Below, piece by piece: positions 1 to 64,000 of a stretch of DNA of 64,000 nucleotides. A program made the position numbers and the translations under genes. The stretch's first letter is position 1; every line of letters starts with the position of its first letter. The notes beneath the pieces were generated by a model. It saw only the letters and a program-made list of their open reading frames with translations. It searched no databases and was not told the origin of the DNA. Source of the stretch: Sthenelais limicola (taxonomy: Eukaryota; Annelida; Polychaeta; Phyllodocida; Sigalionidae); assembly GCA_942159475.1 (NCBI GenBank), contig OW804100.1, positions 3,680,627 to 3,744,626 of the forward strand, written 5' to 3'.

Positions 1-205
1 TTGTGTGTCCGGATTGACGATCAATCCGTTGGCACGCATACTGTCTATGTGTGCAACTACTTGCTCTAGTTGAGCAAATGAGTCATTCGCAAAATTGCGC
101 ATCGCCCTGACGTCTCGTTAACATCTGAGCGAGAGCCTCGCATGCTTGCTGCTCGGCTTCAGCCTTGGCCTTGGCCTTGGCTGCCTCCTCGTCGCCAGGA
201 GTCAT
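1..205 (-). pseudogene. 5' part of a gag gene of an LTR retrotransposon, frameshifted
   Basis: Reading leftwards from an ATG at 205, just inside the LTR and primer-binding site, the protein begins MTPGDEEAAKAKAKAEAEQQ and is rich in Ala, Lys and Glu, as expected of a structural polyprotein N-terminus. This frame stops at 83. A neighbouring frame is open from about 120 to the window edge and reads like a helical continuation (it contains RNFANDSFAQLEQVVAHIDS), so a small indel near 115-120 probably broke the gene. Only the beginning is in the window, so no protease, RT or integrase can be used to assign the superfamily. The position immediately after LTR and PBS is seen; the Gag identity is inferred from that position. 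Confidence 0.5.
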
Positions 206-273
206 CGTCTGACTCTTAGCATCGGGGATCCTTTCGGGAACTTCCCTACTCGGCCCTAGGCTCACGGCACCAA

Positions 274-690
274 TGTAGTGAACCGCAGATTCGTGGGCAC
301 GAAATTCCGTAAAGAATCACGAATACGAGGAGATTCGTTTGAACCTGGTTTATTTCCCAAAGGTATACAGTTACAAAGGTATTGTCACTGAAGCAAGGGT
401 GCTTAATTTGAACAACAGAAGTATCTCGGTCCGCGGCGCGGCTCGAGTCCGTAGTGTTAAGCGAAGCCTGGATCCCCTTGCGGAGGTAGTAGTATCCTCC
501 GCCTACCGTCCGTCGGAGGGTGTCTGCAGTGTCGTCTGCACGGTGGTCGTATGTCGCCCCCTGACGGAACTGGCCGGAACTGGTGGTAGTCGTCTCCGGC
601 GCTGGTAGAAGTGCCCCCGCTGTCGTAGCCTGGATGGTGTTTGGCGATAGTCGACAGCCTCGCTGTATTCCGGGTGGCGGACCCACTACA
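274..690 (-). repeat. LTR (5' LTR of a leftward LTR retrotransposon)
   Basis: The 417-bp segment begins TGTAGTG and ends CACTACA, giving the TG...CA ends and short terminal inversion typical of LTRs. On the minus strand an AATAAA signal lies at 349-354. One base beyond the inner end (272 leftwards) the sequence reads TGGTGCCGTGAG, starting with the TGG expected of a tRNA primer-binding site, and a gag-like ORF follows. Orientation is therefore right to left. The second LTR would lie outside the window, so a target-site duplication cannot be checked. Open frames across the LTR on both strands are not considered genes. Confidence 0.6.
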
Positions 691-988
691 TATTCAATAT
701 CGAATAAGACTACAACTATAAAATAATGGCAACTTCCGATTATTTAATTCAATACTTAATCATTTTATTCGGGTTAGTATCTTCATGATACATCAATATT
801 CTCAATTAGCCCTGGCACTGTGTTAACGATTAAATAAGTTCGCACAGAATACAGTAGTACTGCATACAAAGACAGTTACGCCCTATATAAAAAACAAAAT
901 TTGATATCATCTTGAGTGCTGGATATGTGATGTTTGAGTAAGTTATCTTTCCTTGGTAGTTCTCATAAAACTTGTTAGACATTCGCAT
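691..988. other. non-coding spacer
   Basis: AT-rich sequence between the LTR element and the Ngaro-like element. No ORF, repeat or RNA gene recognised. Confidence 0.6.
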
Positions 989-1154
989 TTCAAGTCATCG
1001 CGTTGGGCGATGACTGGGCATTGAGGCGCTACCCTCACCCCCTCCCTCGACCACTACTCACACCACTAACCCACGTGACCGGTCAACACTCAACTACCAC
1101 CGGTCCCGTGCCTCTCACTTCACCATCGCCTACCAACCTATACGGTTCAAATTC
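989..1154 (+). repeat. split direct repeat A1 of element 1, with hairpin
   Basis: 166 bp, repeated at 6151-6316. Near its start is a 9-bp perfect stem, AGTCATCGC (993-1001) and GCGATGACT (1007-1015), around the loop GTTGG. The stem is conserved in A2 and lies close to the A boundary, so it may mark the recombination core or an RNA structure at the transcript start. Confidence 0.88.
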
Positions 1155-1231
1155 TATTGGCACTGTGAAGCCTAGGTGCAGCCTGTACCTTTTCACCGCA
1201 AGCCTTCACCAAATTACCTTACAAACTCAAA

Positions 1232-1657
1232 ATGGCTAGAGGCAAAGGAAGGAAGCCGGTGACAGCTAAGGATGGAGCACAACCCCCGCCTGTAAAAGAC
1301 ACCCCTCAGGACATAACTCACGCCCTGGTAGGGGACACGATCGAAAGTGACAGTGACTTGTCAGAGCCCGAAGTCACCCCACCCAAGAAGGGCAAGAAAG
1401 GCGCTAAGGCCGAGGCAAAGGGTAAACGTGTTACCACCCAAGAGCTGGACGTCCAGATGAAATCCATGCAACTATCTGTGGCAGGATTACAAGGGTGTGT
1501 TGAGAAAATGGCAAAACAGATGGCCGCCGTGGCGAGAGGCATGGCCAACAAGAAGGGCGAGCAGTCTAACAAGAAGAGCAAAGGAAAACCCCCGGTTGAG
1601 AGTGCTTCTGAGAGTGACAGCGAATCTGACAGCGAGGAGAGTGAGGAGGAACAATGA
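1232..1657 (+). CDS. gag-like protein, N-terminal part (element 1)
   Basis: 141 codons from an ATG 78 bp after repeat A1. The product starts with a basic segment (MARGKGRKP), has a central helical stretch around residues 70-110 (MKSMQLSVAGLQGCVEKMAK, probably coiled coil) and ends in a Ser/Asp/Glu-rich tail. It stops at a single TGA (1655-1657). The next gag ORF (1718-2542) is in the same frame and no other stop lies between them, so the two are probably one polypeptide separated by a readthrough codon or a point mutation. No enzyme motif. By position it corresponds to the N-terminal region of Gag, which has a similar acidic low-complexity segment in the second Ngaro-like element of this window. 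Confidence 0.65.
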   Translation: MARGKGRKPVTAKDGAQPPPVKDTPQDITHALVGDTIESDSDLSEPEVTPPKKGKKGAKAEAKGKRVTTQELDVQMKSMQLSVAGLQGCVEKMAKQMAAVARGMANKKGEQSNKKSKGKPPVESASESDSESDSEESEEEQ

Positions 1658-1717
1658 CATACCCGCAGGTCGGGCCGCCTACCCCACTCCACTCGACCAC
1701 CGGTACTGAAGAGACAA

Positions 1718-2542
1718 ATGGACGCTGAGAGATACTTGGAAAAGGAGGTCGAGCGGGAGAAACGGGCGTCCGGCCTGCAGGGTAAGAACAAATACATTAC
1801 CGATATCCATGCTTTGAACATTCAGTCAAAACCCTATATGTATATTCCAAGGGATGGACTTACTACCATTAAACAGAAACTTGATGTTAGAACATCCATG
1901 TCGGGAATGGAATATGTGGATGCTTTTCTTGCTTTATTAGAGGACCCACGGGCCTATAAGAAGAGGGATTACCACCATATGGTCTATCACCTTAGAAAAG
2001 TAACTCGCGATGCCCTAGAACGGCCATGGCCGGCCGTCCGAAGGTGGACACAATTCATTTGGGACTCTATTGAGGGGGGAACACTGACCTGGGACGATAG
2101 ACTGGGCATACAGGAAGAAAGAGTCAGACTATGCCTAACTGCAGGCGTATACACTGGGGCTAGTACAAGCTCGCAGCAGGGACCAGCAACTGGGGGCCAC
2201 AACCTCAATAGTAATACATATAGTCACAAGAACTCTAGTGGCATGCAAGAAGTGGTCTGTAGGGCATTCAATACTAGACAAGGCTGTAGGAACAACCATA
2301 ATCATGTTGAAGGGAATGTAATGGCTTTACATATATGCACGTACTGTGACTCGGTAGGGCGAGCGTGTATACACTCAGTGGTAGAGTGCAACAGGCGGCA
2401 GAGGCATGCCACGCCCACCTCCGAGGCCGGTGGGCATCGAGTCAGCACCGGGGCCCCTGGGCACAGCGCCGCAGGTCAGCAGCGATACCAGAGTCAGAAA
2501 TACTCGAGTGGAGGATCACAGTCTTACTCAAAAAACGAATAG
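1718..2542 (+). CDS. gag-like protein with Cys/His motif (element 1)
   Basis: 274 codons. A helical capsid-like region (residues about 1-140) is followed by a Gly/Ser/Asn-rich linker and a cysteine/histidine cluster around residues 175-225, containing CRAFNTRQGC, HICTYC and a following H/C pair. The second Ngaro-like element here has an equivalent cluster (CYNYNSKGC then HICGQC), which supports a nucleic-acid-binding Gag role. The frame continues that of 1232-1657 across one TGA. Its 3' end overlaps the RT frame, which lies in the -1 direction, so RT may be made by frameshifting or reinitiation. Capsid function is inferred from position and the zinc-binding-like cluster. Confidence 0.65.
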   Translation: MDAERYLEKEVEREKRASGLQGKNKYITDIHALNIQSKPYMYIPRDGLTTIKQKLDVRTSMSGMEYVDAFLALLEDPRAYKKRDYHHMVYHLRKVTRDALERPWPAVRRWTQFIWDSIEGGTLTWDDRLGIQEERVRLCLTAGVYTGASTSSQQGPATGGHNLNSNTYSHKNSSGMQEVVCRAFNTRQGCRNNHNHVEGNVMALHICTYCDSVGRACIHSVVECNRRQRHATPTSEAGGHRVSTGAPGHSAAGQQRYQSQKYSSGGSQSYSKNE

Positions 2543-5124
2543 CTGGGGGACCTGTAATACTAAATCCACAGGCCCCCCCATTTATACCTGCATATACGAA
2601 TGTGTCTAATACGAATGTTTATAGTTCTCATCCACATGTAGAAGGCCAGGCAACGCCACAATACCATACCTCACGCGATGTCTCGCCGGAAGTCTCGGAT
2701 GGCGAGATAAACATCCAAGATGGCGCTCCTCATGACAATACACCTACAAGTCCGGAGACTTCGCCGCCGACAGATGCGTATGAACTGACACACAGCCTCT
2801 ACACAGCTGAGAGACATGCCGAATCAAATATAGTAGGTCACACTATTAAATATTCTGCCATCCGCGATATGTGTTCTGGGAAAGCTGAACGTGATAGCAC
2901 TGAACTCGGCCCCCAGGTCTTTGCTCGAGACAGGCAGCTACGGTGGCCTGCAATAACTATAGACGAATCTCACCCAACACACAGTGCAATATATGACGCG
3001 GTGGTCAGTACAGGCCTCCCCAACGCAGTAGGCGCCCGCATTACTTTACCAACAGAACTAACCATTAATGCTTGGGAAAAATATTTTAGTGATAGTGATG
3101 ATCATAAGCAACTATGTGATTTCGTCAAGTTTGGGTTCCCAATGAGATATCTTGGTCCCACCTCTCATAGTGACACCGGGAAAAATCATAGTAGCGCAGA
3201 CCAGTACAAAACCAAGATTGATGACTTTGTTAGCAAAGAATTAGGCCTTGGAGGCCTGATAGGACCCTTCGAGCGCCCCCCCTTTCGCGAGTGGTACCAT
3301 TGCTCGCCACTGATGTCGCGAGAGAAGCGAGACACGGACGCACGTCGGGTCATAGTCGACCTTAGCTACCCTGAACAATCCTCAGTAAATGCCTACTTAA
3401 TGAAAAATAGTGTGTGGGGAGTCGAACGAGCCCACTCTCTCCCTACAGTAGAAGCACTTGTCAAACACCTTATGAAAATGGGACCACAAAGCCACATGTC
3501 AACTATAGATATTAGTAGGGCCTACAAAAACTTTAAATCCGATCCCCTGGATTGGCCCCTCCTGTGCTTAAAATGGGCAGACGAATTCTTTCTCGACGTT
3601 ACAATGCCCTTCGGCGCGAGAACGTCCTCGTGCCACATGCAAAGAGTGGCAGAGGCCATCGTGGGCGTTCTCGCTGCCAAGGGTATAACATCAAAAATGT
3701 ACCTCGACGACTTGATAGTAATTTCCCCCGATAAAACCAAGGCACACAAAGATTACAACAGGGCCATCGAGTTGTTCCAAGAGTTGGGCCTTCCTGAAGT
3801 GATAGACAAGCGACAACCCCCTGCCCCATGCGTCCGATGGTTGGGCATTAATATAGACGCACCGAACATGACACTCAGCCTCCCTCTCGATAAGGTGAAG
3901 GAAACTATCGACTGTGTAAAGAAGTTCCTTAAAAGGAGGTCCATGTCACGTCGCGAGTTGCAATCTATAATAGGACGACTAATACACATAGCTAAATGCG
4001 TCAGCCCCGCGAGATTGTTTATCAACCGCCTCCTCGATAGCCTGCGAAGCATGAAGGGAAAATTCCTCAACATCAATGCCGAGATGAGACGCGACTTACA
4101 ATGGTTCAGAGAATTTACTGAACAATGGAATGGCACATCCGTCATCCCAAGTAGCGCACCCACAAAAACGATCGAGGTAGACGCCTGTCTAACAGGCATA
4201 GGTGGTGCAGACGGCCAGCGTGCATACGCGTATCAAGTGACACACATGGACCAACCGGTCGATAACATATCAGAACTAGAAGCTATAAATATACCTGTAG
4301 CCCTACACACGTTAATCACAGAAAACGACAGAGGCGGCCACATAGAGGTGCTCTGCGACAACTCCGCTAGCGTGTCGGTATTCCAAACAGGCCGCGGACG
4401 CAACCCCGTGATATTAGAAGCAGCCAGGCTCGCCTGGATGATACAGGCGATATACGATGTCAAGATATCATACCGCCACATCCCAGGTGTGGAAAATACC
4501 CTCGCAGATCGACTTAGCAGACGTCATTTGAATACTGGATATGATAATGAAGCCAACCGCATAGTAGATCAGCGCGCCCTACATGTAATCGACCCATGTG
4601 TATTTGCTCTAAACGCTCTGTTTTCTTGTCAATCCAACAGGCAGAAGAATAGGAGAACTCATGACACGGGCGGTGCAAAGACAGAGGGCCGCATGGGCCC
4701 CAGGGACATTGGCGAACCAAAAGAGCGCAATAAGGAGATTTACCGCATTCACAATGGAGATTGGCGTGCACCCTCTGACAGCCAGCCACTTGGTAATATG
4801 CGCGTACATAGAACACCTCATGACAACGATCGCATCACCAAAGACAATACGAAACCACATCTCACACATCAGAACTGTATACAGACAGCTCGACCGCCCA
4901 ACGACACAGTTAGATCATCAGAGGGTACGTTGGGCACTACAAGCCGTGGACAGAGACAAAACATTCAAGCCAAGGGCAAAAATGGCAGTACCAGCGCCCC
5001 TACTGCGACAAGTGGTGGGACTAATAGGGTCAGATCCACTCGCCAACACGGTAAAAGCAGCCATTATGGTAATGTATTACGCGGCACTCAGGCAATCGGA
5101 GGTGCTGTCGCCCTCTGTGTCTAA
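2365..5124 (+). CDS. reverse transcriptase-RNase H of DIRS/Ngaro type (element 1)
   Basis: Open frame of 919 codons; the first in-frame start is a GTG inside gag, so the true start is uncertain. RT motifs in order: RRVIVDLSYPEQSSVNAYL (fingers), STIDISRAYKNF (motif A), MPFGARTSSCHMQ (motif B), MYLDDLIVIS (YLDD catalytic centre, motif C) and VRWLGINID. RNase H follows with EVDACLTGIGGAD, SELEAINI, LCDNSASV and RHIPGVENTLADRLSR, covering the acidic active-site positions. The true protein probably ends soon after the RNase H domain, near 4600-4660; the rest of the frame to 5124 overlaps the recombinase and has no conserved content. The sequence is intact, which is notable in a window of broken elements. 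Confidence 0.9.
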   Translation: MYTLSGRVQQAAEACHAHLRGRWASSQHRGPWAQRRRSAAIPESEILEWRITVLLKKRIAGGPVILNPQAPPFIPAYTNVSNTNVYSSHPHVEGQATPQYHTSRDVSPEVSDGEINIQDGAPHDNTPTSPETSPPTDAYELTHSLYTAERHAESNIVGHTIKYSAIRDMCSGKAERDSTELGPQVFARDRQLRWPAITIDESHPTHSAIYDAVVSTGLPNAVGARITLPTELTINAWEKYFSDSDDHKQLCDFVKFGFPMRYLGPTSHSDTGKNHSSADQYKTKIDDFVSKELGLGGLIGPFERPPFREWYHCSPLMSREKRDTDARRVIVDLSYPEQSSVNAYLMKNSVWGVERAHSLPTVEALVKHLMKMGPQSHMSTIDISRAYKNFKSDPLDWPLLCLKWADEFFLDVTMPFGARTSSCHMQRVAEAIVGVLAAKGITSKMYLDDLIVISPDKTKAHKDYNRAIELFQELGLPEVIDKRQPPAPCVRWLGINIDAPNMTLSLPLDKVKETIDCVKKFLKRRSMSRRELQSIIGRLIHIAKCVSPARLFINRLLDSLRSMKGKFLNINAEMRRDLQWFREFTEQWNGTSVIPSSAPTKTIEVDACLTGIGGADGQRAYAYQVTHMDQPVDNISELEAINIPVALHTLITENDRGGHIEVLCDNSASVSVFQTGRGRNPVILEAARLAWMIQAIYDVKISYRHIPGVENTLADRLSRRHLNTGYDNEANRIVDQRALHVIDPCVFALNALFSCQSNRQKNRRTHDTGGAKTEGRMGPRDIGEPKERNKEIYRIHNGDWRAPSDSQPLGNMRVHRTPHDNDRITKDNTKPHLTHQNCIQTARPPNDTVRSSEGTLGTTSRGQRQNIQAKGKNGSTSAPTATSGGTNRVRSTRQHGKSSHYGNVLRGTQAIGGAVALCV

Positions 5125-5626
5125 GTTCAACCCACTACGCCACCTCACAAGAAAGGACATCACCCTGACAAAAACAAGCGTCTATATCAGGGTAAAAGCC
5201 GCAAAAAATCTGCAGTCAGCATACGAGGACAAGACAGTGAAACTCAAGGCCTCTCGTGACAAGCAGATGTGCGTAGTGACAACCATAAAACGCATGTTAG
5301 TAAACCTCCCAACCAATCAAGACAACGAGCCAGCGTTCATGTTCCCATCGGACAGGACCCCAATGCCAGCATCCTACGTGGCTAAGCATTGGAAGACGCT
5401 CATATCTCAAACGGGGGCCGACCCCCAACTATACTCACTACATAGCCTACGCAAGGCAGCAGCTACTAACGCATACAAACAGGGATGCACGGAACTCCAA
5501 ATACAAGCCTATGGGGGCTGGAAATCCGATGCCTATCGTGTCTATATACAAGCCGACAAAACAAATGTCAACAGAGCTCTCAGGACCGCAATAAGCAATC
5601 CCCGCCACCCTAAAACCACAAACTAA
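4661..5626 (+). CDS. tyrosine recombinase (element 1)
   Basis: 321 codons from an ATG. An N-terminal SAM-like helical domain (about residues 10-120) precedes the catalytic domain. Visible catalytic elements are the first Arg in YYAALRQSEVL, the H-x-x-R box in YSLHSLRKAAATNA, GGW at the third position and the terminal Tyr in YRVYIQ, which is the phage-integrase/XerD-like signature set R-HxxR-(H/W)-Y. It would join the circular cDNA to the target by strand exchange, so no target duplication is expected. The frame overlaps the tail of the RT frame. No inactivating lesion is seen. Confidence 0.9.
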   Translation: MTRAVQRQRAAWAPGTLANQKSAIRRFTAFTMEIGVHPLTASHLVICAYIEHLMTTIASPKTIRNHISHIRTVYRQLDRPTTQLDHQRVRWALQAVDRDKTFKPRAKMAVPAPLLRQVVGLIGSDPLANTVKAAIMVMYYAALRQSEVLSPSVSKFNPLRHLTRKDITLTKTSVYIRVKAAKNLQSAYEDKTVKLKASRDKQMCVVTTIKRMLVNLPTNQDNEPAFMFPSDRTPMPASYVAKHWKTLISQTGADPQLYSLHSLRKAAATNAYKQGCTELQIQAYGGWKSDAYRVYIQADKTNVNRALRTAISNPRHPKTTN

Positions 5627-5941
5627 AAACAGGACTGCTCGCTCACGAGCCTCATAAAATGCCCTCCCAAAAACCCCACTATCACAAAGGCCATTCGGCC
5701 CCCCAAACAAAAAGACAGTCCGCTCACGGCACCCCCCACAAAGACAGTCCGCTCACGGCAAACTCGCCATCAAAATGGCTACAGACTATGCATCAACATA
5801 GCATATCCTTTTTTACCGCCCCTCGGGCTTTTAATATTACAACAATTATTTTACCTCATACCAACCATTACCATCCCCCCCCAACACCTCCCCCATATTC
5901 CCACCCATCATCAAACATTACAACCAAATTGGCAGTTTTGG
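5627..5941 (+). other. 3' non-coding region of element 1
   Basis: C-rich tail between the recombinase stop and repeat B1. It contains two copies of a 21-bp unit built on GACAGTCCGCTCACGGCA (around 5710-5760) and no further gene. Confidence 0.55.
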
Positions 5942-6150
5942 CTAATTAATCAATTAAATCTCATTTAATCAATTATCATCAATTTACATCAAAATCTTTC
6001 AATTTTATACAAATCTATTTACCAATTTTACACTCTCCTTTTATTTATTTATATTTTATATAAACAAATTTAATTAAAAATAAAACTTTTAATTTCCCAA
6101 AGCTGCCTTCAATCATTCTTCCTAATAATTTAAGGGTTACTGCATCAATG
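5942..6150 (+). repeat. split direct repeat B1 of element 1
   Basis: 209-bp AT-rich segment repeated nearly perfectly at 6357-6565. It directly abuts A2, giving the B1-A2 junction characteristic of split direct repeats. Confidence 0.88.
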
Positions 6151-6316
6151 TTCAAGTCATCGCGTTGGGCGATGACTGGGCATTGAGGCGCTACCCTCAC
6201 CCCCTCCCTCTACCACTACTCACACCACTAACCCACGTGACCGGTCAACACTCAACTACCACCCGTCCCGTGCCTCTCACTTCACCGTCGCCTACCAACC
6301 TATACGGTTCAAATTC
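6151..6316 (+). repeat. split direct repeat A2 of element 1, with hairpin
   Basis: 166 bp, about three mismatches to A1. The 9-bp stem and GTTGG loop are present at 6155-6177. It is followed by a 40-bp spacer (6317-6356) before B2. Confidence 0.88.
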
Positions 6317-6356
6317 CCACCCACACCTATCTTTCTTCATCTCATCTCCCTACTAA

Positions 6357-6565
6357 CTAATTAATCAATTAAATCTCATTTAATCAATTATCATCAATTT
6401 ACATCAAAATCTTTCAATTTTATACAAATCTATTTACCAATTTTACACTCTCCTTTTATTTATTTATATTTTATATAAACAAATTTAATTAAAAATAAAA
6501 CTTTTAATTTCCCAAAGCTGCCTTCAATCATTCTTCCTAATAATTTAAGGGTTACTGCATCAATG
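6357..6565 (+). repeat. split direct repeat B2 of element 1 (right end)
   Basis: Second copy of the 209-bp B segment; its end (GCATCAATG) defines the right border of the element, because B1 and B2 diverge immediately after it. Confidence 0.86.
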
Positions 6566-7547
6566 ATTTGTGTATCTTTATATTAATAAACAGGATTAAC
6601 TAGAACTAAATATTGTGTGTTTGCCTTCGATGTAAAAGCTCTTTAATAATGATAAGCAGGAATGACTGAGAATAGCATCATCACATGTAATGTTATCACC
6701 TGAATACAAATATTTATGTGATATACAAAGTTATATAAGTGATACATATGCACACGACTGTATTTGTTGGTAAATTATCTGCTATCATTATAGGTGTTGG
6801 GAATAGCAAAACTGACTTTAAATTGTTGCTGAATATCTAATATGTATAATCTAGAATCTATGTATCACAGGGCTACTGTTCAGTGCATGGACAATATCTG
6901 CATGGATAACATCACCAGCAAATGTACAATTCACCTTCACCAATTCTATCAAAACACACACATTTAAACCAAACATTCCCACAAAGACATCTAGTGAATA
7001 AAACGCTTTGAAAAATATAAATTTTGTGACTTGTGACACATATTCCTGTAACACATTATAAATTACTTCAAGTGCAGTTCATTTCCGTATCGCCGTCACC
7101 ATGGAGATAAGTCTAGACGTATCGCCTTATCTCCATCGTGACGGCGATACGAACATTGAGGGCGATATTGAATTTTCACTTATTTCAGAATGGTGAATTA
7201 ACTTCTAACCACAAGTTGAGTGAGTAATGTTTTGTTTTTTTATTATTTTTACAACCGACTTTATTTCTGAAACCTGCCTTCGGGGCATATACATTTCTAA
7301 GTACATATTATATCAAGGTAAGAATAAGGTAAGAATACAAGGCACCAAGAAACATCATAAAGGATTGTTGTCATTTAAAATCGACATTAGGCAAGAGACA
7401 AGTTCATTTGGTTGGTTCTAATTTTAAACAGAGGAGAATATCTCTAGATTAATAATTATAATCAGGGTGGGAAGGAATGGCAGGTGCATGATAAAGGGCA
7501 GGTATATATAACGGTGGGTGTGACTGGACCACTCACATCAGTCAATT
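6566..7547. other. non-coding, with a MITE relic and a hairpin
   Basis: No credible gene. About 6915-6960 matches the first ~40 bp inside the left end of the MITE at 7548 (it includes ATGTACAATTCACCTTCACC) and then diverges, so it looks like a decayed MITE fragment. A strong hairpin lies at 7086-7151. Confidence 0.5.
7086..7151. repeat. 26-bp inverted repeat (hairpin)
   Basis: The arms 7086-7111 and 7126-7151 are complementary over 26 bp with a single mismatch, around a 14-nt loop. The arm starts CGTATCGCCGTCAC. The arm GC content contrasts with the AT-rich surroundings, so it may be the remnant ends of a small inverted-repeat transposon. Confidence 0.7.
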
Positions 7548-7783
7548 GGGTCAGATTTTCAGAAAATGTACAATTCACCTTCACCAATCCTCTCAAATAA
7601 CCCAAATGTCAGACGAAAATAAAGTTCAGAATACATTACAACCTAACCAAACAGATTGCTAGAATCAATGCAATGCTGAATATTCTGAAATTTACCTAGT
7701 ATTGAACAAATTGCAGCCTAATTTAGTAGAATTTACTAAATGTGTACAGCTGCCAATTGTACGTTTTCTGAAAATCTGACCCA
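7548..7783. mobile_element. MITE, family also at 61074
   Basis: A 236-bp element whose ends are inverted copies: GGGTCAGATTTTCAGAAAAT on the left and its complement ending CTGACCC on the right. It is flanked by AATT on both sides, a possible 4-bp target duplication. A second copy lies in opposite orientation at 61074-61301. No coding capacity. The superfamily of the autonomous partner is unknown. Confidence 0.75.
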
Positions 7784-7920
7784 ATTAACCTCTCCACGAG
7801 CGGGGCTATGCTCCGCCCACCGTCTCCCGGGACTCCACGCGGTGCCACCTCAGACAAACAAACCCTCGGCGGCCACTGTATAGCATTGACACTGCCTATC
7901 TAGAAGTGTGTTTTGATCTT
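7784..7920. repeat. diverged repeat, copy 1 (partner at 8725)
   Basis: Shares TTAACCTCTCCACGAGC at its left edge with 8725 onwards and also a CCTCAGACA...AAAC block and a GTTTTGAT block in the same order. The MITE at 7548 sits exactly at the left edge of this copy. Confidence 0.45.
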
Positions 7921-8600
7921 AATTTGGACCCAGACACTAAATTTGTCTGATATTTTCTCAACATACAACATATAGACGTCTATACTAAGGACACCATAAT
8001 ATACTAAGTCTCATGGGCAACGAAAAATACTTTTGATAGCATAAGATATAGAGAAAGAGGCAAAAGTTTTACCTTGGAGAAAGGTATGAGAGTAGTTTAG
8101 GCAGTAAGATAAGAAGGATCAGTAACAGGATGATTATGGCTCATTGCAAATTGGAATTAACATCCATTGTGGAGATTGAGTGAGTCAGTATTCAAGCATA
8201 TTATATTATTTAATATATTGCATAAAATGGTATGATTATTGTCAAATATTTTCAGATAAAACGTCAGGCTACTTCTATACTGAATACTAGAAGATTGGAA
8301 ACTCATAAAGAAGAACTGTTCAACTTTAATATAACATTGTTAGTTCTTTGAATATTTGGCATTAAATAAATGAAATGAAATAGTAACACTCCATGATAAA
8401 TAATACCATGTTTAACCGCAGGTATAAATATATCTAGAGGGATGTTTAACTGATCAATAGATTTAGGGAGATGGAGAGAGATTATTACTAATGTATAATT
8501 ACACGGAATCACCCCCAGCCCCTGTACTATTCATCTCACAACTTATAGTTTGTATACATAAAGATGCGTCGTAAGTCACAAAAATGATACGGATACGCGG
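7921..8600. other. non-coding AT-rich stretch
   Basis: No ORF with recognisable content and no repeat noticed. Confidence 0.5.
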
Positions 8601-8663
8601 TTACTTGTAATGGTGATAGGTTTGCTTGCGGAACCTCCCTAAATACTTGGATTAAAGACCTAC

Positions 8664-8703
8664 CTGCCGAGGCACCTAGAAGGACGAGGGCCAGATACCA
8701 CAT
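8664..8703 (-). CDS. possible first coding exon encoding a signal peptide
   Basis: On the minus strand an ATG at 8703, in the context CAACAACAATATGTGG, starts MWYLALVLLGASAG, a short hydrophobic segment ending in small residues as secretory signal peptides do. Codon 13 is followed by G and then GTAGGT (intron from 8663), a good 5' splice site in phase 1, the phase usual for signal-peptide exons of secreted proteases and many extracellular proteins. Downstream exons were not found to the left. The call rests on a 14-codon exon and could be chance. Confidence 0.35.
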
Positions 8704-8724
8704 ATTGTTGTTGTTGAGCGCTAA

Positions 8725-8912
8725 TTAACCTCTCCACGAGCAGCGAAGGTCCACCCCCTTACGTAACCGATAGCCAGTCAGCGCGCTTGATACCATAAAC
8801 ACATGTGGCCCACATGGGGTTATTTTGCGCGCACTGCATGTTTACAAGTGCAACCTCAGACACAAACGTCAACACGGCCTATACTTTAACATAGAAAGGT
8901 ACCATGTTTTGA
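8725..8912. repeat. diverged repeat, copy 2 (partner at 7784)
   Basis: Begins with the same TTAACCTCTCCACGAGC block as 7784 and continues with matching blocks into the left arm of the fold-back element at 8832. It lies immediately upstream of the putative signal-peptide exon. Confidence 0.4.
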
Positions 8913-9238
8913 TAAACGTAGATAACTAAGATCTAACTTATAAGTTAGATCTTAGTTATCTACGTTTGTGTCCTGTATAAGGAGATCTTTAAGAAGGGAT
9001 CTATGTTTTTTATGAGTTTTATTTGTTATTCTGATGATTCTTTTTTATGTTTCTTAAAACCAGCCGCCCTGATGAGAGTAGGGGGTATTGGTGGGTCCAT
9101 ACTGCCGAAATAATAGTTCAAAACACTTCAAATCCAATGAAAAATGCTATATTTGGGGCAAAACATGGTACCTTTCTATGTTAAAGTATAGGCCGTGTTG
9201 ACGTTTGTGTCTGAGGTTGGACTTGTAAACATGCAGTG
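8832..9238. mobile_element. fold-back element with 80-bp inverted arms
   Basis: The arms 8832-8911 and 9159-9238 are inverted copies over 80 bp with one mismatch noticed; the outer ends read CACTGCATG. The interior includes a 54-bp perfect palindrome (8914-8967) just inside the left arm. No ORF of interest and no clear target duplication. It may be a fold-back MITE or the result of an inverted duplication. Confidence 0.7.
8914..8967. repeat. 54-bp perfect palindrome, no loop
   Basis: The left half 8914-8940 (AAACGTAGATAACTAAGATC...) is the exact complement of 8941-8967 with no spacer. Such loop-less palindromes are usually unstable, so it may be recent or formed by end-to-end joining of two terminal repeats. 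Confidence 0.85.
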
Positions 9239-9888
9239 AAAGATTGGGACTATTCGAATAAAGATTTGTGACATTATAGTCTTGAGGAATGTTGATTTTT
9301 CAAAATATTTTTTTTTTGCATAACCATCATGAACAACCACCAGGGGGCGTTTTTCTGTGTTTTTTTCTGTATTTTTTAATAGACTTGAGTTCACTTACAG
9401 TTTGAAATTTGTCTTATCCATATAACAACAAGGGATTGATATGCTCTTGAAGAGCGTAAAATATGCTTTAATTTGATATATAAAACATGCCTCTAGGTTA
9501 ATAAGAAATGGAGTTATGATTTTTCGAAGAATTGCTAGAAAAATATGAAACTTTATTCAGCAACTGAACCCTTTATAGAAAATCAGTAGGTAAGTATATA
9601 GTCCCAGCATATCAAGCAACATTAGCTCTTATTAACTGTCCTTAACAAAATAAACACTAAATAGATTACAGACAAACCAATGACACATATGTATGTCCAG
9701 CTTGGTCATATCAATACATGTATCATCACACCAAGCAAATTATATCACATCATACCAGTTAAAGAATAGGTTCGTGCCGCATCGAATAACTGATATGAAT
9801 AGATGAACAGACACTAAATAACATACACATAAATGACCCTTGAGACATCTTTATGATCTACCATATTTTGATCATCTTGTGATCATAG
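9239..9888. other. non-coding AT-rich stretch
   Basis: No recognisable gene or repeat. Confidence 0.5.
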
Positions 9889-9896
9889 GGTTATAG

Positions 9897-9930
9897 CAAA
9901 GAGTTTATATACTAGTATATAAACTCTTTG
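9897..9930. mobile_element. 34-bp palindrome flanked by GTTATAG duplication
   Basis: The segment is a perfect palindrome (left half CAAAGAGTTTATATACT). It is flanked by GTTATAG on both sides (9890-9896 and 9931-9937; GGTTATAG if one base is shared). Two abutting terminal inverted repeats with a 7-8-bp target duplication suggest an extreme internal deletion of an hAT-like element, whose duplications are normally 8 bp. Confidence 0.55.
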
Positions 9931-9937
9931 GTTATAG

Positions 9938-11415
9938 TGTGAATGTTGAACGTACATTTTGCTCTAGCATGACAATTACAGAATAATATAGACTATATTA
10001 TCTGGGCAACTATATCTACCAGTGAAAAATGAATGTGCTGAAGCACAGAGTTATTTGATCATCTGAAGCAACTCAGCTGAAACAGGTGAATCAAAACATA
10101 GTCAGATAACATCAATGGGAACAAAATGTACAAGGTGTACCACATATGCTGCTGCAGGCAGTGCACTAGAGATATCCAGATCATTAAACAATTAATATCT
10201 GATATTGGAGACCTGTTAGTGCACTGTCTGGTGTAAGGTGGCCCATTTTTAGCTTCTGTCTAAGGTGGTATAGACCTAGAACTGCTCCTGGCAAATGACA
10301 TGTTCAGTGAAGGCCTCTGATATGGGTGGCAGAGACTTTAGGTTTGGAGCACTAGCCATTTTCGTCAACCAGACAGCATAATATGTTTGCATACCATGTC
10401 CCCATTATGCTTTGAGTTATAGCACAAGGATACCAATGGTGTTGCTTCACATACCAAATCATCCACCCCAGCAGCTTTAGATTCCAACAACTGACTTTCC
10501 AGTGTTATATTCAAGGCCGTTACCAATTCCATGAAGATAGGAAATAGTGTCACAACCACTTTATGCATGAACTCCTGGAAGATGAATTCTGTGATGAACC
10601 ATATTTTTTGCCATAGAATTTATGTTTATTACACATCATCCAACAATGGGGCTTTCCATCATCAGAGTACAATTTAGTTCTCTGAAGAAGTGTATGAGTA
10701 GTATAAAAATGTTGACCACTATCCTCACAAAATAAACACAGGCTAGATGCACCTCTAGACCTGAAAGGTCTGCAAAATCCTGAGGGGGTTGAAGATACAC
10801 TAGGCAAAGATTAAATCATGGAAAGGAAAGCAAGTGCAGGAATGCACAGCTAACACTGATCAGATGGAGCAGGACCAAAATTAGGATGAAAACCACATAG
10901 CTGAGGACTTCTTACCTCCTAACATGACTCATCAGGTCAACATGGAGCCTGGTGGAGCCTGGTGATCCCAATCCATCACAGGCAGATACAGATCCTTCAA
11001 TAAATACAAGGAACCTGAGAATATATTGGCCACCAGCAGGCAACAATGTTCTTGGCACTAGGAGTGACAGGGCGGGCAAGAAAAGCAGCAATTCAGAGAA
11101 TTGGCCAGGCAGCAGAAAGAGCATCATGCTGGGTGTTCTTGAGAAGGCACACTGGTAGCTGGAGGCCAACACAAAGTGACTGATGGTCCACCACTGTGGA
11201 CCTCCCATCTGGAAAGCATACCAAGTTACGGGTTGCAACACACAAGGAGGGATAACCTCAGCTGAGGACATTTGTGGTGTCGCAGCAGCAACCCCACTGC
11301 TGTACTCATAAAAAACAGCAAAAAATATCTATTGATTCACTATGATCATGTCAGCCACATCATGAATGTTGCATTGCTCATTCTATGGTGGTTCTTTCAG
11401 TATTTCTGATTGCTA
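9938..11415. other. no gene recognised; possible relic of a transposon ORF on the minus strand
   Basis: Minus-strand frames at 10550-10807 and 10365-10568 read continuously apart from a frame change, and contain a Cys/His-spaced segment (CLFCEDSGQHFYTT then HCWMMCNKHK). The layout vaguely resembles zinc-binding N-termini of transposon-encoded proteins, but I cannot assign it. Frames around 10912-11271 are unrecognised on both strands. Confidence 0.25.
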
Positions 11416-11634
11416 CTGGACCTGGGGCCTGTTGCTCTGCTTTCCCACTATTTCTCCATTAGAAATGTATGGAGAAATAGTTTGCAAGAAAGCAACCTAG
11501 GTCTGGAAGGGCTGCTTGGAAGATCTCCAGTGGAGAAGAAGATTGTCCTCTTTTTGATTTATATTTATGTATAATTTTTTATTCCCTGAATAAAAGTAGT
11601 ATAATAAGGATGAAACAGAGCAACAGACCCTGGT
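11416..11634. mobile_element. probable MITE with ~22-bp imperfect terminal inverted repeats
   Basis: CCTGTTGCTCTGCTTTC near 11425 is matched in inverse by GAAACAGAGCAACAGACC near 11610. Inside is a second perfect 12-bp inverted repeat (CTATTTCTCCAT/ATGGAGAAATAG, about 11450-11482). No coding capacity. Target duplication not clear. Confidence 0.5.
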
Positions 11635-13837
11635 TGTTCAGGTGTGATAACTAGTTCATTGTTAATCAGATGATCAATGAGATATTTAGTGATCAATGTT
11701 TGCAGCTAGCATTTTCCTCAGTTGGATCTGGTTTCATTTTTGGTACTTGATGGATATCTATCACAGTGTTATAATGGATGTAACTATCCCACTGATTAAC
11801 AGGTATGTCTGGACCAATCAGGTTGCGACATACCTCAGTAGCTGTCTAGCCCTCGCAGGGGAAGGAGCTACCTGTATAAACAGCTTTTAAAATTTATGAT
11901 GTGTCACAACGAGTTATAACAACAGATGAGATTACACAGCAGTTTTGAAGATGATTGTTCATTATGCTTGATTTAGTCTCTAGGACTACTCATAGGAACA
12001 TTTTGCATATTGCATATTGCACTGGACAGACTATTGTGGAGGCGGGTGGTAAACCAAAACTAGGGTGTCATGTGCATGCGCACTTTGTGCGTCACAGAGA
12101 GAGATAGGAACATTTATTGGTGATTTCTAGTATAAGCAACCATGAATATATAACATCCCATCACTCATCTCATGGTTAAACTCAAATTGAAATTTAACTT
12201 TTCTTCCTTAGGAAGCTTTTTCACTTCTAAGTTGATTCTTGAATCAGTTTTCAATGGTCATAGATAAAAGAGGAAACACAATTGGTGATTGTAAGGTTCC
12301 CCTGCATAGAGCTGTCAGTACTAAAGAGAGCCATTTATTAGTTGTGTAGGCCATAATGACATTAATAAAGGATGTTTCTCCCATTTTTGCAAGGGAGGGT
12401 AGATGAAACATTGAATGGTTAATATAGTAACTTGAATTCAATTACATTTAATGAATGGAAATCTTAAGCTAATTTCAAGAATCAAGGGTGAAACCATTTC
12501 TAAATGGCAAGGACAAGATCATTTCCCTGATCGTATTTCTAACCCTTACTCACCCTGTTCAGCAATAATATGACATCTTTATATCATATGAATGTATGTG
12601 ATTTTATGACCTATAAATATTGATAAATGATACAAATTTACTAAATATTATTTAAGATCTATCAACTATCTGAAAGATGAATCAATTAATAGCAATATGG
12701 AACCCATCTGATATTCTGACTTATTGTTGAACTGATATGACCCATGGTTCATGTAAAACTGCATTATTTGCTGAATATGCATGTGCAATATATTATGAAG
12801 CCGTTATTAGTATGGATATAATAGTGTTCATTTATTTCCAGACACTTTAATAGTAAGACCTACTGTTGCTTGTTGAGGAGGGAATACAGGCTGAACTACT
12901 GATTTTTAATAATGGCTTTAATTGCTGAATAAATTTCATATCTTTATTGCATTTTGTCTTCTGAAGTACAACTTTATTCTTTTATATTATAGATATGGGC
13001 AATCCTTGTGTATTATTGAGTTCCTAGACCCAATAAACCTAGGTGTAGACACAAAAATCATGTTTCTAGCACCAATAATAAGGAAGTTATGGGGTAATGA
13101 TGATCAGCTACCTGGACGCCTAGCAGCCATTTTGTTTTTGGCCCATAACAAATTTTTCCCAAGAGATACAAAGTAGCACCTGGATGATTCTTGCTCAGGA
13201 CATGTTATATTACCAGAATCAACAATAAAACGTCATCCATACCGCGAAACATGCTTGATTCCCAAATCCCAGTTTGGCAACTGGACTGTAGGTGCAATTT
13301 ATGGACAAAACTGCCCCCTAGTGGCTGGTGGTTGATCACAGAATACCATTCAAGGTTTAGGATTGAAGAACTCCATGAGTTGAACAAAAAAGTTAATGAA
13401 GTCTAGGCTGTCAGATGAGCCATTCTTGTAGAATAACGAAAATCTTGCCTCGGCCGGCAGGAAATTATTACTTACATCTATTTTAATTATTATATTGATG
13501 CAGCCTAAACCTTTAAAAAAGACTTTTACAACTCATTGTAGACTTTTTAGACCATGTATATCTAAGATAATGTTGACAAGTGTAGCTTTGTAATCAATTT
13601 GAGGAATGCAACCCTGCACTATACGTCACCCTGGATTATAATTGGCTTATACAGGCGAGAAATACCATTGAGTGTCTGTTTTAATAACTTTATTTTCCAA
13701 TTTTCTTTGTTTTAAAATTATTTAGAATTTGTATACAGCCAATCTTCTGTAAAATGCCAGTAGAAACATAGACAGGCATGCACAGTGTTCAATGAATGTT
13801 ATAATCAATGGATGTCAAGTACATGTCAAGATAATGG
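11635..13837. other. non-coding stretch
   Basis: AT-rich, only short open frames without recognisable content. I see no RNA gene or repeat here. Confidence 0.5.
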
Positions 13838-14070
13838 GCTCACAGGCAATAATTCAATACAGAATAACCATGGTCTTCCACCCACTGCTGTGTCTAGCTC
13901 ACAGGCAATAATTCAATACAGAATAACCATGGTCTTCCACCCACTGCTGTGTCTAGCTCACAGGCAATAATTCAATACAGAATAACCATGGTCTTCCACC
14001 CACTGCTGTGTCTAGCTCACAGGCAATAATTCAATACAGAATAACCATGGTCTTCCACCCACTGCTGTTT
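13838..14070. repeat. 59-bp minisatellite, about 3.9 copies (locus 1)
   Basis: Units start at 13838, 13897, 13956 and 14015; each begins GCTCACAGGCAATAATTCAA and is almost identical. The same 59-bp unit forms an array at about 49702-49940. Short open frames across it are by-products of the repeat. Confidence 0.92.
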
Positions 14071-14494
14071 CCAGAGAGTATCCGCGCGAGTAGAGCGCTT
14101 TGCGTGGTCTATATATTAATGTTTTCCCCTATTGTATAAGCCAATGAAAGTTTGAAGTGTATGCCTATCCAAATCTCTCCCTTTCGTCACGATTTAAATA
14201 TTATTGGCATAATTACCAGCTCACGATGCAGCAGAAACCATTTGTTTACTGGTCATGGCGGCCATGATAAGCGGGACTACATACACCTGCCACTATCGAT
14301 ATTTCATGTTTCTGTATTCCATATAAAATTCCCTGCCGACGAATTAATTATAATACTTGAAAATGAACTATATATATGTCTTTACTGTCTGGGACTCTAC
14401 AATAGCGTTCTCACTGTTTATCCGATTTTACTGATTGTGATAACTATACTTTGTTTATTGAAACCTAAATCTTTCATTTTTAATGCGGCGGATG

Positions 14495-14624
14495 TGACGT
14501 AACTTTGGATGGATGCGCTTCCCAGCGTTTTCGCTAGAGGGCTGCAGGGCTTCTGTTGCATGCACTCGGCACAGTACAGTCACCGCACTCGAACGTCATC
14601 TTGCGACAACCGAACAACCAAAAG
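14495..14624 (+). promoter_or_regulatory. candidate promoter and 5' untranslated exon
   Basis: A TGACGTAA (CRE/ATF-type) site lies at 14495-14502 in a locally CpG-richer patch. It is followed by sequence ending in CCAAAAG at 14624 and GTTTGT, a usable 5' splice site. A matching 3' splice site (TATTTTTCAG, ending 15421) lies 797 bp downstream, just before an ATG. The arrangement suggests a transcribed unit on the plus strand; it is inferred from these signals only. Confidence 0.35.
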
Positions 14625-15421
14625 GTTTGTATACACTTCCTGTTTACTTTTTTTTCTCACAAGCCGATCTGTCATTCGGTGAACCTATGTCAATGTATAA
14701 CTTCATTTTGGACATTGTCCACGAATATTAATCACGTTCCTACAAGTGCAGACGATATTTCTTGAGCTTCGGGACCCGTGTCGTATCCTTGAAACATGGA
14801 TGAATCAATGCGGGCCGGCATAGGCCTAGGCCTAATAATTTCATTCATTTAGAATCCACTCATTTTTTTTTAACAAGCCGGTTTAATTACCACTGTCAAT
14901 GTATTTATTTGATTTTGGAAATATTCAAGTAATATAAACATTTTTTTTTAGAGCAGACGACATTTGATTTTGGTTTGGCGGTTCAGTTTAGCCACTTAAT
15001 TTTTTGTACGGCTTCTCCTACACCCGGGCCATTCACTCCGAATTCATTTAAATGAATTCATATTACTCTCTGTATTCATTACACTTGCCTCCGTCGACAA
15101 TATATTTATATTTCTTTAGTTGCGCACTTATATGGCTTGTCGTACACAGCCATAGGCCTATGCCTACTTTAAGCTATCTGAGTTATCAAACACTATACCT
15201 GCATTAATATAAAATTCCGATTGTAAAATAATGACTGTGCTGGGTCCGTAATATAAAAGTGTTATATAATCTTATGTTTACGAAGGTATAAGGTCCTGCA
15301 CGAGAAAACACCTCAAATATTATTGTTTCAATAAGACTGCTTGATGTACCTTTGCAAAAAAATTTGATATGTGTAATAATTTTATATTTAATATTATACG
15401 AGTACATATTATATTTTTCAG

Positions 15422-15610
15422 ATCATGGCGACCAACGTAATAAGACTTATGGAAGAGGGTGATTTCAATGGTGCTAGATTGTACTGTATGAGACCAGAAG
15501 TGAACATCGTGACCCTATCGAATTTCACCGGAACACCCGCTACCCGACGGGCAAATGAACGTGATTCTGCGCGAATTTTAATGCGCAATCATCTCGCCAT
15601 AGTTCTGTGA
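15422..15610 (+). CDS. hypothetical exon starting ATGGCG after a 3' splice site
   Basis: After the acceptor at 15421 the sequence reads ATC then ATG (15425) with an open frame of 61 codons starting MATNVIRLMEEGDFNGARLY. The segment VNIVTLSNFTGTP could be part of an OB-fold beta sheet, which would suit the RPA-like exons 5 kb downstream. I cannot find a convincing donor in the phase those exons need. It may be the N-terminal exon of the same decayed gene, or unrelated. Confidence 0.35.
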   Translation: MMATNVIRLMEEGDFNGARLYCMRPEVNIVTLSNFTGTPATRRANERDSARILMRNHLAIVL

Positions 15611-18151
15611 TGAGAGTGGACGCTTTTCACGCAATAACTATTGCGCAATGATTGCGGGATGGTCACGCTAAAAGTATAACGCAATAGCATTGCAAAAATT
15701 AGCAAATTCTAATGCCATTTTGAGAGAGGTATTACATTTTAATTTTATCATAATATTTAATTAATACCATCTAAAATAAATGAGACACTTCATGGCAGTT
15801 TCATTTTCCTGCCCTGGCAGTGATAGTATATCTTCTCTCACAGAAAGGTATGAAGGGTATAATTATTCCTTCAAGATTTCGAAGAGAGTTTGAACCTATG
15901 TATATGCATCATTTTGTTTACATCAATCCTACCATCCTCTTTGTGAGCCTGAAGGATAGCAGTCTATAGGAATCTAATGTGTTCCAGTGGTTGAATGGCT
16001 CTGCCTCACCCAAGGACTAGGGACAATCTATATGTACAATCATTAGGGTGGTTTGATCACAGCATTTTTCAATATCAAACAGGTATATAACACACATAAA
16101 CTATAGATGTATATCACTTATAACATTCCTATGCACATGATGTGGAATATCTATAGCAGTATAAATGCCATAAAAGTGTATTAACAGCACTTTTATTGTA
16201 AAAGAATTTGTAAATGCACTCCAGTTCCCAGTTCGCCACCTGGTGAAAACAGTACCGCCACCTGGTGGGGACAAGTCGCATAATGGTAAGGACTACTGGC
16301 TAAGGGTAAGGGATATTCCCATTATTTCGAACATATATATACATATATATATATGATAAAATGACAATAATTGTTAAATCCCATGAACTAATACTTTGAA
16401 ATCCAATATTCTCTATCCTACATTCAGTGCCCATATACCTCTAGCATTGATAGATATTCCAAACTTTAGGACAGTGTATGAAATATATCTTTGCATTTCT
16501 TAGGTTATCCTATTATATGGAGTGTATTTAGTTACTTTACTGGTAATTACCCGACCAGAGGTAATGCAAACCTTTTTTCTAAAATGAAAATATCTAACTT
16601 AAAATATAGAAATACTTATTACATGACCTAATGGTTACCATCGTTGGAATTGACTTGATTCATCTGTTCAAATATGATATATCAAATTCCATTATTTTGC
16701 GATTATTTTGCGACTTTGAAACTGGATTATATATTTGTGTAAGATACTATAACGCATAAGTACTTAAAAATGAGGTGGGGATTTATGTATATAATGTAAA
16801 ATCTTATGCATTCATCATGATGCCTACTTGGCCCTTCTAGCTTTATAAACAAAAGAAATATGATGGATGCAAATCAGGACGTCATTTGGTGTCCTATCCC
16901 ACCAATAAATATTATTAAAGTCTTTTTTAATTATTAGTGGGGCCAGGATTTCACCTGTAAGCATTCCTAACCTTTAACAAATATAAGACCTATATTTCTA
17001 TACTCTTGATTGCGGAATAGATAAAAAAAAATATGCTCAGTCGATATGATGTAATGGGAGACGTTTGCCGGCAATGAGTAAATGATCAAGGTACAATGAT
17101 AAAGGATATAAAGATGGTTTCTTTACATTATGAGGCATTTATTATGGTTATCAATAGTTATGTTTATTTCCCTGAAGAAAATAGGATGGTATGGTATGTA
17201 CAGTATATTACTACAATATCATTTTAAATAATAAAGTGACAATGTCATTAAAGTACTGTGTATTCATTCATAAGAGTTATAGTCTCATTTACACAAAAAA
17301 ACGTCCGTTTTCGTGATGGCTTTAACTTTGTGGCGAAAGGAAAGTCAGTGTGGTGATAATATTTCTTTGGAATTTCGCCACAGTGGCTAAAGGAAAAACA
17401 ATCCTAGCACGAGCCCAGTAAATATCACATGAAATAACATCATTTCATTTCATATGAAAAAAACAGGGTGGGTTTTACAAAATGAGGAATTAAATCCGTG
17501 AGTAAATCAAGTATTTATCTTTGTGTGTAGGGGTTTCTTTAACTTGGTATCAGAGAGTCAGTGTCAGTGTCAGAGAATTGGGTGTCATATGCGCGACAGT
17601 AAGTGTGAATGCTAGGTGAGTGAGCAGTGCCAGGTATGTCTTGTTGTGGCTGCTTTATAATGAGTATTTAGGCGCGATTTTGAATGCGCATTATATGCGC
17701 AATTTAGATCACACCCATAGGCCTATCATGGACTTTTGAAGAAAACATTAATTTGCAGATAAAATTGGTTGAGTAACACATGTTTAATACAAACATAAAT
17801 GAATATGAATGAGAACTTGAACCAACACAAGTGTGAGACCACCAAAAACATAGGAGGAATTAGACGCAATGGATTTCACATAATGGTTGCTAATGGTATG
17901 TCTATTTCACTTTAATAGCAGATCTTTGGATTCTGCTGGGGTTCTGGATACTTATAAATTACTGTTTGGACAGGAAGTGGTCAAACCGGAAAACGGATGA
18001 AGTAAATTATTGTTCGGATTCAGGGGTTTATTTTGCGGATGTAGATTTATTTTGCGGATGTAGTTAAAATAAACCCCAGTCGGCGTTTCCGCTCAATCAG
18101 TCACTTACCTCATCAACTAGTTGTTTGTCGCCTAAATATCACTCCCAATAG
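15611..18151. other. non-coding stretch
   Basis: AT-rich; contains a short duplicated CGCCACCTGGTG motif near 16230 and a TA-rich microsatellite at about 16338-16354. If the RPA-like gene model is right this would be intron. Confidence 0.5.
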
Positions 18152-18680
18152 CTCCAAAATCACCGATAATGTTCCAAATATCATTGTAGAAGGATATTCC
18201 GCTTGCTGAATGGTGGTGAACAACGAAATAGGGAATAATCGATTTGTCAATTCCTGCAAATCATCGTCATGTTCGCCACAAGCAGCCATGACAGTTCCAG
18301 GTTCAGGGTTCAAGGTCGGGTCTTAACTAGAGTTTTTTGGTTGTTTTTCGTCGATTCCGCGTTCAGTTTGGAACGTGTATAAAGTCCTGGTCACATTAAA
18401 GTCATTCCTCCACTGTTTCCGATGGAAATATTAGCCATTTTTAAGTTTTTAGGGCATAGGGTTCGCCATAACGTGACGACGATAGACATCGTGCGAGCGA
18501 TATTTCATGATACAATGGCTGCCTCCCCTCGTGGGGTCAAGCCCAGGCTATGTAAAACTCTACACAATATCTCCAAAATCACCGATAATGTTCCAAATAT
18601 CCTTGTACTTAGCATGATCTGCTTGCTGAATGGTGGTAAGCAACGAAATAGGGAATAATCCATTTGTCAATTCCGCCACA
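18152..18680. repeat. pair of ~105-bp direct repeats
   Basis: 18152-18258 and 18572-18680 share a long common sequence beginning CTCCAAAATCACCGATAATG and including GAAATAGGGAATAATC, with a few differences. They are 420 bp apart. Confidence 0.75.
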
Positions 18681-18842
18681 GTAGACATCGTGCCGGACAT
18701 CGTGCACGCCTCAGTTTGTTGACGTGTGGGTCCCTTTTGAATGAAATCTTCCGTGCGCTATATAGACTACCGTACACAATGCAACGCCAAGTCAACGTGC
18801 ACATGAGTGGCTATGCCGAAGGATCTCCACATCTCTTCCGGT

Positions 18843-19360
18843 CGCACGTATGGGTTCTGAAATCGCCATTCATTGAATACTTGATTCCCGTACACTAAAT
18901 CTTCGCTATCGGGCTAAAACTATATTTAAATCATTTCTAGCGGTTCAGATTTTTTAGTTATCTCTTTTTCAAGTCCGTAGACACACGCAACACGGCACTC
19001 GTAAACCGGAAGTCTCTGATGCTTTGGATAGCAAGCAGCGGATCCTTATGAAAACAGGCTGGCTCGCTGAACATAAACATAAGTAAATACCGACCTCTGA
19101 TTGGCTGTTGTACCTGGATGTTCATTCTGCCAGCCGTCGCGTTACCATTTAGATTCCGACTAAAGCGTGCAAACTTGCGGGCGTGTAAACACATGGTTTC
19201 TGAAGTCGCCATTCATTTATTACTTGATTTCCATGAAGGAAAACTTCGCTATCGGGCTAAAACAACATTTAAAACATTTCTACCGATTCAAATCTTTTAT
19301 TTATTTCTTTTTTAAGTCCCTAGACACACGGATACGGCATTCGTAAACCGGAAGTCTGAT
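18843..19360. repeat. ~345-bp tandem duplication, diverged
   Basis: The segments from about 18858 and 19201 run in parallel, sharing TTCGCTATCGGGCTAAAAC, the following (T/A)-rich stretch and TCGTAAACCGGAAGTCT. Together with the pair at 18152 it indicates repeated local duplication. Confidence 0.7.
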
Positions 19361-19730
19361 GCTTGGTTGCATGCAAAAACTGGAAGCTTCGTTTGTTTCT
19401 GGAACGGAGAGTGCGGCTGACGTAAACGACATTGTGAAGTTATGATTACGTGTACATATGTGATATTGGTTAGAAAGAGGTAAAATAATCTAAATATTAG
19501 AATGTGATGGGTAAATATGTGTAAAACATCATGATTTGGACGTTATAAAGGCTGCATTTGACTCGGTCCTTTCCATGTCAGATGTAAAATAGTAACCTAT
19601 GTATTGGAGTTAAGGAGTTAAATTATTGGAGTTCTTCATGCTGTAAGTACATCTACAACCTTTTTTTGAGCCTAATATTTGTTAATATGTGTTTAAACAG
19701 TGTTATTGAATCCAAAAATCGGCTATTAAA

Positions 19731-19854
19731 GTGATTAATTCCCTCGATTTTGTGTCTTCGGCTTTTGCTTGAAAATAAACCCCTCGGCCCTCCGGGCCTC
19801 GGGGTTTATTTTCAAGCAAATGCCTCAGACACAAAATCTCGAGAAATTAATCAC
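19731..19854. repeat. 124-bp hairpin/fold-back element
   Basis: The left arm 19731-19783 and right arm 19801-19854 are imperfectly complementary over ~54 bp and include TTGCTTGAAAATAAACCCC and its complement. The centre, CTCGGCCCTCCGGGCCTCG, is GC-rich and also self-complementary. Possibly a very short fold-back MITE. Confidence 0.8.
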
Positions 19855-20435
19855 ATAGTGATTCAAAGCCATAAAAATCACACTTCACTAGTTTGCAGTC
19901 AATCACAAAATGATCGCATTGCTATCCCACTCAATTGCACTCAGTGCCCGTCGGGTACAGACAACACGTACATGCTTGGCCAAATACTCAAGGCAAAGAA
20001 AGGGGGCTGGAAGCGACAGCCAGTAAAACAATTCGACAATCGCAAAATGGCAAAAATTGAGACGTCTTACGACCGTCTACTACTGATTCGGTAGGGCTAT
20101 TTGATTCATATATCTGTGCCCGAAATGAAACTGAATATAACAAATATCAAATCTATTGCACATATATATTATATACAAACATTCAGGTAATCATTACTGC
20201 AAACCCATGCCTACAACAGAGTGATTCTTCATTATTTTAGTGGGGTTATGCCATGATAGGTGGGCATCTCCACATAAACATGGACAGATTTATAGCCTAC
20301 CCCTTGACATATGCATTTTGAAAATCTACAAATTTAATATAAATATATTGACCTGACTATTGAATCACTCGTCATATGTTTTATATTTATATTTGCTATT
20401 TTATGACTAACAAAGTTTCTTTCCATCGTTTTCAG
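19855..20435. other. non-coding stretch
   Basis: A 114-codon open frame runs from the hairpin to 20094 but has no recognisable content; I consider it non-coding. Confidence 0.45.
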
Positions 20436-21535
20436 TGAAGTGATGAACGGCGAATTGTTCTACCTGCACGCGCCAACCGGGAAACGAATACGCTGTTCAA
20501 AGCCAAGGACATTACCTGGTTGGGGACGACGGTTTTGATATATGAACCGTCGTACAGGCAGGACAATTTGTTTGAGATACCGATCTTACGCACCAAGTCG
20601 CCGCTGATACCGGTATCGACAGACGGCCAATCCCCCTTATCCTCGTACAAACCTGAAGCAAGTGGAGAAGGCAAATTCTACCCCATCCACGGGGTAGTGG
20701 ATGACCTAACGCTCTCGCATGCCGAAGTGATGTACACGTGCCCGGCGTCAGCCTGTGACGGGAGCCACACAGAAGAGAAATCATGTTTCGGAATGGAAGG
20801 AAGTGGTGCGGCCATTCTGGCCATCAGTGTGGACGTTACTTCACCAACGCTGAATATATACGACGCTGAGGTGCTATCAAGAAGCCTCGCAAAATTCTTC
20901 TTACACCCTGTTTTTTTTGGAGTAAGTACTTATGACATGTAATTAACTTAATCTTATCTAATTATAATGACATCTAATAAATTGTCACTATTCTTATTAA
21001 ATCTATTTACATATAGAGCTGAGTCTTCAAATTATTTAAAATTAAATGAGGTAATGTACATTACTTTTTGTAAATTTAAAAATTTATTTATACCTTAGCT
21101 TCTTTCACTGTCACTTCAACATATTTCCTTAACCTCCATTACATATCGTGTTTTTTACTTTTTGTTTCTGACAAGTTCCACACAAATCTCTCATGATTAT
21201 TCATGTACTTTCAGGCTAGGTTAACGGCACCGGTCATTAACATAGACGATGTTCGTCTGCACATACGCCAAACTATGGCTGCCTACCGCGAAGCAGCAAT
21301 ACCGTGGGTGGTTACCGGTTGGTTCAAGACAGCCATCAGTGGCAGTAGTGAAGTGGCGCGAGCGCGAAAATTCCACATATGCTCCGTCCAGCCACGCGAA
21401 ATTCTACCGGATATTGAGAAGATGAGGGAACCATGTAACCCCATTCGTGCACCAAACGTCACCTGCGTGCAGAATGACCGCATACAGCACGACGCAGAAG
21501 GAGCACCACACGTAGCCGGCGACGGTGATGCCTAA
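20436..21535 (+). pseudogene. RPA-like/OB-fold single-strand-DNA-binding protein, two exons, frameshifted
   Basis: Exon 20436-20921 follows TTTTCAG and ends TTTGGA|GTAAGT; exon 21215-21535 follows CTTTCAG; they join in phase 0 and end at a TAA. The product has FKAKDITWLGTTVLIYEP, then a Cys cluster (YTCPASACDGSHTEEKSCFG) and SGAAILAISVDVTSPTLNIY followed by DAEVLSRSLAKFF. That order (zinc ribbon followed by an alternating beta strand and an acidic turn) resembles the C-terminal OB-fold of RPA1. Comparison with the partial copy at 33.7 kb shows third-position differences in the frame reading NGELFYL at the exon start and about 4 bp missing here near 20476, so this copy is frameshifted. Copies at two loci favour transposon origin; RPA-like proteins are known cargo of some Helitrons. 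The RPA call is by eye. Confidence 0.5.
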
Positions 21536-24215
21536 ATATTATATCTTCATGTAAAGCTCCGATAAAACTGTCTGACTTTTTTGCTGGCTTCTATTCATAT
21601 TTAGTATCCAAAACAAAATTTGTTCTCTTTCGGATTTTCACATTTCTTTCATTTATACCTTAACTATTCATATTGAGTATCCAAACAAAAATTTGTTCTC
21701 TTTAGGATTTTCACATTAAAACTAATTTGCAATTTTATTATTAATTTCCAGTACAGATACTTTTAAATGTAACCTTTATGTTAACACTTTTAAAGATCAA
21801 AACATAGTTTAGGTGCCCTTATGGGGTTGCATGGTTCTGGCTTGAATAAACTTATATAATTATAATGAAATCTATGATTTCAACTGAAAGATTGAATTTT
21901 TTCGTTGGTCAAAATCAAACACCGATGTAATTAAAGGTTTTTACATTTGATTATTAATTATAATGACATCTATCATTTCAACTGAAGGATTGAATTTTTC
22001 TTCATTGGTCAAAATCAAACACCGATGTAATTAAAGGTTTTTACATTAGACATACTATTACTACAGTATTGCTATCCTCTTTCTCCAGGTATTAATTGTC
22101 AGTATTCTTATTTTATTATGCCTGATTTTGACCAAAAACAAGTTCAATCGTATAGTTAATATAATAAATCTCATTATAATCATATGGAATTAATGGTGTT
22201 GTCGCTACCACACTTTCCCTTTATATATTACCCCATTAAAAATATGCTATAAATCACTCACAAGGTAAGTCTAATGTACCAGTAATAAATGGTTTTTCAT
22301 ACTAAGGAAATGACCTATTACAGTGTCTTTTATTTTTCAACCATGTCGACTTCTCTTCTCTCTTCCCCTATTTGATGATACATATATTACATTCTGCAGC
22401 AGGGGTAGTCCTACAATATTAAAAAATTGCTATTTATTGATCGTTATGCGAGAACAATGGTATATTTATTGCTATTTATTTATTACTCGACCATTACGCA
22501 GCAGCGGTACTTCCATAATATTGACAAATGTTCATTATTGATTGTTACAAGAAAAATGCTTATTTATTATTCAGCCATAATGGCGTAGTGTTAGATTTTA
22601 ATTATAGATTATTATGAGAAAAGATTATAAAAACTACGGCAGTAATTTTTCGAACCAAATAAACTTATTTATGAGGCAGCAGTGTGATAGGCAGTCCATT
22701 TTCGTCAGACCTCTGATGTTGTTCTGTATTGGTATTATAATATTGTCATAAATGTCTCTTACTAGTTATGAGGCAGTCGACCTTTGATGTTGTTTTCTAG
22801 TTCTGTAGTACGTGCAATCACATATTTTGTGATTTTGAATTTTTACGAAATGTTATTATATCACAAAATGTCAAATATGATTCTCTTTTGACTTCTCATA
22901 TGATATACAATAAACAATATTAATTACATGTCACTTTCAATTTGTTCTCTCCTTACGAAGCCCTACTAAGCAAACTCGATGATACATAGTCGATTATACA
23001 GAATCTACGAGACCCAATAAATCGTCATATTGAAAGTGATTCTTCAATTTCACTAATGCTTTATTACTGATAAAATAACGAAAATGCTACACCATAACTT
23101 TTATAAGATCGTCCTCTTACGTAATACGAAAAACTCCATTACCATATACATATATAATTATATAAATTTAAGACCAGGACAATAAATGCCATTACATGAA
23201 GGCTCATGATAATTTCAGTACTATCCTAATAATTAAAGTACCTCCCATCCCTATGGTAGAAAATGCTTCGCATACAATTGAACCCATGAAGGCTAATATC
23301 TATGTGGAAAAATACCGGCCTTCAACGTGTGCAATACACACGCCTCATGCCGACCTAAGATTAGCTCAATAGCGCCAAAATTTAAGGCTATACTAAGTTG
23401 AAATTTTAAATATATCTACTTAACGTGCACGAAGTAGCTGAGATACACGGGAGCGAGCGATTCAAATTACAACTACATTCAAGTTACCATATCATTTAAT
23501 GATGGACGACCAGTAGCAATCTTGCCATTATTAAAAATGATTTCCGCTAATTCTTTTGAAATATGTAGGGCTTATTGTATTAGCTGACACCGAGGGGGAC
23601 AATCTTTCATAATCATGACGAAATATTTTTCTTAAAATTTGGTGAATGCGAAATCAAAACACTTCAAGTTGTATTTAATTTTTTTACGCGGCATTAGAAT
23701 GGTTATTCTTTCTTTTTATTCTTTCTTTTTATTTTTTTTTTGGCTGGCATTTATACTTTTGCCTGGAGTATAGATCTGAGTAATAAGTCGTAAGAAACAA
23801 AGTCAATCACGTTATTAACAGTTAAAAGTTGTATTTTATTATTTTTATAGAACTTTCAATAAATATACAATAATATCATTACCATCAATAATCAATAAGT
23901 AGACAATGTCTGGCAATGTTAAGACTGTTGGTACAATTGTTCTTAACATTTAAAAGTTGTATTTTATTATTTTCATAGAACTTTCAATAAATAGACAATA
24001 ATTGCATTACGACAATAATTGCAGTACCACTCAATAATCAATCACTATACAATGAAGTATCTGCCTGACCACTGCGCAGTGGGTCACTTCGCTACTTCAT
24101 AATAATAACTAGATAATAATGGTGTTACCAATAAACAATCAATAATTAGACAATAATTGCTCAACTGTCAGGTGGCTTGTTCCCACCAGCTTGACATAAC
24201 ATGTGAAGTTGTCAA
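21536..24215. other. non-coding, with local duplications
   Basis: Two ~98-bp tandem copies at 21857-21950 and 21955-22048 (shared CAAACACCGATGTAATTAAA), a shorter pair near 21590-21720 (shared TTTGTTCTCTTT and GGATTTTCACATT), and repeats of an AAAGTTGTATTTTATTATTT motif at 23824 and 23950. ATGTCTCTTACTAGTT near 22750 is shared with 33440 and 33527. No gene seen. Confidence 0.5.
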
Positions 24216-24219
24216 CATG

Positions 24220-24303
24220 TGTGGTGCTGAGTGTGGTGGTGCCGGGTCGGAGCGGTTATCCCCGCTCTGGCCCGGCGCTGCTAGCCAGTGTCCCGAGCTC
24301 CCG
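24220..24303 (+). repeat. truncated 5' LTR
   Basis: Only the first 84 bp (TGTGGTGCTGAGTGTGGTGG...) remain, joined directly to the C-terminal part of gag. The breakpoint shares GAGCTCCCG with the intact LTR. Confidence 0.88.
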
Positions 24304-24525
24304 AAGATGCAGAGTGCTGAGAAGACTCAGCCAGAAGCTGAGCGTAAGCCGTTCCGGAAAGGCACGTTTAAAAAACCGATCTGCTATTATTGCAGGGAAG
24401 AAGGCCATCTGATAACTGAGTGTGACCAGCAAGCTTTGCATTTTGCGAGTATGAAGAGACAAGCGGAGCGCGAAGCAGCATTGAAGGAATCCGGGAATCC
24501 GGGAAACTCTGCCAGCCCCTCCTAG
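24304..24525 (+). pseudogene. gag remnant with CCHC zinc knuckle (Gypsy element)
   Basis: About 73 codons of Gag C-terminus fused in frame to LTR sequence by the deletion. It contains CYYCREEGHLITEC, a C-x2-C-x4-H-x4-C nucleocapsid knuckle for RNA packaging, in a basic context. The frame ends at 24525; the pol frame is open across this point in the -1 direction, which would fit Gag-Pol frameshifting. Matrix and capsid regions are missing. Confidence 0.85.
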
Positions 24526-24533
24526 GCGGTGGA

Positions 24534-27500
24534 GTGGGGGCAGAGGGTAATACACATGCCGCAGTATGTCAGAACTCGGGGAAAACACCGATGGAGGTTT
24601 CGGTTCGGCCGCCCTCAGCCGGGTTAGGGGACGCCCGTGGTATTAACTCGGTGGGGAGTGTATGCGGAGATTCGGAGGTGAAATCGGATATGCTTTCATG
24701 TATGGTGGAAGTGGTGCATCAGGGTGTACCCGAACATGCTTGCTTGCCGGGGCAAATTTTAAAGGTTGAATGGGGAGGGTATGGCTCCCTGGTAAGCAAG
24801 ATTATGGCATGCGATCTTCGTAATTTTGATATAACTATTTCGGACAGAAGTATACCGTGGATTGCTGACCGAATGTATGCGGATGTGACGATAGTGAATG
24901 TGACTGGCCAGTTTCTTATTGATTGGGGTGCTCAATGTACATTAATAAAGAAGGAAATGTACGATGAGTTGTCGGTAAAGCCTTACCTGATACCGTGCCA
25001 GGTAACGTGCTATGCCGGCACAGGACATGATCTTGTCACACATGGTTGTGTACGAGTAGCCCTCGGGATAGGAGGAGCGTGGTTCGCTCTTACTTGTATG
25101 ATAATAAGTGGTTTAGTGGGAAGAGAAGCTGGTATTCTGGGCATGGATTTTATCCTAACGCACAGATGCAATTCGGATTGGTCCGGTGAATTCACCCTTG
25201 AGGCAGGTGAACAGTCCGTGATGTGCCGGGGCTTGCAAAGCGGTACACTCAGCCGAAATGGGTATGAGGGAATCTTTTTAGATGCTTTTTCTACCATTTG
25301 TAGTTGTGTGGACTTTGAACCGGCGGGTGAAGATGTATTCTTTGAATCGGGACAAGCCGAGTTGGGGCATTGTGTAGTTGTGAGTCGGCTGGTCGCAGGC
25401 GACCGGCAATGTACGACAATATCGTTGCATAATCCTGCCAGCTCCCCTTTGATGTTCAGTTTATCATCACCTGGACTGAGGGATCTTGCTGAGGAAGGCG
25501 AGAGCCCCATGGTTGATATGGATTTATTGGAACCGGAGGTGCCTATGATGCTCTCCGGGGATGGGTGTCCATTGGAGAAGTTAGTTCGGGAGTCTCATCT
25601 GGAAACAGTGGCTGACAGACGTAGATTGCTGACTATTCTGTGGGAGTATAAAGATTGCTTCCGACTACCGGGAGAGATTCTCGGCCACACGGATAAAGTT
25701 ACGCATGTGATCGACACTGGGGATGCTCGCCCGATTAAATGTGCATGTCGGCGATTGCCCCCGGCGAAACGTGATGCGGCGGAACTGCAGATCCAGGATA
25801 TGCTTAAAAAAGGTGTCATTGAACCCAGCAATGGCCCGTGGGGGGCGGGGATAGTCATGGTCGGCAAAAAGGATGGAACTAGTCGGTTTTGTGCTGACTA
25901 TAGGCCCCTTAATTTGGTGACTAAGAAAGACTCTTTCCCGCTTCCCCGAATTGATGAGTGTATTGAAGCCCTTGGAGGTATGAAGTGGTTTATCACCCTG
26001 GATTTGGAAAGTGGTTATTGGCAAATAGCGATGGATGAGGCTAGTAAGGAGAAAACAGCCTTTGTCTCGTCCAGTGGGCTATACCAATTTAAAGTGATGA
26101 GTTTCGGGTTATGCAATGCCCCGGCTACCTTTGAGCGCATGATGGAGCAGATGTTGGTAGGGTTGCGCTGGAAGTGTTGCCTGGTGTATTTGGATGACAT
26201 AATTATATTCGGAGCTAATTTTGAAGAAACTTTACGAAATATGGAATTGGTGTTGCAACGATTGCGGAGTTACGGGTTAAAACTTAAGCCAAAGAAGTGC
26301 TCCTTCTTTCACTTGGAGGTGTTGTATCTCGGACGGGTAGTGTCGCAGAAAGGAATCCGCCCGGATCCAAGCAAGTTGGATCGGGTGAAGACCTGGCCGA
26401 TACCATCCACCGTTAAAGAGGTGAGGCAATTCCTCGGGTTTGCATCATATTATAGGGATTTTATGCCTTATTTTTCCGAGGTTGCTGGTCCGATTCAGGC
26501 CTTGGTGGTAGGTGGAGACCAAAAGAAAAGTAGAAAAGTTGTGTTCGATGAAAGCTGCATGTTGGCGTTTGAGAAACTCAAGCATTTGCTTACTTCGGCC
26601 CCAGTGTTAGGCTATCCGCAACCCCTGGGTACCATCATTTTAGATACGGATGCTTCCGGATTTGGTATGGCTGGGATTTTATCCCAGATTCAGAAAGATA
26701 AGGAAGTGGTGTTGAGCTATGCTAGCAATTCCCTGTCTAAGGCACAGCGTAATTATTGTACCACCAAACGTGAACTGTTGGCGGTTTTGACCTATCTCAG
26801 TAAGTTTCAACATTATGTCATTGGTAGGAGTGATTTTATGCTGAGAACAGACCACGCGTCTTTGCAGTGGCTTATGAATTTCAAAGACCCGACCAATATG
26901 TTGGCGAGGTGGCTGACCACCCTTCAGCATTACGGGGTTTCGGAGAATCAGATAGTTCACCGGCCGGGGAAGCATCATCTGAATGTGGATGCGCTCTCGC
27001 GACTTCCCATTCGGAAGTGTCCCCGGGAGGACTGTCCGGACTGTGGGGCACATGAGGCTGTGGTTGCTGTTATGACAATAGATTACCAGCTATTTTCATC
27101 TTTGGCGGGTGATCGGTTGTCATCGTCCCAGCATGAGGATGATGTGCTTTCTCGCATAATCACTTTGGTAGAGGAGGGGGTCAAAACTCTCACTAAGGCT
27201 GTCATGTTGCCGGAAGGTGATGAATATTGTTTCTATGCCCGGCTACTGTCAACTTTAGTTATGAAGGATAATTTGTTGTGTTTGGAATGGGAGAGTGATA
27301 ATGGTATAATCTATTATCGTGCAGCTGTACCATCTGGTTTACGTAAGGAGCTGTTCCATACTTTGCATGGAAACAAATTGGCGGCCCATTTCGGCGAATT
27401 TAAGACTTATCAAGCGGCATTACATAAATTTATTTGGCCCTGGATGCGCTCTGATATAGCCGACTGGGTACGTGGGTGTGAAATTTGTGCTTCGTGCAAG

Positions 27501-27715
27501 AGCCGGGGAGGCCGGGGTGTCTCTCCTTTGAAAAAGGAGTTGCAGGGAGTGAGATGGAGTCGGGTGGCTCTAGATATTATTGGTCCTTTTCGGAAAACAC
27601 CTAGAGGGAATGTATGTGTTATGGTGGTGACGGATTATTTCAGTAAATGGGCTGAGGCTTACCCCTTGCCCGACCATACTGCTGCAACGTGTGCGATGGT
27701 GTTATTCACTTACGC
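24534..27715 (+). CDS. pol: protease, reverse transcriptase, RNase H, integrase N-part (Gypsy), frameshifted
   Basis: The open frame has its first start-like codon (GTG) at 24534; the natural start is probably by frameshift from gag. Aspartic protease: FLIDWGAQCTLI near residue 130, where family members have D-T/S-G; the Trp is unusual. RT: CADYRPLN, ITLDLESGYWQI, MSFGLCNAPATFERMM and VYLDDIIIF (about residue 551). RNase H: LDTDASGFGMAGIL (about 703), TKRELLAVL and RTDHASLQWL. Integrase: HHCC zinc domain (HTLHGNKLAAHFG ... CEICASC) and the first catalytic Asp in ALDIIGPF (about 1012). The frame is lost between 27690 and 27715, within the integrase core; the residues after that to 27773 are shadow sequence. 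Confidence 0.92.
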
Positions 27716-28783
27716 TATGGCCCGCCAGTCTCTCTGCAGACGGACGGGGCTCCGGAGTTCCGGTCAAGTTTGATGAAGAATTTGCTTGGAATGTTAGACA
27801 TTGAAAAGCTAATGACCTTGCCCTATAGACCCGAATCTAATGGACAGGTAGAACGTTTTAATAGGGTTTTGGTCGAGCAATTGTCTTGTCTGACGGAGTA
27901 TGAGGATGTAAATTGGGATTTATTAGTTCCTTGCATTGCTCATGCTTATCGGGGTGCTGTCCATAAGAGTACACATTGTACACCAAACATGGTGGTATTT
28001 GGTTCTGAGGTGACGGTACCAGCTGACATTATTTATGGAACTCTAAGTGGTGATGTGGATTTTCCTTGCCCAACTGTATTTGTGGAGGAGATTCGTTCTT
28101 TATTGAGGAAGGGACATCAATTTGTGAGAGAGCAATTGGGCCATTCGGCTGTATTTCAAAAGAGGTATTTTGATAGGAGAGCTCGGCCTAAGGAATTCAA
28201 GGAAGGGGACCTAGTGTGGAGATATGCCACTCCCATGGCTCAGAAGAAGTATGGGCCTAAATGGGATGGACCCTTTCTGGTGGTTCGGAGGGTGCAGGGT
28301 TCTACCTATGAATTGCAAACTGCGGATGGCCTCTTGAGGTGGAATGGCAATTTGTTGAAGCTGGCTTTTGATGCTGATGGACAACCGGTTCAAGCTACTA
28401 ATCTTCATCGGGCCCCTGAATACCAGAAGCAGGGGGCTAAGGGCCGGGACATTCTTCGGGTCTCTCCTGTTGGCAAGGTATTGCCCGGGTCGGAGGCACC
28501 GGTTCCTAAACCAGCTAAGAAAATTGTGCATCATGTTAGGAAAAGAGGCAGACCGCCGCGTGCTCCTCCTAAAACTACTGTCTTGCCACAGTCAGAGGTT
28601 TCGGGGGACTCGGGTGCGAATTCTGTCGAGTCGGGTGAAGAGGATGAAGCAGTTGCAGTATTGGAGGAAGATGAGTTACCCTTGGCTGAAACAATGGATA
28701 ATTTGTTGCAGTCCGAGTATCTGTCCGAGAGGCCCCGCCGAACTGTTAGACCTCCGGATAGATATGGGATGGGGATTAGTTAA
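27705..28783 (+). CDS. pol: integrase C-part (Gypsy), separated by a frameshift
   Basis: Continues the integrase core in another frame: TDGAPEFRSS supplies the second Asp and ESNGQVERFNR the Glu of the DDE triad. A GPY/F-type module follows (KKYGPKWDGPFLVVRRV), then a basic and an acidic tail with RKRGRPPRAPPK, an AT-hook-like motif. No chromodomain seen. A one-base indel around 27700-27715 would account for the break from the upstream frame. The tail ends in RPRRTVRPPDRYGMGIS. Confidence 0.88.
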
Positions 28784-29456
28784 TGTGTTTGGATGTAATG
28801 GTGCGAAGTAGAAAACAAATTACACAACGAGAAGTACTGCAGTAGAGTCGGGCCGGGCGCGGAAGCTTGTGTGTAGAGCTCCGGTTCGACCTTGGAAGAT
28901 ATCACTATATTGGTTGGCTGTGTTAATTTTTGCTCCGATCGGTTTAACTGGCCAGTTGACCTCCTCGGGTTGCCGGACCCATTGGGAAATAAAGTGGGGA
29001 GTACCAGTCTATAACCTTTTTGGCTTAAATCATTGATATAGTCGTGTTTTTGTTGTATGTATGTCTGGCTCGGGGGCATTATCAGTTGTTGTGTCTACAG
29101 GTAGGGGTTGGGGCATTGCTCATTTGGGGGTATGACCAATTGAGGCCGGGTCATGAGTCGTCTGCGGCTGGTTACTTGACTGGTGTTGCTATTTTTAGAC
29201 CCGGTGACCTCGTTCTCGCGTGAAGGAACGAGAGGTGGCTGGTGTGAACCAGTCAGTCAGTTGCATTCGGTCGACTTGGTCGGTCGTGTCCCACTGTATG
29301 CTATTGCCCCACGTGGAATAAAATAGTCGAATTGTCGAATATTCCTTTGCATTTCATTGAAGTTTCAGTTGTCGTAACTGTGCAGAAAGTGTGACCCGGT
29401 TTTGAAAGTGTTCGTGTTGGATAGGATCAGGTTGTGATCCTGTCAGTGGCCGTGTT
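28784..29456 (+). other. spacer between pol and the third ORF (Gypsy)
   Basis: 673 bp without a gene. It includes an AATAAA at 29319-29324 and a short palindromic CGAGGTCACCGGGT/CTCGTTCC region. A splice acceptor or internal promoter for the downstream ORF could lie here, but none is evident. Confidence 0.45.
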
Positions 29457-32267
29457 ATGGCCGACGAGGAGAAGCCGGGCGGCTCACAGGGTTATGCTGC
29501 TGATTTCCCTGAGATGGCGAAAGTTCCTGCCCCGAACCCTGAACTTGCTGTGAAGAAAAAGTTGAGTGAACAGAGGAAGGCTGAGCGGAAAGCTCGGGAG
29601 CAGTCCCGGCTTGCTGCAATGAAGAAGGCAACTGTGGCTAAGCAGTCGCTGTTGAAGAAATCAGCTGTGGTGAAAGCTACTAAGGTTAAGAAACCCGGGA
29701 AGAAGTTAACTGAGAAGCCGGCTACTAAGGTGGTGGAAAGGACCAGTCCCCGGAGGGCTAATCCCGGAGTTGTAGCGGCTGATACTCAGCTTCCCGAAGC
29801 TCAGCTTGCTGCAGCGGGGCAGACGGAGAGAGCTCCTTCTCCCGCGGCCTCTGACGTGGTGGTTGTGGACAGTCCCGAGTCTACCCCGGCTCCCCGAGCC
29901 GAAGAGGGAGAGATAGTGGAGGATGATGCTACGGCTGCTGTTGGAGACCCGGGCACGGAAGGTGTCACCCCGGACACTGCTCAGCTTACCGCTGAAGGTG
30001 TTGAAAAAACACAGGAGGCGGAGGAAATGGATACCACTCCTGTTGTTGATGTTGTAACCGAAAAACCTGAGGATGATGCTGGTTTTGTGGAGGTGAAGTC
30101 TAAAAAGAAGAAGCCTAAACCTAGTTCTGCGAAAGTTGGTTCGGAGAAGGAGGTCCAAGCGATTGAACGGCAACACGGGATTTCTCGTTACAGGTCGGGG
30201 AAGTTTATCAAGAAACGTGAGGACCCTGACTTTGCTGTGAGAAATTTGACCCGGTGGAATGCTTTACAGAAAAAGCTTGACACTTTTGTAGTGCTGGAGG
30301 AGGAAATTGCCCCTGTGGTACCAAGTGTGGAGGATACCTTCCCTGTCTGTCCTGAGTCCGAGGATGAGGATGAGGCCATGGCCGAATACTCAAACGGGAC
30401 TTTGATGTCTAAGTACGAGATGGAATTTCATTTCTTGAAGAGTCGTACTGGTCGGCAGCCGGAATCAACCCGGGAGGTGGTGATTAACCCGACGGTGCTT
30501 GTGAAGCTGAATAGTGTGGAGCGTTTGTGGAGCCCGGGGCAGAGGTGTCCTTTTGTGTATTGCCGGCATTTGGACCCGGCCATCAATCCGGATGGGGTTC
30601 GTTCTTACAGAACGAGGGAAAGGTTTTACCGGCATCTGGTGGAGGAGCATTGTCCGGCTAGTTACCAGCTGACCTGCCCACATGCTTCGTCTTGTTTGGT
30701 GAGATTGGATCGCCGATCAGAATTAGTGAGGCACTGTATGACGCAGCACCATGAGAAGAGGGACACTGCACTTGATATGTGCATAAGTTTTCGGGTGTTT
30801 CAAAAGGAGTTCCCAAATTACGGGTGTCAAAAGTTTGCGAGAATGACCAGAGGAGATTGGGAGACCGTGTCTGTTCTCGGGAGGACTGGTGGTTCTAGGC
30901 GGTTTGTGATCCCCAAGCACCCGTCCTCTCATGGTTCAGGCCCGGCCCCTGCGAGTGTTTGGAAGAAGCCTCCAAGTAGCAGTTATGGGAGCGCTGATCA
31001 CATGAACTCCTCCATTGAGTCATCGGTGGTAGACCAGAGTTCTATGCTGTCTGGTGCAGAGCGTTCGGAGCGTTCGGAACGTGTTCGGCCAATGGGAAGT
31101 CGAATCCCGAATGTTGATGCCACCTATGACCATGTTTCTAAGTCTTTGGAAAGAATAACTGCATGTATGGACGCCGGAGTTTCAGCCATTCAGTCGACTG
31201 CTTCGGCTGTCATGGCGGATATTCGCAACCTAATTGGTGAAGCTTTTGATCCGTTGGAAGGGATCCAGGAGTTGCGGGAACAGGTGAAACTGATTCCGAA
31301 TCTAGAACAGGAGAATCTGGACTTGCAGGATCAGTTGAGGTTTTATAAAGAGGAGGATAACCGTTCGCGTGAAGTAAATATGGAGTTGCGTCGTAAGTTG
31401 TCCCGCTATGAACAGCAAGGTGGTCCGGATTCTAAGCGGAAGAAGACGGAGAAAGATAAGGTGGAAACTGAAGTGCAGGGTAAGCCGGAGGATCAAGTTA
31501 TGGAGGAGGAGGAAAAGTCGGAGAAAACCGGAGCTGTTGGTGGTACAGTTAGCATTTCAGATATGCGGGAAGTGATGTCGGGTCTCTTCAAGGAAATGTT
31601 TGAGGAACACTTGCCTCAGCCTGCTGCTCAACAATTGCCGCCTCCACCACCTGTTGCTATGACTATGCCGGCCTTTCCCTCCTGGGATGCCTTTTTCCAG
31701 TCTTTTGGACAGAATTTGCCTCAATATACTGCTGCGGATCCTAATATGAGTGCTTTCGCGGACCCGAATGCGCAGATGGCTATGCGCATGGCTCCGCCTT
31801 TGTTTAGTCCTCCTGCTGTGTCTAGAGTTCGGCAATCACCGCAAGTGCCTCTCTATAGTGCTGCGGTGGCTGGTGGAGTTGGTTTCGGGGAAAACCCACC
31901 ACCATCCGGTGGTTCGGTGCCACATGCTGCCAAGCCGGGGATGGTTCGGGGGGGAAAACCCGCTCTGTTGCCGAAACCCCGCACTATGGTGACGCTGACT
32001 CCTAGGCCTAGCGCTGCGAGGGTTACTTCCACTCCGGTTGCTAGCCCGGAGAGAACCGCTGTGCTAGTTCCCGATAAGGCTTTGGATAGTCCCGCAAGAC
32101 TGGCGTTGGAGATGAAGAGGCTGGAAGAAAACTTGACCCAGGATACGGGTGAGGGTGAAGTTGTGGACTCGGATGCAGCTGAGGAAAGTCCTGAGATGGA
32201 GATATCTGTTGAGGAGGAGAATCGGTTGCTTCGGGGTGAGAAGGGCACAGTGATGGATGAGTATTAG
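29457..32267 (+). CDS. 936-codon third ORF with two C2H2-like fingers (Gypsy element)
   Basis: Intact ORF from ATG at 29457, sense to pol. Residues 30-110 are Lys/Ala-rich and basic; 110-290 acidic and low complexity. Around 364-430 are two finger-like units: CPFVYC with a later H-x4-H, and CPHASSC-x12-H-x4-H, then a conserved-looking segment (FQKEFPNYGCQKF). Residues 560-690 are helical, probably coiled coil (LEQENLDLQDQLRFYKEEDN), followed by a Pro-rich region and an acidic C-terminus. There is no signal peptide or membrane segment, so it is not an envelope gene. It could bind nucleic acid and act as a second Gag-like or regulatory protein; the function is unknown to me. It is the only undamaged long ORF in this element. 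Confidence 0.8.
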   Translation: MADEEKPGGSQGYAADFPEMAKVPAPNPELAVKKKLSEQRKAERKAREQSRLAAMKKATVAKQSLLKKSAVVKATKVKKPGKKLTEKPATKVVERTSPRRANPGVVAADTQLPEAQLAAAGQTERAPSPAASDVVVVDSPESTPAPRAEEGEIVEDDATAAVGDPGTEGVTPDTAQLTAEGVEKTQEAEEMDTTPVVDVVTEKPEDDAGFVEVKSKKKKPKPSSAKVGSEKEVQAIERQHGISRYRSGKFIKKREDPDFAVRNLTRWNALQKKLDTFVVLEEEIAPVVPSVEDTFPVCPESEDEDEAMAEYSNGTLMSKYEMEFHFLKSRTGRQPESTREVVINPTVLVKLNSVERLWSPGQRCPFVYCRHLDPAINPDGVRSYRTRERFYRHLVEEHCPASYQLTCPHASSCLVRLDRRSELVRHCMTQHHEKRDTALDMCISFRVFQKEFPNYGCQKFARMTRGDWETVSVLGRTGGSRRFVIPKHPSSHGSGPAPASVWKKPPSSSYGSADHMNSSIESSVVDQSSMLSGAERSERSERVRPMGSRIPNVDATYDHVSKSLERITACMDAGVSAIQSTASAVMADIRNLIGEAFDPLEGIQELREQVKLIPNLEQENLDLQDQLRFYKEEDNRSREVNMELRRKLSRYEQQGGPDSKRKKTEKDKVETEVQGKPEDQVMEEEEKSEKTGAVGGTVSISDMREVMSGLFKEMFEEHLPQPAAQQLPPPPPVAMTMPAFPSWDAFFQSFGQNLPQYTAADPNMSAFADPNAQMAMRMAPPLFSPPAVSRVRQSPQVPLYSAAVAGGVGFGENPPPSGGSVPHAAKPGMVRGGKPALLPKPRTMVTLTPRPSAARVTSTPVASPERTAVLVPDKALDSPARLALEMKRLEENLTQDTGEGEVVDSDAAEESPEMEISVEEENRLLRGEKGTVMDEY

Positions 32268-32861
32268 TGCTCTTCCACTGTTTTTTGTAGTGTGATGATG
32301 ATTGTGTGTTTATTTGTTGTTTTCCGGATGGACGGCGGCGTGGGAGCGCCAGTATCATTGGCATCTGGCTACGCCGAAGTCAACCGGGCCGGATGCAGTC
32401 GTTCGCGGATATTTCCAGTCCTCTCCGAGACAACAACCCCCTGATTCCCTGCAACAGACACTACGTGGACATCTACTCTATTTACATGGACATTATTTTA
32501 TGCTAAAGCATATGGACCTCTGTGATTTTATTTTACCGGATTTATCCTACCAGTGATTGTGATCATACCTCGGGTTAGAGTTTTTCTTCATTATTATTCT
32601 CCCAAGTTAAAGGTATGTTTCATATTGTATTGTGTTGTTATAGGAATATATTGTTTTTACTTACACCACGCGTGTGTAGGCTTTTTAATATTCCTTCACT
32701 TTACTTTTTCACATGTCGTTCTTCTATGTCCTTATGTTCCATTTCCACTGTATGTGTCTTTACGATTTAATGTATTATACGTCTTACTTAGGACCTGTTT
32801 AGTTCTAGCCAGTTCGTGTCTAGTCGGTCCTCCCTCCAGAAAAAGGGGGGGAGGGGGGTAT
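32268..32861 (+). other. 3' untranslated region and polypurine tract (Gypsy)
   Basis: No gene. It ends with a purine run (AAAAAGGGGGGGAGGGGGG, 32840-32858) directly before the 3' LTR, the expected plus-strand primer. Confidence 0.8.
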
Positions 32862-33309
32862 TGTGGTGCTGAGTGTGGTGGTGCCGGGTCGGAGCGGTTA
32901 TCCCCGCTCTGGCCCGGCGCTGCTAGCCAGTGTCCCGAGCTCCCGGTCTAGTCGCCCGGTTATCCGGGTGCGGCCGGCCGGACTGGATTCGGGCTGGCTG
33001 TTCTATCTGTTGCAGGGATGTTTTGCCACCAGATGTCGTGTGGGGGTTTTGTCTCTCTTATTTTAATATTTTACTGTTAGCCTATGTCTGATGTCAATTC
33101 TTGTCTTAAACTACCCTTTCTTTACTATAACTTTTTTGTTCTAATCCCTCTCTTCTGTGAAGCGGAGGGAGAACCTTTTTCACTGTGGTTGAAGGGTTTT
33201 TAGTCGGCAATAAAGACTAAAGTGCTAGCAAGGACTCGGAGATCTGTGTTGTTCTATTCTTGTTGTTATTTACCCGAATCGCCGTGCAAGTAAATAAGCA
33301 GACATTACA
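32862..33309 (+). repeat. 3' LTR (Gypsy)
   Basis: 448 bp from TGTGGTG to CATTACA, preceded by the polypurine tract and followed by CATG, which also precedes the 5' LTR remnant. An AATAAA at 33209-33214 is the likely polyadenylation signal. The right border is placed by the TG...CA rule and the flanking CATG. Confidence 0.82.
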
Positions 33310-33540
33310 CATGAACACATATCATTACCGAATGTGTATTATGTACATTTCTATTTGGTGCCCATACAATGATCAACATGACACCGGCAGTTACTTTCTA
33401 ATCAATTACTCTTACAAACCTTATTGTAATATTTTCATAATGTCTCTTACTAGTTGCATAGCAGGGAGCTGTATTATGTACAATAATCAAATTTTGAACT
33501 CGTGTATTATTGTAATATTTCCATAAATGTCTCTTACTAC

Positions 33541-33841
33541 TTATAAGATGCATAGCAGGGTTAAGAGCGCAGTACCTACAAATATTTGAAACTCCACCAT
33601 GTATATGATAGAAATGGCTCGTATATTGTATATCACCGTTGTGCCCAACCAAGTCACGTCCTTGGCCTTGAAGAGGGTAGTCGTTTCGCGGTTGGAGAGT
33701 GTCTTAAGATAGAACAACTCTCCCTTCATCAGTTCAATGAAGAGAATGGAAATTCAATTACATTTTATTTATATATACAAATAATCCAAGCGTCGTATAT
33801 ATTCAGCGTTGGTGAAGTAATGTCCACACTGATGGCATTTT
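33541..33841 (-). pseudogene. rearranged fragment of the RPA-like sequence
   Basis: On the minus strand 33729-33625 reads MKGELFYLKTLSNRETTTLF followed by KAKDVTWLGTTVIY, homologous to the exon start at 20436-20560, and the preceding bases resemble the intron end there. Just before it (33841-33790) is a piece matching the later part of that exon (AISVDITSPTLNIYD region). The order of the pieces is swapped relative to 20.4 kb, so this is rearranged debris or the junction of two copies. It lies on the same strand and 3' of the Helitron-like element. Confidence 0.6.
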
Positions 33842-33991
33842 AGTAGAAGTTGCCGACTTCGACTCCAAGTGTCTAATCACTTGGTAAACGGTATCATTTA
33901 TATGAGGAAAATGGCATTTTAGCAGAAGTTGCCGACTTCGACTCCAAGTGTCTAATCACTTGGTAAACGGTATCATTTATATGAGAAAAAT
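33834..33991. repeat. 79-bp tandem repeat with hairpins
   Basis: Two copies (33834-33912, 33913-33991), nearly identical, with a fading third start. Each holds a 7-bp stem hairpin CCAAGTGTCTAATCACTTGG (33865-33884 and 33944-33963). Position just beyond the C-terminal end of the Helitron-like gene makes it a candidate subterminal structure of that element. Confidence 0.75.
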
Positions 33992-34064
33992 GGTATTACC
34001 TACCAGTTTTTAATAACATGGCATTTTTGAAGCGCCTACTTCAATTACTTCAGTTAATAATTAA

Positions 34065-35103
34065 TTACCTAAGGTCTCTCATGAGTCGACCACACTGCAT
34101 CCACTGCAAGTCTGGGACATTACGTTGTTGCTTGATTCGGTGGAAGACCTGTAAACCAGCCTCATAAATTGATTGAATGGAACGATTGGGACGGGGTATA
34201 GCAGCAATGGCAGCATGCCACAGATGTTCAAAGTGGCGGCGAGCATTACCATTATCCTGGCTACGTGCTTCACCCGGGAAGCCAATGACCAGAACATATA
34301 GGCACCACGGCCTCAGATGAATATGGCGTGTAAACTGCGCCCCGTTCCCACTGTTATGTTCACATAATCGTCGCCTGATATTACAAGTCTCACCAACGTA
34401 GGCTGTTTCACAATCCTTTGTACTTGCAAGCATGTAAACAAAACCAAGTTCATAATCTGGTAGTTCTTGTTGAAGCTGAACAAACGCAGTGTCAACCACA
34501 CGCTCCCTTTCATGTAAAGAGTCAAGTTGGAAAAGCGTGCGCTGCACATTCGCATTGTAAGAAGACTTGGTGCAAAGTAAAGCAGTCATGACTATGATGG
34601 TTTCATCAAAATCTCGTACAAATACAAGGTCTTGCAAGTTGCGAACTCTACTTATGAGTACAAGTAACATACTTCTATCCCAAACCTTATACATAGAGGC
34701 TTGATTGCCTAACTGGGTGGCAAGTTGTGTGCAGGTCTCTCCGATGATTTTATGAATCGTCGATGCAACAAAATATTGAAGTGGCCACTGCAACCTACGT
34801 CCTTTTGCAGCCCCTTGTCCAATGACTACTGGTGACGTGTATCTTGGTTGAAGATTAAAAGATATCCAACTGTCAAAAATTTCATCGCCTTCCCTAGGCC
34901 TTTGTCCTGGTGGTATGAGCGTTACACGTAGTCTATGTTCTGTGTTAACTATACCGTTGTTGGCAACCCGAGGGAGCTCCTGGATCACACAAAGTTGACC
35001 CTGTGAAAACCTAGGCGTATTACCTGTGGAAGGATTATTAAATGTAAGACGCATAAGAGCACCTGCGTGAAGAAATACCTCTACAGGTTCACTGCAACTT
35101 CGG
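34065..35103 (-). CDS. C-terminal part of the PIF1-type helicase fused to a GIY-YIG nuclease
   Basis: The frame is the same as that of the Rep-helicase segment on the other side of the MITE; 741 bp (element plus one duplication) separate them, a multiple of three. From the ATG at 35054: residues 1-40 resemble the loop preceding helicase motif V, then VASTIHKIIGETC (motif V) and LLVLISRVRNLQDLVFVRDF (motif VI). After a ~60-residue linker comes GFVYMLAS...AYVGETCNIRRRLCEHNSG (about residues 203-235), with the VYM/YVG strand pair, catalytic-type Arg, His/Asn and a downstream Glu in RRHFEHLWHAA (about 275). This is a GIY-YIG nuclease domain, which cuts DNA with a metal ion. Coding ends at 34065. 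Confidence 0.8.
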
Positions 35104-35108
35104 TTTAA

Positions 35109-35845
35109 AGAGATAAACCACAGTCATATGCACTGCTGCAGGCGGGAATTCAAGGAACTAATGCGTGAAAAATAAGGAGTGACAATAATTTTTTCAAACT
35201 TCGTCTTGAGAAAGAAGGTGGTTTGGGGATAACAAAAAGGAAAAAAAAATGTATCTCAGCATATTTTTTTTTCATTCTAGAGACCACCAAAGTTTAGTAT
35301 TGAAGTATGTGGAGAAAATGGATATTTTCTTAGTTTTTCCAAGATTTCAGACAGATAAATAACATTTTTCAGTTGAAATGTCTTCTAAACATAAACACTA
35401 TACAGGTTTACCCTCATGCATGAAAGAACAGGGTATCAACATATTTTGAACAATATTATTTAGCTTTTAAAATCTTCAATATTCCTGTTTTTAACTCATT
35501 GGGAATCAGATTCATTTGAATAACTTTTTTAAAAAGTTGGTGACCCCCATTTTTTATTGCTTGAAAGGGTAAAGCAATATGTTAGCTATGTCTACAGAGA
35601 TTTTTAGGGAAAAGTTATTTTCAAATTTTTTTTTATACTGAAAAAACGAAAAAAATTGTCCTTTTCTCATAGACTTCTATAGTGAACAACCCTAAATTTC
35701 AGGGCTCCCTGAAATGAAAACTAACCCGGTGACATATTGTTTTTATTGGCTTTTTGAATTCACATAACCTTGTTCTTTCACAAGGCAAAGTTTAAACAAA
35801 ATGTTATTTTCAGTTTTTTTCCCAGTTGAACTGTGGTTTATCTCT
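35109..35845. mobile_element. 737-bp MITE inserted in the helicase at TTAA
   Basis: Ends are inverted repeats: AGAGATAAACCACAGT at the left and its complement at the right. TTAA (within TTTAAA) is present on both sides at 35105-35108 and 35846-35849, consistent with a TTAA duplication as in piggyBac-type transposition. The inside is AT-rich and non-coding. The stop ending the Rep-helicase frame (35838) is inside the MITE terminus, so the insertion caused the truncation. Confidence 0.82.
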
Positions 35846-38800
35846 TTAAAGAACGAACTGCAGCCTGATTGGCAGGAATCCAGTTGCCTGCTACAGACTC
35901 GACTTCGTCCAAAGCCTTTGCAGTCAAAGAATGAATGGTAGGATCTCCAGTTTTTGCGCGAATATGGCTGCGTACAGCTGATTCAACAGCCTGACGTGTA
36001 GAAAGAACTCGGAGGGCATGTTGTGGTACTTGATCCCAACTCGCTACAAATTGTGCCCTGCACCGTCTTGTAAATATGGAAACATATTCTTCTACTTCTG
36101 CGTCAGTAACTGTATTTATCCTTAATATTTCAATCATGCGTCGTAGATCTTGATCCTGAGCACAACGTACATAGTGATTACACAATAATACTCGGAATGT
36201 AGTTAGTAAATGACAACTACTCCATATCGACATCCCTTGAACGGGCGGTAACTGTAGGGCATCTCCAGAAGCCATTACCAAAATTCCACCGAAAGGGACT
36301 GGCGACTGACATAAACGTTGTAAAACTAAGTCCATTATTGCGAACGTCTCTGCAGAGATCAGACCTACCTCTTCAATAATTAAAACCTGAATACGCCGTA
36401 GAAATTCTGTTTTCAGGTTGTCTTTGGCTAAACGTCCAAGACACATCTCAGCAATGATATTTACGGTATGCAATCCTATATCCACTACTGGTATAGAAAA
36501 AAGTGCGTGAACATGCAGGCCTCCTAGGGCCTGTGCCCGTTCAGCCGTAAGACACGTAAGCATGCACCTGAAACCTTTAGACAGAGCGTATGTCTGGGCC
36601 ATCAAAAGAAGGTACGTTTTCCCAGAACCAGGAGGCCCTATAAGAAGAGGAAATTTCACGAAAGAAACATTAGGTTGCTGTAATGCATCAATTGCATTCA
36701 ACAGTGCCTGAAGGGCCATCTGTTGTTCTCCATGCGATAAATCGCTCTGCCCAGGGGCTCTTTGAAGTTCAGGTTGGTAAAAAACCTCTTCTTGAGCACG
36801 AAATGCTATAAGATCAGGAAAGTTGAAAAATTGCTGCATATTCAACACATCAATAGCATTGTTTCTATACTGAAGTTCTAATTCCTTGAGTGTGTCTGAA
36901 GCTTTTTGGGATATTGCTACATCCGTAGCTAGTGGCATAGCTTGATACAGAATGGCATCGTCATTGAAAAAGGACTTGAAGGCTTGTGGCAAAAATTTCA
37001 AAATCTTATGAAACTGTCGGTTACCAATAGGCAACCACATCAGTTGATCAAGTAAAAAAGTCCGAACAAGCTCCAACTGTTGTGCCTCTGTAGGGTGTAA
37101 ACTTGGAATTAGGTTTGCTGAAACCATAGCCTGTTGTAAACTTGGGGCACTATACAAATCAACTTCAGTAAGGAAAGATCCTTTAGACAGAAGCAAATGT
37201 ATTATGAATCGAGGAAATTGGAAAGGTGTGATGTTGGGAAAAACAACAATATTCCTCTTGGTGGCTGTAGAATCTACCAACCTTAGGTATAATTCGGATT
37301 GAGTACCATTGTCAAAATCGGTCTGCAACACCAAAAATATACCTACATACAAATCATGTACGTGCTGCGGCACCTCTTGATCTGGACGGTCAATAAATGT
37401 TTCTAGAAAAGTTACTGCCTCAGTTATATATCTATGCCGAAGAAAAATTGCATGGCCAGTGCCATCAATCCAAGGCGAAAGAATGACGTCCTCGTTTACT
37501 TCAAGCTTTGTGCGGCTACTTTTCCGAATAAACCACTTGGTGTAAAGTTCAAGTTTGTCAACAAACATAAGCTCGGGTGGTCTCACAGAGAAAGTCCAGG
37601 TCGTATCCAAGTAATACACATTATCAAAATATTGCTCAATGATGATATTTTGATTTGGGGTGAAATGCCTCCATTCAGAGAATGTCAGACGGTCTGTTAT
37701 TGTAAAAGGTTGTTCGCCACCACCTGGCGGGAGAGGCTCTTGGCCCTGTCTTCTTTTAGTGATAGCAGCACGATATTCTGGCTGGGAAGTAGAAACGTGC
37801 GTATACTCTTCTTCTGTCATAACAAACGGTAGGCCTAACGAAAACCAAGACATTTCCGCTAAACCTATTTCTCGTGCCAAAGGCTCAGAAGAGGCGTTTT
37901 TGTGATACTTAGCTTGGCTGGAAATTTTCAAATTCTTTAAGTCATCGTATGATACATCCACAGTATCACTGTCTTTTGTGTTGTTAAATTTTGCATCACG
38001 ATGTTCTTCACCACCTGCAGCGTATTTGCATACGTAAGATACTTGAAAACGTGTGTCTACACACTGCACGTTTGTGCAAGACTGCATCGCTGCAAGAAAT
38101 AACGGTATTGTTGGTAGAAATGTCGGTCCAGGTTGCGTAGGATAGGTCCAACGTCCACCAATGAACCGGGAGTCAAGTTTCACTTGTTCATTGGTATCGG
38201 TTTCCCCTAATCCCATGTCTTTGAATAAAGTTAAAATCTCATCGTCATACATATTTTCTGTGCCTGAAAAAGCGTAATCGAAAGACGGGGGGGTGTTTCT
38301 GCACCCATCTCTATTCCTTTTCATGCATCTTTCGTTGGCACGATTACAGTCATGGACATGGAGGGATGCACACAGATCTTTCAAATCGTAATAATTGTGG
38401 CGGTCACCTACAATGCCCATCTCTTTTAAAGAGTCATAGTCCGTTGATACTTCAGGTTGAAACATACCTTCAAGACTGCATTTTATTCTATCCAACTTTG
38501 TTTTGTCGTCGTCATCTGAAACTTTTAGGAAGCCGTGTACATGAGGTTTATTACCTAACGCACCGGCAGACTGAAATTCGTATCTTGACCAGATCGCCGT
38601 AACATGCCCACACGGTTGTTGAGGGCTATGTTGGATCCAATGAAGAAAATATCTAATAGTACGCTCCCAGGTTCGGCAAAGAATACTACAGTAAGAAGAA
38701 AGTGCTTGATTAAGCGCTGGACCTTCTGTACCATGAACAGATTCTATTTCAAGTCGTATTGGCCAAACACCGAACGTACGTCTCTCATTACAAGTCAGAG

Positions 38801-39285
38801 TAAAGAAGTAATCAAATCCTTCAATATCTCTCATCAATCCCGCCAGTCTCTGCACCTGGCGCCGGGAATCGATTTCATCAAAAAAGAGCATGCTCTCTTT
38901 TCCAGAAAAAGCAGAACCATCATGCGACTGACGCAAATGTTCTAAACCTTTCTTTACCACGACTGAAGCAGAATTATGATTGAGGTGTATATTCACAAGG
39001 AGGTCAAAAGACCAGTGCATATATTCATCAATATGAGAAGTCAAAAGAGAATCATCGTAAAGTCTTACCATTATATGGTCCTTAAGGGTAGCTAGCGACC
39101 CCTTTGATCGTCGTTCCTTGGAATAGCTGTAAGAAGTGATGGGAAGTGCTCCAAGAACAGTATTGCCTTCCTCTATCCAAAAAATTGTTGGAAACAAAAT
39201 TGCCTCTGGATAAAGTAAAGGCACAGCTGTGTCAGGAGTGGTAGCACATATGTGTTGCAGAATAGCTGACATTGAACACTTGGCT
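35838..39285 (-). CDS. Rep (HUH) endonuclease-PIF1 helicase (Helitron-like), truncated by the MITE
   Basis: An ATG at 39272 opens 1144 codons, but the protein originally continued from the upstream ORF. Near residue 145 MLFFDEIDSRRQVQRL and FDYFFTLTCNERR mark the Rep N-lobe; NKPHVHGFLKV (about 240) is the HUH metal site; YVCKYAAGGEEH (about 411) holds the nucleophilic Tyr and Lys. Helicase motifs: GPPGSGKTYLL (Walker A, about 876), VLIIEEVGLIS (Walker B variant, about 966) and MASGDALQLPPVQG (about 1002). The frame ends in the MITE after NQAAVRSL. The missing half of the helicase is at 35103-34065. A Rep N-terminal frame change lies near 39285. Confidence 0.88.
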
Positions 39286-39289
39286 GTTT

Positions 39290-40429
39290 ACAGAAAGCCG
39301 CTTTCACCATGGTACGTAGGTGGTCATTTAGGAAAAAATGACCAGCGAGAGAATCGTTCTTTTCTAGTAGATAAAGGGGTGACATATCACGATTAGATTC
39401 ATTTGGAATATCAGGTGTATCAGAATCATCACCCGTTACCATAGGTCCAATTACCACATTGGGAGGTTCCTCAGCATCATCACCTTCAAAATCTAGTTCG
39501 TCAAAATTAACATTATCTAGAACTATGGGTTCAATGTAGTCCTCAGGTAGTTGTGGTAATTCCGGCTCTAACTCGGGAAGAATAGGAACATCCATCCTAG
39601 ATTCCACATAAACAACATCTTCCTCCGCTTGTAGTAATTTCTTATGTCGCATGCAAAGACCAACATAACATTGGCTCAATGGAAATCCGTTTGGGCAGCG
39701 CCAACGAATGGCAGTGTTGCAGTTATTGTGACAACATTTATGCGGTGAATTCACACATTCCCGAATTAGAAAACAGTCTTTATGAGTATTGCACCGCAGA
39801 CTCAGTTGGCCGCCACACCAGGAAATAGCCTCATCCCGTCTCTGAGACAACAGGGCATTACTTCTAACTATGAGAAGCAGTCTATGTGTAGTTTGTTGAT
39901 CAGCATTATACCATTCCCAGCTACTATCCCATCGTACAGATAATCTAACTGAGTATGTTGCAATGAGTGGGGATCTCACAGTCAACCCAACCATAGTGTT
40001 CCACGTGTTATTGGCTAGAGATTGAAAATCTAGAAAAGGTGGTAGACGTCGGCCCCGAAAAATCACTACAAGAACATCATGCTCCATGCCCTCAAGGACA
40101 CCCAAGATATCTTCGGCATCCAATTCCTGAACACCAATTTCCAGGTTTAAAGAAGACAAAAAGTCACCCACTAATACTTCGGTGCTGCGACGTGCGCCTT
40201 CACCATCATGGTTAATGGCAGTGTGAATATTATTCTCTAATTCAAGTAGTCGGTTGAAATTTGCGTGCTTAGAACTTGTCAATTCCATTATAAATTTCAG
40301 GAGCTCTTCCAAATAATGTGGGCTGTTGGGCCGCCACAGCGCATCTAAGAACTTACGATGGAGGGCTCTAGAATGAAGTAAAATTTGAGCTAAACAGTGA
40401 ATCGTCGCCCCAGCTGAAAAGTCGTCCAC
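39290..40429 (-). CDS. Helitron-like protein, middle section (frameshifted from both neighbours)
   Basis: The open frame 40429-39173 begins at a GTG because the natural sequence continues from the previous ORF: its first residues VDDFSAGATIHCLAQILLHS are preceded in frame by LREPPP. It contains a Cys/His segment (about residues 205-265: CGGQLSLRCNTHKDC, CHNNC, CPNGF, MRHKKL), then an acidic region and SLAGHFFLNDHLRTMVKAAF, the stretch which in Helitrons leads into the Rep domain. Coding is expected to shift frame near 39290 into the Rep-helicase frame; the remainder to 39173 is shadow. Role of the Cys/His segment: probably zinc-dependent nucleic-acid binding, inferred. Confidence 0.65.
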
Positions 40430-41763
40430 TGGCGGTGGCTCTCTAAGGGAACGTTAAAAGGTGGCAATCCCTTATGGTCCGCTGGATGTACCATCGTAAC
40501 AAAGTCTTTCATTTTATTACGATTACTTCTATTTTCATTCTCTCCTCCTACCCCATTCATCTCTGCATTACGGTAATTGAAAATATTGCGCATTTCTACC
40601 GCGTCGGCCATAAGGATGCACGTGGAAGATCGTCCATAATTCAATAGATTTTCTACAGGATAAAGAGTCTTTGACGCTTCCCAGAATACAGTGGTGCGGC
40701 GAGCATATTCTGGCCCTAAAAAGTACGAATTTACAACCCAATGCCTGATGTCTGATCGATTTTCTAAGGTTAAACCCGCACTATCAGCTTCACGTTGTGA
40801 CCAAATGTGAGTTGAGTTTCTAACAGCCAACCGAAAAGTTGACAGTCCTGCTGACGAACCTACCTGTCGCACAACATTTGAAGAGGAGTTGTAAAAAGTC
40901 GTCCTACCAGCGCGTACATAGTTTGGACTTATGCTCACGGGAGCGTATTGTTCGTTATACCGAGGGGGAGTATTTTCCAACACAGGGTGTTGTGGGACGT
41001 GTATGTACTTAGAAGAAATTGGACCATGCTTCGACGAATCGCACGCAATAACACACAGACCCAATTCTGGGTGAACGACTAAAGTCGGTGACACGGTCCA
41101 TTTGAGCGATCGTTTAGGAAAAATCCAGTCACCACGCATACCTGTAAAAAGAAGTTCATCTGCTCCAAATGCAGTGAATGACATAAATTGTTTGGCAAAG
41201 AAATGGTGGATTTGAAGGTACTGCGCTCTACCCCACAAAACATCATCTACGAAAATGGAACATCCTGAAGGACATTTTACCTGAGGGAAACAGTGTAAAT
41301 TGACCAGTGACATAATATCTGCTATACGCCCTTCTGCCATTACAGTCTTAAACCGGTTTATTGTAGATGTTGCATCAACAAACAAGGGTGGGGAATTCCA
41401 CAAACGACGTATGGCAAGGCCAATGTCATCTTCCGCCTCCACCCACATATCCCTTAAACTGGGTGTTAGTAAATTCATAAAGATTTCCTTGTTACACTGT
41501 CTTTCACATGAAAGAAATGACCACAATACAGAAGGCCATGCATAACGCCAAGTGTCTTTACGACTTACATCTGTTTCACTGCTAAGATACACTGCACATA
41601 AATTGCATACAAGCGATCTACCATCATTGATATATTCTGAATCACCATAATACCTGTGGACTGGTGCTTCTGGAAGAGGGCCAAGTTCCAATGGGTTTTC
41701 GACTGTACCATTTCGATGGCAAACGCAGCAGGTCAAGGCATCTATATTGTCATCACTGTCCAT
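40390..41763 (-). CDS. Helitron-like protein, N-terminal section
   Basis: 457 codons from ATG at 41763. The start MDSDDNIDALTCCVCHRNGT has a Cys pair, followed by SLVCNLCAVYL (second pair) at about residue 54, giving a likely zinc finger. The rest is a globular region of unknown function (for example CPSGCSIFVDDVLWGRAQYL). The frame leads into the middle section by a frameshift near 40440, as QWTTFQLG is in the wrong frame relative to VDDFSAGA. A homologous piece of this N-terminus survives at 45014-45220, so the N-terminal section is part of the repeated unit. Confidence 0.65.
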   Translation of the reverse strand: MDSDDNIDALTCCVCHRNGTVENPLELGPLPEAPVHRYYGDSEYINDGRSLVCNLCAVYLSSETDVSRKDTWRYAWPSVLWSFLSCERQCNKEIFMNLLTPSLRDMWVEAEDDIGLAIRRLWNSPPLFVDATSTINRFKTVMAEGRIADIMSLVNLHCFPQVKCPSGCSIFVDDVLWGRAQYLQIHHFFAKQFMSFTAFGADELLFTGMRGDWIFPKRSLKWTVSPTLVVHPELGLCVIACDSSKHGPISSKYIHVPQHPVLENTPPRYNEQYAPVSISPNYVRAGRTTFYNSSSNVVRQVGSSAGLSTFRLAVRNSTHIWSQREADSAGLTLENRSDIRHWVVNSYFLGPEYARRTTVFWEASKTLYPVENLLNYGRSSTCILMADAVEMRNIFNYRNAEMNGVGGENENRSNRNKMKDFVTMVHPADHKGLPPFNVPLESHRQWTTFQLGRRFTV

Positions 41764-42898
41764 CTCTGCAGGTGTTCAGGTCATTTCTTACGATATAGTA
41801 TCGGAACATCAACCATATAAAATATTACGACTGTCGCCCAAGGTACGCGGTTGCGGGATGTCTTCATGTGTTCTACTCTCATAACGTCATTGCTTCTGCC
41901 GGTGTTCATGTTGAATTATCATCGTATTTCATATTCTAAAAAATATAGTACAGGTGCATTAGATATGATACTACACAACAAATTAATCAATTATTATTAT
42001 TATTATTATGGAACTTTTATTCAGGAAACATATACATCGTGCAATATACGTCAGGAAAAGGACAGAGCTCATTCTCCAATGGAGATCTTCCGAGATGCCC
42101 CTTTGAAAATGATAATGATAATACAATTATAATTTGGTACATTTGGTAATGTGCAAAGGAATGATGTGTTACAAAATAGTGTAATTCTTTAGTGTTATCG
42201 GAAGTACATATCAGTTGCATACCCTTGGTTTTGGGTGTTTATAGTGATTACTCTTAACGGACTAACATTTCAACATTTGGACTTCAATTGTTGCTTCTGT
42301 ATATTGGTTACATATTTGTCAAAATATACTACTTTGATTTACAATTTTTACAACCATTTTATATTTCGAAATGTGTACAACAGTTGTTTTGTACAGCGTG
42401 TATGTTTCTTTCCATTGATACATTTTTAACTTTCCTATCGGAATAAAGATCTATGTTTACTGCATTGTCTGAGTCTTCCGCTGTAACAACTTATAAATCT
42501 ATGTCTCACTACCGGGGACTATCCTACCTATACTAGTAGAATAGATATACATAGTCTTCTCACCCTGGACTGGCTGAGATAATGAGAAAGATCAAACATA
42601 CTTAATCGAGGGTATACCCAAGATTCATACATAATGACTTAACTAAATAATTCATACTTAATATCTAACAGTACCCTCAATGTTTGAAGAAACATTACCC
42701 TCCCTGCCCACCATTATATTGGTCTTAGTCAACCGGTCTTACATGCCCGTTTTTGTCCCCCCTCCCCCCTTTATTAACCTCCCGGTTTCCAACAATTAAG
42801 GAGCGCTATGCTCTATATATGACTCATTATAGTCTTGTTTCATACCTTGTAAAGAATTTTAGAATGGAGTAGGCTTTATTTCCTTCCCCTTAAGAATT
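41764..42898. other. non-coding: 5' flank of the Helitron-like gene and 3' region of the LINE
   Basis: No gene seen. A TTA microsatellite lies at 41990-42006. On the minus strand the LINE has an AATAAA about 25-30 bp after its stop (around 42870). A C-rich stretch occurs at about 42750-42785. Confidence 0.5.
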
Positions 42899-44776
42899 TC
42901 ATATCTCACTTAGGTAGACATCATATTCCTGTGGGTATGTGGTTTTTAAGTAGACCTTAAATGCCACTCTAGATTCAATACTTCGTGGTTTGGCTGGAAG
43001 TTCGTTCCATAACATTGCCATTCTATATATATACAATTTTTTAAAACGTTCATTTTTGGGGCGAGGTACTTTTAATTGTTTTCCCTTACTTAGTCCCCTC
43101 AGTGATACATTTCTATTATCTAAATTGTCACTAATGAGTGCTCTTCTGAATGCCATTTCCAGAGTATGGCTTTGCCTCCTAGTGTTGAGAGTGGGCAGCT
43201 CGACTGTCCTGTGTATGTCTCTTGTACTAGAAAACTTAGGTAATTTAAGGACAATTTTAAGGGCCGAATTTTGTAATGACTGAAGTCTTTCGGTATATCT
43301 TTGCGGGGCGGTTTGGTAAAAAACGTCCCCGTAGTCAAGATGCGGGAGGATCGTTACCTTGTAAATCAGAAGTAGGGTTTCTTTGTCGCAGATGCCATAT
43401 AGTTTTGACATGGACTTTATTTTTGCCCTTACTAGTTTTATCTTTCTATCCAAGAATGTTTTAAAATTTAGTTGCTTATCAATATCCACCCCCAGGAATT
43501 TGTATGAGTCCACCGATTCTAGGTTCGACTTATCAATATAATAACAGTGGTTAATGTTTTTATCATTCTTAAGACTAATATTCAGGTGCTTACATTTTTT
43601 CGTGTTGAGGGAAATTTTGTTAATCTCACACCATCTGACAATGTGGTTTAAATCTTCTTGCAAATGACAATTGTTTTGAGTTTTTTGATCTCTAGTTAAA
43701 TATAATACGGTGTCGTCCGCAAAATGCTGGATCCGACTCGTTTCAACCACCCTATGTAGATCATTGATATAAGCTATGAATAGTAATGGGCCTAGAGAGG
43801 TCCCCTGTGGTACCCCACAGGTGACCTCCCCAGACATGGAAAGTTCACCATTTATGACTACCTTCTGTGTCCTTCCTTTTAAATAGTTTTTAAACCAATC
43901 TAGTGATTGATTCTTAATTCCGAAATTTTGAAGTTTGTCTAAAAGTAATTTGTGATTTACGGTGTCGAAAGCTTTTTTGAAGTCTAAAAATATTAAATCT
44001 GTGCTCTTTTTATTGTTAATGTTATCATATGTATATGTGAAAAGATTATCCAAGGCATCATTTATTGACTTTCCCTGTCTAAAGCCATACTGTACATCAC
44101 ACAGCATTTTATTTGATTCCAGATATGACGACAACTGTCTCTGGACGCAGCTTTCTAGTATCTTGGCTGGTAAAATGATACATGATATGGGTCTATAGTT
44201 CCCCACATTCGTTTTGTCCCCTTCTTTAAAAATAGGTGTCACTATTGCGTTTTTAAAATCATTCGGTATAGTTGAAGTTTGAATAGACAGATTGTATAAA
44301 TAGGCGAACTGCTTGCTTAATGCATACATGCAGGGTTTAAGAATTTTCGTAGGCATTAGTTCAATGCCCGAAGCCTTATAATTACCTACTTTCTGGAGGG
44401 AAATTTCCACAGAGATGTCAGTTATTGGTTGAAATTGAAAGTCTTCATTACCCCCTTCCATTCTAGCCCCCCTATTATCTTTTTCTGGGTCGTTAACGGA
44501 TATTTTATTGGCTAGGTCTGGTCCAATATTTATGAAGAAATTATTGAATTCATCAGCTGCCTCTTTGCCCGTCAGTCTAAGACCCTCTTCATTTTTTATA
44601 ACTACTTCCCTGTCCTTACTTTTACATTTATCTTTTGATATTAGTGGCTTTATCATGTCCCAAAACTTGTGTGGGTTCGACTTATTAAGATTAATTTGTC
44701 CTACTAGATAGTTATTTTTAGATCGCTTAATTTCTTCGTTTTCTTCGCAATGACAATGCATCATAGAAACGAACAT
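42899..44776 (-). CDS. non-LTR (LINE) retrotransposon ORF2: reverse transcriptase, 5'-truncated
   Basis: 625 codons from an ATG, covering the RT and C-terminal region but not the AP-type endonuclease that should precede it. RT motifs: GNYRPISCIILPAKILES, FLDFKKAFDTVNHKLLL, CGVPQGTSLGPLLFIAYIND, IQHFADDTVLYL (F-A-D-D catalytic, about residue 355) and SYKFLGVDID. The C-terminus RMAMLWNELPAKPRSIESRV is of the kind found in Jockey/CR1-like elements. 5' truncation is typical of target-primed reverse transcription. No frameshift seen in the remaining ORF. Superfamily assignment (Jockey/CR1 group) is tentative. Confidence 0.88.
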   Translation of the reverse strand: MFVSMMHCHCEENEEIKRSKNNYLVGQINLNKSNPHKFWDMIKPLISKDKCKSKDREVVIKNEEGLRLTGKEAADEFNNFFINIGPDLANKISVNDPEKDNRGARMEGGNEDFQFQPITDISVEISLQKVGNYKASGIELMPTKILKPCMYALSKQFAYLYNLSIQTSTIPNDFKNAIVTPIFKEGDKTNVGNYRPISCIILPAKILESCVQRQLSSYLESNKMLCDVQYGFRQGKSINDALDNLFTYTYDNINNKKSTDLIFLDFKKAFDTVNHKLLLDKLQNFGIKNQSLDWFKNYLKGRTQKVVINGELSMSGEVTCGVPQGTSLGPLLFIAYINDLHRVVETSRIQHFADDTVLYLTRDQKTQNNCHLQEDLNHIVRWCEINKISLNTKKCKHLNISLKNDKNINHCYYIDKSNLESVDSYKFLGVDIDKQLNFKTFLDRKIKLVRAKIKSMSKLYGICDKETLLLIYKVTILPHLDYGDVFYQTAPQRYTERLQSLQNSALKIVLKLPKFSSTRDIHRTVELPTLNTRRQSHTLEMAFRRALISDNLDNRNVSLRGLSKGKQLKVPRPKNERFKKLYIYRMAMLWNELPAKPRSIESRVAFKVYLKTTYPQEYDVYLSEI

Positions 44777-45013
44777 TTTACATGAGACTAATAAGTATAA
44801 AATAATCTGCGACTGTTAGTGACCATATCGTTTATAGTTGATCAATGAATTAATTAACTACACAAGTTTTTATTGTAATTGTTTGAGATTATGTTCATAT
44901 TGAAAATTAATGATTTTTTACTGCTGGCTTGCATCAATCCAACTGTCTTTACGAGATTAATGTGGTCAAGGTTAACAAATATGGCAGATAAATTGAACAG
45001 TAGTGATCATATA
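44777..45013. other. non-coding spacer
   Basis: AT-rich; nothing recognised. Confidence 0.5.
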
Positions 45014-45220
45014 TCATTTACGGATGCATGAATTCAATTTCATAACTATATAAATCTGATCAGTGATAAAAAATATGACATATAGATTGAACAACAGTGA
45101 TCTACTATCATTTACGTACTGGGGGTCAGAAAAATAGCTCCCGACCACCTCTGGATGGAGGTTTTTAACTCTTCCATCGGGAACAGCCATTTGGATGCCG
45201 CGCATAACGTCCATGTCCAT
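45014..45220 (-). pseudogene. relic of a second Helitron-like N-terminus
   Basis: The minus-strand frame has SYFSDPQYVNDSRSLLFNLY, which aligns to RYYGDSEYINDGRSLVCNLC of the N-terminal Helitron-like ORF at about residues 37-57. Spacing from the initiating ATG (MDMDVMRG versus MDSDDNID) is also similar. The Cys residues are lost. The rest has not been found; the frame ends at 45014. Confidence 0.65.
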
Positions 45221-45238
45221 GCTGAGAAATAAATTATG

Positions 45239-45370
45239 CAGGAATTGGCTATAATACCACGCCGTATATCAAAGAACATTAATGAATATTCATTAAGTAT
45301 GGTGAACTACCATTCTATATTATTGCAGGAATTGGCTATAATACCACGCCGTATATCAAAGAACATAATA
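45239..45370. repeat. pair of ~45-bp direct repeats, 88 bp apart
   Basis: The block GCAGGAATTGGCTATAATAC, continuing to CAAAGAACAT, occurs at 45239 and 45327 with no difference noted. Confidence 0.85.
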
Positions 45371-46429
45371 ATAATAAGCGTTAAATCATATTTAACCAAA
45401 GTGACCAAACAAACGCCTGATGAGACGTAATAAGGTCTAATCGACATCAGACCATAACTGTTCCATTGTAACAACATAATATGTATAAATATACAGTAAT
45501 CAGTAAACTCACTTAAGATATTTTGATCAGCTTTATAAAGGCTAGAGTAAAACTAATGACTTTTAGATTACATGAACAATGTACTAACCTTGAGAATTTA
45601 CAAGACCCGTCAAATCGGGAGGAACATGAAAATCGGGGGCAATGACCTGCAAACATACACAGCCATTAAACTTTAGGGGTCAGAAATATATATAATGTAT
45701 TACAAAAATGTTCACCAGTTCAGACAACAAGCGTTTCAAGGAATGAGCCAGAAACCCTTCAGCTCATAATTGATAAATTTACCAATGACAACGCACACGG
45801 GATACATATGGCATGATGATTATTCATGGACTAATAAATACTGCTTCTATATAGATTTAAGAAAACAATTTAAACAATTTAAGAAAAATACCATCATATT
45901 TTACATTCCATTAATGACACAATATATTAATAATTACATAATAGATCATGACTGATTATTATCTACAAAGGTTATTTTGAAAGCAACACAACTCCCAGTA
46001 GCTAACATGTACTAGGTAGGTGCGCGAAAATATAAAATAATTTTATACGTTTTCATAAATAATAATAACGTGTCATTATAAAAAGGGTAAACTCAAGGAA
46101 AAGTTTCTTTCAAATCACTGACCACAGACAAGTACAAGACATTGCTATTTTAACCGCGGAACAATGAGATAATCGACGAATTGCCCAGTTTTCATTGACC
46201 AAATGAAGCCAATTTAGATGTTTGACTACTCAGTACGGATGAAATGTGTTTCACCATGGCTATTTATAAGATTTTGCAACTGATATAACAACAAAATTGT
46301 TGACTGAATTACTGGACAATCAGATTCATGTGAGCTTTCCAATTACTGACGAACAGCGAAAATTAATTTCTCTTTTAAAGTCCTTCAAAACCAAAACAAA
46401 ATTCTGAGTTTAATGACCGCACGCGACAA
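45371..46429. other. non-coding stretch
   Basis: AT-rich; no gene or repeat recognised. Confidence 0.5.
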
Positions 46430-47105
46430 ACATTTTTGTCAACATAACCAATTCATATATTTCGCATTAATGTGAGGCTACTCACCTATGGCATTAAGTG
46501 ATCATCGTTAATCTTCTGTAAGCTCACTATCCTGGTGCTCGTTACTTGTTGCTTCAGGTGCAGAACAACCAACGACTCTTGTCTACTGGGACAGGTCTAC
46601 TGTAGCTGTGTTTGGAAGTTCAGTGGAATTTGAACCTTGTGGAGGGTCTGAATAAAAAAAAGAGGATATAAGATTCTTTAATATACCATATAAACTGAAT
46701 ACTTTCCCTATCATAACCTTATAGAGAAATAAATAACATAAAAATTATTATAACTGGATTATAATAAACACCGTGACATAATTTCAATACATACACAGAA
46801 GAATGGTCGTATAGGCGGAATCATTTTTGTTAACATAACTAAATCCTAGATTTCGAATTACTGTGAGGCTACTCACCTATGGCTATGACATCAAGTGATC
46901 AAAGAGTAAGATCCACGCTAATTGTCTAGATTGGCTTGGGTTCGCTACATGCCCACAATCCTGGTTCTCGTCACTTGTTCTTTCCAGTGTAGAACAGCCA
47001 CCAACTCTGGTTTACTGGTTGACCAGGGTGCGTCAGTTCAGTAGAATTTGAACCTTGTGGAGGGTCTGAATAAAAGGTAGAGGACATAGATTCTTTAATA
47101 TAGAA
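46430..47105. repeat. ~240-bp direct duplication
   Basis: Segments from about 46432 and 46824 share GTGAGGCTACTCACCTATGGC, AAGTGATCA and GTGGAGGGTCTGAATAAAA in the same order, with divergence and small indels. Spacing is about 390 bp. Confidence 0.75.
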
Positions 47106-48104
47106 TATAAACGTCGTAAAGTTAATAGAGAATTAAATAAGATAATAATTATTATAAGTGGAACCCCCGTGACATAGTAAAATAATTTCACTACATACAC
47201 AGACAAATGGTCGTATATGCGATATACCAATATCATCCTAATCTGATAATTTTTACTCAATGAAATTGACAAAGGAATACATGACTTAATGAAAACCAAA
47301 GTGACAATTTTCACATTAAATTCTGCCGTGGCGGGGTCCGTCCGAACCATAAAATCATTATGAAATAGAATGTTAGAACTAAATTGTGTAACTGCTTATG
47401 GCCGAAAGCTATAACATGAAATGAAGATAGTGCACGATACAGCTCATTTGACCACGGAGAATACAATACATAATTTCACTTTTCCAAATAATTTAACTAT
47501 GTTTACAATCATTGATGCGCAGTGTATCACAAATTTGCTACATGAATATGCTAGAAAGTACAGCAAATCATTCCTCACGGGGCGTTTTAAATGGCTATTA
47601 AAAAAAACTCACTTTGATATAAAGACTAAACAATTTTGAGGTTTTGAAAGCTTTGAAATGTGTACCGTAAATTAAATTGCTCATGCCTTATGTAAATGCA
47701 TGAAACTGACTAATGGTTCAATTGATAGTAATTTAATCTTGACATTAAAACAATATTTCACAGAATCAGAAGAAAGCAAATGTTCGGTGGTAACAATAAA
47801 TAAGATAATCGCTGAGCTATGCAAATAAGGACAACAAAAGTTATGCTGACTGAGGAAAAAGAACTTAGCTAATTGAATGTTCTAACAATAGTAATGAATG
47901 TTCTAACAATAGTAATTTGGTGTTGAATTTAAAAGTTTAATATAGGAACAGACTACATTAAATGTTTCATGGTTACATTAAAACCAAAAATAATTTATAT
48001 GAGATGACTGCGGAGTCATTTGTACCGTAAAATCAGTCATTGTTGGGTTATGCCTCAGGTAAATGAATGTTACCGAATGAATGTTCGATCGATATTAATT
48101 TCTG
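47106..48104. other. non-coding stretch
   Basis: Short open frames without recognisable content; nothing else seen. Confidence 0.5.
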
Positions 48105-48427
48105 TTGACTAGTAAATGAATATAGGTGACTGAATGTGTGATCGATAATAATTTCCGTTGAAATTAAAACAATATATAAACACAGACTATGCCTACAGTG
48201 AACTTTTCGTGTTGACTTATGTGACCTTAAATCATTCGACGAAACAACAGAAATGCGATCGGAACTGAGATGACTAGTAAATGAATATAGGTGACTGAAT
48301 GTGTGATAGATAATAATTTCTGTTGAAATTAAAACAATATATAAACGCAGACTACAGTGAAATTTCCGTGTTGACTTATGTGAACTTCAATCATTCGATG
48401 AAGCAACAAAAATGTGATCGGAGCTTT
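48105..48427. repeat. ~165-bp tandem duplication
   Basis: The unit begins GACTAGTAAATGAATATAGG at 48105 and again at 48272, with the second copy lacking several bases and carrying point differences. Confidence 0.85.
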
Positions 48428-48938
48428 CAGAGAAATTTCTGCAATTTGTACTGTAAACTAAATTAATTATTGTCATTCGTGAGGAAAACTAATTTAGCCG
48501 ATTGAATGTTCCATCGATAATAATTTGCTATAAATGTTTAAATTTTGACAGATTAGAATAAGATTTAGGCCTCTCACAAAAGCAGACGAAATTTAACGTT
48601 CAGTAGTTCTGTAGCCTAGTGGCCGAGAAAATGTTCGATCCATTTAAAATTACCATAAATATTAATATTTTGACAAATTACAATAGAATTAATGCGTATT
48701 TCTCACAGAAGCAGACGACATTAATGTTGCGCAGCTTTAGGCCTAGGCCTAGGGCACTCCTGAGATCGAAAGAATAACGGTTCGATTTAAAAAAAATGAA
48801 CATTTCTTAAGTATAAATAATTGAAGGCCGCTAAAACATATCCTAGCAATAGTAGTCATGCAAGTGTAACATAATAAATTAATGCCACAGTTGTTTATAC
48901 GAGTTCGAGAAAAAAATGAGTTCGAGCAAAGAACTTAC
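48428..48938. other. non-coding, probable intron of a minus-strand gene
   Basis: No ORF of interest. On the minus strand the first bases of the putative intron are GTAAGTTCTT (48938 leftwards). Confidence 0.35.
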
Positions 48939-49240
48939 CTCTGACTCGGTCAGCGAACGGCCACAGACTGACGACTTGGGCGATTTGGGCGATGTAGCGC
49001 ATGCGTACTTGGTCGAAAACAGAAGCTCGCCGAAAGATTGGCGGGAAGAGCGAGAAGTGACTGACAAAAGTATCAGTAGCTGTCCATACTTGATACGAAC
49101 CTCCTCCCAAATGTTACTAATAGGTATATTAGTAGAAGTGCGAGATCCTTGGCGTGAAAAAAATAATATGAGCTATTGTTCTGAAATATCGCGACTTCGG
49201 CCCAAGTTAAATTCCGGAAGTAAGTTCCCGCGACAGTGTT
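48939..49240 (-). other. candidate first exon of a minus-strand gene
   Basis: The minus strand reads CGAGTCAGAG|GTAAGT, a consensus 5' splice site (exon end 48939). The exon sequence is CpG-rich compared with its surroundings and contains an NRF-1-like GCGCATGCGT near 49000 (plus strand). Several frames are open across it, and I cannot tell whether it is coding or 5' untranslated. Its downstream exons were not located. Confidence 0.35.
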
Positions 49241-49450
49241 GAATGATGGGAAATGGTAAACCTTGCGTCGCCGTGTACCCGTCAGTACAGAGCGTTTCAT
49301 TGGTCGACGACGAAGCCCGGTTAACTCATCTGCCATTGGTCGGATTCCCGAAGACGATCATATGATTGGCTCAGAGCTGTAGCAGCTGCTGTCAAGTTAT
49401 TTTTGTTTTGTTTTGACGGCGATGTTTCCTTCTCCTCCGCTTCAAGTACG
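49241..49450 (-). promoter_or_regulatory. candidate promoter with three CCAAT boxes
   Basis: CCAAT motifs in minus orientation (ATTGG on the plus strand) lie at 49299, 49335 and 49365, upstream of the candidate first exon. The patch is CpG-containing in an AT-rich region. It contains no TATA box that I can see. Regularly spaced CCAAT boxes recruit NF-Y at TATA-less promoters. Confidence 0.4.
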
Positions 49451-49701
49451 CGGTTAGCGAGAACTTTTTAATTATCGCTCAAATCAAAAATTTTTTCAAG
49501 GCCATTGTTATCTAATTTTTGCAAGCCAGCTTTTGAGACTACTTAAGGAGGTTCGACCTATGACGAAAAGTGGAGTTTGAGGCCAAAAGGTAGGGGAGCC
49601 GCTATGTAGGATCGACCTTTTAATGGCGGCGTGACGGACCTTAGATTTCGTATAAGCCTTTGGCTTTTTTTTCAAAAAAGCGCGGGGGTCACATTTCGTC
49701 T

Positions 49702-49940
49702 AGCTCACAGGCAATAATTCAATACAGAATAACCATGGTCTTCCACCCACTGCTGTGTCTAGCTCATGGGCAATAATTCAATACAGAATAACCATGGTCT
49801 TCCACCCACTGCTGTGTCTAGCTCACAGGCAATAATTCAATACAGAATAACCATGGTCTTCCACCCACTGCTGTGTCTAGCTCACAGGCAATAATTCAAT
49901 ACAGAATAACCATGGTCTTCCACCCACTGCTGTGTCTAGC
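49702..49940. repeat. 59-bp minisatellite, four copies (locus 2)
   Basis: The same unit as at 13838-14070 (GCTCACAGGCAATAATTCAA...), about four copies with one variant (CATGGGC). Flanks differ from those of locus 1. Confidence 0.92.
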
Positions 49941-50324
49941 TCCACTAGGCTCTATGTATCAAAAACAAAATCAAAGATAAAAAAAGCATGACGAAAGCCA
50001 TACACTATTCTCAGGTGTGAGGTTGACTGGTAGTGTTAGCTTAAGCACTGTAAAAGACCTTTTGGACGTTGCTGTGGTTAGAGCCCCTCCCTATTGTAAG
50101 GAATAGATGGACAGTGCCATAAGGTGAGAAAAAAGTGAGAAAAAAGTACCAATTAAAAAAGGGTGAGAATAAAGTATGATTAGTTTGGGTGGGTTTGGGC
50201 AGCTTGAGGATACAGAATGCCCTTGGATCAGTGCAGATTTGTGAAGGTAGCGTGAAGATACTCATACCATTGGATTGGATTTTGGACTTGCAACATATAT
50301 ATTACTCATGGATCAGTAGCAGAG
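49941..50324. other. non-coding stretch
   Basis: Nothing recognised. Confidence 0.5.
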
Positions 50325-50645
50325 GTTGCTCCTTTGTGTACAGCTAATTTGTGTACACCTAATTTGTGTACACCTAATTTGTGTAAACCTAATTTGTATA
50401 CATCCAATTTGTGTACACCTAATTTGTGAAAACCGTTGTGTACGCCTTTGTATGCGCCTTTGTGTACAACATTGTGTATGCCTTTGTGTACTTAATGTAG
50501 GCCTTTAAGCATTGTGTACACCTATGTATACACCTATGTATACACCTATGTATACACCTATGTGTACACCTATGTATACACCTATGTATACACCTATGTG
50601 TACACCTATGTATACACCTATGTATACACCTATGTGTACACGTTT
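50325..50645. repeat. GTGTACACCTA-type minisatellites
   Basis: From 50335 a ~16-bp unit TTTGTGTACACCTAAT repeats; from about 50510 a 12-bp unit TATGTATACACC repeats with TATGTGTACACC variants. The open frames on both strands (for example repeated MYTP) are translations of the repeat, not genes. Confidence 0.85.
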
Positions 50646-51311
50646 GTTCCAAAAGTGCACTAATCAGGGTTGTGGAACAACATTCATACCTACGGGCAGA
50701 ACTCCCTACATGAATACTGACGGGCCCTCAGCCTATGCCAAACATAACTTTATCAGTTGCTCCTCCTTCAGTAGGCCGTATAGTTACTCTAATATGTGAT
50801 ACTAATATTTTGAATAATACAAAATTAAAGACGTGCTTTGAAACTATTGAATGTGCCAGAAATGGTACTCCTAGTGGTGCCAGAACACTCCCAATAGAAA
50901 CCCTCGCCAACCCCCATACCCAACTAAAAATAAATAGTCAACCATCGTAGTTGGAGGCATGCATTGGAAGACCAGATTTAAAATCTGAAATGTACTACCT
51001 GTTTTGTTGCTTTTTTGTACATGCGCTATCAAAATAAAGAATTCAATATCATCATAAAACATGACTGCCCACGGTATTAACGTTCATGAGTCAGAGAAAC
51101 AAATACTTAATGTTAATAAAACAAAATCTTTTGTTTTCTTTTATTTTGAAACTTTTATTTCGAAGTAGCTAAACAAAATTGAATGTTAATTAAATATTGT
51201 TACAACAATATGACTAGGAGTAATACAATTTTCACTTGATAGAATGCTTTGTTGAAAATGATATTATTACTCAGACGCAACAACTTGCAAATGACTTTAT
51301 ACTATACTTTG
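50646..51311. other. unassigned stretch
   Basis: A 71-codon plus frame (50735-50950) containing TPSGARTLPIETLANPHTQL and the opposite frames have no recognisable domain. The rest is AT-rich. Confidence 0.35.
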
Positions 51312-53742
51312 CTGGATGAATAATAGAACTGTGGATGAATAATAGAACTGTGGATGAATAATAGAACTGTGGATGAATAATAGAACTGTGGATGAATAAT
51401 AGAACTGTGGGTGAATAATAGAACTGGATGAATAATAGAACTGTGGGTGAATAATAGAACTATGGGTGAATAATAGAACTGTGGATGAATAATAGAACTG
51501 TGGGTGAATAATAGAACTGGATGAATAATAGAACTGTGGGTGAATAATAGAACTGTGGGTGAATAATAGAACTGTGGGTGAATAATAGAACTGTGGGTGA
51601 ATAATAGAACTGTGGGTGAATAATAGAACTGGATGAATAATAGAACTGTGGATGAATAATAGAACTGTGGATGAATAATAGAACTGTGGATGAATAATAG
51701 AACTGTGGGTGAATAATAGAACTATGGGTGAATAATAGAACTGTGGGTGAATAATAGAACTGTGGGTGAATAATAGAACTGTGGATGAATAATAGAACTG
51801 GATGAATAATAGAACTGTGGATGAATAATAGAACTGTGGATGAATAATAGAACTGTGGGTGAATAATAGAACTATGGGTGAATAATAGAACTATGGGTGA
51901 ATAATAGAACTGTGGATGAATAATAGAACTGGATGAATAATAGAACTGTGGATGAATAATAGAACTGTGGATGAATAATAGAACTGTGGATGAATAATAG
52001 AACTGGATGAATAATAGAACTGTGGATGAATAATAGAACTGTGGGTGAATAATAGAACTATGGGTGAATAATAGAACTATGGGTGAATAATAGAACTGTG
52101 GATGAATAATAGAACTGGATGAATAATAGAACTGTGGATGAATAATAGAACTGTGGATGAATAATAGAACTGGATGAATAATAGAACTGTGGATGAATAA
52201 TAGAACTATGGATGAATAATAGAACTGGATGAATAATAGAACTGTGGATGAATAATAGAACTGTGGATGAATAATAGAACTGTGGATGAATAATAGAACT
52301 GGATGAATAATAGAACTGTGGATGAATAATAGAACTGTGGATGAATAATAGAACTGTGGATGAATAATAGAACTGGATGAATAATAGAACTGTGGATGAA
52401 TAATAGAACTTGATGAATAATAGAACTGTGGATGAATAATAGAACTATGGATGAATAATAGAACTGTGGATGAATAATAGAACTGTGGATGAATAATAGA
52501 ACTGGATGAATAATAGAACTGTGGATGAATAATAGAACTGTGGATGAATAATAGAACTGTGGATGAATAATAGAACTGGATGAATAATAGAACTGTGGAT
52601 GAATAATAGAACTGTGGGTGAATAATAGAACTATGGGTGAATAATAGAACTATGGGTGAATAATAGAACTGTGGATGAATAATAGAACTGGATGAATAAT
52701 AGAACTGTGGATGAATAATAGAACTGTGGATGAATAATAGAACTGGATGAATAATAGAACTGTGGATGAATAATAGAACTATGGATGAATAATAGAACTG
52801 GATGAATAATAGAACTGTGGATGAATAATAGAACTGTGGATGAATAATAGAACTGTGGATGAATAATAGAACTGGATGAATAATAGAACTGTGGATGAAT
52901 AATAGAACTGTGGATGAATAATAGAACTGTGGATGAATAATAGAACTGGATGAATAATAGAACTGTGGATGAATAATAGAACTTGATGAATAATAGAACT
53001 GTGGATGAATAATAGAACTGTGGATGAATAATAGAACTGTGGATGAATAATAGAACTGTGGATGAATAATAGAACTGGATGAATAATAGAACTGTGGATG
53101 AATAATAGAACTGTGGATGAATAATAGAACTGTGGATGAATAATAGAACTGTGGGTGAATAATAGAACTGTGGATGAATAATAGAACTGTGGATGAATAA
53201 TAGAACTGTGGATGAATAATAGAACTGGATGAATAATAGAACTGTGGATGAATAATAGAACTGTGGGTGAATAATAGAACTGTGGATGAATAATAGAACT
53301 GTGGGTGAATAATAGAACTGTGGGTGAATAATAGAACTGTGGGTGAATAATAGAACTGTGGATGAATAATAGAACTGTGGATGAATAATAGAACTGTGGG
53401 TGAATAATAGAACTGTGGGTGAATAATAGAACTGTGGGTGAATAATAGAACTGTGGGTGAATAATAGAACTGTGGATGAATAATAGAACTGTGGGTGAAT
53501 AATAGAACTGTGGGTGAATAATAGAACTGTGGATGAATAATAGAACTGTGGATGAATAATAGAACTGGATGAATAATAGAACTGTGGATGAATAATAGAA
53601 CTGTGGATGAATAATAGAACTGTGGGTGAATAATAGAACTGTGGGTGAATAATAGAACTGTGGATGAATAATAGAACTGTGGATGAATAATAGAACTGGA
53701 TGAATAATAGAACTGTGGATGAATAATAGAACTGTGGATGAA
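51312..53742. repeat. 19-bp minisatellite, left part (interrupted by element 2)
   Basis: Unit GGATGAATAATAGAACTGT (19 bp) with frequent 17-bp units lacking TG, and GGATG/GGGTG or CTGTG/CTATG variants. The variants occur in blocks that recur every ~200-600 bp, so the array grew by duplication of multi-unit segments. Three units make 57 bp, and the minus strand has no stop, so a 338-codon frame repeating IHSSIIHPQFYYSSTVLLF appears by chance. Confidence 0.97.
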
Positions 53743-53879
53743 TGTTTACCGATATATGTGTATATGGGAATATATCTGCGACCGGAAGTGGTCACGGGTC
53801 AGCTGACCCCCAGGCACGCAGCAGTGGTTCGCGCCAGTTCTCTTCTTGCAGCCATGTTAGGAGCTCGAAAATTTTTCTT
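53743..53879 (+). repeat. split direct repeat A1 of element 2
   Basis: 137 bp starting TGTTTACCGATATATGTG, repeated at 58009-58145. Contains GACCGGAAGTGGTC, an inverted repeat of the type found near A boundaries. Confidence 0.92.
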
Positions 53880-53898
53880 CTCCTATGTCGGCTAGGTT

Positions 53899-54993
53899 AT
53901 GCCTCCGAAGGGCAGGTGTTCCAAGTGTAAATTCGTGCATTCACCTCCTTTTGGCAGTCGTTGCAATATATTAGACCCTGCTGCTACGCTATTAGCTGGG
54001 GTTGAGGCTTCCGATTCAAGTATTTCTAGTGATTCATCGGAGACAAGTGAAGAGAACTCGGACTTACCTGTCGTTGATACTAACTACGCCATGACTCTCC
54101 CCGGCGGTTTCACAGACAGAGCTGATCCAGCTTATTTGGAATTCCTAGAGAAACAGGTGAAAGACACCCAGAAAGTTCCTGGTAAGGGTAGTCCTGGTAA
54201 GGATAATCCTGGCGCCGGTGCCTTGGAGGCAATCCTGGCCAGATTGGAACGTATCGAGAGGAGATCGCCGCCATCACACAAGGCGCCCGGTGACGCTCCT
54301 ATGGTAGACCTAGTCAGCTCTATTAATCAACTGTCCTTGAATGTCAACGATGGATTGCCCCCCAAAACAGGTTTGGAGTGGAGACCAGAGTATTATGTTC
54401 AGTTTAAATCGTACCTATGGCCCATGAAGCAGGTGGACCATACTAAGTTGTCAGCAACGGAGCTAATGGTTGGAATGTTGGGCGTGTTTGAATATATCCT
54501 TACATCTAATGGCGACTGCAGAGGCTATCTCGCGCATATGCAATATGTCGGTAGGCACTTGATAGAGTCTGCTAGCTTCTCCACACTCGGCTGTGTATCC
54601 TATGATCATCATGTGGTGGACCAGGTGATAGCTGGGAACCTACAGTTTGGACCCCCAGATACCTTTGGTGCCGGTATTTATCTCAGTGGCTTATATTCGA
54701 GGAAGAAACCGGACGATAAGACGAGCAATAACACTTCTTCCTCGTCTCAGGTGTCATGGCGTCAGGGTGGCCGGAAGTCGGGCAGAGGCTTCGGCAGGGT
54801 CCGGGAGGACTCGGCTGCTCACGTCAGCCCTGTTCCAGACGACTGGCAGCATGATATTTGCTATAATTATAATTCTAAGGGCTGTTTCCTTAGTAGATGT
54901 GCCAAACTACACATTTGTGGCCAGTGCAAGTACCGCCACCCAATGTTTTCGTGTCGTGTGAAAGATCGGAAAGAGGATAAACCCTCGGCATGA
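53899..54993 (+). CDS. gag-like protein with Cys/His motifs (element 2)
   Basis: 364 codons from ATG. The N-terminus has a Cys cluster (GRCSKCKFVHSPPFGSRC), then a Ser/Asp/Glu-rich segment, a helical capsid-like central part (about residues 100-260), an Arg/Gly-rich linker (RQGGRKSGRGFGRVRED) and a C-terminal cluster CYNYNSKGCFLSRC...HICGQCKYRHPMFSC resembling CCCH fingers. RNA binding is the expected role. It ends at a single TGA (54991-54993) and the same frame continues open into RT. Confidence 0.75.
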   Translation: MPPKGRCSKCKFVHSPPFGSRCNILDPAATLLAGVEASDSSISSDSSETSEENSDLPVVDTNYAMTLPGGFTDRADPAYLEFLEKQVKDTQKVPGKGSPGKDNPGAGALEAILARLERIERRSPPSHKAPGDAPMVDLVSSINQLSLNVNDGLPPKTGLEWRPEYYVQFKSYLWPMKQVDHTKLSATELMVGMLGVFEYILTSNGDCRGYLAHMQYVGRHLIESASFSTLGCVSYDHHVVDQVIAGNLQFGPPDTFGAGIYLSGLYSRKKPDDKTSNNTSSSSQVSWRQGGRKSGRGFGRVREDSAAHVSPVPDDWQHDICYNYNSKGCFLSRCAKLHICGQCKYRHPMFSCRVKDRKEDKPSA

Positions 54994-56907
54994 AATCTCG
55001 CTCAGCTCGAGACTTCCGGGCAAAACATCCAAGATGGAGGTCTCGGGTTGGGAATCGGCTGTTTTTCATCGAATGATTCATCTAATTCTTCAAGTTGTGT
55101 CGATGTGCTACCTTCTCCACCCATTCAAGTTGCTTATGGTGAGAGGATGTGTGATATTTACCCCGATTCCAGGCTTGGATCGGTGTGTGTGCCCGATTAC
55201 TCAGTTTTTTCCTACTTAGATGCCCCGAGTTTGCCTTATACTTATACTGTAGGCTGGTCTCTACGTGACAGAATCGCTGATGTCCACTATGTCGGTGGTC
55301 TTAGGAGTCAACTGAAATGCTTTGCTTGGCTTAACGAGCTCTCCCTAGAGCCTGATGTGTATTATCGCAACTTCATTGCTAACGGTGTGTTAAACGGATT
55401 CGACATCGTCGATCCAGGTGTGTCTGTACCAGGCTACCGCTGTGCTAATTATAAGTCAGTCCTTACCGATCCGGCCTTTTCCTTCATTGATCGGCTTATT
55501 TGTGAAGAACTGAAAGATGGGAAATTTTCTGTTACAGACTCTCCCCCATTGTGCGTGCACTCGTTAGGTGCTATTCCCAAGAAGGATGGGTCATTTCGCC
55601 CGATAACAGATTGTCGTCAACCATTGGGGAAATCAATTAACAACTACATGGATATGACAGCAAGGCCCTTCAATTTCAACACAATTGACTCGGTTTGCAG
55701 CATGCTACAGGACGGTGATTACATGGCCTCTGTTGACCTGAAAGCAGCCTACCGGTCAGTATGTATAAGTAGTGCCCATTGGAAGCTTCAGGGCATGGAG
55801 TGGAAGGGTGTGTATTATCATGACACTAGGCTATGTTTTGGCCTCAGCTGCGCCCCATTTATTTTCTCAGCCTTGAGTGACTTCGTGGTGAGAGCCATGC
55901 ATAGGCGAGGTTTCCTTAAGATAATAAATTACCTTGATGATTTCATCGTGTTAGGCTCTACGTTTGCTGAGTGCCAGACCGTCCAGATGGAACTCATTAC
56001 CCTTTTAGGTGATTTAGGCTTCCTCATCAGTTGGAAGAAATGCTCTTCCCCTGCCCAAGTCACGACCTTCTTAGGCATTGAGATCAACTCATCCTCTATG
56101 ACTCTTTCACTTCCTCAGGAGAAGCTAACCAGATTACACGACGAGCTAGCCTTCTTCAAAGGTCGTTCCAGGGCGACTAAGCGCCAACTTCAACGTCTCT
56201 GCGGCATCCTGTGCCACTGCGCCAAGGTCGTCAGAGGCGGGAGGACCTTCAGTCATCGCATCATAGCTCTCTTAAAAGGTCTCCCAGAGCGGAATGTGAG
56301 AATACATCTATCAGAGTCCTTCCTGCTGGATATGAATTGGTGGACAGAGTTCTCTGAATGGTTTAATGGAACTTCATGTGTCATAGGTCGTAATCCTTCT
56401 CCCGAACTGTCCTGGACCACTGACGCCTCGCTAGGAGGTTATGGTCTTGTGTCATCGAGTGATTGGGTAGCTGGCTATTATAATAACGACTCAGTCCCTA
56501 CTGATTTTTCTTTTTGTGACCCAGCACATGACCACTGGATCAACATTGATATTGATGCTGCACATGCCAAGAATATCAACGTTCTAGAGGCTATACCCTT
56601 TGTAGTGGCCGCAGATCGCTGTAAGGAACTATGGAGAAATCGCCACATTGTGATTTTCACCGACAACACGCAGGCCATGGGCCTCATTAACAAGGGCGTT
56701 AGCTCCAATGATTACTGTATGGTTCTCCTGCGATACCTTTTTTGGTTGAGTGCTATTTATAATTTTTATATTACGGCCAGGCACATTTCTGGTAGCCTCA
56801 ACCACTTAGCAGATCGTCTATCTAGAGTCTGTGAGTCCGGCTATGTGTATTCTGATGCTGTATGTCACTCCCTATGTTGCAGACCGACTGGCCTCGTTGG
56901 ATTATAG
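54994..56907 (+). CDS. reverse transcriptase-RNase H (element 2)
   Basis: The frame is continuous with gag after the TGA; no other start is needed (first in-frame start-like codon TTG at 55048). RT motifs: RPITDCRQPLGKSINNYMD, ASVDLKAAYRSVCIS, FGLSCAPFIFSALSDF, NYLDDFIVLG (YLDD) and TFLGIEINSSSMTL. RNase H: WTTDASLGGYGLV, NVLEAIPFVV, VIFTDNTQAMGLI and RHISGSLNHLADRLSR. The last 77 bp overlap the recombinase frame. No lesion apart from the TGA. Confidence 0.9.
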   Translation, partial: NLAQLETSGQNIQDGGLGLGIGCFSSNDSSNSSSCVDVLPSPPIQVAYGERMCDIYPDSRLGSVCVPDYSVFSYLDAPSLPYTYTVGWSLRDRIADVHYVGGLRSQLKCFAWLNELSLEPDVYYRNFIANGVLNGFDIVDPGVSVPGYRCANYKSVLTDPAFSFIDRLICEELKDGKFSVTDSPPLCVHSLGAIPKKDGSFRPITDCRQPLGKSINNYMDMTARPFNFNTIDSVCSMLQDGDYMASVDLKAAYRSVCISSAHWKLQGMEWKGVYYHDTRLCFGLSCAPFIFSALSDFVVRAMHRRGFLKIINYLDDFIVLGSTFAECQTVQMELITLLGDLGFLISWKKCSSPAQVTTFLGIEINSSSMTLSLPQEKLTRLHDELAFFKGRSRATKRQLQRLCGILCHCAKVVRGGRTFSHRIIALLKGLPERNVRIHLSESFLLDMNWWTEFSEWFNGTSCVIGRNPSPELSWTTDASLGGYGLVSSSDWVAGYYNNDSVPTDFSFCDPAHDHWINIDIDAAHAKNINVLEAIPFVVAADRCKELWRNRHIVIFTDNTQAMGLINKGVSSNDYCMVLLRYLFWLSAIYNFYITARHISGSLNHLADRLSRVCESGYVYSDAVCHSLCCRPTGLVGL

Positions 56908-57853
56908 GGTGCGAGAGATCACTTCGTCTGCCTGGGCTTCGTCCACTAAGTCGGCCAGATCTTCTCAATGGGCCTTATATTTCAAGTTCTGTGCAGAATA
57001 CGGCCTAGTTCCCTTACCAGCGTCGGAGAATACTGTCGCGAGGTTCCTAGTATTCAAGGGCCAGACCTCTGTCTTCTCGACTATCAACAACTACTTATCG
57101 GCGATAATCATTCTTCACAAATGTTATGGATATGATGCCCCATTTAGGGACTCCTTCCTTATCAAGATGGTACTGGAAGGCCTAAGGAAAACCCTGGGGA
57201 CCGCTGTCTCCCAGAAGTCTCCTATACTCCCTATTGACTTATTGAAAATGGCTAAATTTGTGTGTTACTCCAATCCAAGTAGCGCTGCCTCTTGGTGTGC
57301 CATTGTTCTGTCTTTTTCTACATTACTGAGGAAATCAAACCTGTTACCGGAGACTGCGGCTTCACTCGCCTCCGTCGAGTGCCATGTGGTCAGAAGGTCA
57401 GATGTGATCGTGAATGCTGATCATGTTGTCCTTCGCATTAGATCTTCCAAGACGCTAAAATATCACAACAAGTTCTTGGATGTTCCTATATACCCCCTAA
57501 CAGCGAACTTCAGGATTTGTGCACACACGCTATTGCTGACCCATATTCGTTCAAATCCTGCTGATCCTTCTTCCCCTTTATTTATGTGTGGTGATACTCC
57601 ATTGTGTTATACGACGGTTCTCAGCTTCCTAAAGAAACTTGCCTCCGAGATAGGCTGGAGTGCTGATTCTGTTGGAATGCACTCGCTTCGCCGCGGTGGG
57701 GCGCAGCACTTACACTCTCTGGGCATCCCGCTCTCGGATATACAATGTATGGGGGATTGGTCGAGCTTGGCTGTGCTGATGTATCTGGCCACCCCTCATG
57801 ACCGTAAACTGACAATTTCCAAGTCTTCCTCGACGTATCTTTCTGGATTATAG
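56831..57853 (+). CDS. tyrosine recombinase (element 2)
   Basis: 340 codons, first start-like codon a GTG inside RT; an ATG is four codons later. The N-terminal helical domain extends to about residue 130. Catalytic pieces: FSTLLRKSNLLP (Arg), MHSLRRGGAQHLHSLGIPL (H-x-x-R), MGDWSSLAVLMYL (W and the nucleophilic Tyr). The Arg, H-x-x-R, W, Y set is complete. The exact insertion without duplication is consistent with its activity. Confidence 0.9.
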   Translation: MSPAMCILMLYVTPYVADRLASLDYRVREITSSAWASSTKSARSSQWALYFKFCAEYGLVPLPASENTVARFLVFKGQTSVFSTINNYLSAIIILHKCYGYDAPFRDSFLIKMVLEGLRKTLGTAVSQKSPILPIDLLKMAKFVCYSNPSSAASWCAIVLSFSTLLRKSNLLPETAASLASVECHVVRRSDVIVNADHVVLRIRSSKTLKYHNKFLDVPIYPLTANFRICAHTLLLTHIRSNPADPSSPLFMCGDTPLCYTTVLSFLKKLASEIGWSADSVGMHSLRRGGAQHLHSLGIPLSDIQCMGDWSSLAVLMYLATPHDRKLTISKSSSTYLSGL

Positions 57854-57945
57854 TTGTGTTGTGTTGCCAGTTGGCTTATATATTAAAAAAAAAAAAAAAG
57901 GCTATTTCTACTTGATCTGAACTGAACTGAACATTGGGTGTTTTT
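57854..57945 (+). other. 3' untranslated part of element 2
   Basis: Contains a 15-A run at about 57885-57899. No gene. Confidence 0.7.
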
Positions 57946-58008
57946 GGTGGCTTTAGTCATCACTGACTCCGCATCTCTGCCTTTATTAATATGTTCTTGA
58001 GTTAGATA
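57946..58008 (+). repeat. split direct repeat B1 of element 2
   Basis: 63 bp beginning GGTGGCTTTAGTCATCACTG, repeated at 58163-58225, directly adjoining A2. Confidence 0.9.
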
Positions 58009-58145
58009 TGTTTACCGATATATGTGTATATGGGAATATATCTGCGACCGGAAGTGGTCACGGGTCAGCTGACCCCCAGGCACGCAGCAGTGGTTCGCGC
58101 CAGTTCTCTTCTTGCAGCCATGTTAGGAGCTCGAAAATTTTTCTT
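58009..58145 (+). repeat. split direct repeat A2 of element 2
   Basis: 137 bp, no difference to A1 noticed over the aligned segment, followed by a 17-bp spacer before B2. Confidence 0.92.
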
Positions 58146-58162
58146 TTCTTCGTTCAATAAAG

Positions 58163-58225
58163 GGTGGCTTTAGTCATCACTGACTCCGCATCTCTGCCTT
58201 TATTAATATGTTCTTGAGTTAGATA
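58163..58225 (+). repeat. split direct repeat B2 of element 2 (right end)
   Basis: 63-bp second copy of the B segment; the minisatellite resumes at 58226. Confidence 0.92.
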
Positions 58226-58826
58226 TAATAGAACTGGATGAATAATAGAACTGTGGGTGAATAATAGAACTGTGGGTGAATAATAGAACTGTGGATGAAT
58301 AATAGAACTGTGGATGAATAATAGAACTGTGGGTGAATAATAGAACTGTGGATGAATAATAGAACTGTGGATGAATAATAGAACTGTGGATGAATAATAG
58401 AACTGTGGATGAATAATAGAACTGGATGAATAATAGAACTGTGGATGAATAATAGAACTGTGGATGAATAATAGAACTGTGGATGAATAATAGAACTGTG
58501 GATGAATAATAGAACTGTGGGTGAATAATAGAACTGGATGAATAATAGAACTGTGGGTGAATAATAGAACTGTGGGTGAATAATAGAACTGTGGATGAAT
58601 AATAGAACTGTGGATGAATAATAGAACTGTGGGTGAATAATAGAACTGTGGGTGAATAATAGAACTGTGGGTGAATAATAGAACTGTGGGTGAATAATAG
58701 AACTGTGGGTGAATAATAGAACTGTGGATGAATAATAGAACTGTGGGTGAATAATAGAACTGTGGGTGAATAATAGAACTGTGGATGAATAATAGAACTG
58801 TGGATGAATAATAGAACTGTGGATCA
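58226..58826. repeat. 19-bp minisatellite, right part
   Basis: Same unit and variants as 51312-53742; continues that array beyond element 2. Minus-strand frames of 255 and 202 codons are repeat translations. Confidence 0.97.
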
Positions 58827-58866
58827 ATACTCATAATTATAGAACTACAAAATGTGAATGTTTCAG

Positions 58867-59012
58867 ATGGAGGCAGTGTTGCACAGCATCTGAACGAGGC
58901 ACATATCGACGTGTTGACCAACAGTGGGTGCAGCCGCTACTGGGGCAGCTCCATCACAGCAGGGCATGTGTGCATCTTTGACCAGGATGGAGAGACCATC
59001 TCAGCCTGCAAT
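58867..59012 (+). CDS. penultimate exon of an elastase/chymotrypsin-type serine protease
   Basis: The exon starts after TGTTTCAG in phase 1 and ends AAT|GTGAGT in phase 0. It encodes GGSVAQHLNEAHIDVLTNSG, CSRYWGSSITAGHVC and ISACN, matching the region of S1 proteases between the interdomain loop and the catalytic serine (compare QQAYLPVVDYATC...WGSTV in elastases). The residue six before the active Ser is Ser rather than Asp, so it is not trypsin-like. The protease would be secreted, probably digestive. The 5' exons (signal peptide, His57, Asp102) lie upstream and were not recognised in this window. Confidence 0.85.
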
Positions 59013-59156
59013 GTGAGTATAGAGAGGGATGTCTTAATGTTTACTATCATTGAATCAGCTTGATGTCATCTTTTTTTCCCTGCGACTTGTGACTCACCTC
59101 CCTGTAACACATCACATATTACCATATTCATGATTGTTATTTATTGCCCACCACAG

Positions 59157-59408
59157 GGTGACAGCGGCGGCCCTCTGCACTGTGAGCGCGATGGACAGTG
59201 GGTAGTTATATGCGTGGCCTCCTGGGTGGGTGCTGGGTGCGCCCCTACTGGCGCCTATACACGCGTCTCCCACTACAGGGCGTGGATCACGGCAGGGCGT
59301 CTAGAGATCCAACCATGCATACTCTGGGCTCGCAATAAACATTATCACAACACCATATTTGTTTTCGTTGTTTTTCAAGGGGTTTTGTTTAAGTTTAAGT
59401 TCAACTAA
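59157..59408 (+). CDS. last exon of the same serine protease, with catalytic serine
   Basis: After TTATTGCCCACCACAG the exon reads GDSGGPLHCERDGQWVVICV with the active-site Ser (codon 59163-59165), then SWVGAGCAPTGAYTRVSHYRAWI. The S1 pocket positions 189, 215 and 216 are Ser, Trp and Val; Val at 216 narrows the pocket as in elastases. S1 proteases normally stop a few residues later; here the frame runs on through RLEIQPCILWARNKHYHN, passes the AATAAA polyadenylation signal (59334-59339) and stops only at 59408. A lost stop or sequence error is suspected. Confidence 0.85.
   Translation, partial: GDSGGPLHCERDGQWVVICVASWVGAGCAPTGAYTRVSHYRAWITAGRLEIQPCILWARNKHYHNTIFVFVVFQGVLFKFKFN
59334..59339 (+). 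terminator. polyadenylation signal AATAAA
   Basis: Canonical signal about 50 bp after the usual protein end of the protease, within the open frame. Confidence 0.55.
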
Positions 59409-60840
59409 ACCATGGTGTGGGCGATAATGGATTTCTGTGACGTATTCTACATACCAGTCCAACAGAAGCACTGTGATTAACTGCAAACCATCCAACATTC
59501 AATCTTTAGGCTTGCATACAATCTAGAGAAAACAAAGAAGAGGCATACAATTATATACAGCAAGTATACATTCACACACATATATATATATATGGAGTAG
59601 CGAATAGGGGGTGGGGGGAGGGGGCGACATCACAGTACGGACATACATTTAATTCAATTAAACCAGCGGCTTGATTACTATGTAAGATTACGTAATAATT
59701 ACATAATAAAATTATGCTAAAATATAGAAAACAAAATGTTAAAGTTACTCAGAATGACTTGAAATTAATTGTTAGTTCGATTTTGAGGCTCATAAGATGG
59801 AAATATTCATAGACGTTTTTAAAATTCATCGGGGATATCCTTGAACCGGTAATAGGCAACCCTCTTTACCCAAGATATTCCTACATACATGTAAATGTTT
59901 TTTTTTATTTTGTCCCTATGTGTCATGGGAATCAACCTGCTTCTTGTCCAGCAGTCAATATAGCATCTCATGTTGTATCTACTGCCAACACTCATGTATT
60001 ATGTTGTATTCTAATTGGGCCCGAAAACCCCGAACAAAAAAATTGTATATTTTCCTCTTCTTCTGTACTCTACTATGTGTCATTTCATTTTTCTCTCATG
60101 ACGAACAATTAGATAACTTAGATTAAATTAAAGGCAATGATTAAGGTCACCTCAGTTCGTGATAAATAGTATATGTAGTAGTTACATGCTTAATCAGGAG
60201 ATGTTTAATCTATGTTAATATTGTTTTGTTGAGCGGATAATAATTTGTTTGAATGAAACGTATCACTACCTTGTGAAATTTCACGAAATAAAAACCTGTC
60301 CAAAAAAAAAGACTTAACTATGTATAACTATTTATATTTGACCGCATATTATATCATGACAGCATGAGGTAACTAAGTAGTATTGTAAAAGGCTACACCC
60401 TTAAATTTCCTTCATTTATTCTCATTCTTCAATCGATCATATGGTATTTGACAAAGGTTGCAATGTTTGGGTGCTTATATACGTTATTACACACATGGTC
60501 AGTCTGAAAGGTGCAGATCAGTTTATATGAACTGCACCCACGACTAAACAAGTTAGATTTAAGTTAAGTTAAGTTTAATCTAAGTTAAGTCTAATTACTT
60601 AATAAGTTTACATTTATTTATAACTGCTAGACATGAAAATAGGAAAAGTCCTAGTGCCAGCAGAATGACCCACCAAATACAAATAATCGTAATAATAATA
60701 TTAAAGTGTTCTGACGCTCTACTCCGCATCCCACCCACCCACCCACTCCCCTCCTCACACTGCCCGTGGCCAAGCATGTTTGAAATGCTGACCTTGAAAT
60801 GTACATCATGGCGAGCCATTGAATCCCCGGTTAGCACCCA
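59409..60840. other. non-coding stretch
   Basis: AT-rich; a TA microsatellite lies at 59580-59593. Several AAGTTAAGTTTAATCTAAGTT-like short repeats at about 60550-60600. No gene. Confidence 0.5.
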
Positions 60841-61003
60841 CCCTCCCTCCCTCCCTCCCTCCCTCCCTCCCTCCCTATCCCCCTCCCTCCCTCCCACCCT
60901 CCCTCCCTCCCTCCCTATCCCCCTCCCTCCCTCCCTATCCCCCTCCCTCCCTCCCTCCCTCCCTCCCTCCCTCCCTCCCTCCCTATCCCCCTCCCTCAAT
61001 TTG
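60841..61003. repeat. CCCT microsatellite with TATCCC interruptions
   Basis: Runs of CCCT interrupted by CCCTATCCC and CCCACCCT. The frames on both strands are repeat translations. Confidence 0.96.
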
Positions 61004-61073
61004 AAATACTGGACACATAGGTTATCGGCGGTATAAAACTAAAGCGGATTTCTGTTATTTGATCTCACATATA

Positions 61074-61301
61074 GGTCAGATTTTCAGAAAATGTACAATT
61101 GGCAGCTGTACACATTTAGTAAATTCTGCTAAATTAGGCTGCAATTTGGTCAATACAGTCCGAGTAAATTCGGCATTGCATTGATTCTAGCAATCTGTTT
61201 GGCTAGGTTGAACTGTATTTTGAACTTTATTTTTGTCTGAAATGTGGGTTATTTCAGAGAATTGGTGAAAGTGAATTGTACATTTTCTGAAAATCTCACC
61301 C
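61074..61301. mobile_element. MITE, second copy (inverse orientation to 7548)
   Basis: Ends GGTCAGATTTTCAGAAAATG and TTTCTGAAAATCTCACCC, and the interior matches the other copy in inverse orientation. Flanked by ATATA on both sides. About 228 bp. Confidence 0.75.
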
Positions 61302-62640
61302 ATATATCTGTGCTTAGGGAGGAATTATTTTCCTATATTTAAGTGCCCCGTGGATATAACGTGCAAGGTAATATAGCCTATGCCCAATTCTACCTCCCAA
61401 TCCGGGCTCCCAATGGTGGGTGGCGGGAAGGTATGCATGTAGAGGGCAATCTAGTTATGTAACTGACCTAACCGGGCATTTGATTGGCTGATCATAATGA
61501 CTGGTAGCCGACCCATCAACCTTCACTGTGTACGCGTCACACAGCTTGTATGTATACAACTAAATGCCCTGCAGATTTAGTGAGTGAGTTGTTGATTTAC
61601 GACCTTATCAACACATTTAAGATGGTTATATCAAGGGCGGGAGAGCTGAGAGGGATCATACCCAGGAAATAGAGATAGAGAAAAAGGGAGAGAGAGACAG
61701 AGCAAAAGAGACAGAAAGGCACTTTATGGTTTTCACCCAGGACCGTCCCTACAGAGTTAAACATGCTATTGAGGTGAGTCGACGTTTGAAATGTTAACTT
61801 TTAATCGGTGCCTCATACATATTATTATTATTACATGTATTATACATGGATTGTGCATGTACGGTGGCACGGGGATGACTACCACTTCTACTAGTGAGAA
61901 TGTACGAGAATGGTTGTTTGAACTACACAAATAGAGGGTGGCGTCGCTAGATATTTCCTTGCCGATACGGCGAGAAGGTGTGCAAAGAGGGTATAGCGGG
62001 ATGAGGGACCACAGGCCTTCCTCTGGGTGGTACGAGGAAGGAAGTTAGAAATGATCTTGTCAAATTGTCTATGGAGAACTGCATGGAATGAATATGTATA
62101 TAACTAAGCTTAGATTGAATAGTTATTGTATATTTGATATTGTTTATTTTTCTATTAATTAGCCTAAATATACAGGTCAGAAGTCTAAAAAATGGATCAC
62201 TTTTTTTTCGTTTTCAGCGTTTCTGAATTCAAGTGTTCATAGAGCAAAGACTGTTTGTGCAATTCCTCTTATTTTTATCCAACTAATTGGCCAATATCTT
62301 GGAAATGTCAGGCATTAATTGTATACTTCGGGCTCTGAGAATCTGATAATGTCCGTTTTCCAACATTTTAATACATTGTCATTGCTATGGCAACCATTTT
62401 AAGGTGAAAATGGACTTTTTAATGGAAAATGGACAAATAATGGCCCTATAATTGTTCTATTGAACAAACATTAGTAAACAGGACCTCACATGAAAGGTCT
62501 TTTGATGCAGAATTACTTGAAATATGTTTTCCAGGATTTTGCATACTTGAGTTACCATAGCAACCGCATTTATCATTAGATTCAAATGGTGAGAAGAGGG
62601 CCAGCAGAGGCTACCAGGGATAAGTATCATGAAGCTCAGA
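61302..62640. other. non-coding stretch
   Basis: Contains a GA-rich stretch at about 61660-61720 (GAGAGAGACAGAG). No gene recognised. Confidence 0.5.
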
Positions 62641-62652
62641 GTAAATACCAGA

Positions 62653-62895
62653 GGGCAGGAGAGAGCATGGAGAGGGGACGGCGAGGGGGCAAAGGGCAGG
62701 AGAGAGCATGGAGAGGGGACGGCGAGGGGGCAAAGGGCAGGAGAGAGCATGGAGAGGGGATGGCGAGGGGGCAAAGGGCAGGAGAGAGCATGGAGAGGGG
62801 ATGGCGAGGGGGCAAAGGGGGAGGGGAGGCAGCGAGGGGGCAAAGGGGGAGGGGAGGCAGCGAGGGGGCAAAGGGGGAGGGGAGGCAGCGAGGGA
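62653..62895. repeat. G-rich minisatellite (41-bp units, then ~29-bp units)
   Basis: Four 41-bp units starting at 62653, 62694, 62735 and 62776 (GGGCAGGAGAGAGCATGGAG...), followed by three shorter units built on GGGGAGGCAGCGAGGGGGCA. The long frames on both strands come from the repeat. Confidence 0.95.
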
Positions 62896-63369
62896 AAAAA
62901 CAGTCAATAAAGGCGATGAGGTCAAACCATCAGAGACTTTAGGTCTGTATCAATGATGTTTCCGTAGCAATTAATTTTGATAAAATAGTGACCAAAAGGT
63001 AAACTATCTGGCATATCTTAGTAGAAATCTAGTTTACTGCGTCCTGTAATTTTGGGAGTGGTTTACAAATAAGACAAGATGTTAAAGCAAAGTGGAGACT
63101 GTATAATGTACTTATTTATTCACAATGATACTCAAAACATGCAGGCAGATCATATTATACATCATCCAATTTTATTTTATTTAAATATATAAATATATCA
63201 CAACTTGACAAGACCATAGTACCTAATAATTAGTGTTTGATGATTTTGCAATGATTGAATGTAGAAATTAATGCCTTAATTCATAATAACTCATAACAAA
63301 ATATAACTATATATGACCAGCTCAGTGCATACTGATACTATCTAACTGTCTGTCCAGTCTATCGTATCC
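62896..63369. other. non-coding stretch
   Basis: AT-rich; nothing recognised. Confidence 0.5.
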
Positions 63370-63800
63370 ACTTTTTTACCTTCTTTCATTTTTCTTAATT
63401 CATATCACTCTATAACAATTCATAACAATTTTCTAACAATATATATATATGCACTATCTTTACATTGTTGAACAAGAATGTCATTTGCAGATATTTCTAC
63501 CTTATTTTTTTTCCAACCCATAACATGCTATAACAATCTTTAACAATCTGCACTGTCTTTCCACAGTTGCAGAACAATGTCAATCACAGTTTTTTTACCT
63601 TATTTTTTTCTTCAAAACAACAGTCTGTAACAGTCCATAACTATGTATAACAATCTTTAACAGCCTGTACTATCGTTCAACAGTCGCACAACAATGTAAT
63701 TCGTGGATTTTTCTACCTTCTTTTATTTATTTAATTCATAAGCTTCTATAATAGTTTATAACTGTCTTTAACAATCTACACATTCTGTCCACATTTAGAT
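63370..63800. repeat. degenerate ~100-120-bp tandem repeat
   Basis: A motif T(C/T)TACCTT(A/C)TTT begins units at about 63374, 63496, 63594 and 63712, each followed by CTATAACA, CTTTAACAATCT and a CACAAT/GAACAA block. Units are diverged and of unequal length. Confidence 0.6.
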
Positions 63801-64000
63801 GGTAATGTTATTCCTCCGCTTAATGAAATGTAATTACTTTATCGCTAATTTTTTTTTTTTTTTTTAACAAATTTTATTGACTGAATTCTCACACAGTGAT
63901 ATGTCTCATTCGTCATGAAAACAGATTAAACAATATTATCGACACAATATGAGTTACTTTCTTCAGTTTAGCTTTTAACCTTGATTAAATTATTATCATC
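63801..64000. other. non-coding stretch
   Basis: Has a 17-T run at about 63849-63865; nothing else seen. Confidence 0.5.

Follow-up and report, generated by a model that had tools for sequence, protein, structure and literature searches.

The window, i.e. the whole stretch of 64,000 nucleotides analysed from Sthenelais limicola (contig OW804100.1), harbours on its minus strand a broken transposase gene, gene A, and convergent to it parts of a second gene, gene B, both situated within one large element interrupted by later insertions (Table 1). Gene A reaches N-terminally to 41763 and is made up of four ORFs (40390-41763, 39173-40429, 35838-39272 and 34065-35054), the frame being interrupted near 40.4 and 39.3 kb. 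The motifs of an HUH Rep, a PIF1 helicase and a GIY-YIG nuclease named in the earlier note were all located on the minus strand, helicase motifs I-III in a separate ORF that is split from motifs V and VI by a MITE-like insert with perfect 21-nt inverted arms (35104-35124 and 35830-35850). A single 329-aa ORF (34065-35054) holds both motifs V-VI and the GIY-YIG domain with ~65 residues between them, in agreement with the in-frame linker of ~60 residues described before. A Pfam profile search, proposed in the same note, gave a GIY-YIG match above the curated cut-off (5.3e-8, 33.5 bits against 22.6) and a PIF1 match (Table 1), while Helitron_like_N (2e-5, 25.3 bits) stayed under its cut-off of 28.9, which is exceeded by sister copies.

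Table 1. Features of the window, with positions counted from its first nucleotide
Feature	Position	Strand	Basis or remark
Whole element including later insertions	14064..49703	-	same two ends in the C3 (C3:77.6M) and C4 copies
Flanking 59-bp satellite units, 5' side	49704..49950	.	3'-side units at 13892-14063
Gene A, RepHel-GIY-YIG transposase gene	34065..41763	-	broken in window copy
Rep domain, HUH (PHVH) and two-tyrosine (YVCKY) motifs	38022..38546	-	motif positions (PHVHG 38532-38546, YVCKY 38022-38036) and hhalign
PIF1 helicase motifs I-III	36237..36728	-	Pfam PF05970 6.2e-12; GPPGSGKT 36615-36638, EEVG within 36363-36383, GDALQLPPV 36240-36266
PIF1 helicase motifs V and VI	34641..34769	-	motif positions (VASTIHK 34749-34769, LISRVR 34641-34658) and alignment
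SLX1-type GIY-YIG nuclease domain (predicted)	34215..34445	-	GFVYML 34428-34445, YVGE 34389-34400, RRRLCEHN 34353-34376, FEHLWH 34215-34232
Gene B exon 1 match, convergent to gene A	20460..20939	+	93% identical to C3 copy, residues 8-167
Gene B second exon-like stretch, approximate borders	21210..21540	+	C3-copy alignment; no single open frame in window
Inverted fragment of gene B start, just past gene A	33628..33729	-	C7:3714254-3714355
MITE-like insert in gene A	35104..35850	.	TTAA at both ends; absent in copies L009 and L010
LINE-like stretch, absent from C3 copy	41991..44748	-	RVT_1 1.6e-38
Ty3/Gypsy-like element, absent from C3 copy	24191..33326	+	
4.4-kb stretch absent from C3 copy	15543..19956	.	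longest open stretch 91 codons
79-bp tandem repeat	33832..33989	.	two units in window, more in C3 copy

When analysing the borders, the 5' end was placed at ~49700-49703, where it reads GAAATG, or GACGAAATG when GAC is counted in, and is identical in nine copies; the 3' end lies at ~14064-14070 and consists of CTCTCTGG and two further bases. Both ends adjoin the same 59-bp satellite, and in the C3 copy the element is ~19.2 kb long. The 5' end was found at 498 candidate places, of which 40 were scored, and 39 of these start at most three bases from it. In one family, in which the ends were mapped, insertion had occurred after CTNGAC in 9/9 copies, and CTNGAC also stands at the insertion point of two pre-insertion sequences, where the satellite gives a C/A junction and the second sequence C/T; neither terminal inverted repeats nor a target site duplication were found in these nine copies and two pre-insertion sequences. 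CTGG is present at the 3' end in 10/10 copies, with two variable bases between it and the continuing target sequence. A GCGC-N7-GCGC stretch 9 nt before CTGG is shared by the window, C3 and C4 copies and is absent from seven short copies, which represent one subfamily; it folds weakly, as do the ends in general, while a canonical Helitron1 hairpin would be expected ~11 nt before the 3' end. Two other candidates for terminal structures were rejected: the 79-bp tandem repeat together with a hairpin is not the 3' end, as the element of the C3 copy runs ~7 kb beyond gene A, and the second arm of apparent ~300-bp terminal inverted repeats in the C3 copy is a separate short relative, inverted and adjoining. 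The borders, the target motif and gene B are additions to what the earlier note described.

Gene B was present with 24/24 long copies and is probably spliced, and the inverted fragment of its start also occurs at three other places of the family. For 25 of the 81 gene B matches no convergent GIY-YIG match was found within 15 kb, perhaps because only 150 of the 739 GIY-YIG candidates in the genome were scored. Some Helitrons carry RPA, as described in PMC6431247, and a single-strand-binding (RPA-like) protein was considered for gene B and found unsupported. The searches gave no standing Pfam match, no NCBIfam match and no PDB match for gene B; a TFIIA match (1.1e-4) lies on a glutamine run, under the Pfam cut-off, and was rejected.

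The intact copies reveal gene A as one continuous protein. L009, in the same genome, is 99.1% identical to the window copy over 6.2 kb and forms a single unbroken ORF of 2,325 aa with HUH/Y2 Rep, PIF1 helicase and C-terminal GIY-YIG domain, and the ORF is likewise uninterrupted in 17 further copies out of the 20 that were fetched and aligned, these having been picked mostly for long frames; L010 stops before the GIY-YIG domain. In each of the 19 own-genome copies extending into the nuclease domain, HxH, YxxxY, the inspected helicase residues and, within GIY-YIG, the residues Y, Y, G, R, H, N and E are kept, and 24 of the 150 scored own-genome GIY-YIG matches lie in open frames of at least 2,300 aa. 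In public collections, 60 predicted proteins each combine a complete GIY-YIG site with HxH and YxxxY, HxH being found in 92/92 and YxxxY in 116/116 rows covering those motifs. Intact relatives thus continue past helicase motif VI, as the fusion suggested in the earlier note predicts, and the combination of Rep, helicase and nuclease is real and no accident of a single broken copy. That the window copy is broken and holds several nested insertions could have suggested a Helitron relic lying by chance next to a GIY-YIG fragment of another element, a reading which is refuted by L009, the 17 other intact copies and the public proteins and to which we give practically no credence.

The six checked catalytic residues are all retained in 84 of the 99 public relatives that reach the GIY-YIG domain, and in the remaining 15 at least one is missing, meaning that some lineages either do without the nuclease activity or have decayed. 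For the GIY-YIG part, dN/dS was 0.039-0.086 (four of six pairs computable), similar to Rep and helicase; the value is rough, as dS approaches or exceeds 1 in these comparisons. At the sequence level, the catalytic residues are maintained under constraint. One might instead regard the domain mainly as a module binding branched DNA with dispensable catalysis, since some of the 15 incomplete relatives have open frames of more than 2,600 aa (P0095, P0096); the low dN/dS, the 84 complete relatives and the residues kept in 19/19 own-genome copies make this quite improbable.

By sequence scores and structure prediction the gene A nuclease is placed in the SLX1 branch of the GIY-YIG enzymes, SLX1 being a repair enzyme that cuts branched DNA. 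Two SLX1 segments scored 48-51 bits against the family, while three Penelope-type GIY-YIG domains from the same genome reached 10-15 bits for the best domain and 13-18 bits for the whole stretch, and a Penelope-like origin is disfavoured by this three-domain comparison. The predicted model of the 329-aa ORF has a mean pLDDT of 59, with 71-89 across the GIY-YIG domain. According to PMC6902002, Glu E79 is essential in C. glabrata Slx1, and it aligns with the Glu of FEHLWH, the residue numbering being counted by hand from the alignment. With SLX1 (acting with SLX4) and plant HIGLE the domain shares the GIY-YIG core, the RPW..GFP..FE..W stretch and the catalytic Glu, but here the nuclease is joined to RepHel and has no C-terminal RING (zinc) domain, the tails being 41-60 aa with one Cys in the nine copies inspected. 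Penelope-like elements are also eukaryotic transposable elements with a GIY-YIG domain, but they are retroelements with a reverse transcriptase, whereas no RVT was found in gene A in Pfam scans of the window copy, L009, P0036 and P0045, and their GIY-YIG domains score far lower against this family.

The Rep of the family aligned to the canonical Helitron Rep with both motifs (hhalign probability 97.1, E 5.9e-11), and the PIF1-type helicase sits C-terminal to it within the same protein. In the genome a GIY-YIG match lies 3.1-4.6 kb downstream of 46/50 divergent Rep matches and of 0/92 canonical-like Helitron Rep matches; four divergent ones have no scored GIY-YIG match downstream. A predicted Rep-helicase model (mean pLDDT 53.5) retrieved mainly PIF1 structures in a fold search, and as Helraiser 7lcc ranked 24th (rmsd 21.3 A) the Rep fold is not confirmed by structure. 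In a tree of the PIF1 core one branch (SH-aLRT 100) separates 35 family rows from six others, but due to a long-branch warning and the leaving out of the sole canonical Helitron protein, P0015, which the motif pattern had missed, it gives no placement within Helitrons.

Compared with the canonical Helitron (Helitron1, e.g. Helraiser), the element shares an HUH/Y2 Rep fused to a PIF1-like helicase, the lack of terminal inverted repeats and of target duplication, and short relatives with the same ends; its 3' CTGG is similar to CTRR apart from the two variable bases behind it. It has in addition a predicted SLX1-type nuclease, a convergent second gene and a size of ~19 kb, and whereas canonical Helitrons start with 5' TC and insert between A and T, its 5' end is not TC and insertion is after CTNGAC. 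The parallel drawn earlier with the AP endonuclease of Helentrons (Helitron2) stands for the layout, a RepHel with an additional nuclease domain, but not for the type of nuclease, which here has the GIY-YIG fold of the SLX1 branch; neither AP endonuclease (PF03372) nor OTU was found when L009, P0036 and P0045 were scanned with Pfam at E <= 1. The bacterial IS200/IS605 and IS91 elements likewise have HUH enzymes and no target duplication, the target motif remaining on one side; we know of no GIY-YIG domain in either. The additional nuclease of Helentrons is an AP endonuclease (PMC6431247), Helitron2 has a hairpin at each end together with asymmetric inverted repeats (PMC3627910), and IS608 is site-specific while IS605/IS200 elements are described as having no helicase (PMC5876387).

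Taken together, the element is probably a large, Helitron-like (RepHel) rolling-circle transposon with two genes and a predicted branched-DNA nuclease of its own, damaged in the window copy. The gene A product is predicted to be ~2,350 aa with an N-terminal cysteine-pair region, HUH/Y2 Rep, PIF1 helicase and a C-terminal RING-less SLX1-type nuclease, and gene B would encode a putative accessory protein. What supports this at the level of sequence is the continuous protein, the constrained catalytic residues, the ends, the target motif, the lack of duplication and the co-occurrence of gene B. By analogy with Helraiser (PMC4778049 and PMC5876387), Rep would nick the 5' end of the element, the helicase would peel off one strand, the 3' end would be cut near CTGG, and a circle would be formed and then joined to the target after CTNGAC. 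The helicase-tethered SLX1-type domain may nick branched DNA at the donor or the target, i.e. at a fork, a flap or the strand-transfer joint, and such nicking would make the element independent of the host SLX1-SLX4 for that step.

The GIY-YIG domain could also be a nickase, opening the target or cutting the donor on its complementary strand. Such a role has been proposed for Penelope-like retroelements, in which a GIY-YIG endonuclease is paired with a reverse transcriptase (PMC6431247, PMC5718144), and the motif-directed insertion would agree with it. However, the scores group the domain with SLX1, apart from the Penelope-type domains found in this genome, and Rep can account for the target motif since CTNGAC is located where an HUH enzyme could read the target; we consider a nickase unlikely, albeit the strongest of the alternatives. 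Two conserved genes in a ~19 kb unit, large for a Helitron, might further suggest a host gene with captured Helitron parts or a virus. Against this stand the near-identical copies at many places, the 5' end common to 498 candidate places (40 scored) and the insertion into two recognisable sequences without duplication, and three scans of viral contigs gave 4, 54 and 34 stretches matching the peptide patterns, none of them confirmed as a relative, which leaves this origin very improbable. A scan of bacterial and archaeal genomes gave 25 such stretches, again with no relative confirmed.

Returning to the rolling-circle transposon, the chances are about even that it represents a third, undescribed Helitron-like class, old and widespread, with a three-enzyme transposase, a convergent accessory gene, insertion after the hexamer CTNGAC and branch resolution self-supplied in one polypeptide where other Helitrons presumably use the host. 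No description of a Rep-helicase-GIY-YIG Helitron class was found in the literature as far as the search reached, which within this limited search agrees with the earlier note.

To our knowledge, it is an open question how Helitron transposition is finished, i.e. how the target joint and the donor gap are processed. A branch-cutting nuclease fused behind the helicase would point to this finishing step and makes it testable through one active-site Glu, and SLX1-type chemistry may exist without a RING. With its target motif and its intact, nearly identical copies the element offers a natural system for seeking activity, and search tools built on TC...CTRR ends and A/T targets may overlook elements of this kind.

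All motifs that the earlier note had listed for a Rep-PIF1-GIY-YIG protein were found on the minus strand, where profile searches gave matches to PIF1 (6.2e-12), GIY-YIG (5.3e-8) and Helitron_like_N, the last at 2e-5, yet below the profile cut-off. In the window the transposase gene, gene A, is broken. The ORF containing the Rep and the ORF containing the GIY-YIG domain are separated by a MITE-like insert whose 21-nt inverted arms match perfectly, and when compared with an intact sister copy frame breaks appeared at ~40.4 and ~39.3 kb. Gene A is completed by two N-terminal ORFs, which lie mostly beyond the interval proposed in that note (34065-39285).

Features of the window
Feature	Position	Strand	Remarks
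Gene A, ORF of 329 aa	34065-35054	-	helicase motifs V-VI and GIY-YIG domain
Gene A, ORF	35838-39272	-	Rep and helicase motifs I-III
Gene A, N-terminal ORFs	39173-40429, 40390-41763	-
Inverted fragment of gene B start	33628-33729		just beyond gene A, adjoining a 79-bp tandem repeat
ORF of 936 aa	29457-32267	+	zinc-finger-like Cys/His spacing, within a Gypsy-like insert
Reverse transcriptase ORF adjoining tyrosine-recombinase ORF	1718-5626, 53899-57853	+	RVT_1, Phage_integrase
Tandem repeats	52779-53795, 58154-58921		minus-strand reading HPQFYYSPTVLL and similar; the first within a stretch of GC skew 0.54

The host genome (1.13 Gb) was searched for GIY-YIG matches, and among the 150 scored of 739 candidates 24 are surrounded by an open frame of at least 2,300 aa. 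Twenty places were fetched, and with a selection favouring long frames 18 of them contain a single unbroken ORF of 2,325-2,389 aa, the shorter ones being L010 (1,978 aa) and L023 (2,141 aa). One of the fetched places, L009, encodes 2,325 aa and shares 99.1% identity with the window copy across 6.2 kb. All 19 aligned copies that reach the GIY-YIG domain (L010 does not) retain HxH, both tyrosines, the inspected helicase residues and, for GIY-YIG, Y, Y, G, R, H, N and E; several of these copies form near-identical pairs and are not independent. Six pairwise comparisons of gene A copies gave 99.1-99.8% identity over the ~9.75-10 kb fetched, which suggests a recent spread; the compared sequence does not reach the copy ends, and a duplication of longer stretches is also possible.

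A Rep profile of 20 domains from the GIY-YIG class matched the canonical Helitron Rep (L050 and L051, both from the same genome, together with the public protein P0015) with a probability of 97.1 and an E value of 5.9e-11, the HUH and tyrosine motifs lining up with those of L050. When scoring 150 Helitron_like_N matches in the genome, 92 were canonical-like (at least 47 bits), 50 were weaker (~32-43 bits, above the cut-off) and cover the second half of the profile, and 8 were fragments. A GIY-YIG match on the same strand, 3.1-4.6 kb downstream, was found for 46 of the 50 weaker Reps, for none of the 92 canonical-like ones and for one of the 8 fragments; 1 of the 92 has some GIY-YIG match within 10 kb. 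The GIY-YIG nuclease is therefore a property of a distinct Rep group, coexisting with canonical Helitrons in this genome.

Searches of public collections returned 3, 17 and 199 proteins (120 of the 199 listed), and 129 of the 136 named proteins were aligned, leaving out the more distant helicase proteins P0014-P0020, among them the canonical Helitron protein P0015. At least 140 residues follow helicase motif VI in 99 of the 129; 7 rows end less than 140 residues beyond it. Of the 99 proteins reaching the GIY-YIG domain, 84 have the full set of six catalytic residues (Y, Y, G, R, H and E); one or more are absent in the other 15, namely P0007, P0009, P0078, P0103, P0104 and ten more. These ten (P0046, P0050, P0079, P0086, P0088, P0095-P0098 and P0100) are long open relatives in which several GIY-YIG catalytic residues are lost and both a stretch at the nuclease position and the Rep and helicase residues are retained. 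Within the alignment HxH is conserved in 92/92 and the two tyrosines in 116/116 rows covering them, and in 60 proteins HxH and YxxxY occur together with a complete GIY-YIG site. Proteins with both Pfam domains fused include some with as little as 25-27% identity to the ORF of the window, so the fusion is probably old.

Gene B occupies the opposite strand between gene A and the element's 3' end and consists of two exon-like stretches; the window and L017 families conserve both, with 55-57% identity in the first. A genome search with the first stretch gave 112 matches. Among the best 81, a convergent GIY-YIG match lies within 15 kb in 56 cases (median 4.7 kb), with no neighbour on the same strand and one divergent, and none of these 81 lies within 15 kb of any of the 79 canonical-like Rep matches (out of 92) that were compared. 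Gene B is present at all 24 GIY-YIG places with frames of at least 2,300 aa. The inverted fragment of its start also occurs at the corresponding place in three other family copies.

The copy containing L009 (C3) was read as 30 kb (L039, L029, L009, L030) and is ~19.2 kb long; its similarity to the window runs from 14,070 to 49,703, four window stretches having no counterpart. Both ends are shared with a further copy, C4, and among 498 candidate places for the 5' end 39 of the 40 scored start within 3 bases of it. Seven short relatives (L043-L049) of 747-748 bp, GAAATG to CTGG, have the same ends. These 0.75-kb non-autonomous relatives match the large element over their first 300-350 bp and at their last bases. 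CTNGAC directly precedes GAAATG in 9/9 copies (the seven short ones, the window and C3; the 5' flank of C4 is outside the set). Two pre-insertion sequences, the 59-bp satellite flanking the window copy (GAGCTAGAC followed by ACAGCAG in seven units) and the interior of a short relative entered by C3 (CTGGAC then TC), indicate that this hexamer is part of the target, the exact cut being uncertain by a few bases because letters are common to both sides of the junctions. No target duplication was found at junctions of copies of this one family and the two pre-insertion sequences. The two variable bases between CTGG and the target are AC in 6, AA in 2, AT in 1 and TT in 1 of ten copies, and three copies carry a weak GCGC-N7-GCGC hairpin 9 nt ahead of CTGG.

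Among the other elements of the window, the two pairs of reverse transcriptase and recombinase ORFs are DIRS-like by layout. Elsewhere in the genome (C3:1.93-1.94M, C3:16.76-16.78M and C4:129.38-129.40M) GIY-YIG matches recur every 5.8-6.0 kb, most in 797-aa frames, as head-to-tail Penelope-like elements would; one such domain was read (L052).

Titles and abstract openings of the papers retrieved in literature searches revealed no description of a Helitron fused to GIY-YIG/Slx1; an earlier one is possible, as most subscription papers, preprints and Repbase lie outside that search. The GIY-YIG passages of PMC3627910, PMC6431247, PMC12910113 and PMC5718144 assign the domain to Penelope-type elements, to Terminons, to homing endonucleases or to a Mariner, and none of them to a Helitron.

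For Helraiser, passages of PMC4778049 and PMC5876387 describe nicking by Rep, 5' to 3' unwinding by the helicase, a 3' cut near a hairpin and the formation of circles, without target duplication. The junctions of the window family agree with a single-strand transfer by an HUH enzyme onto a fixed motif. According to PMC6902002, SLX1 cleaves branched DNA close to the branch point. The tethered GIY-YIG domain may trim or open a branched intermediate at the donor or target. The SLX1 of animals and fungi requires SLX4, whereas for the plant HIGLE PMC9071465 reports in-built control and no characterised SLX4-type complex; by this analogy it is plausible that the GIY-YIG domain of the element would be active without SLX4.
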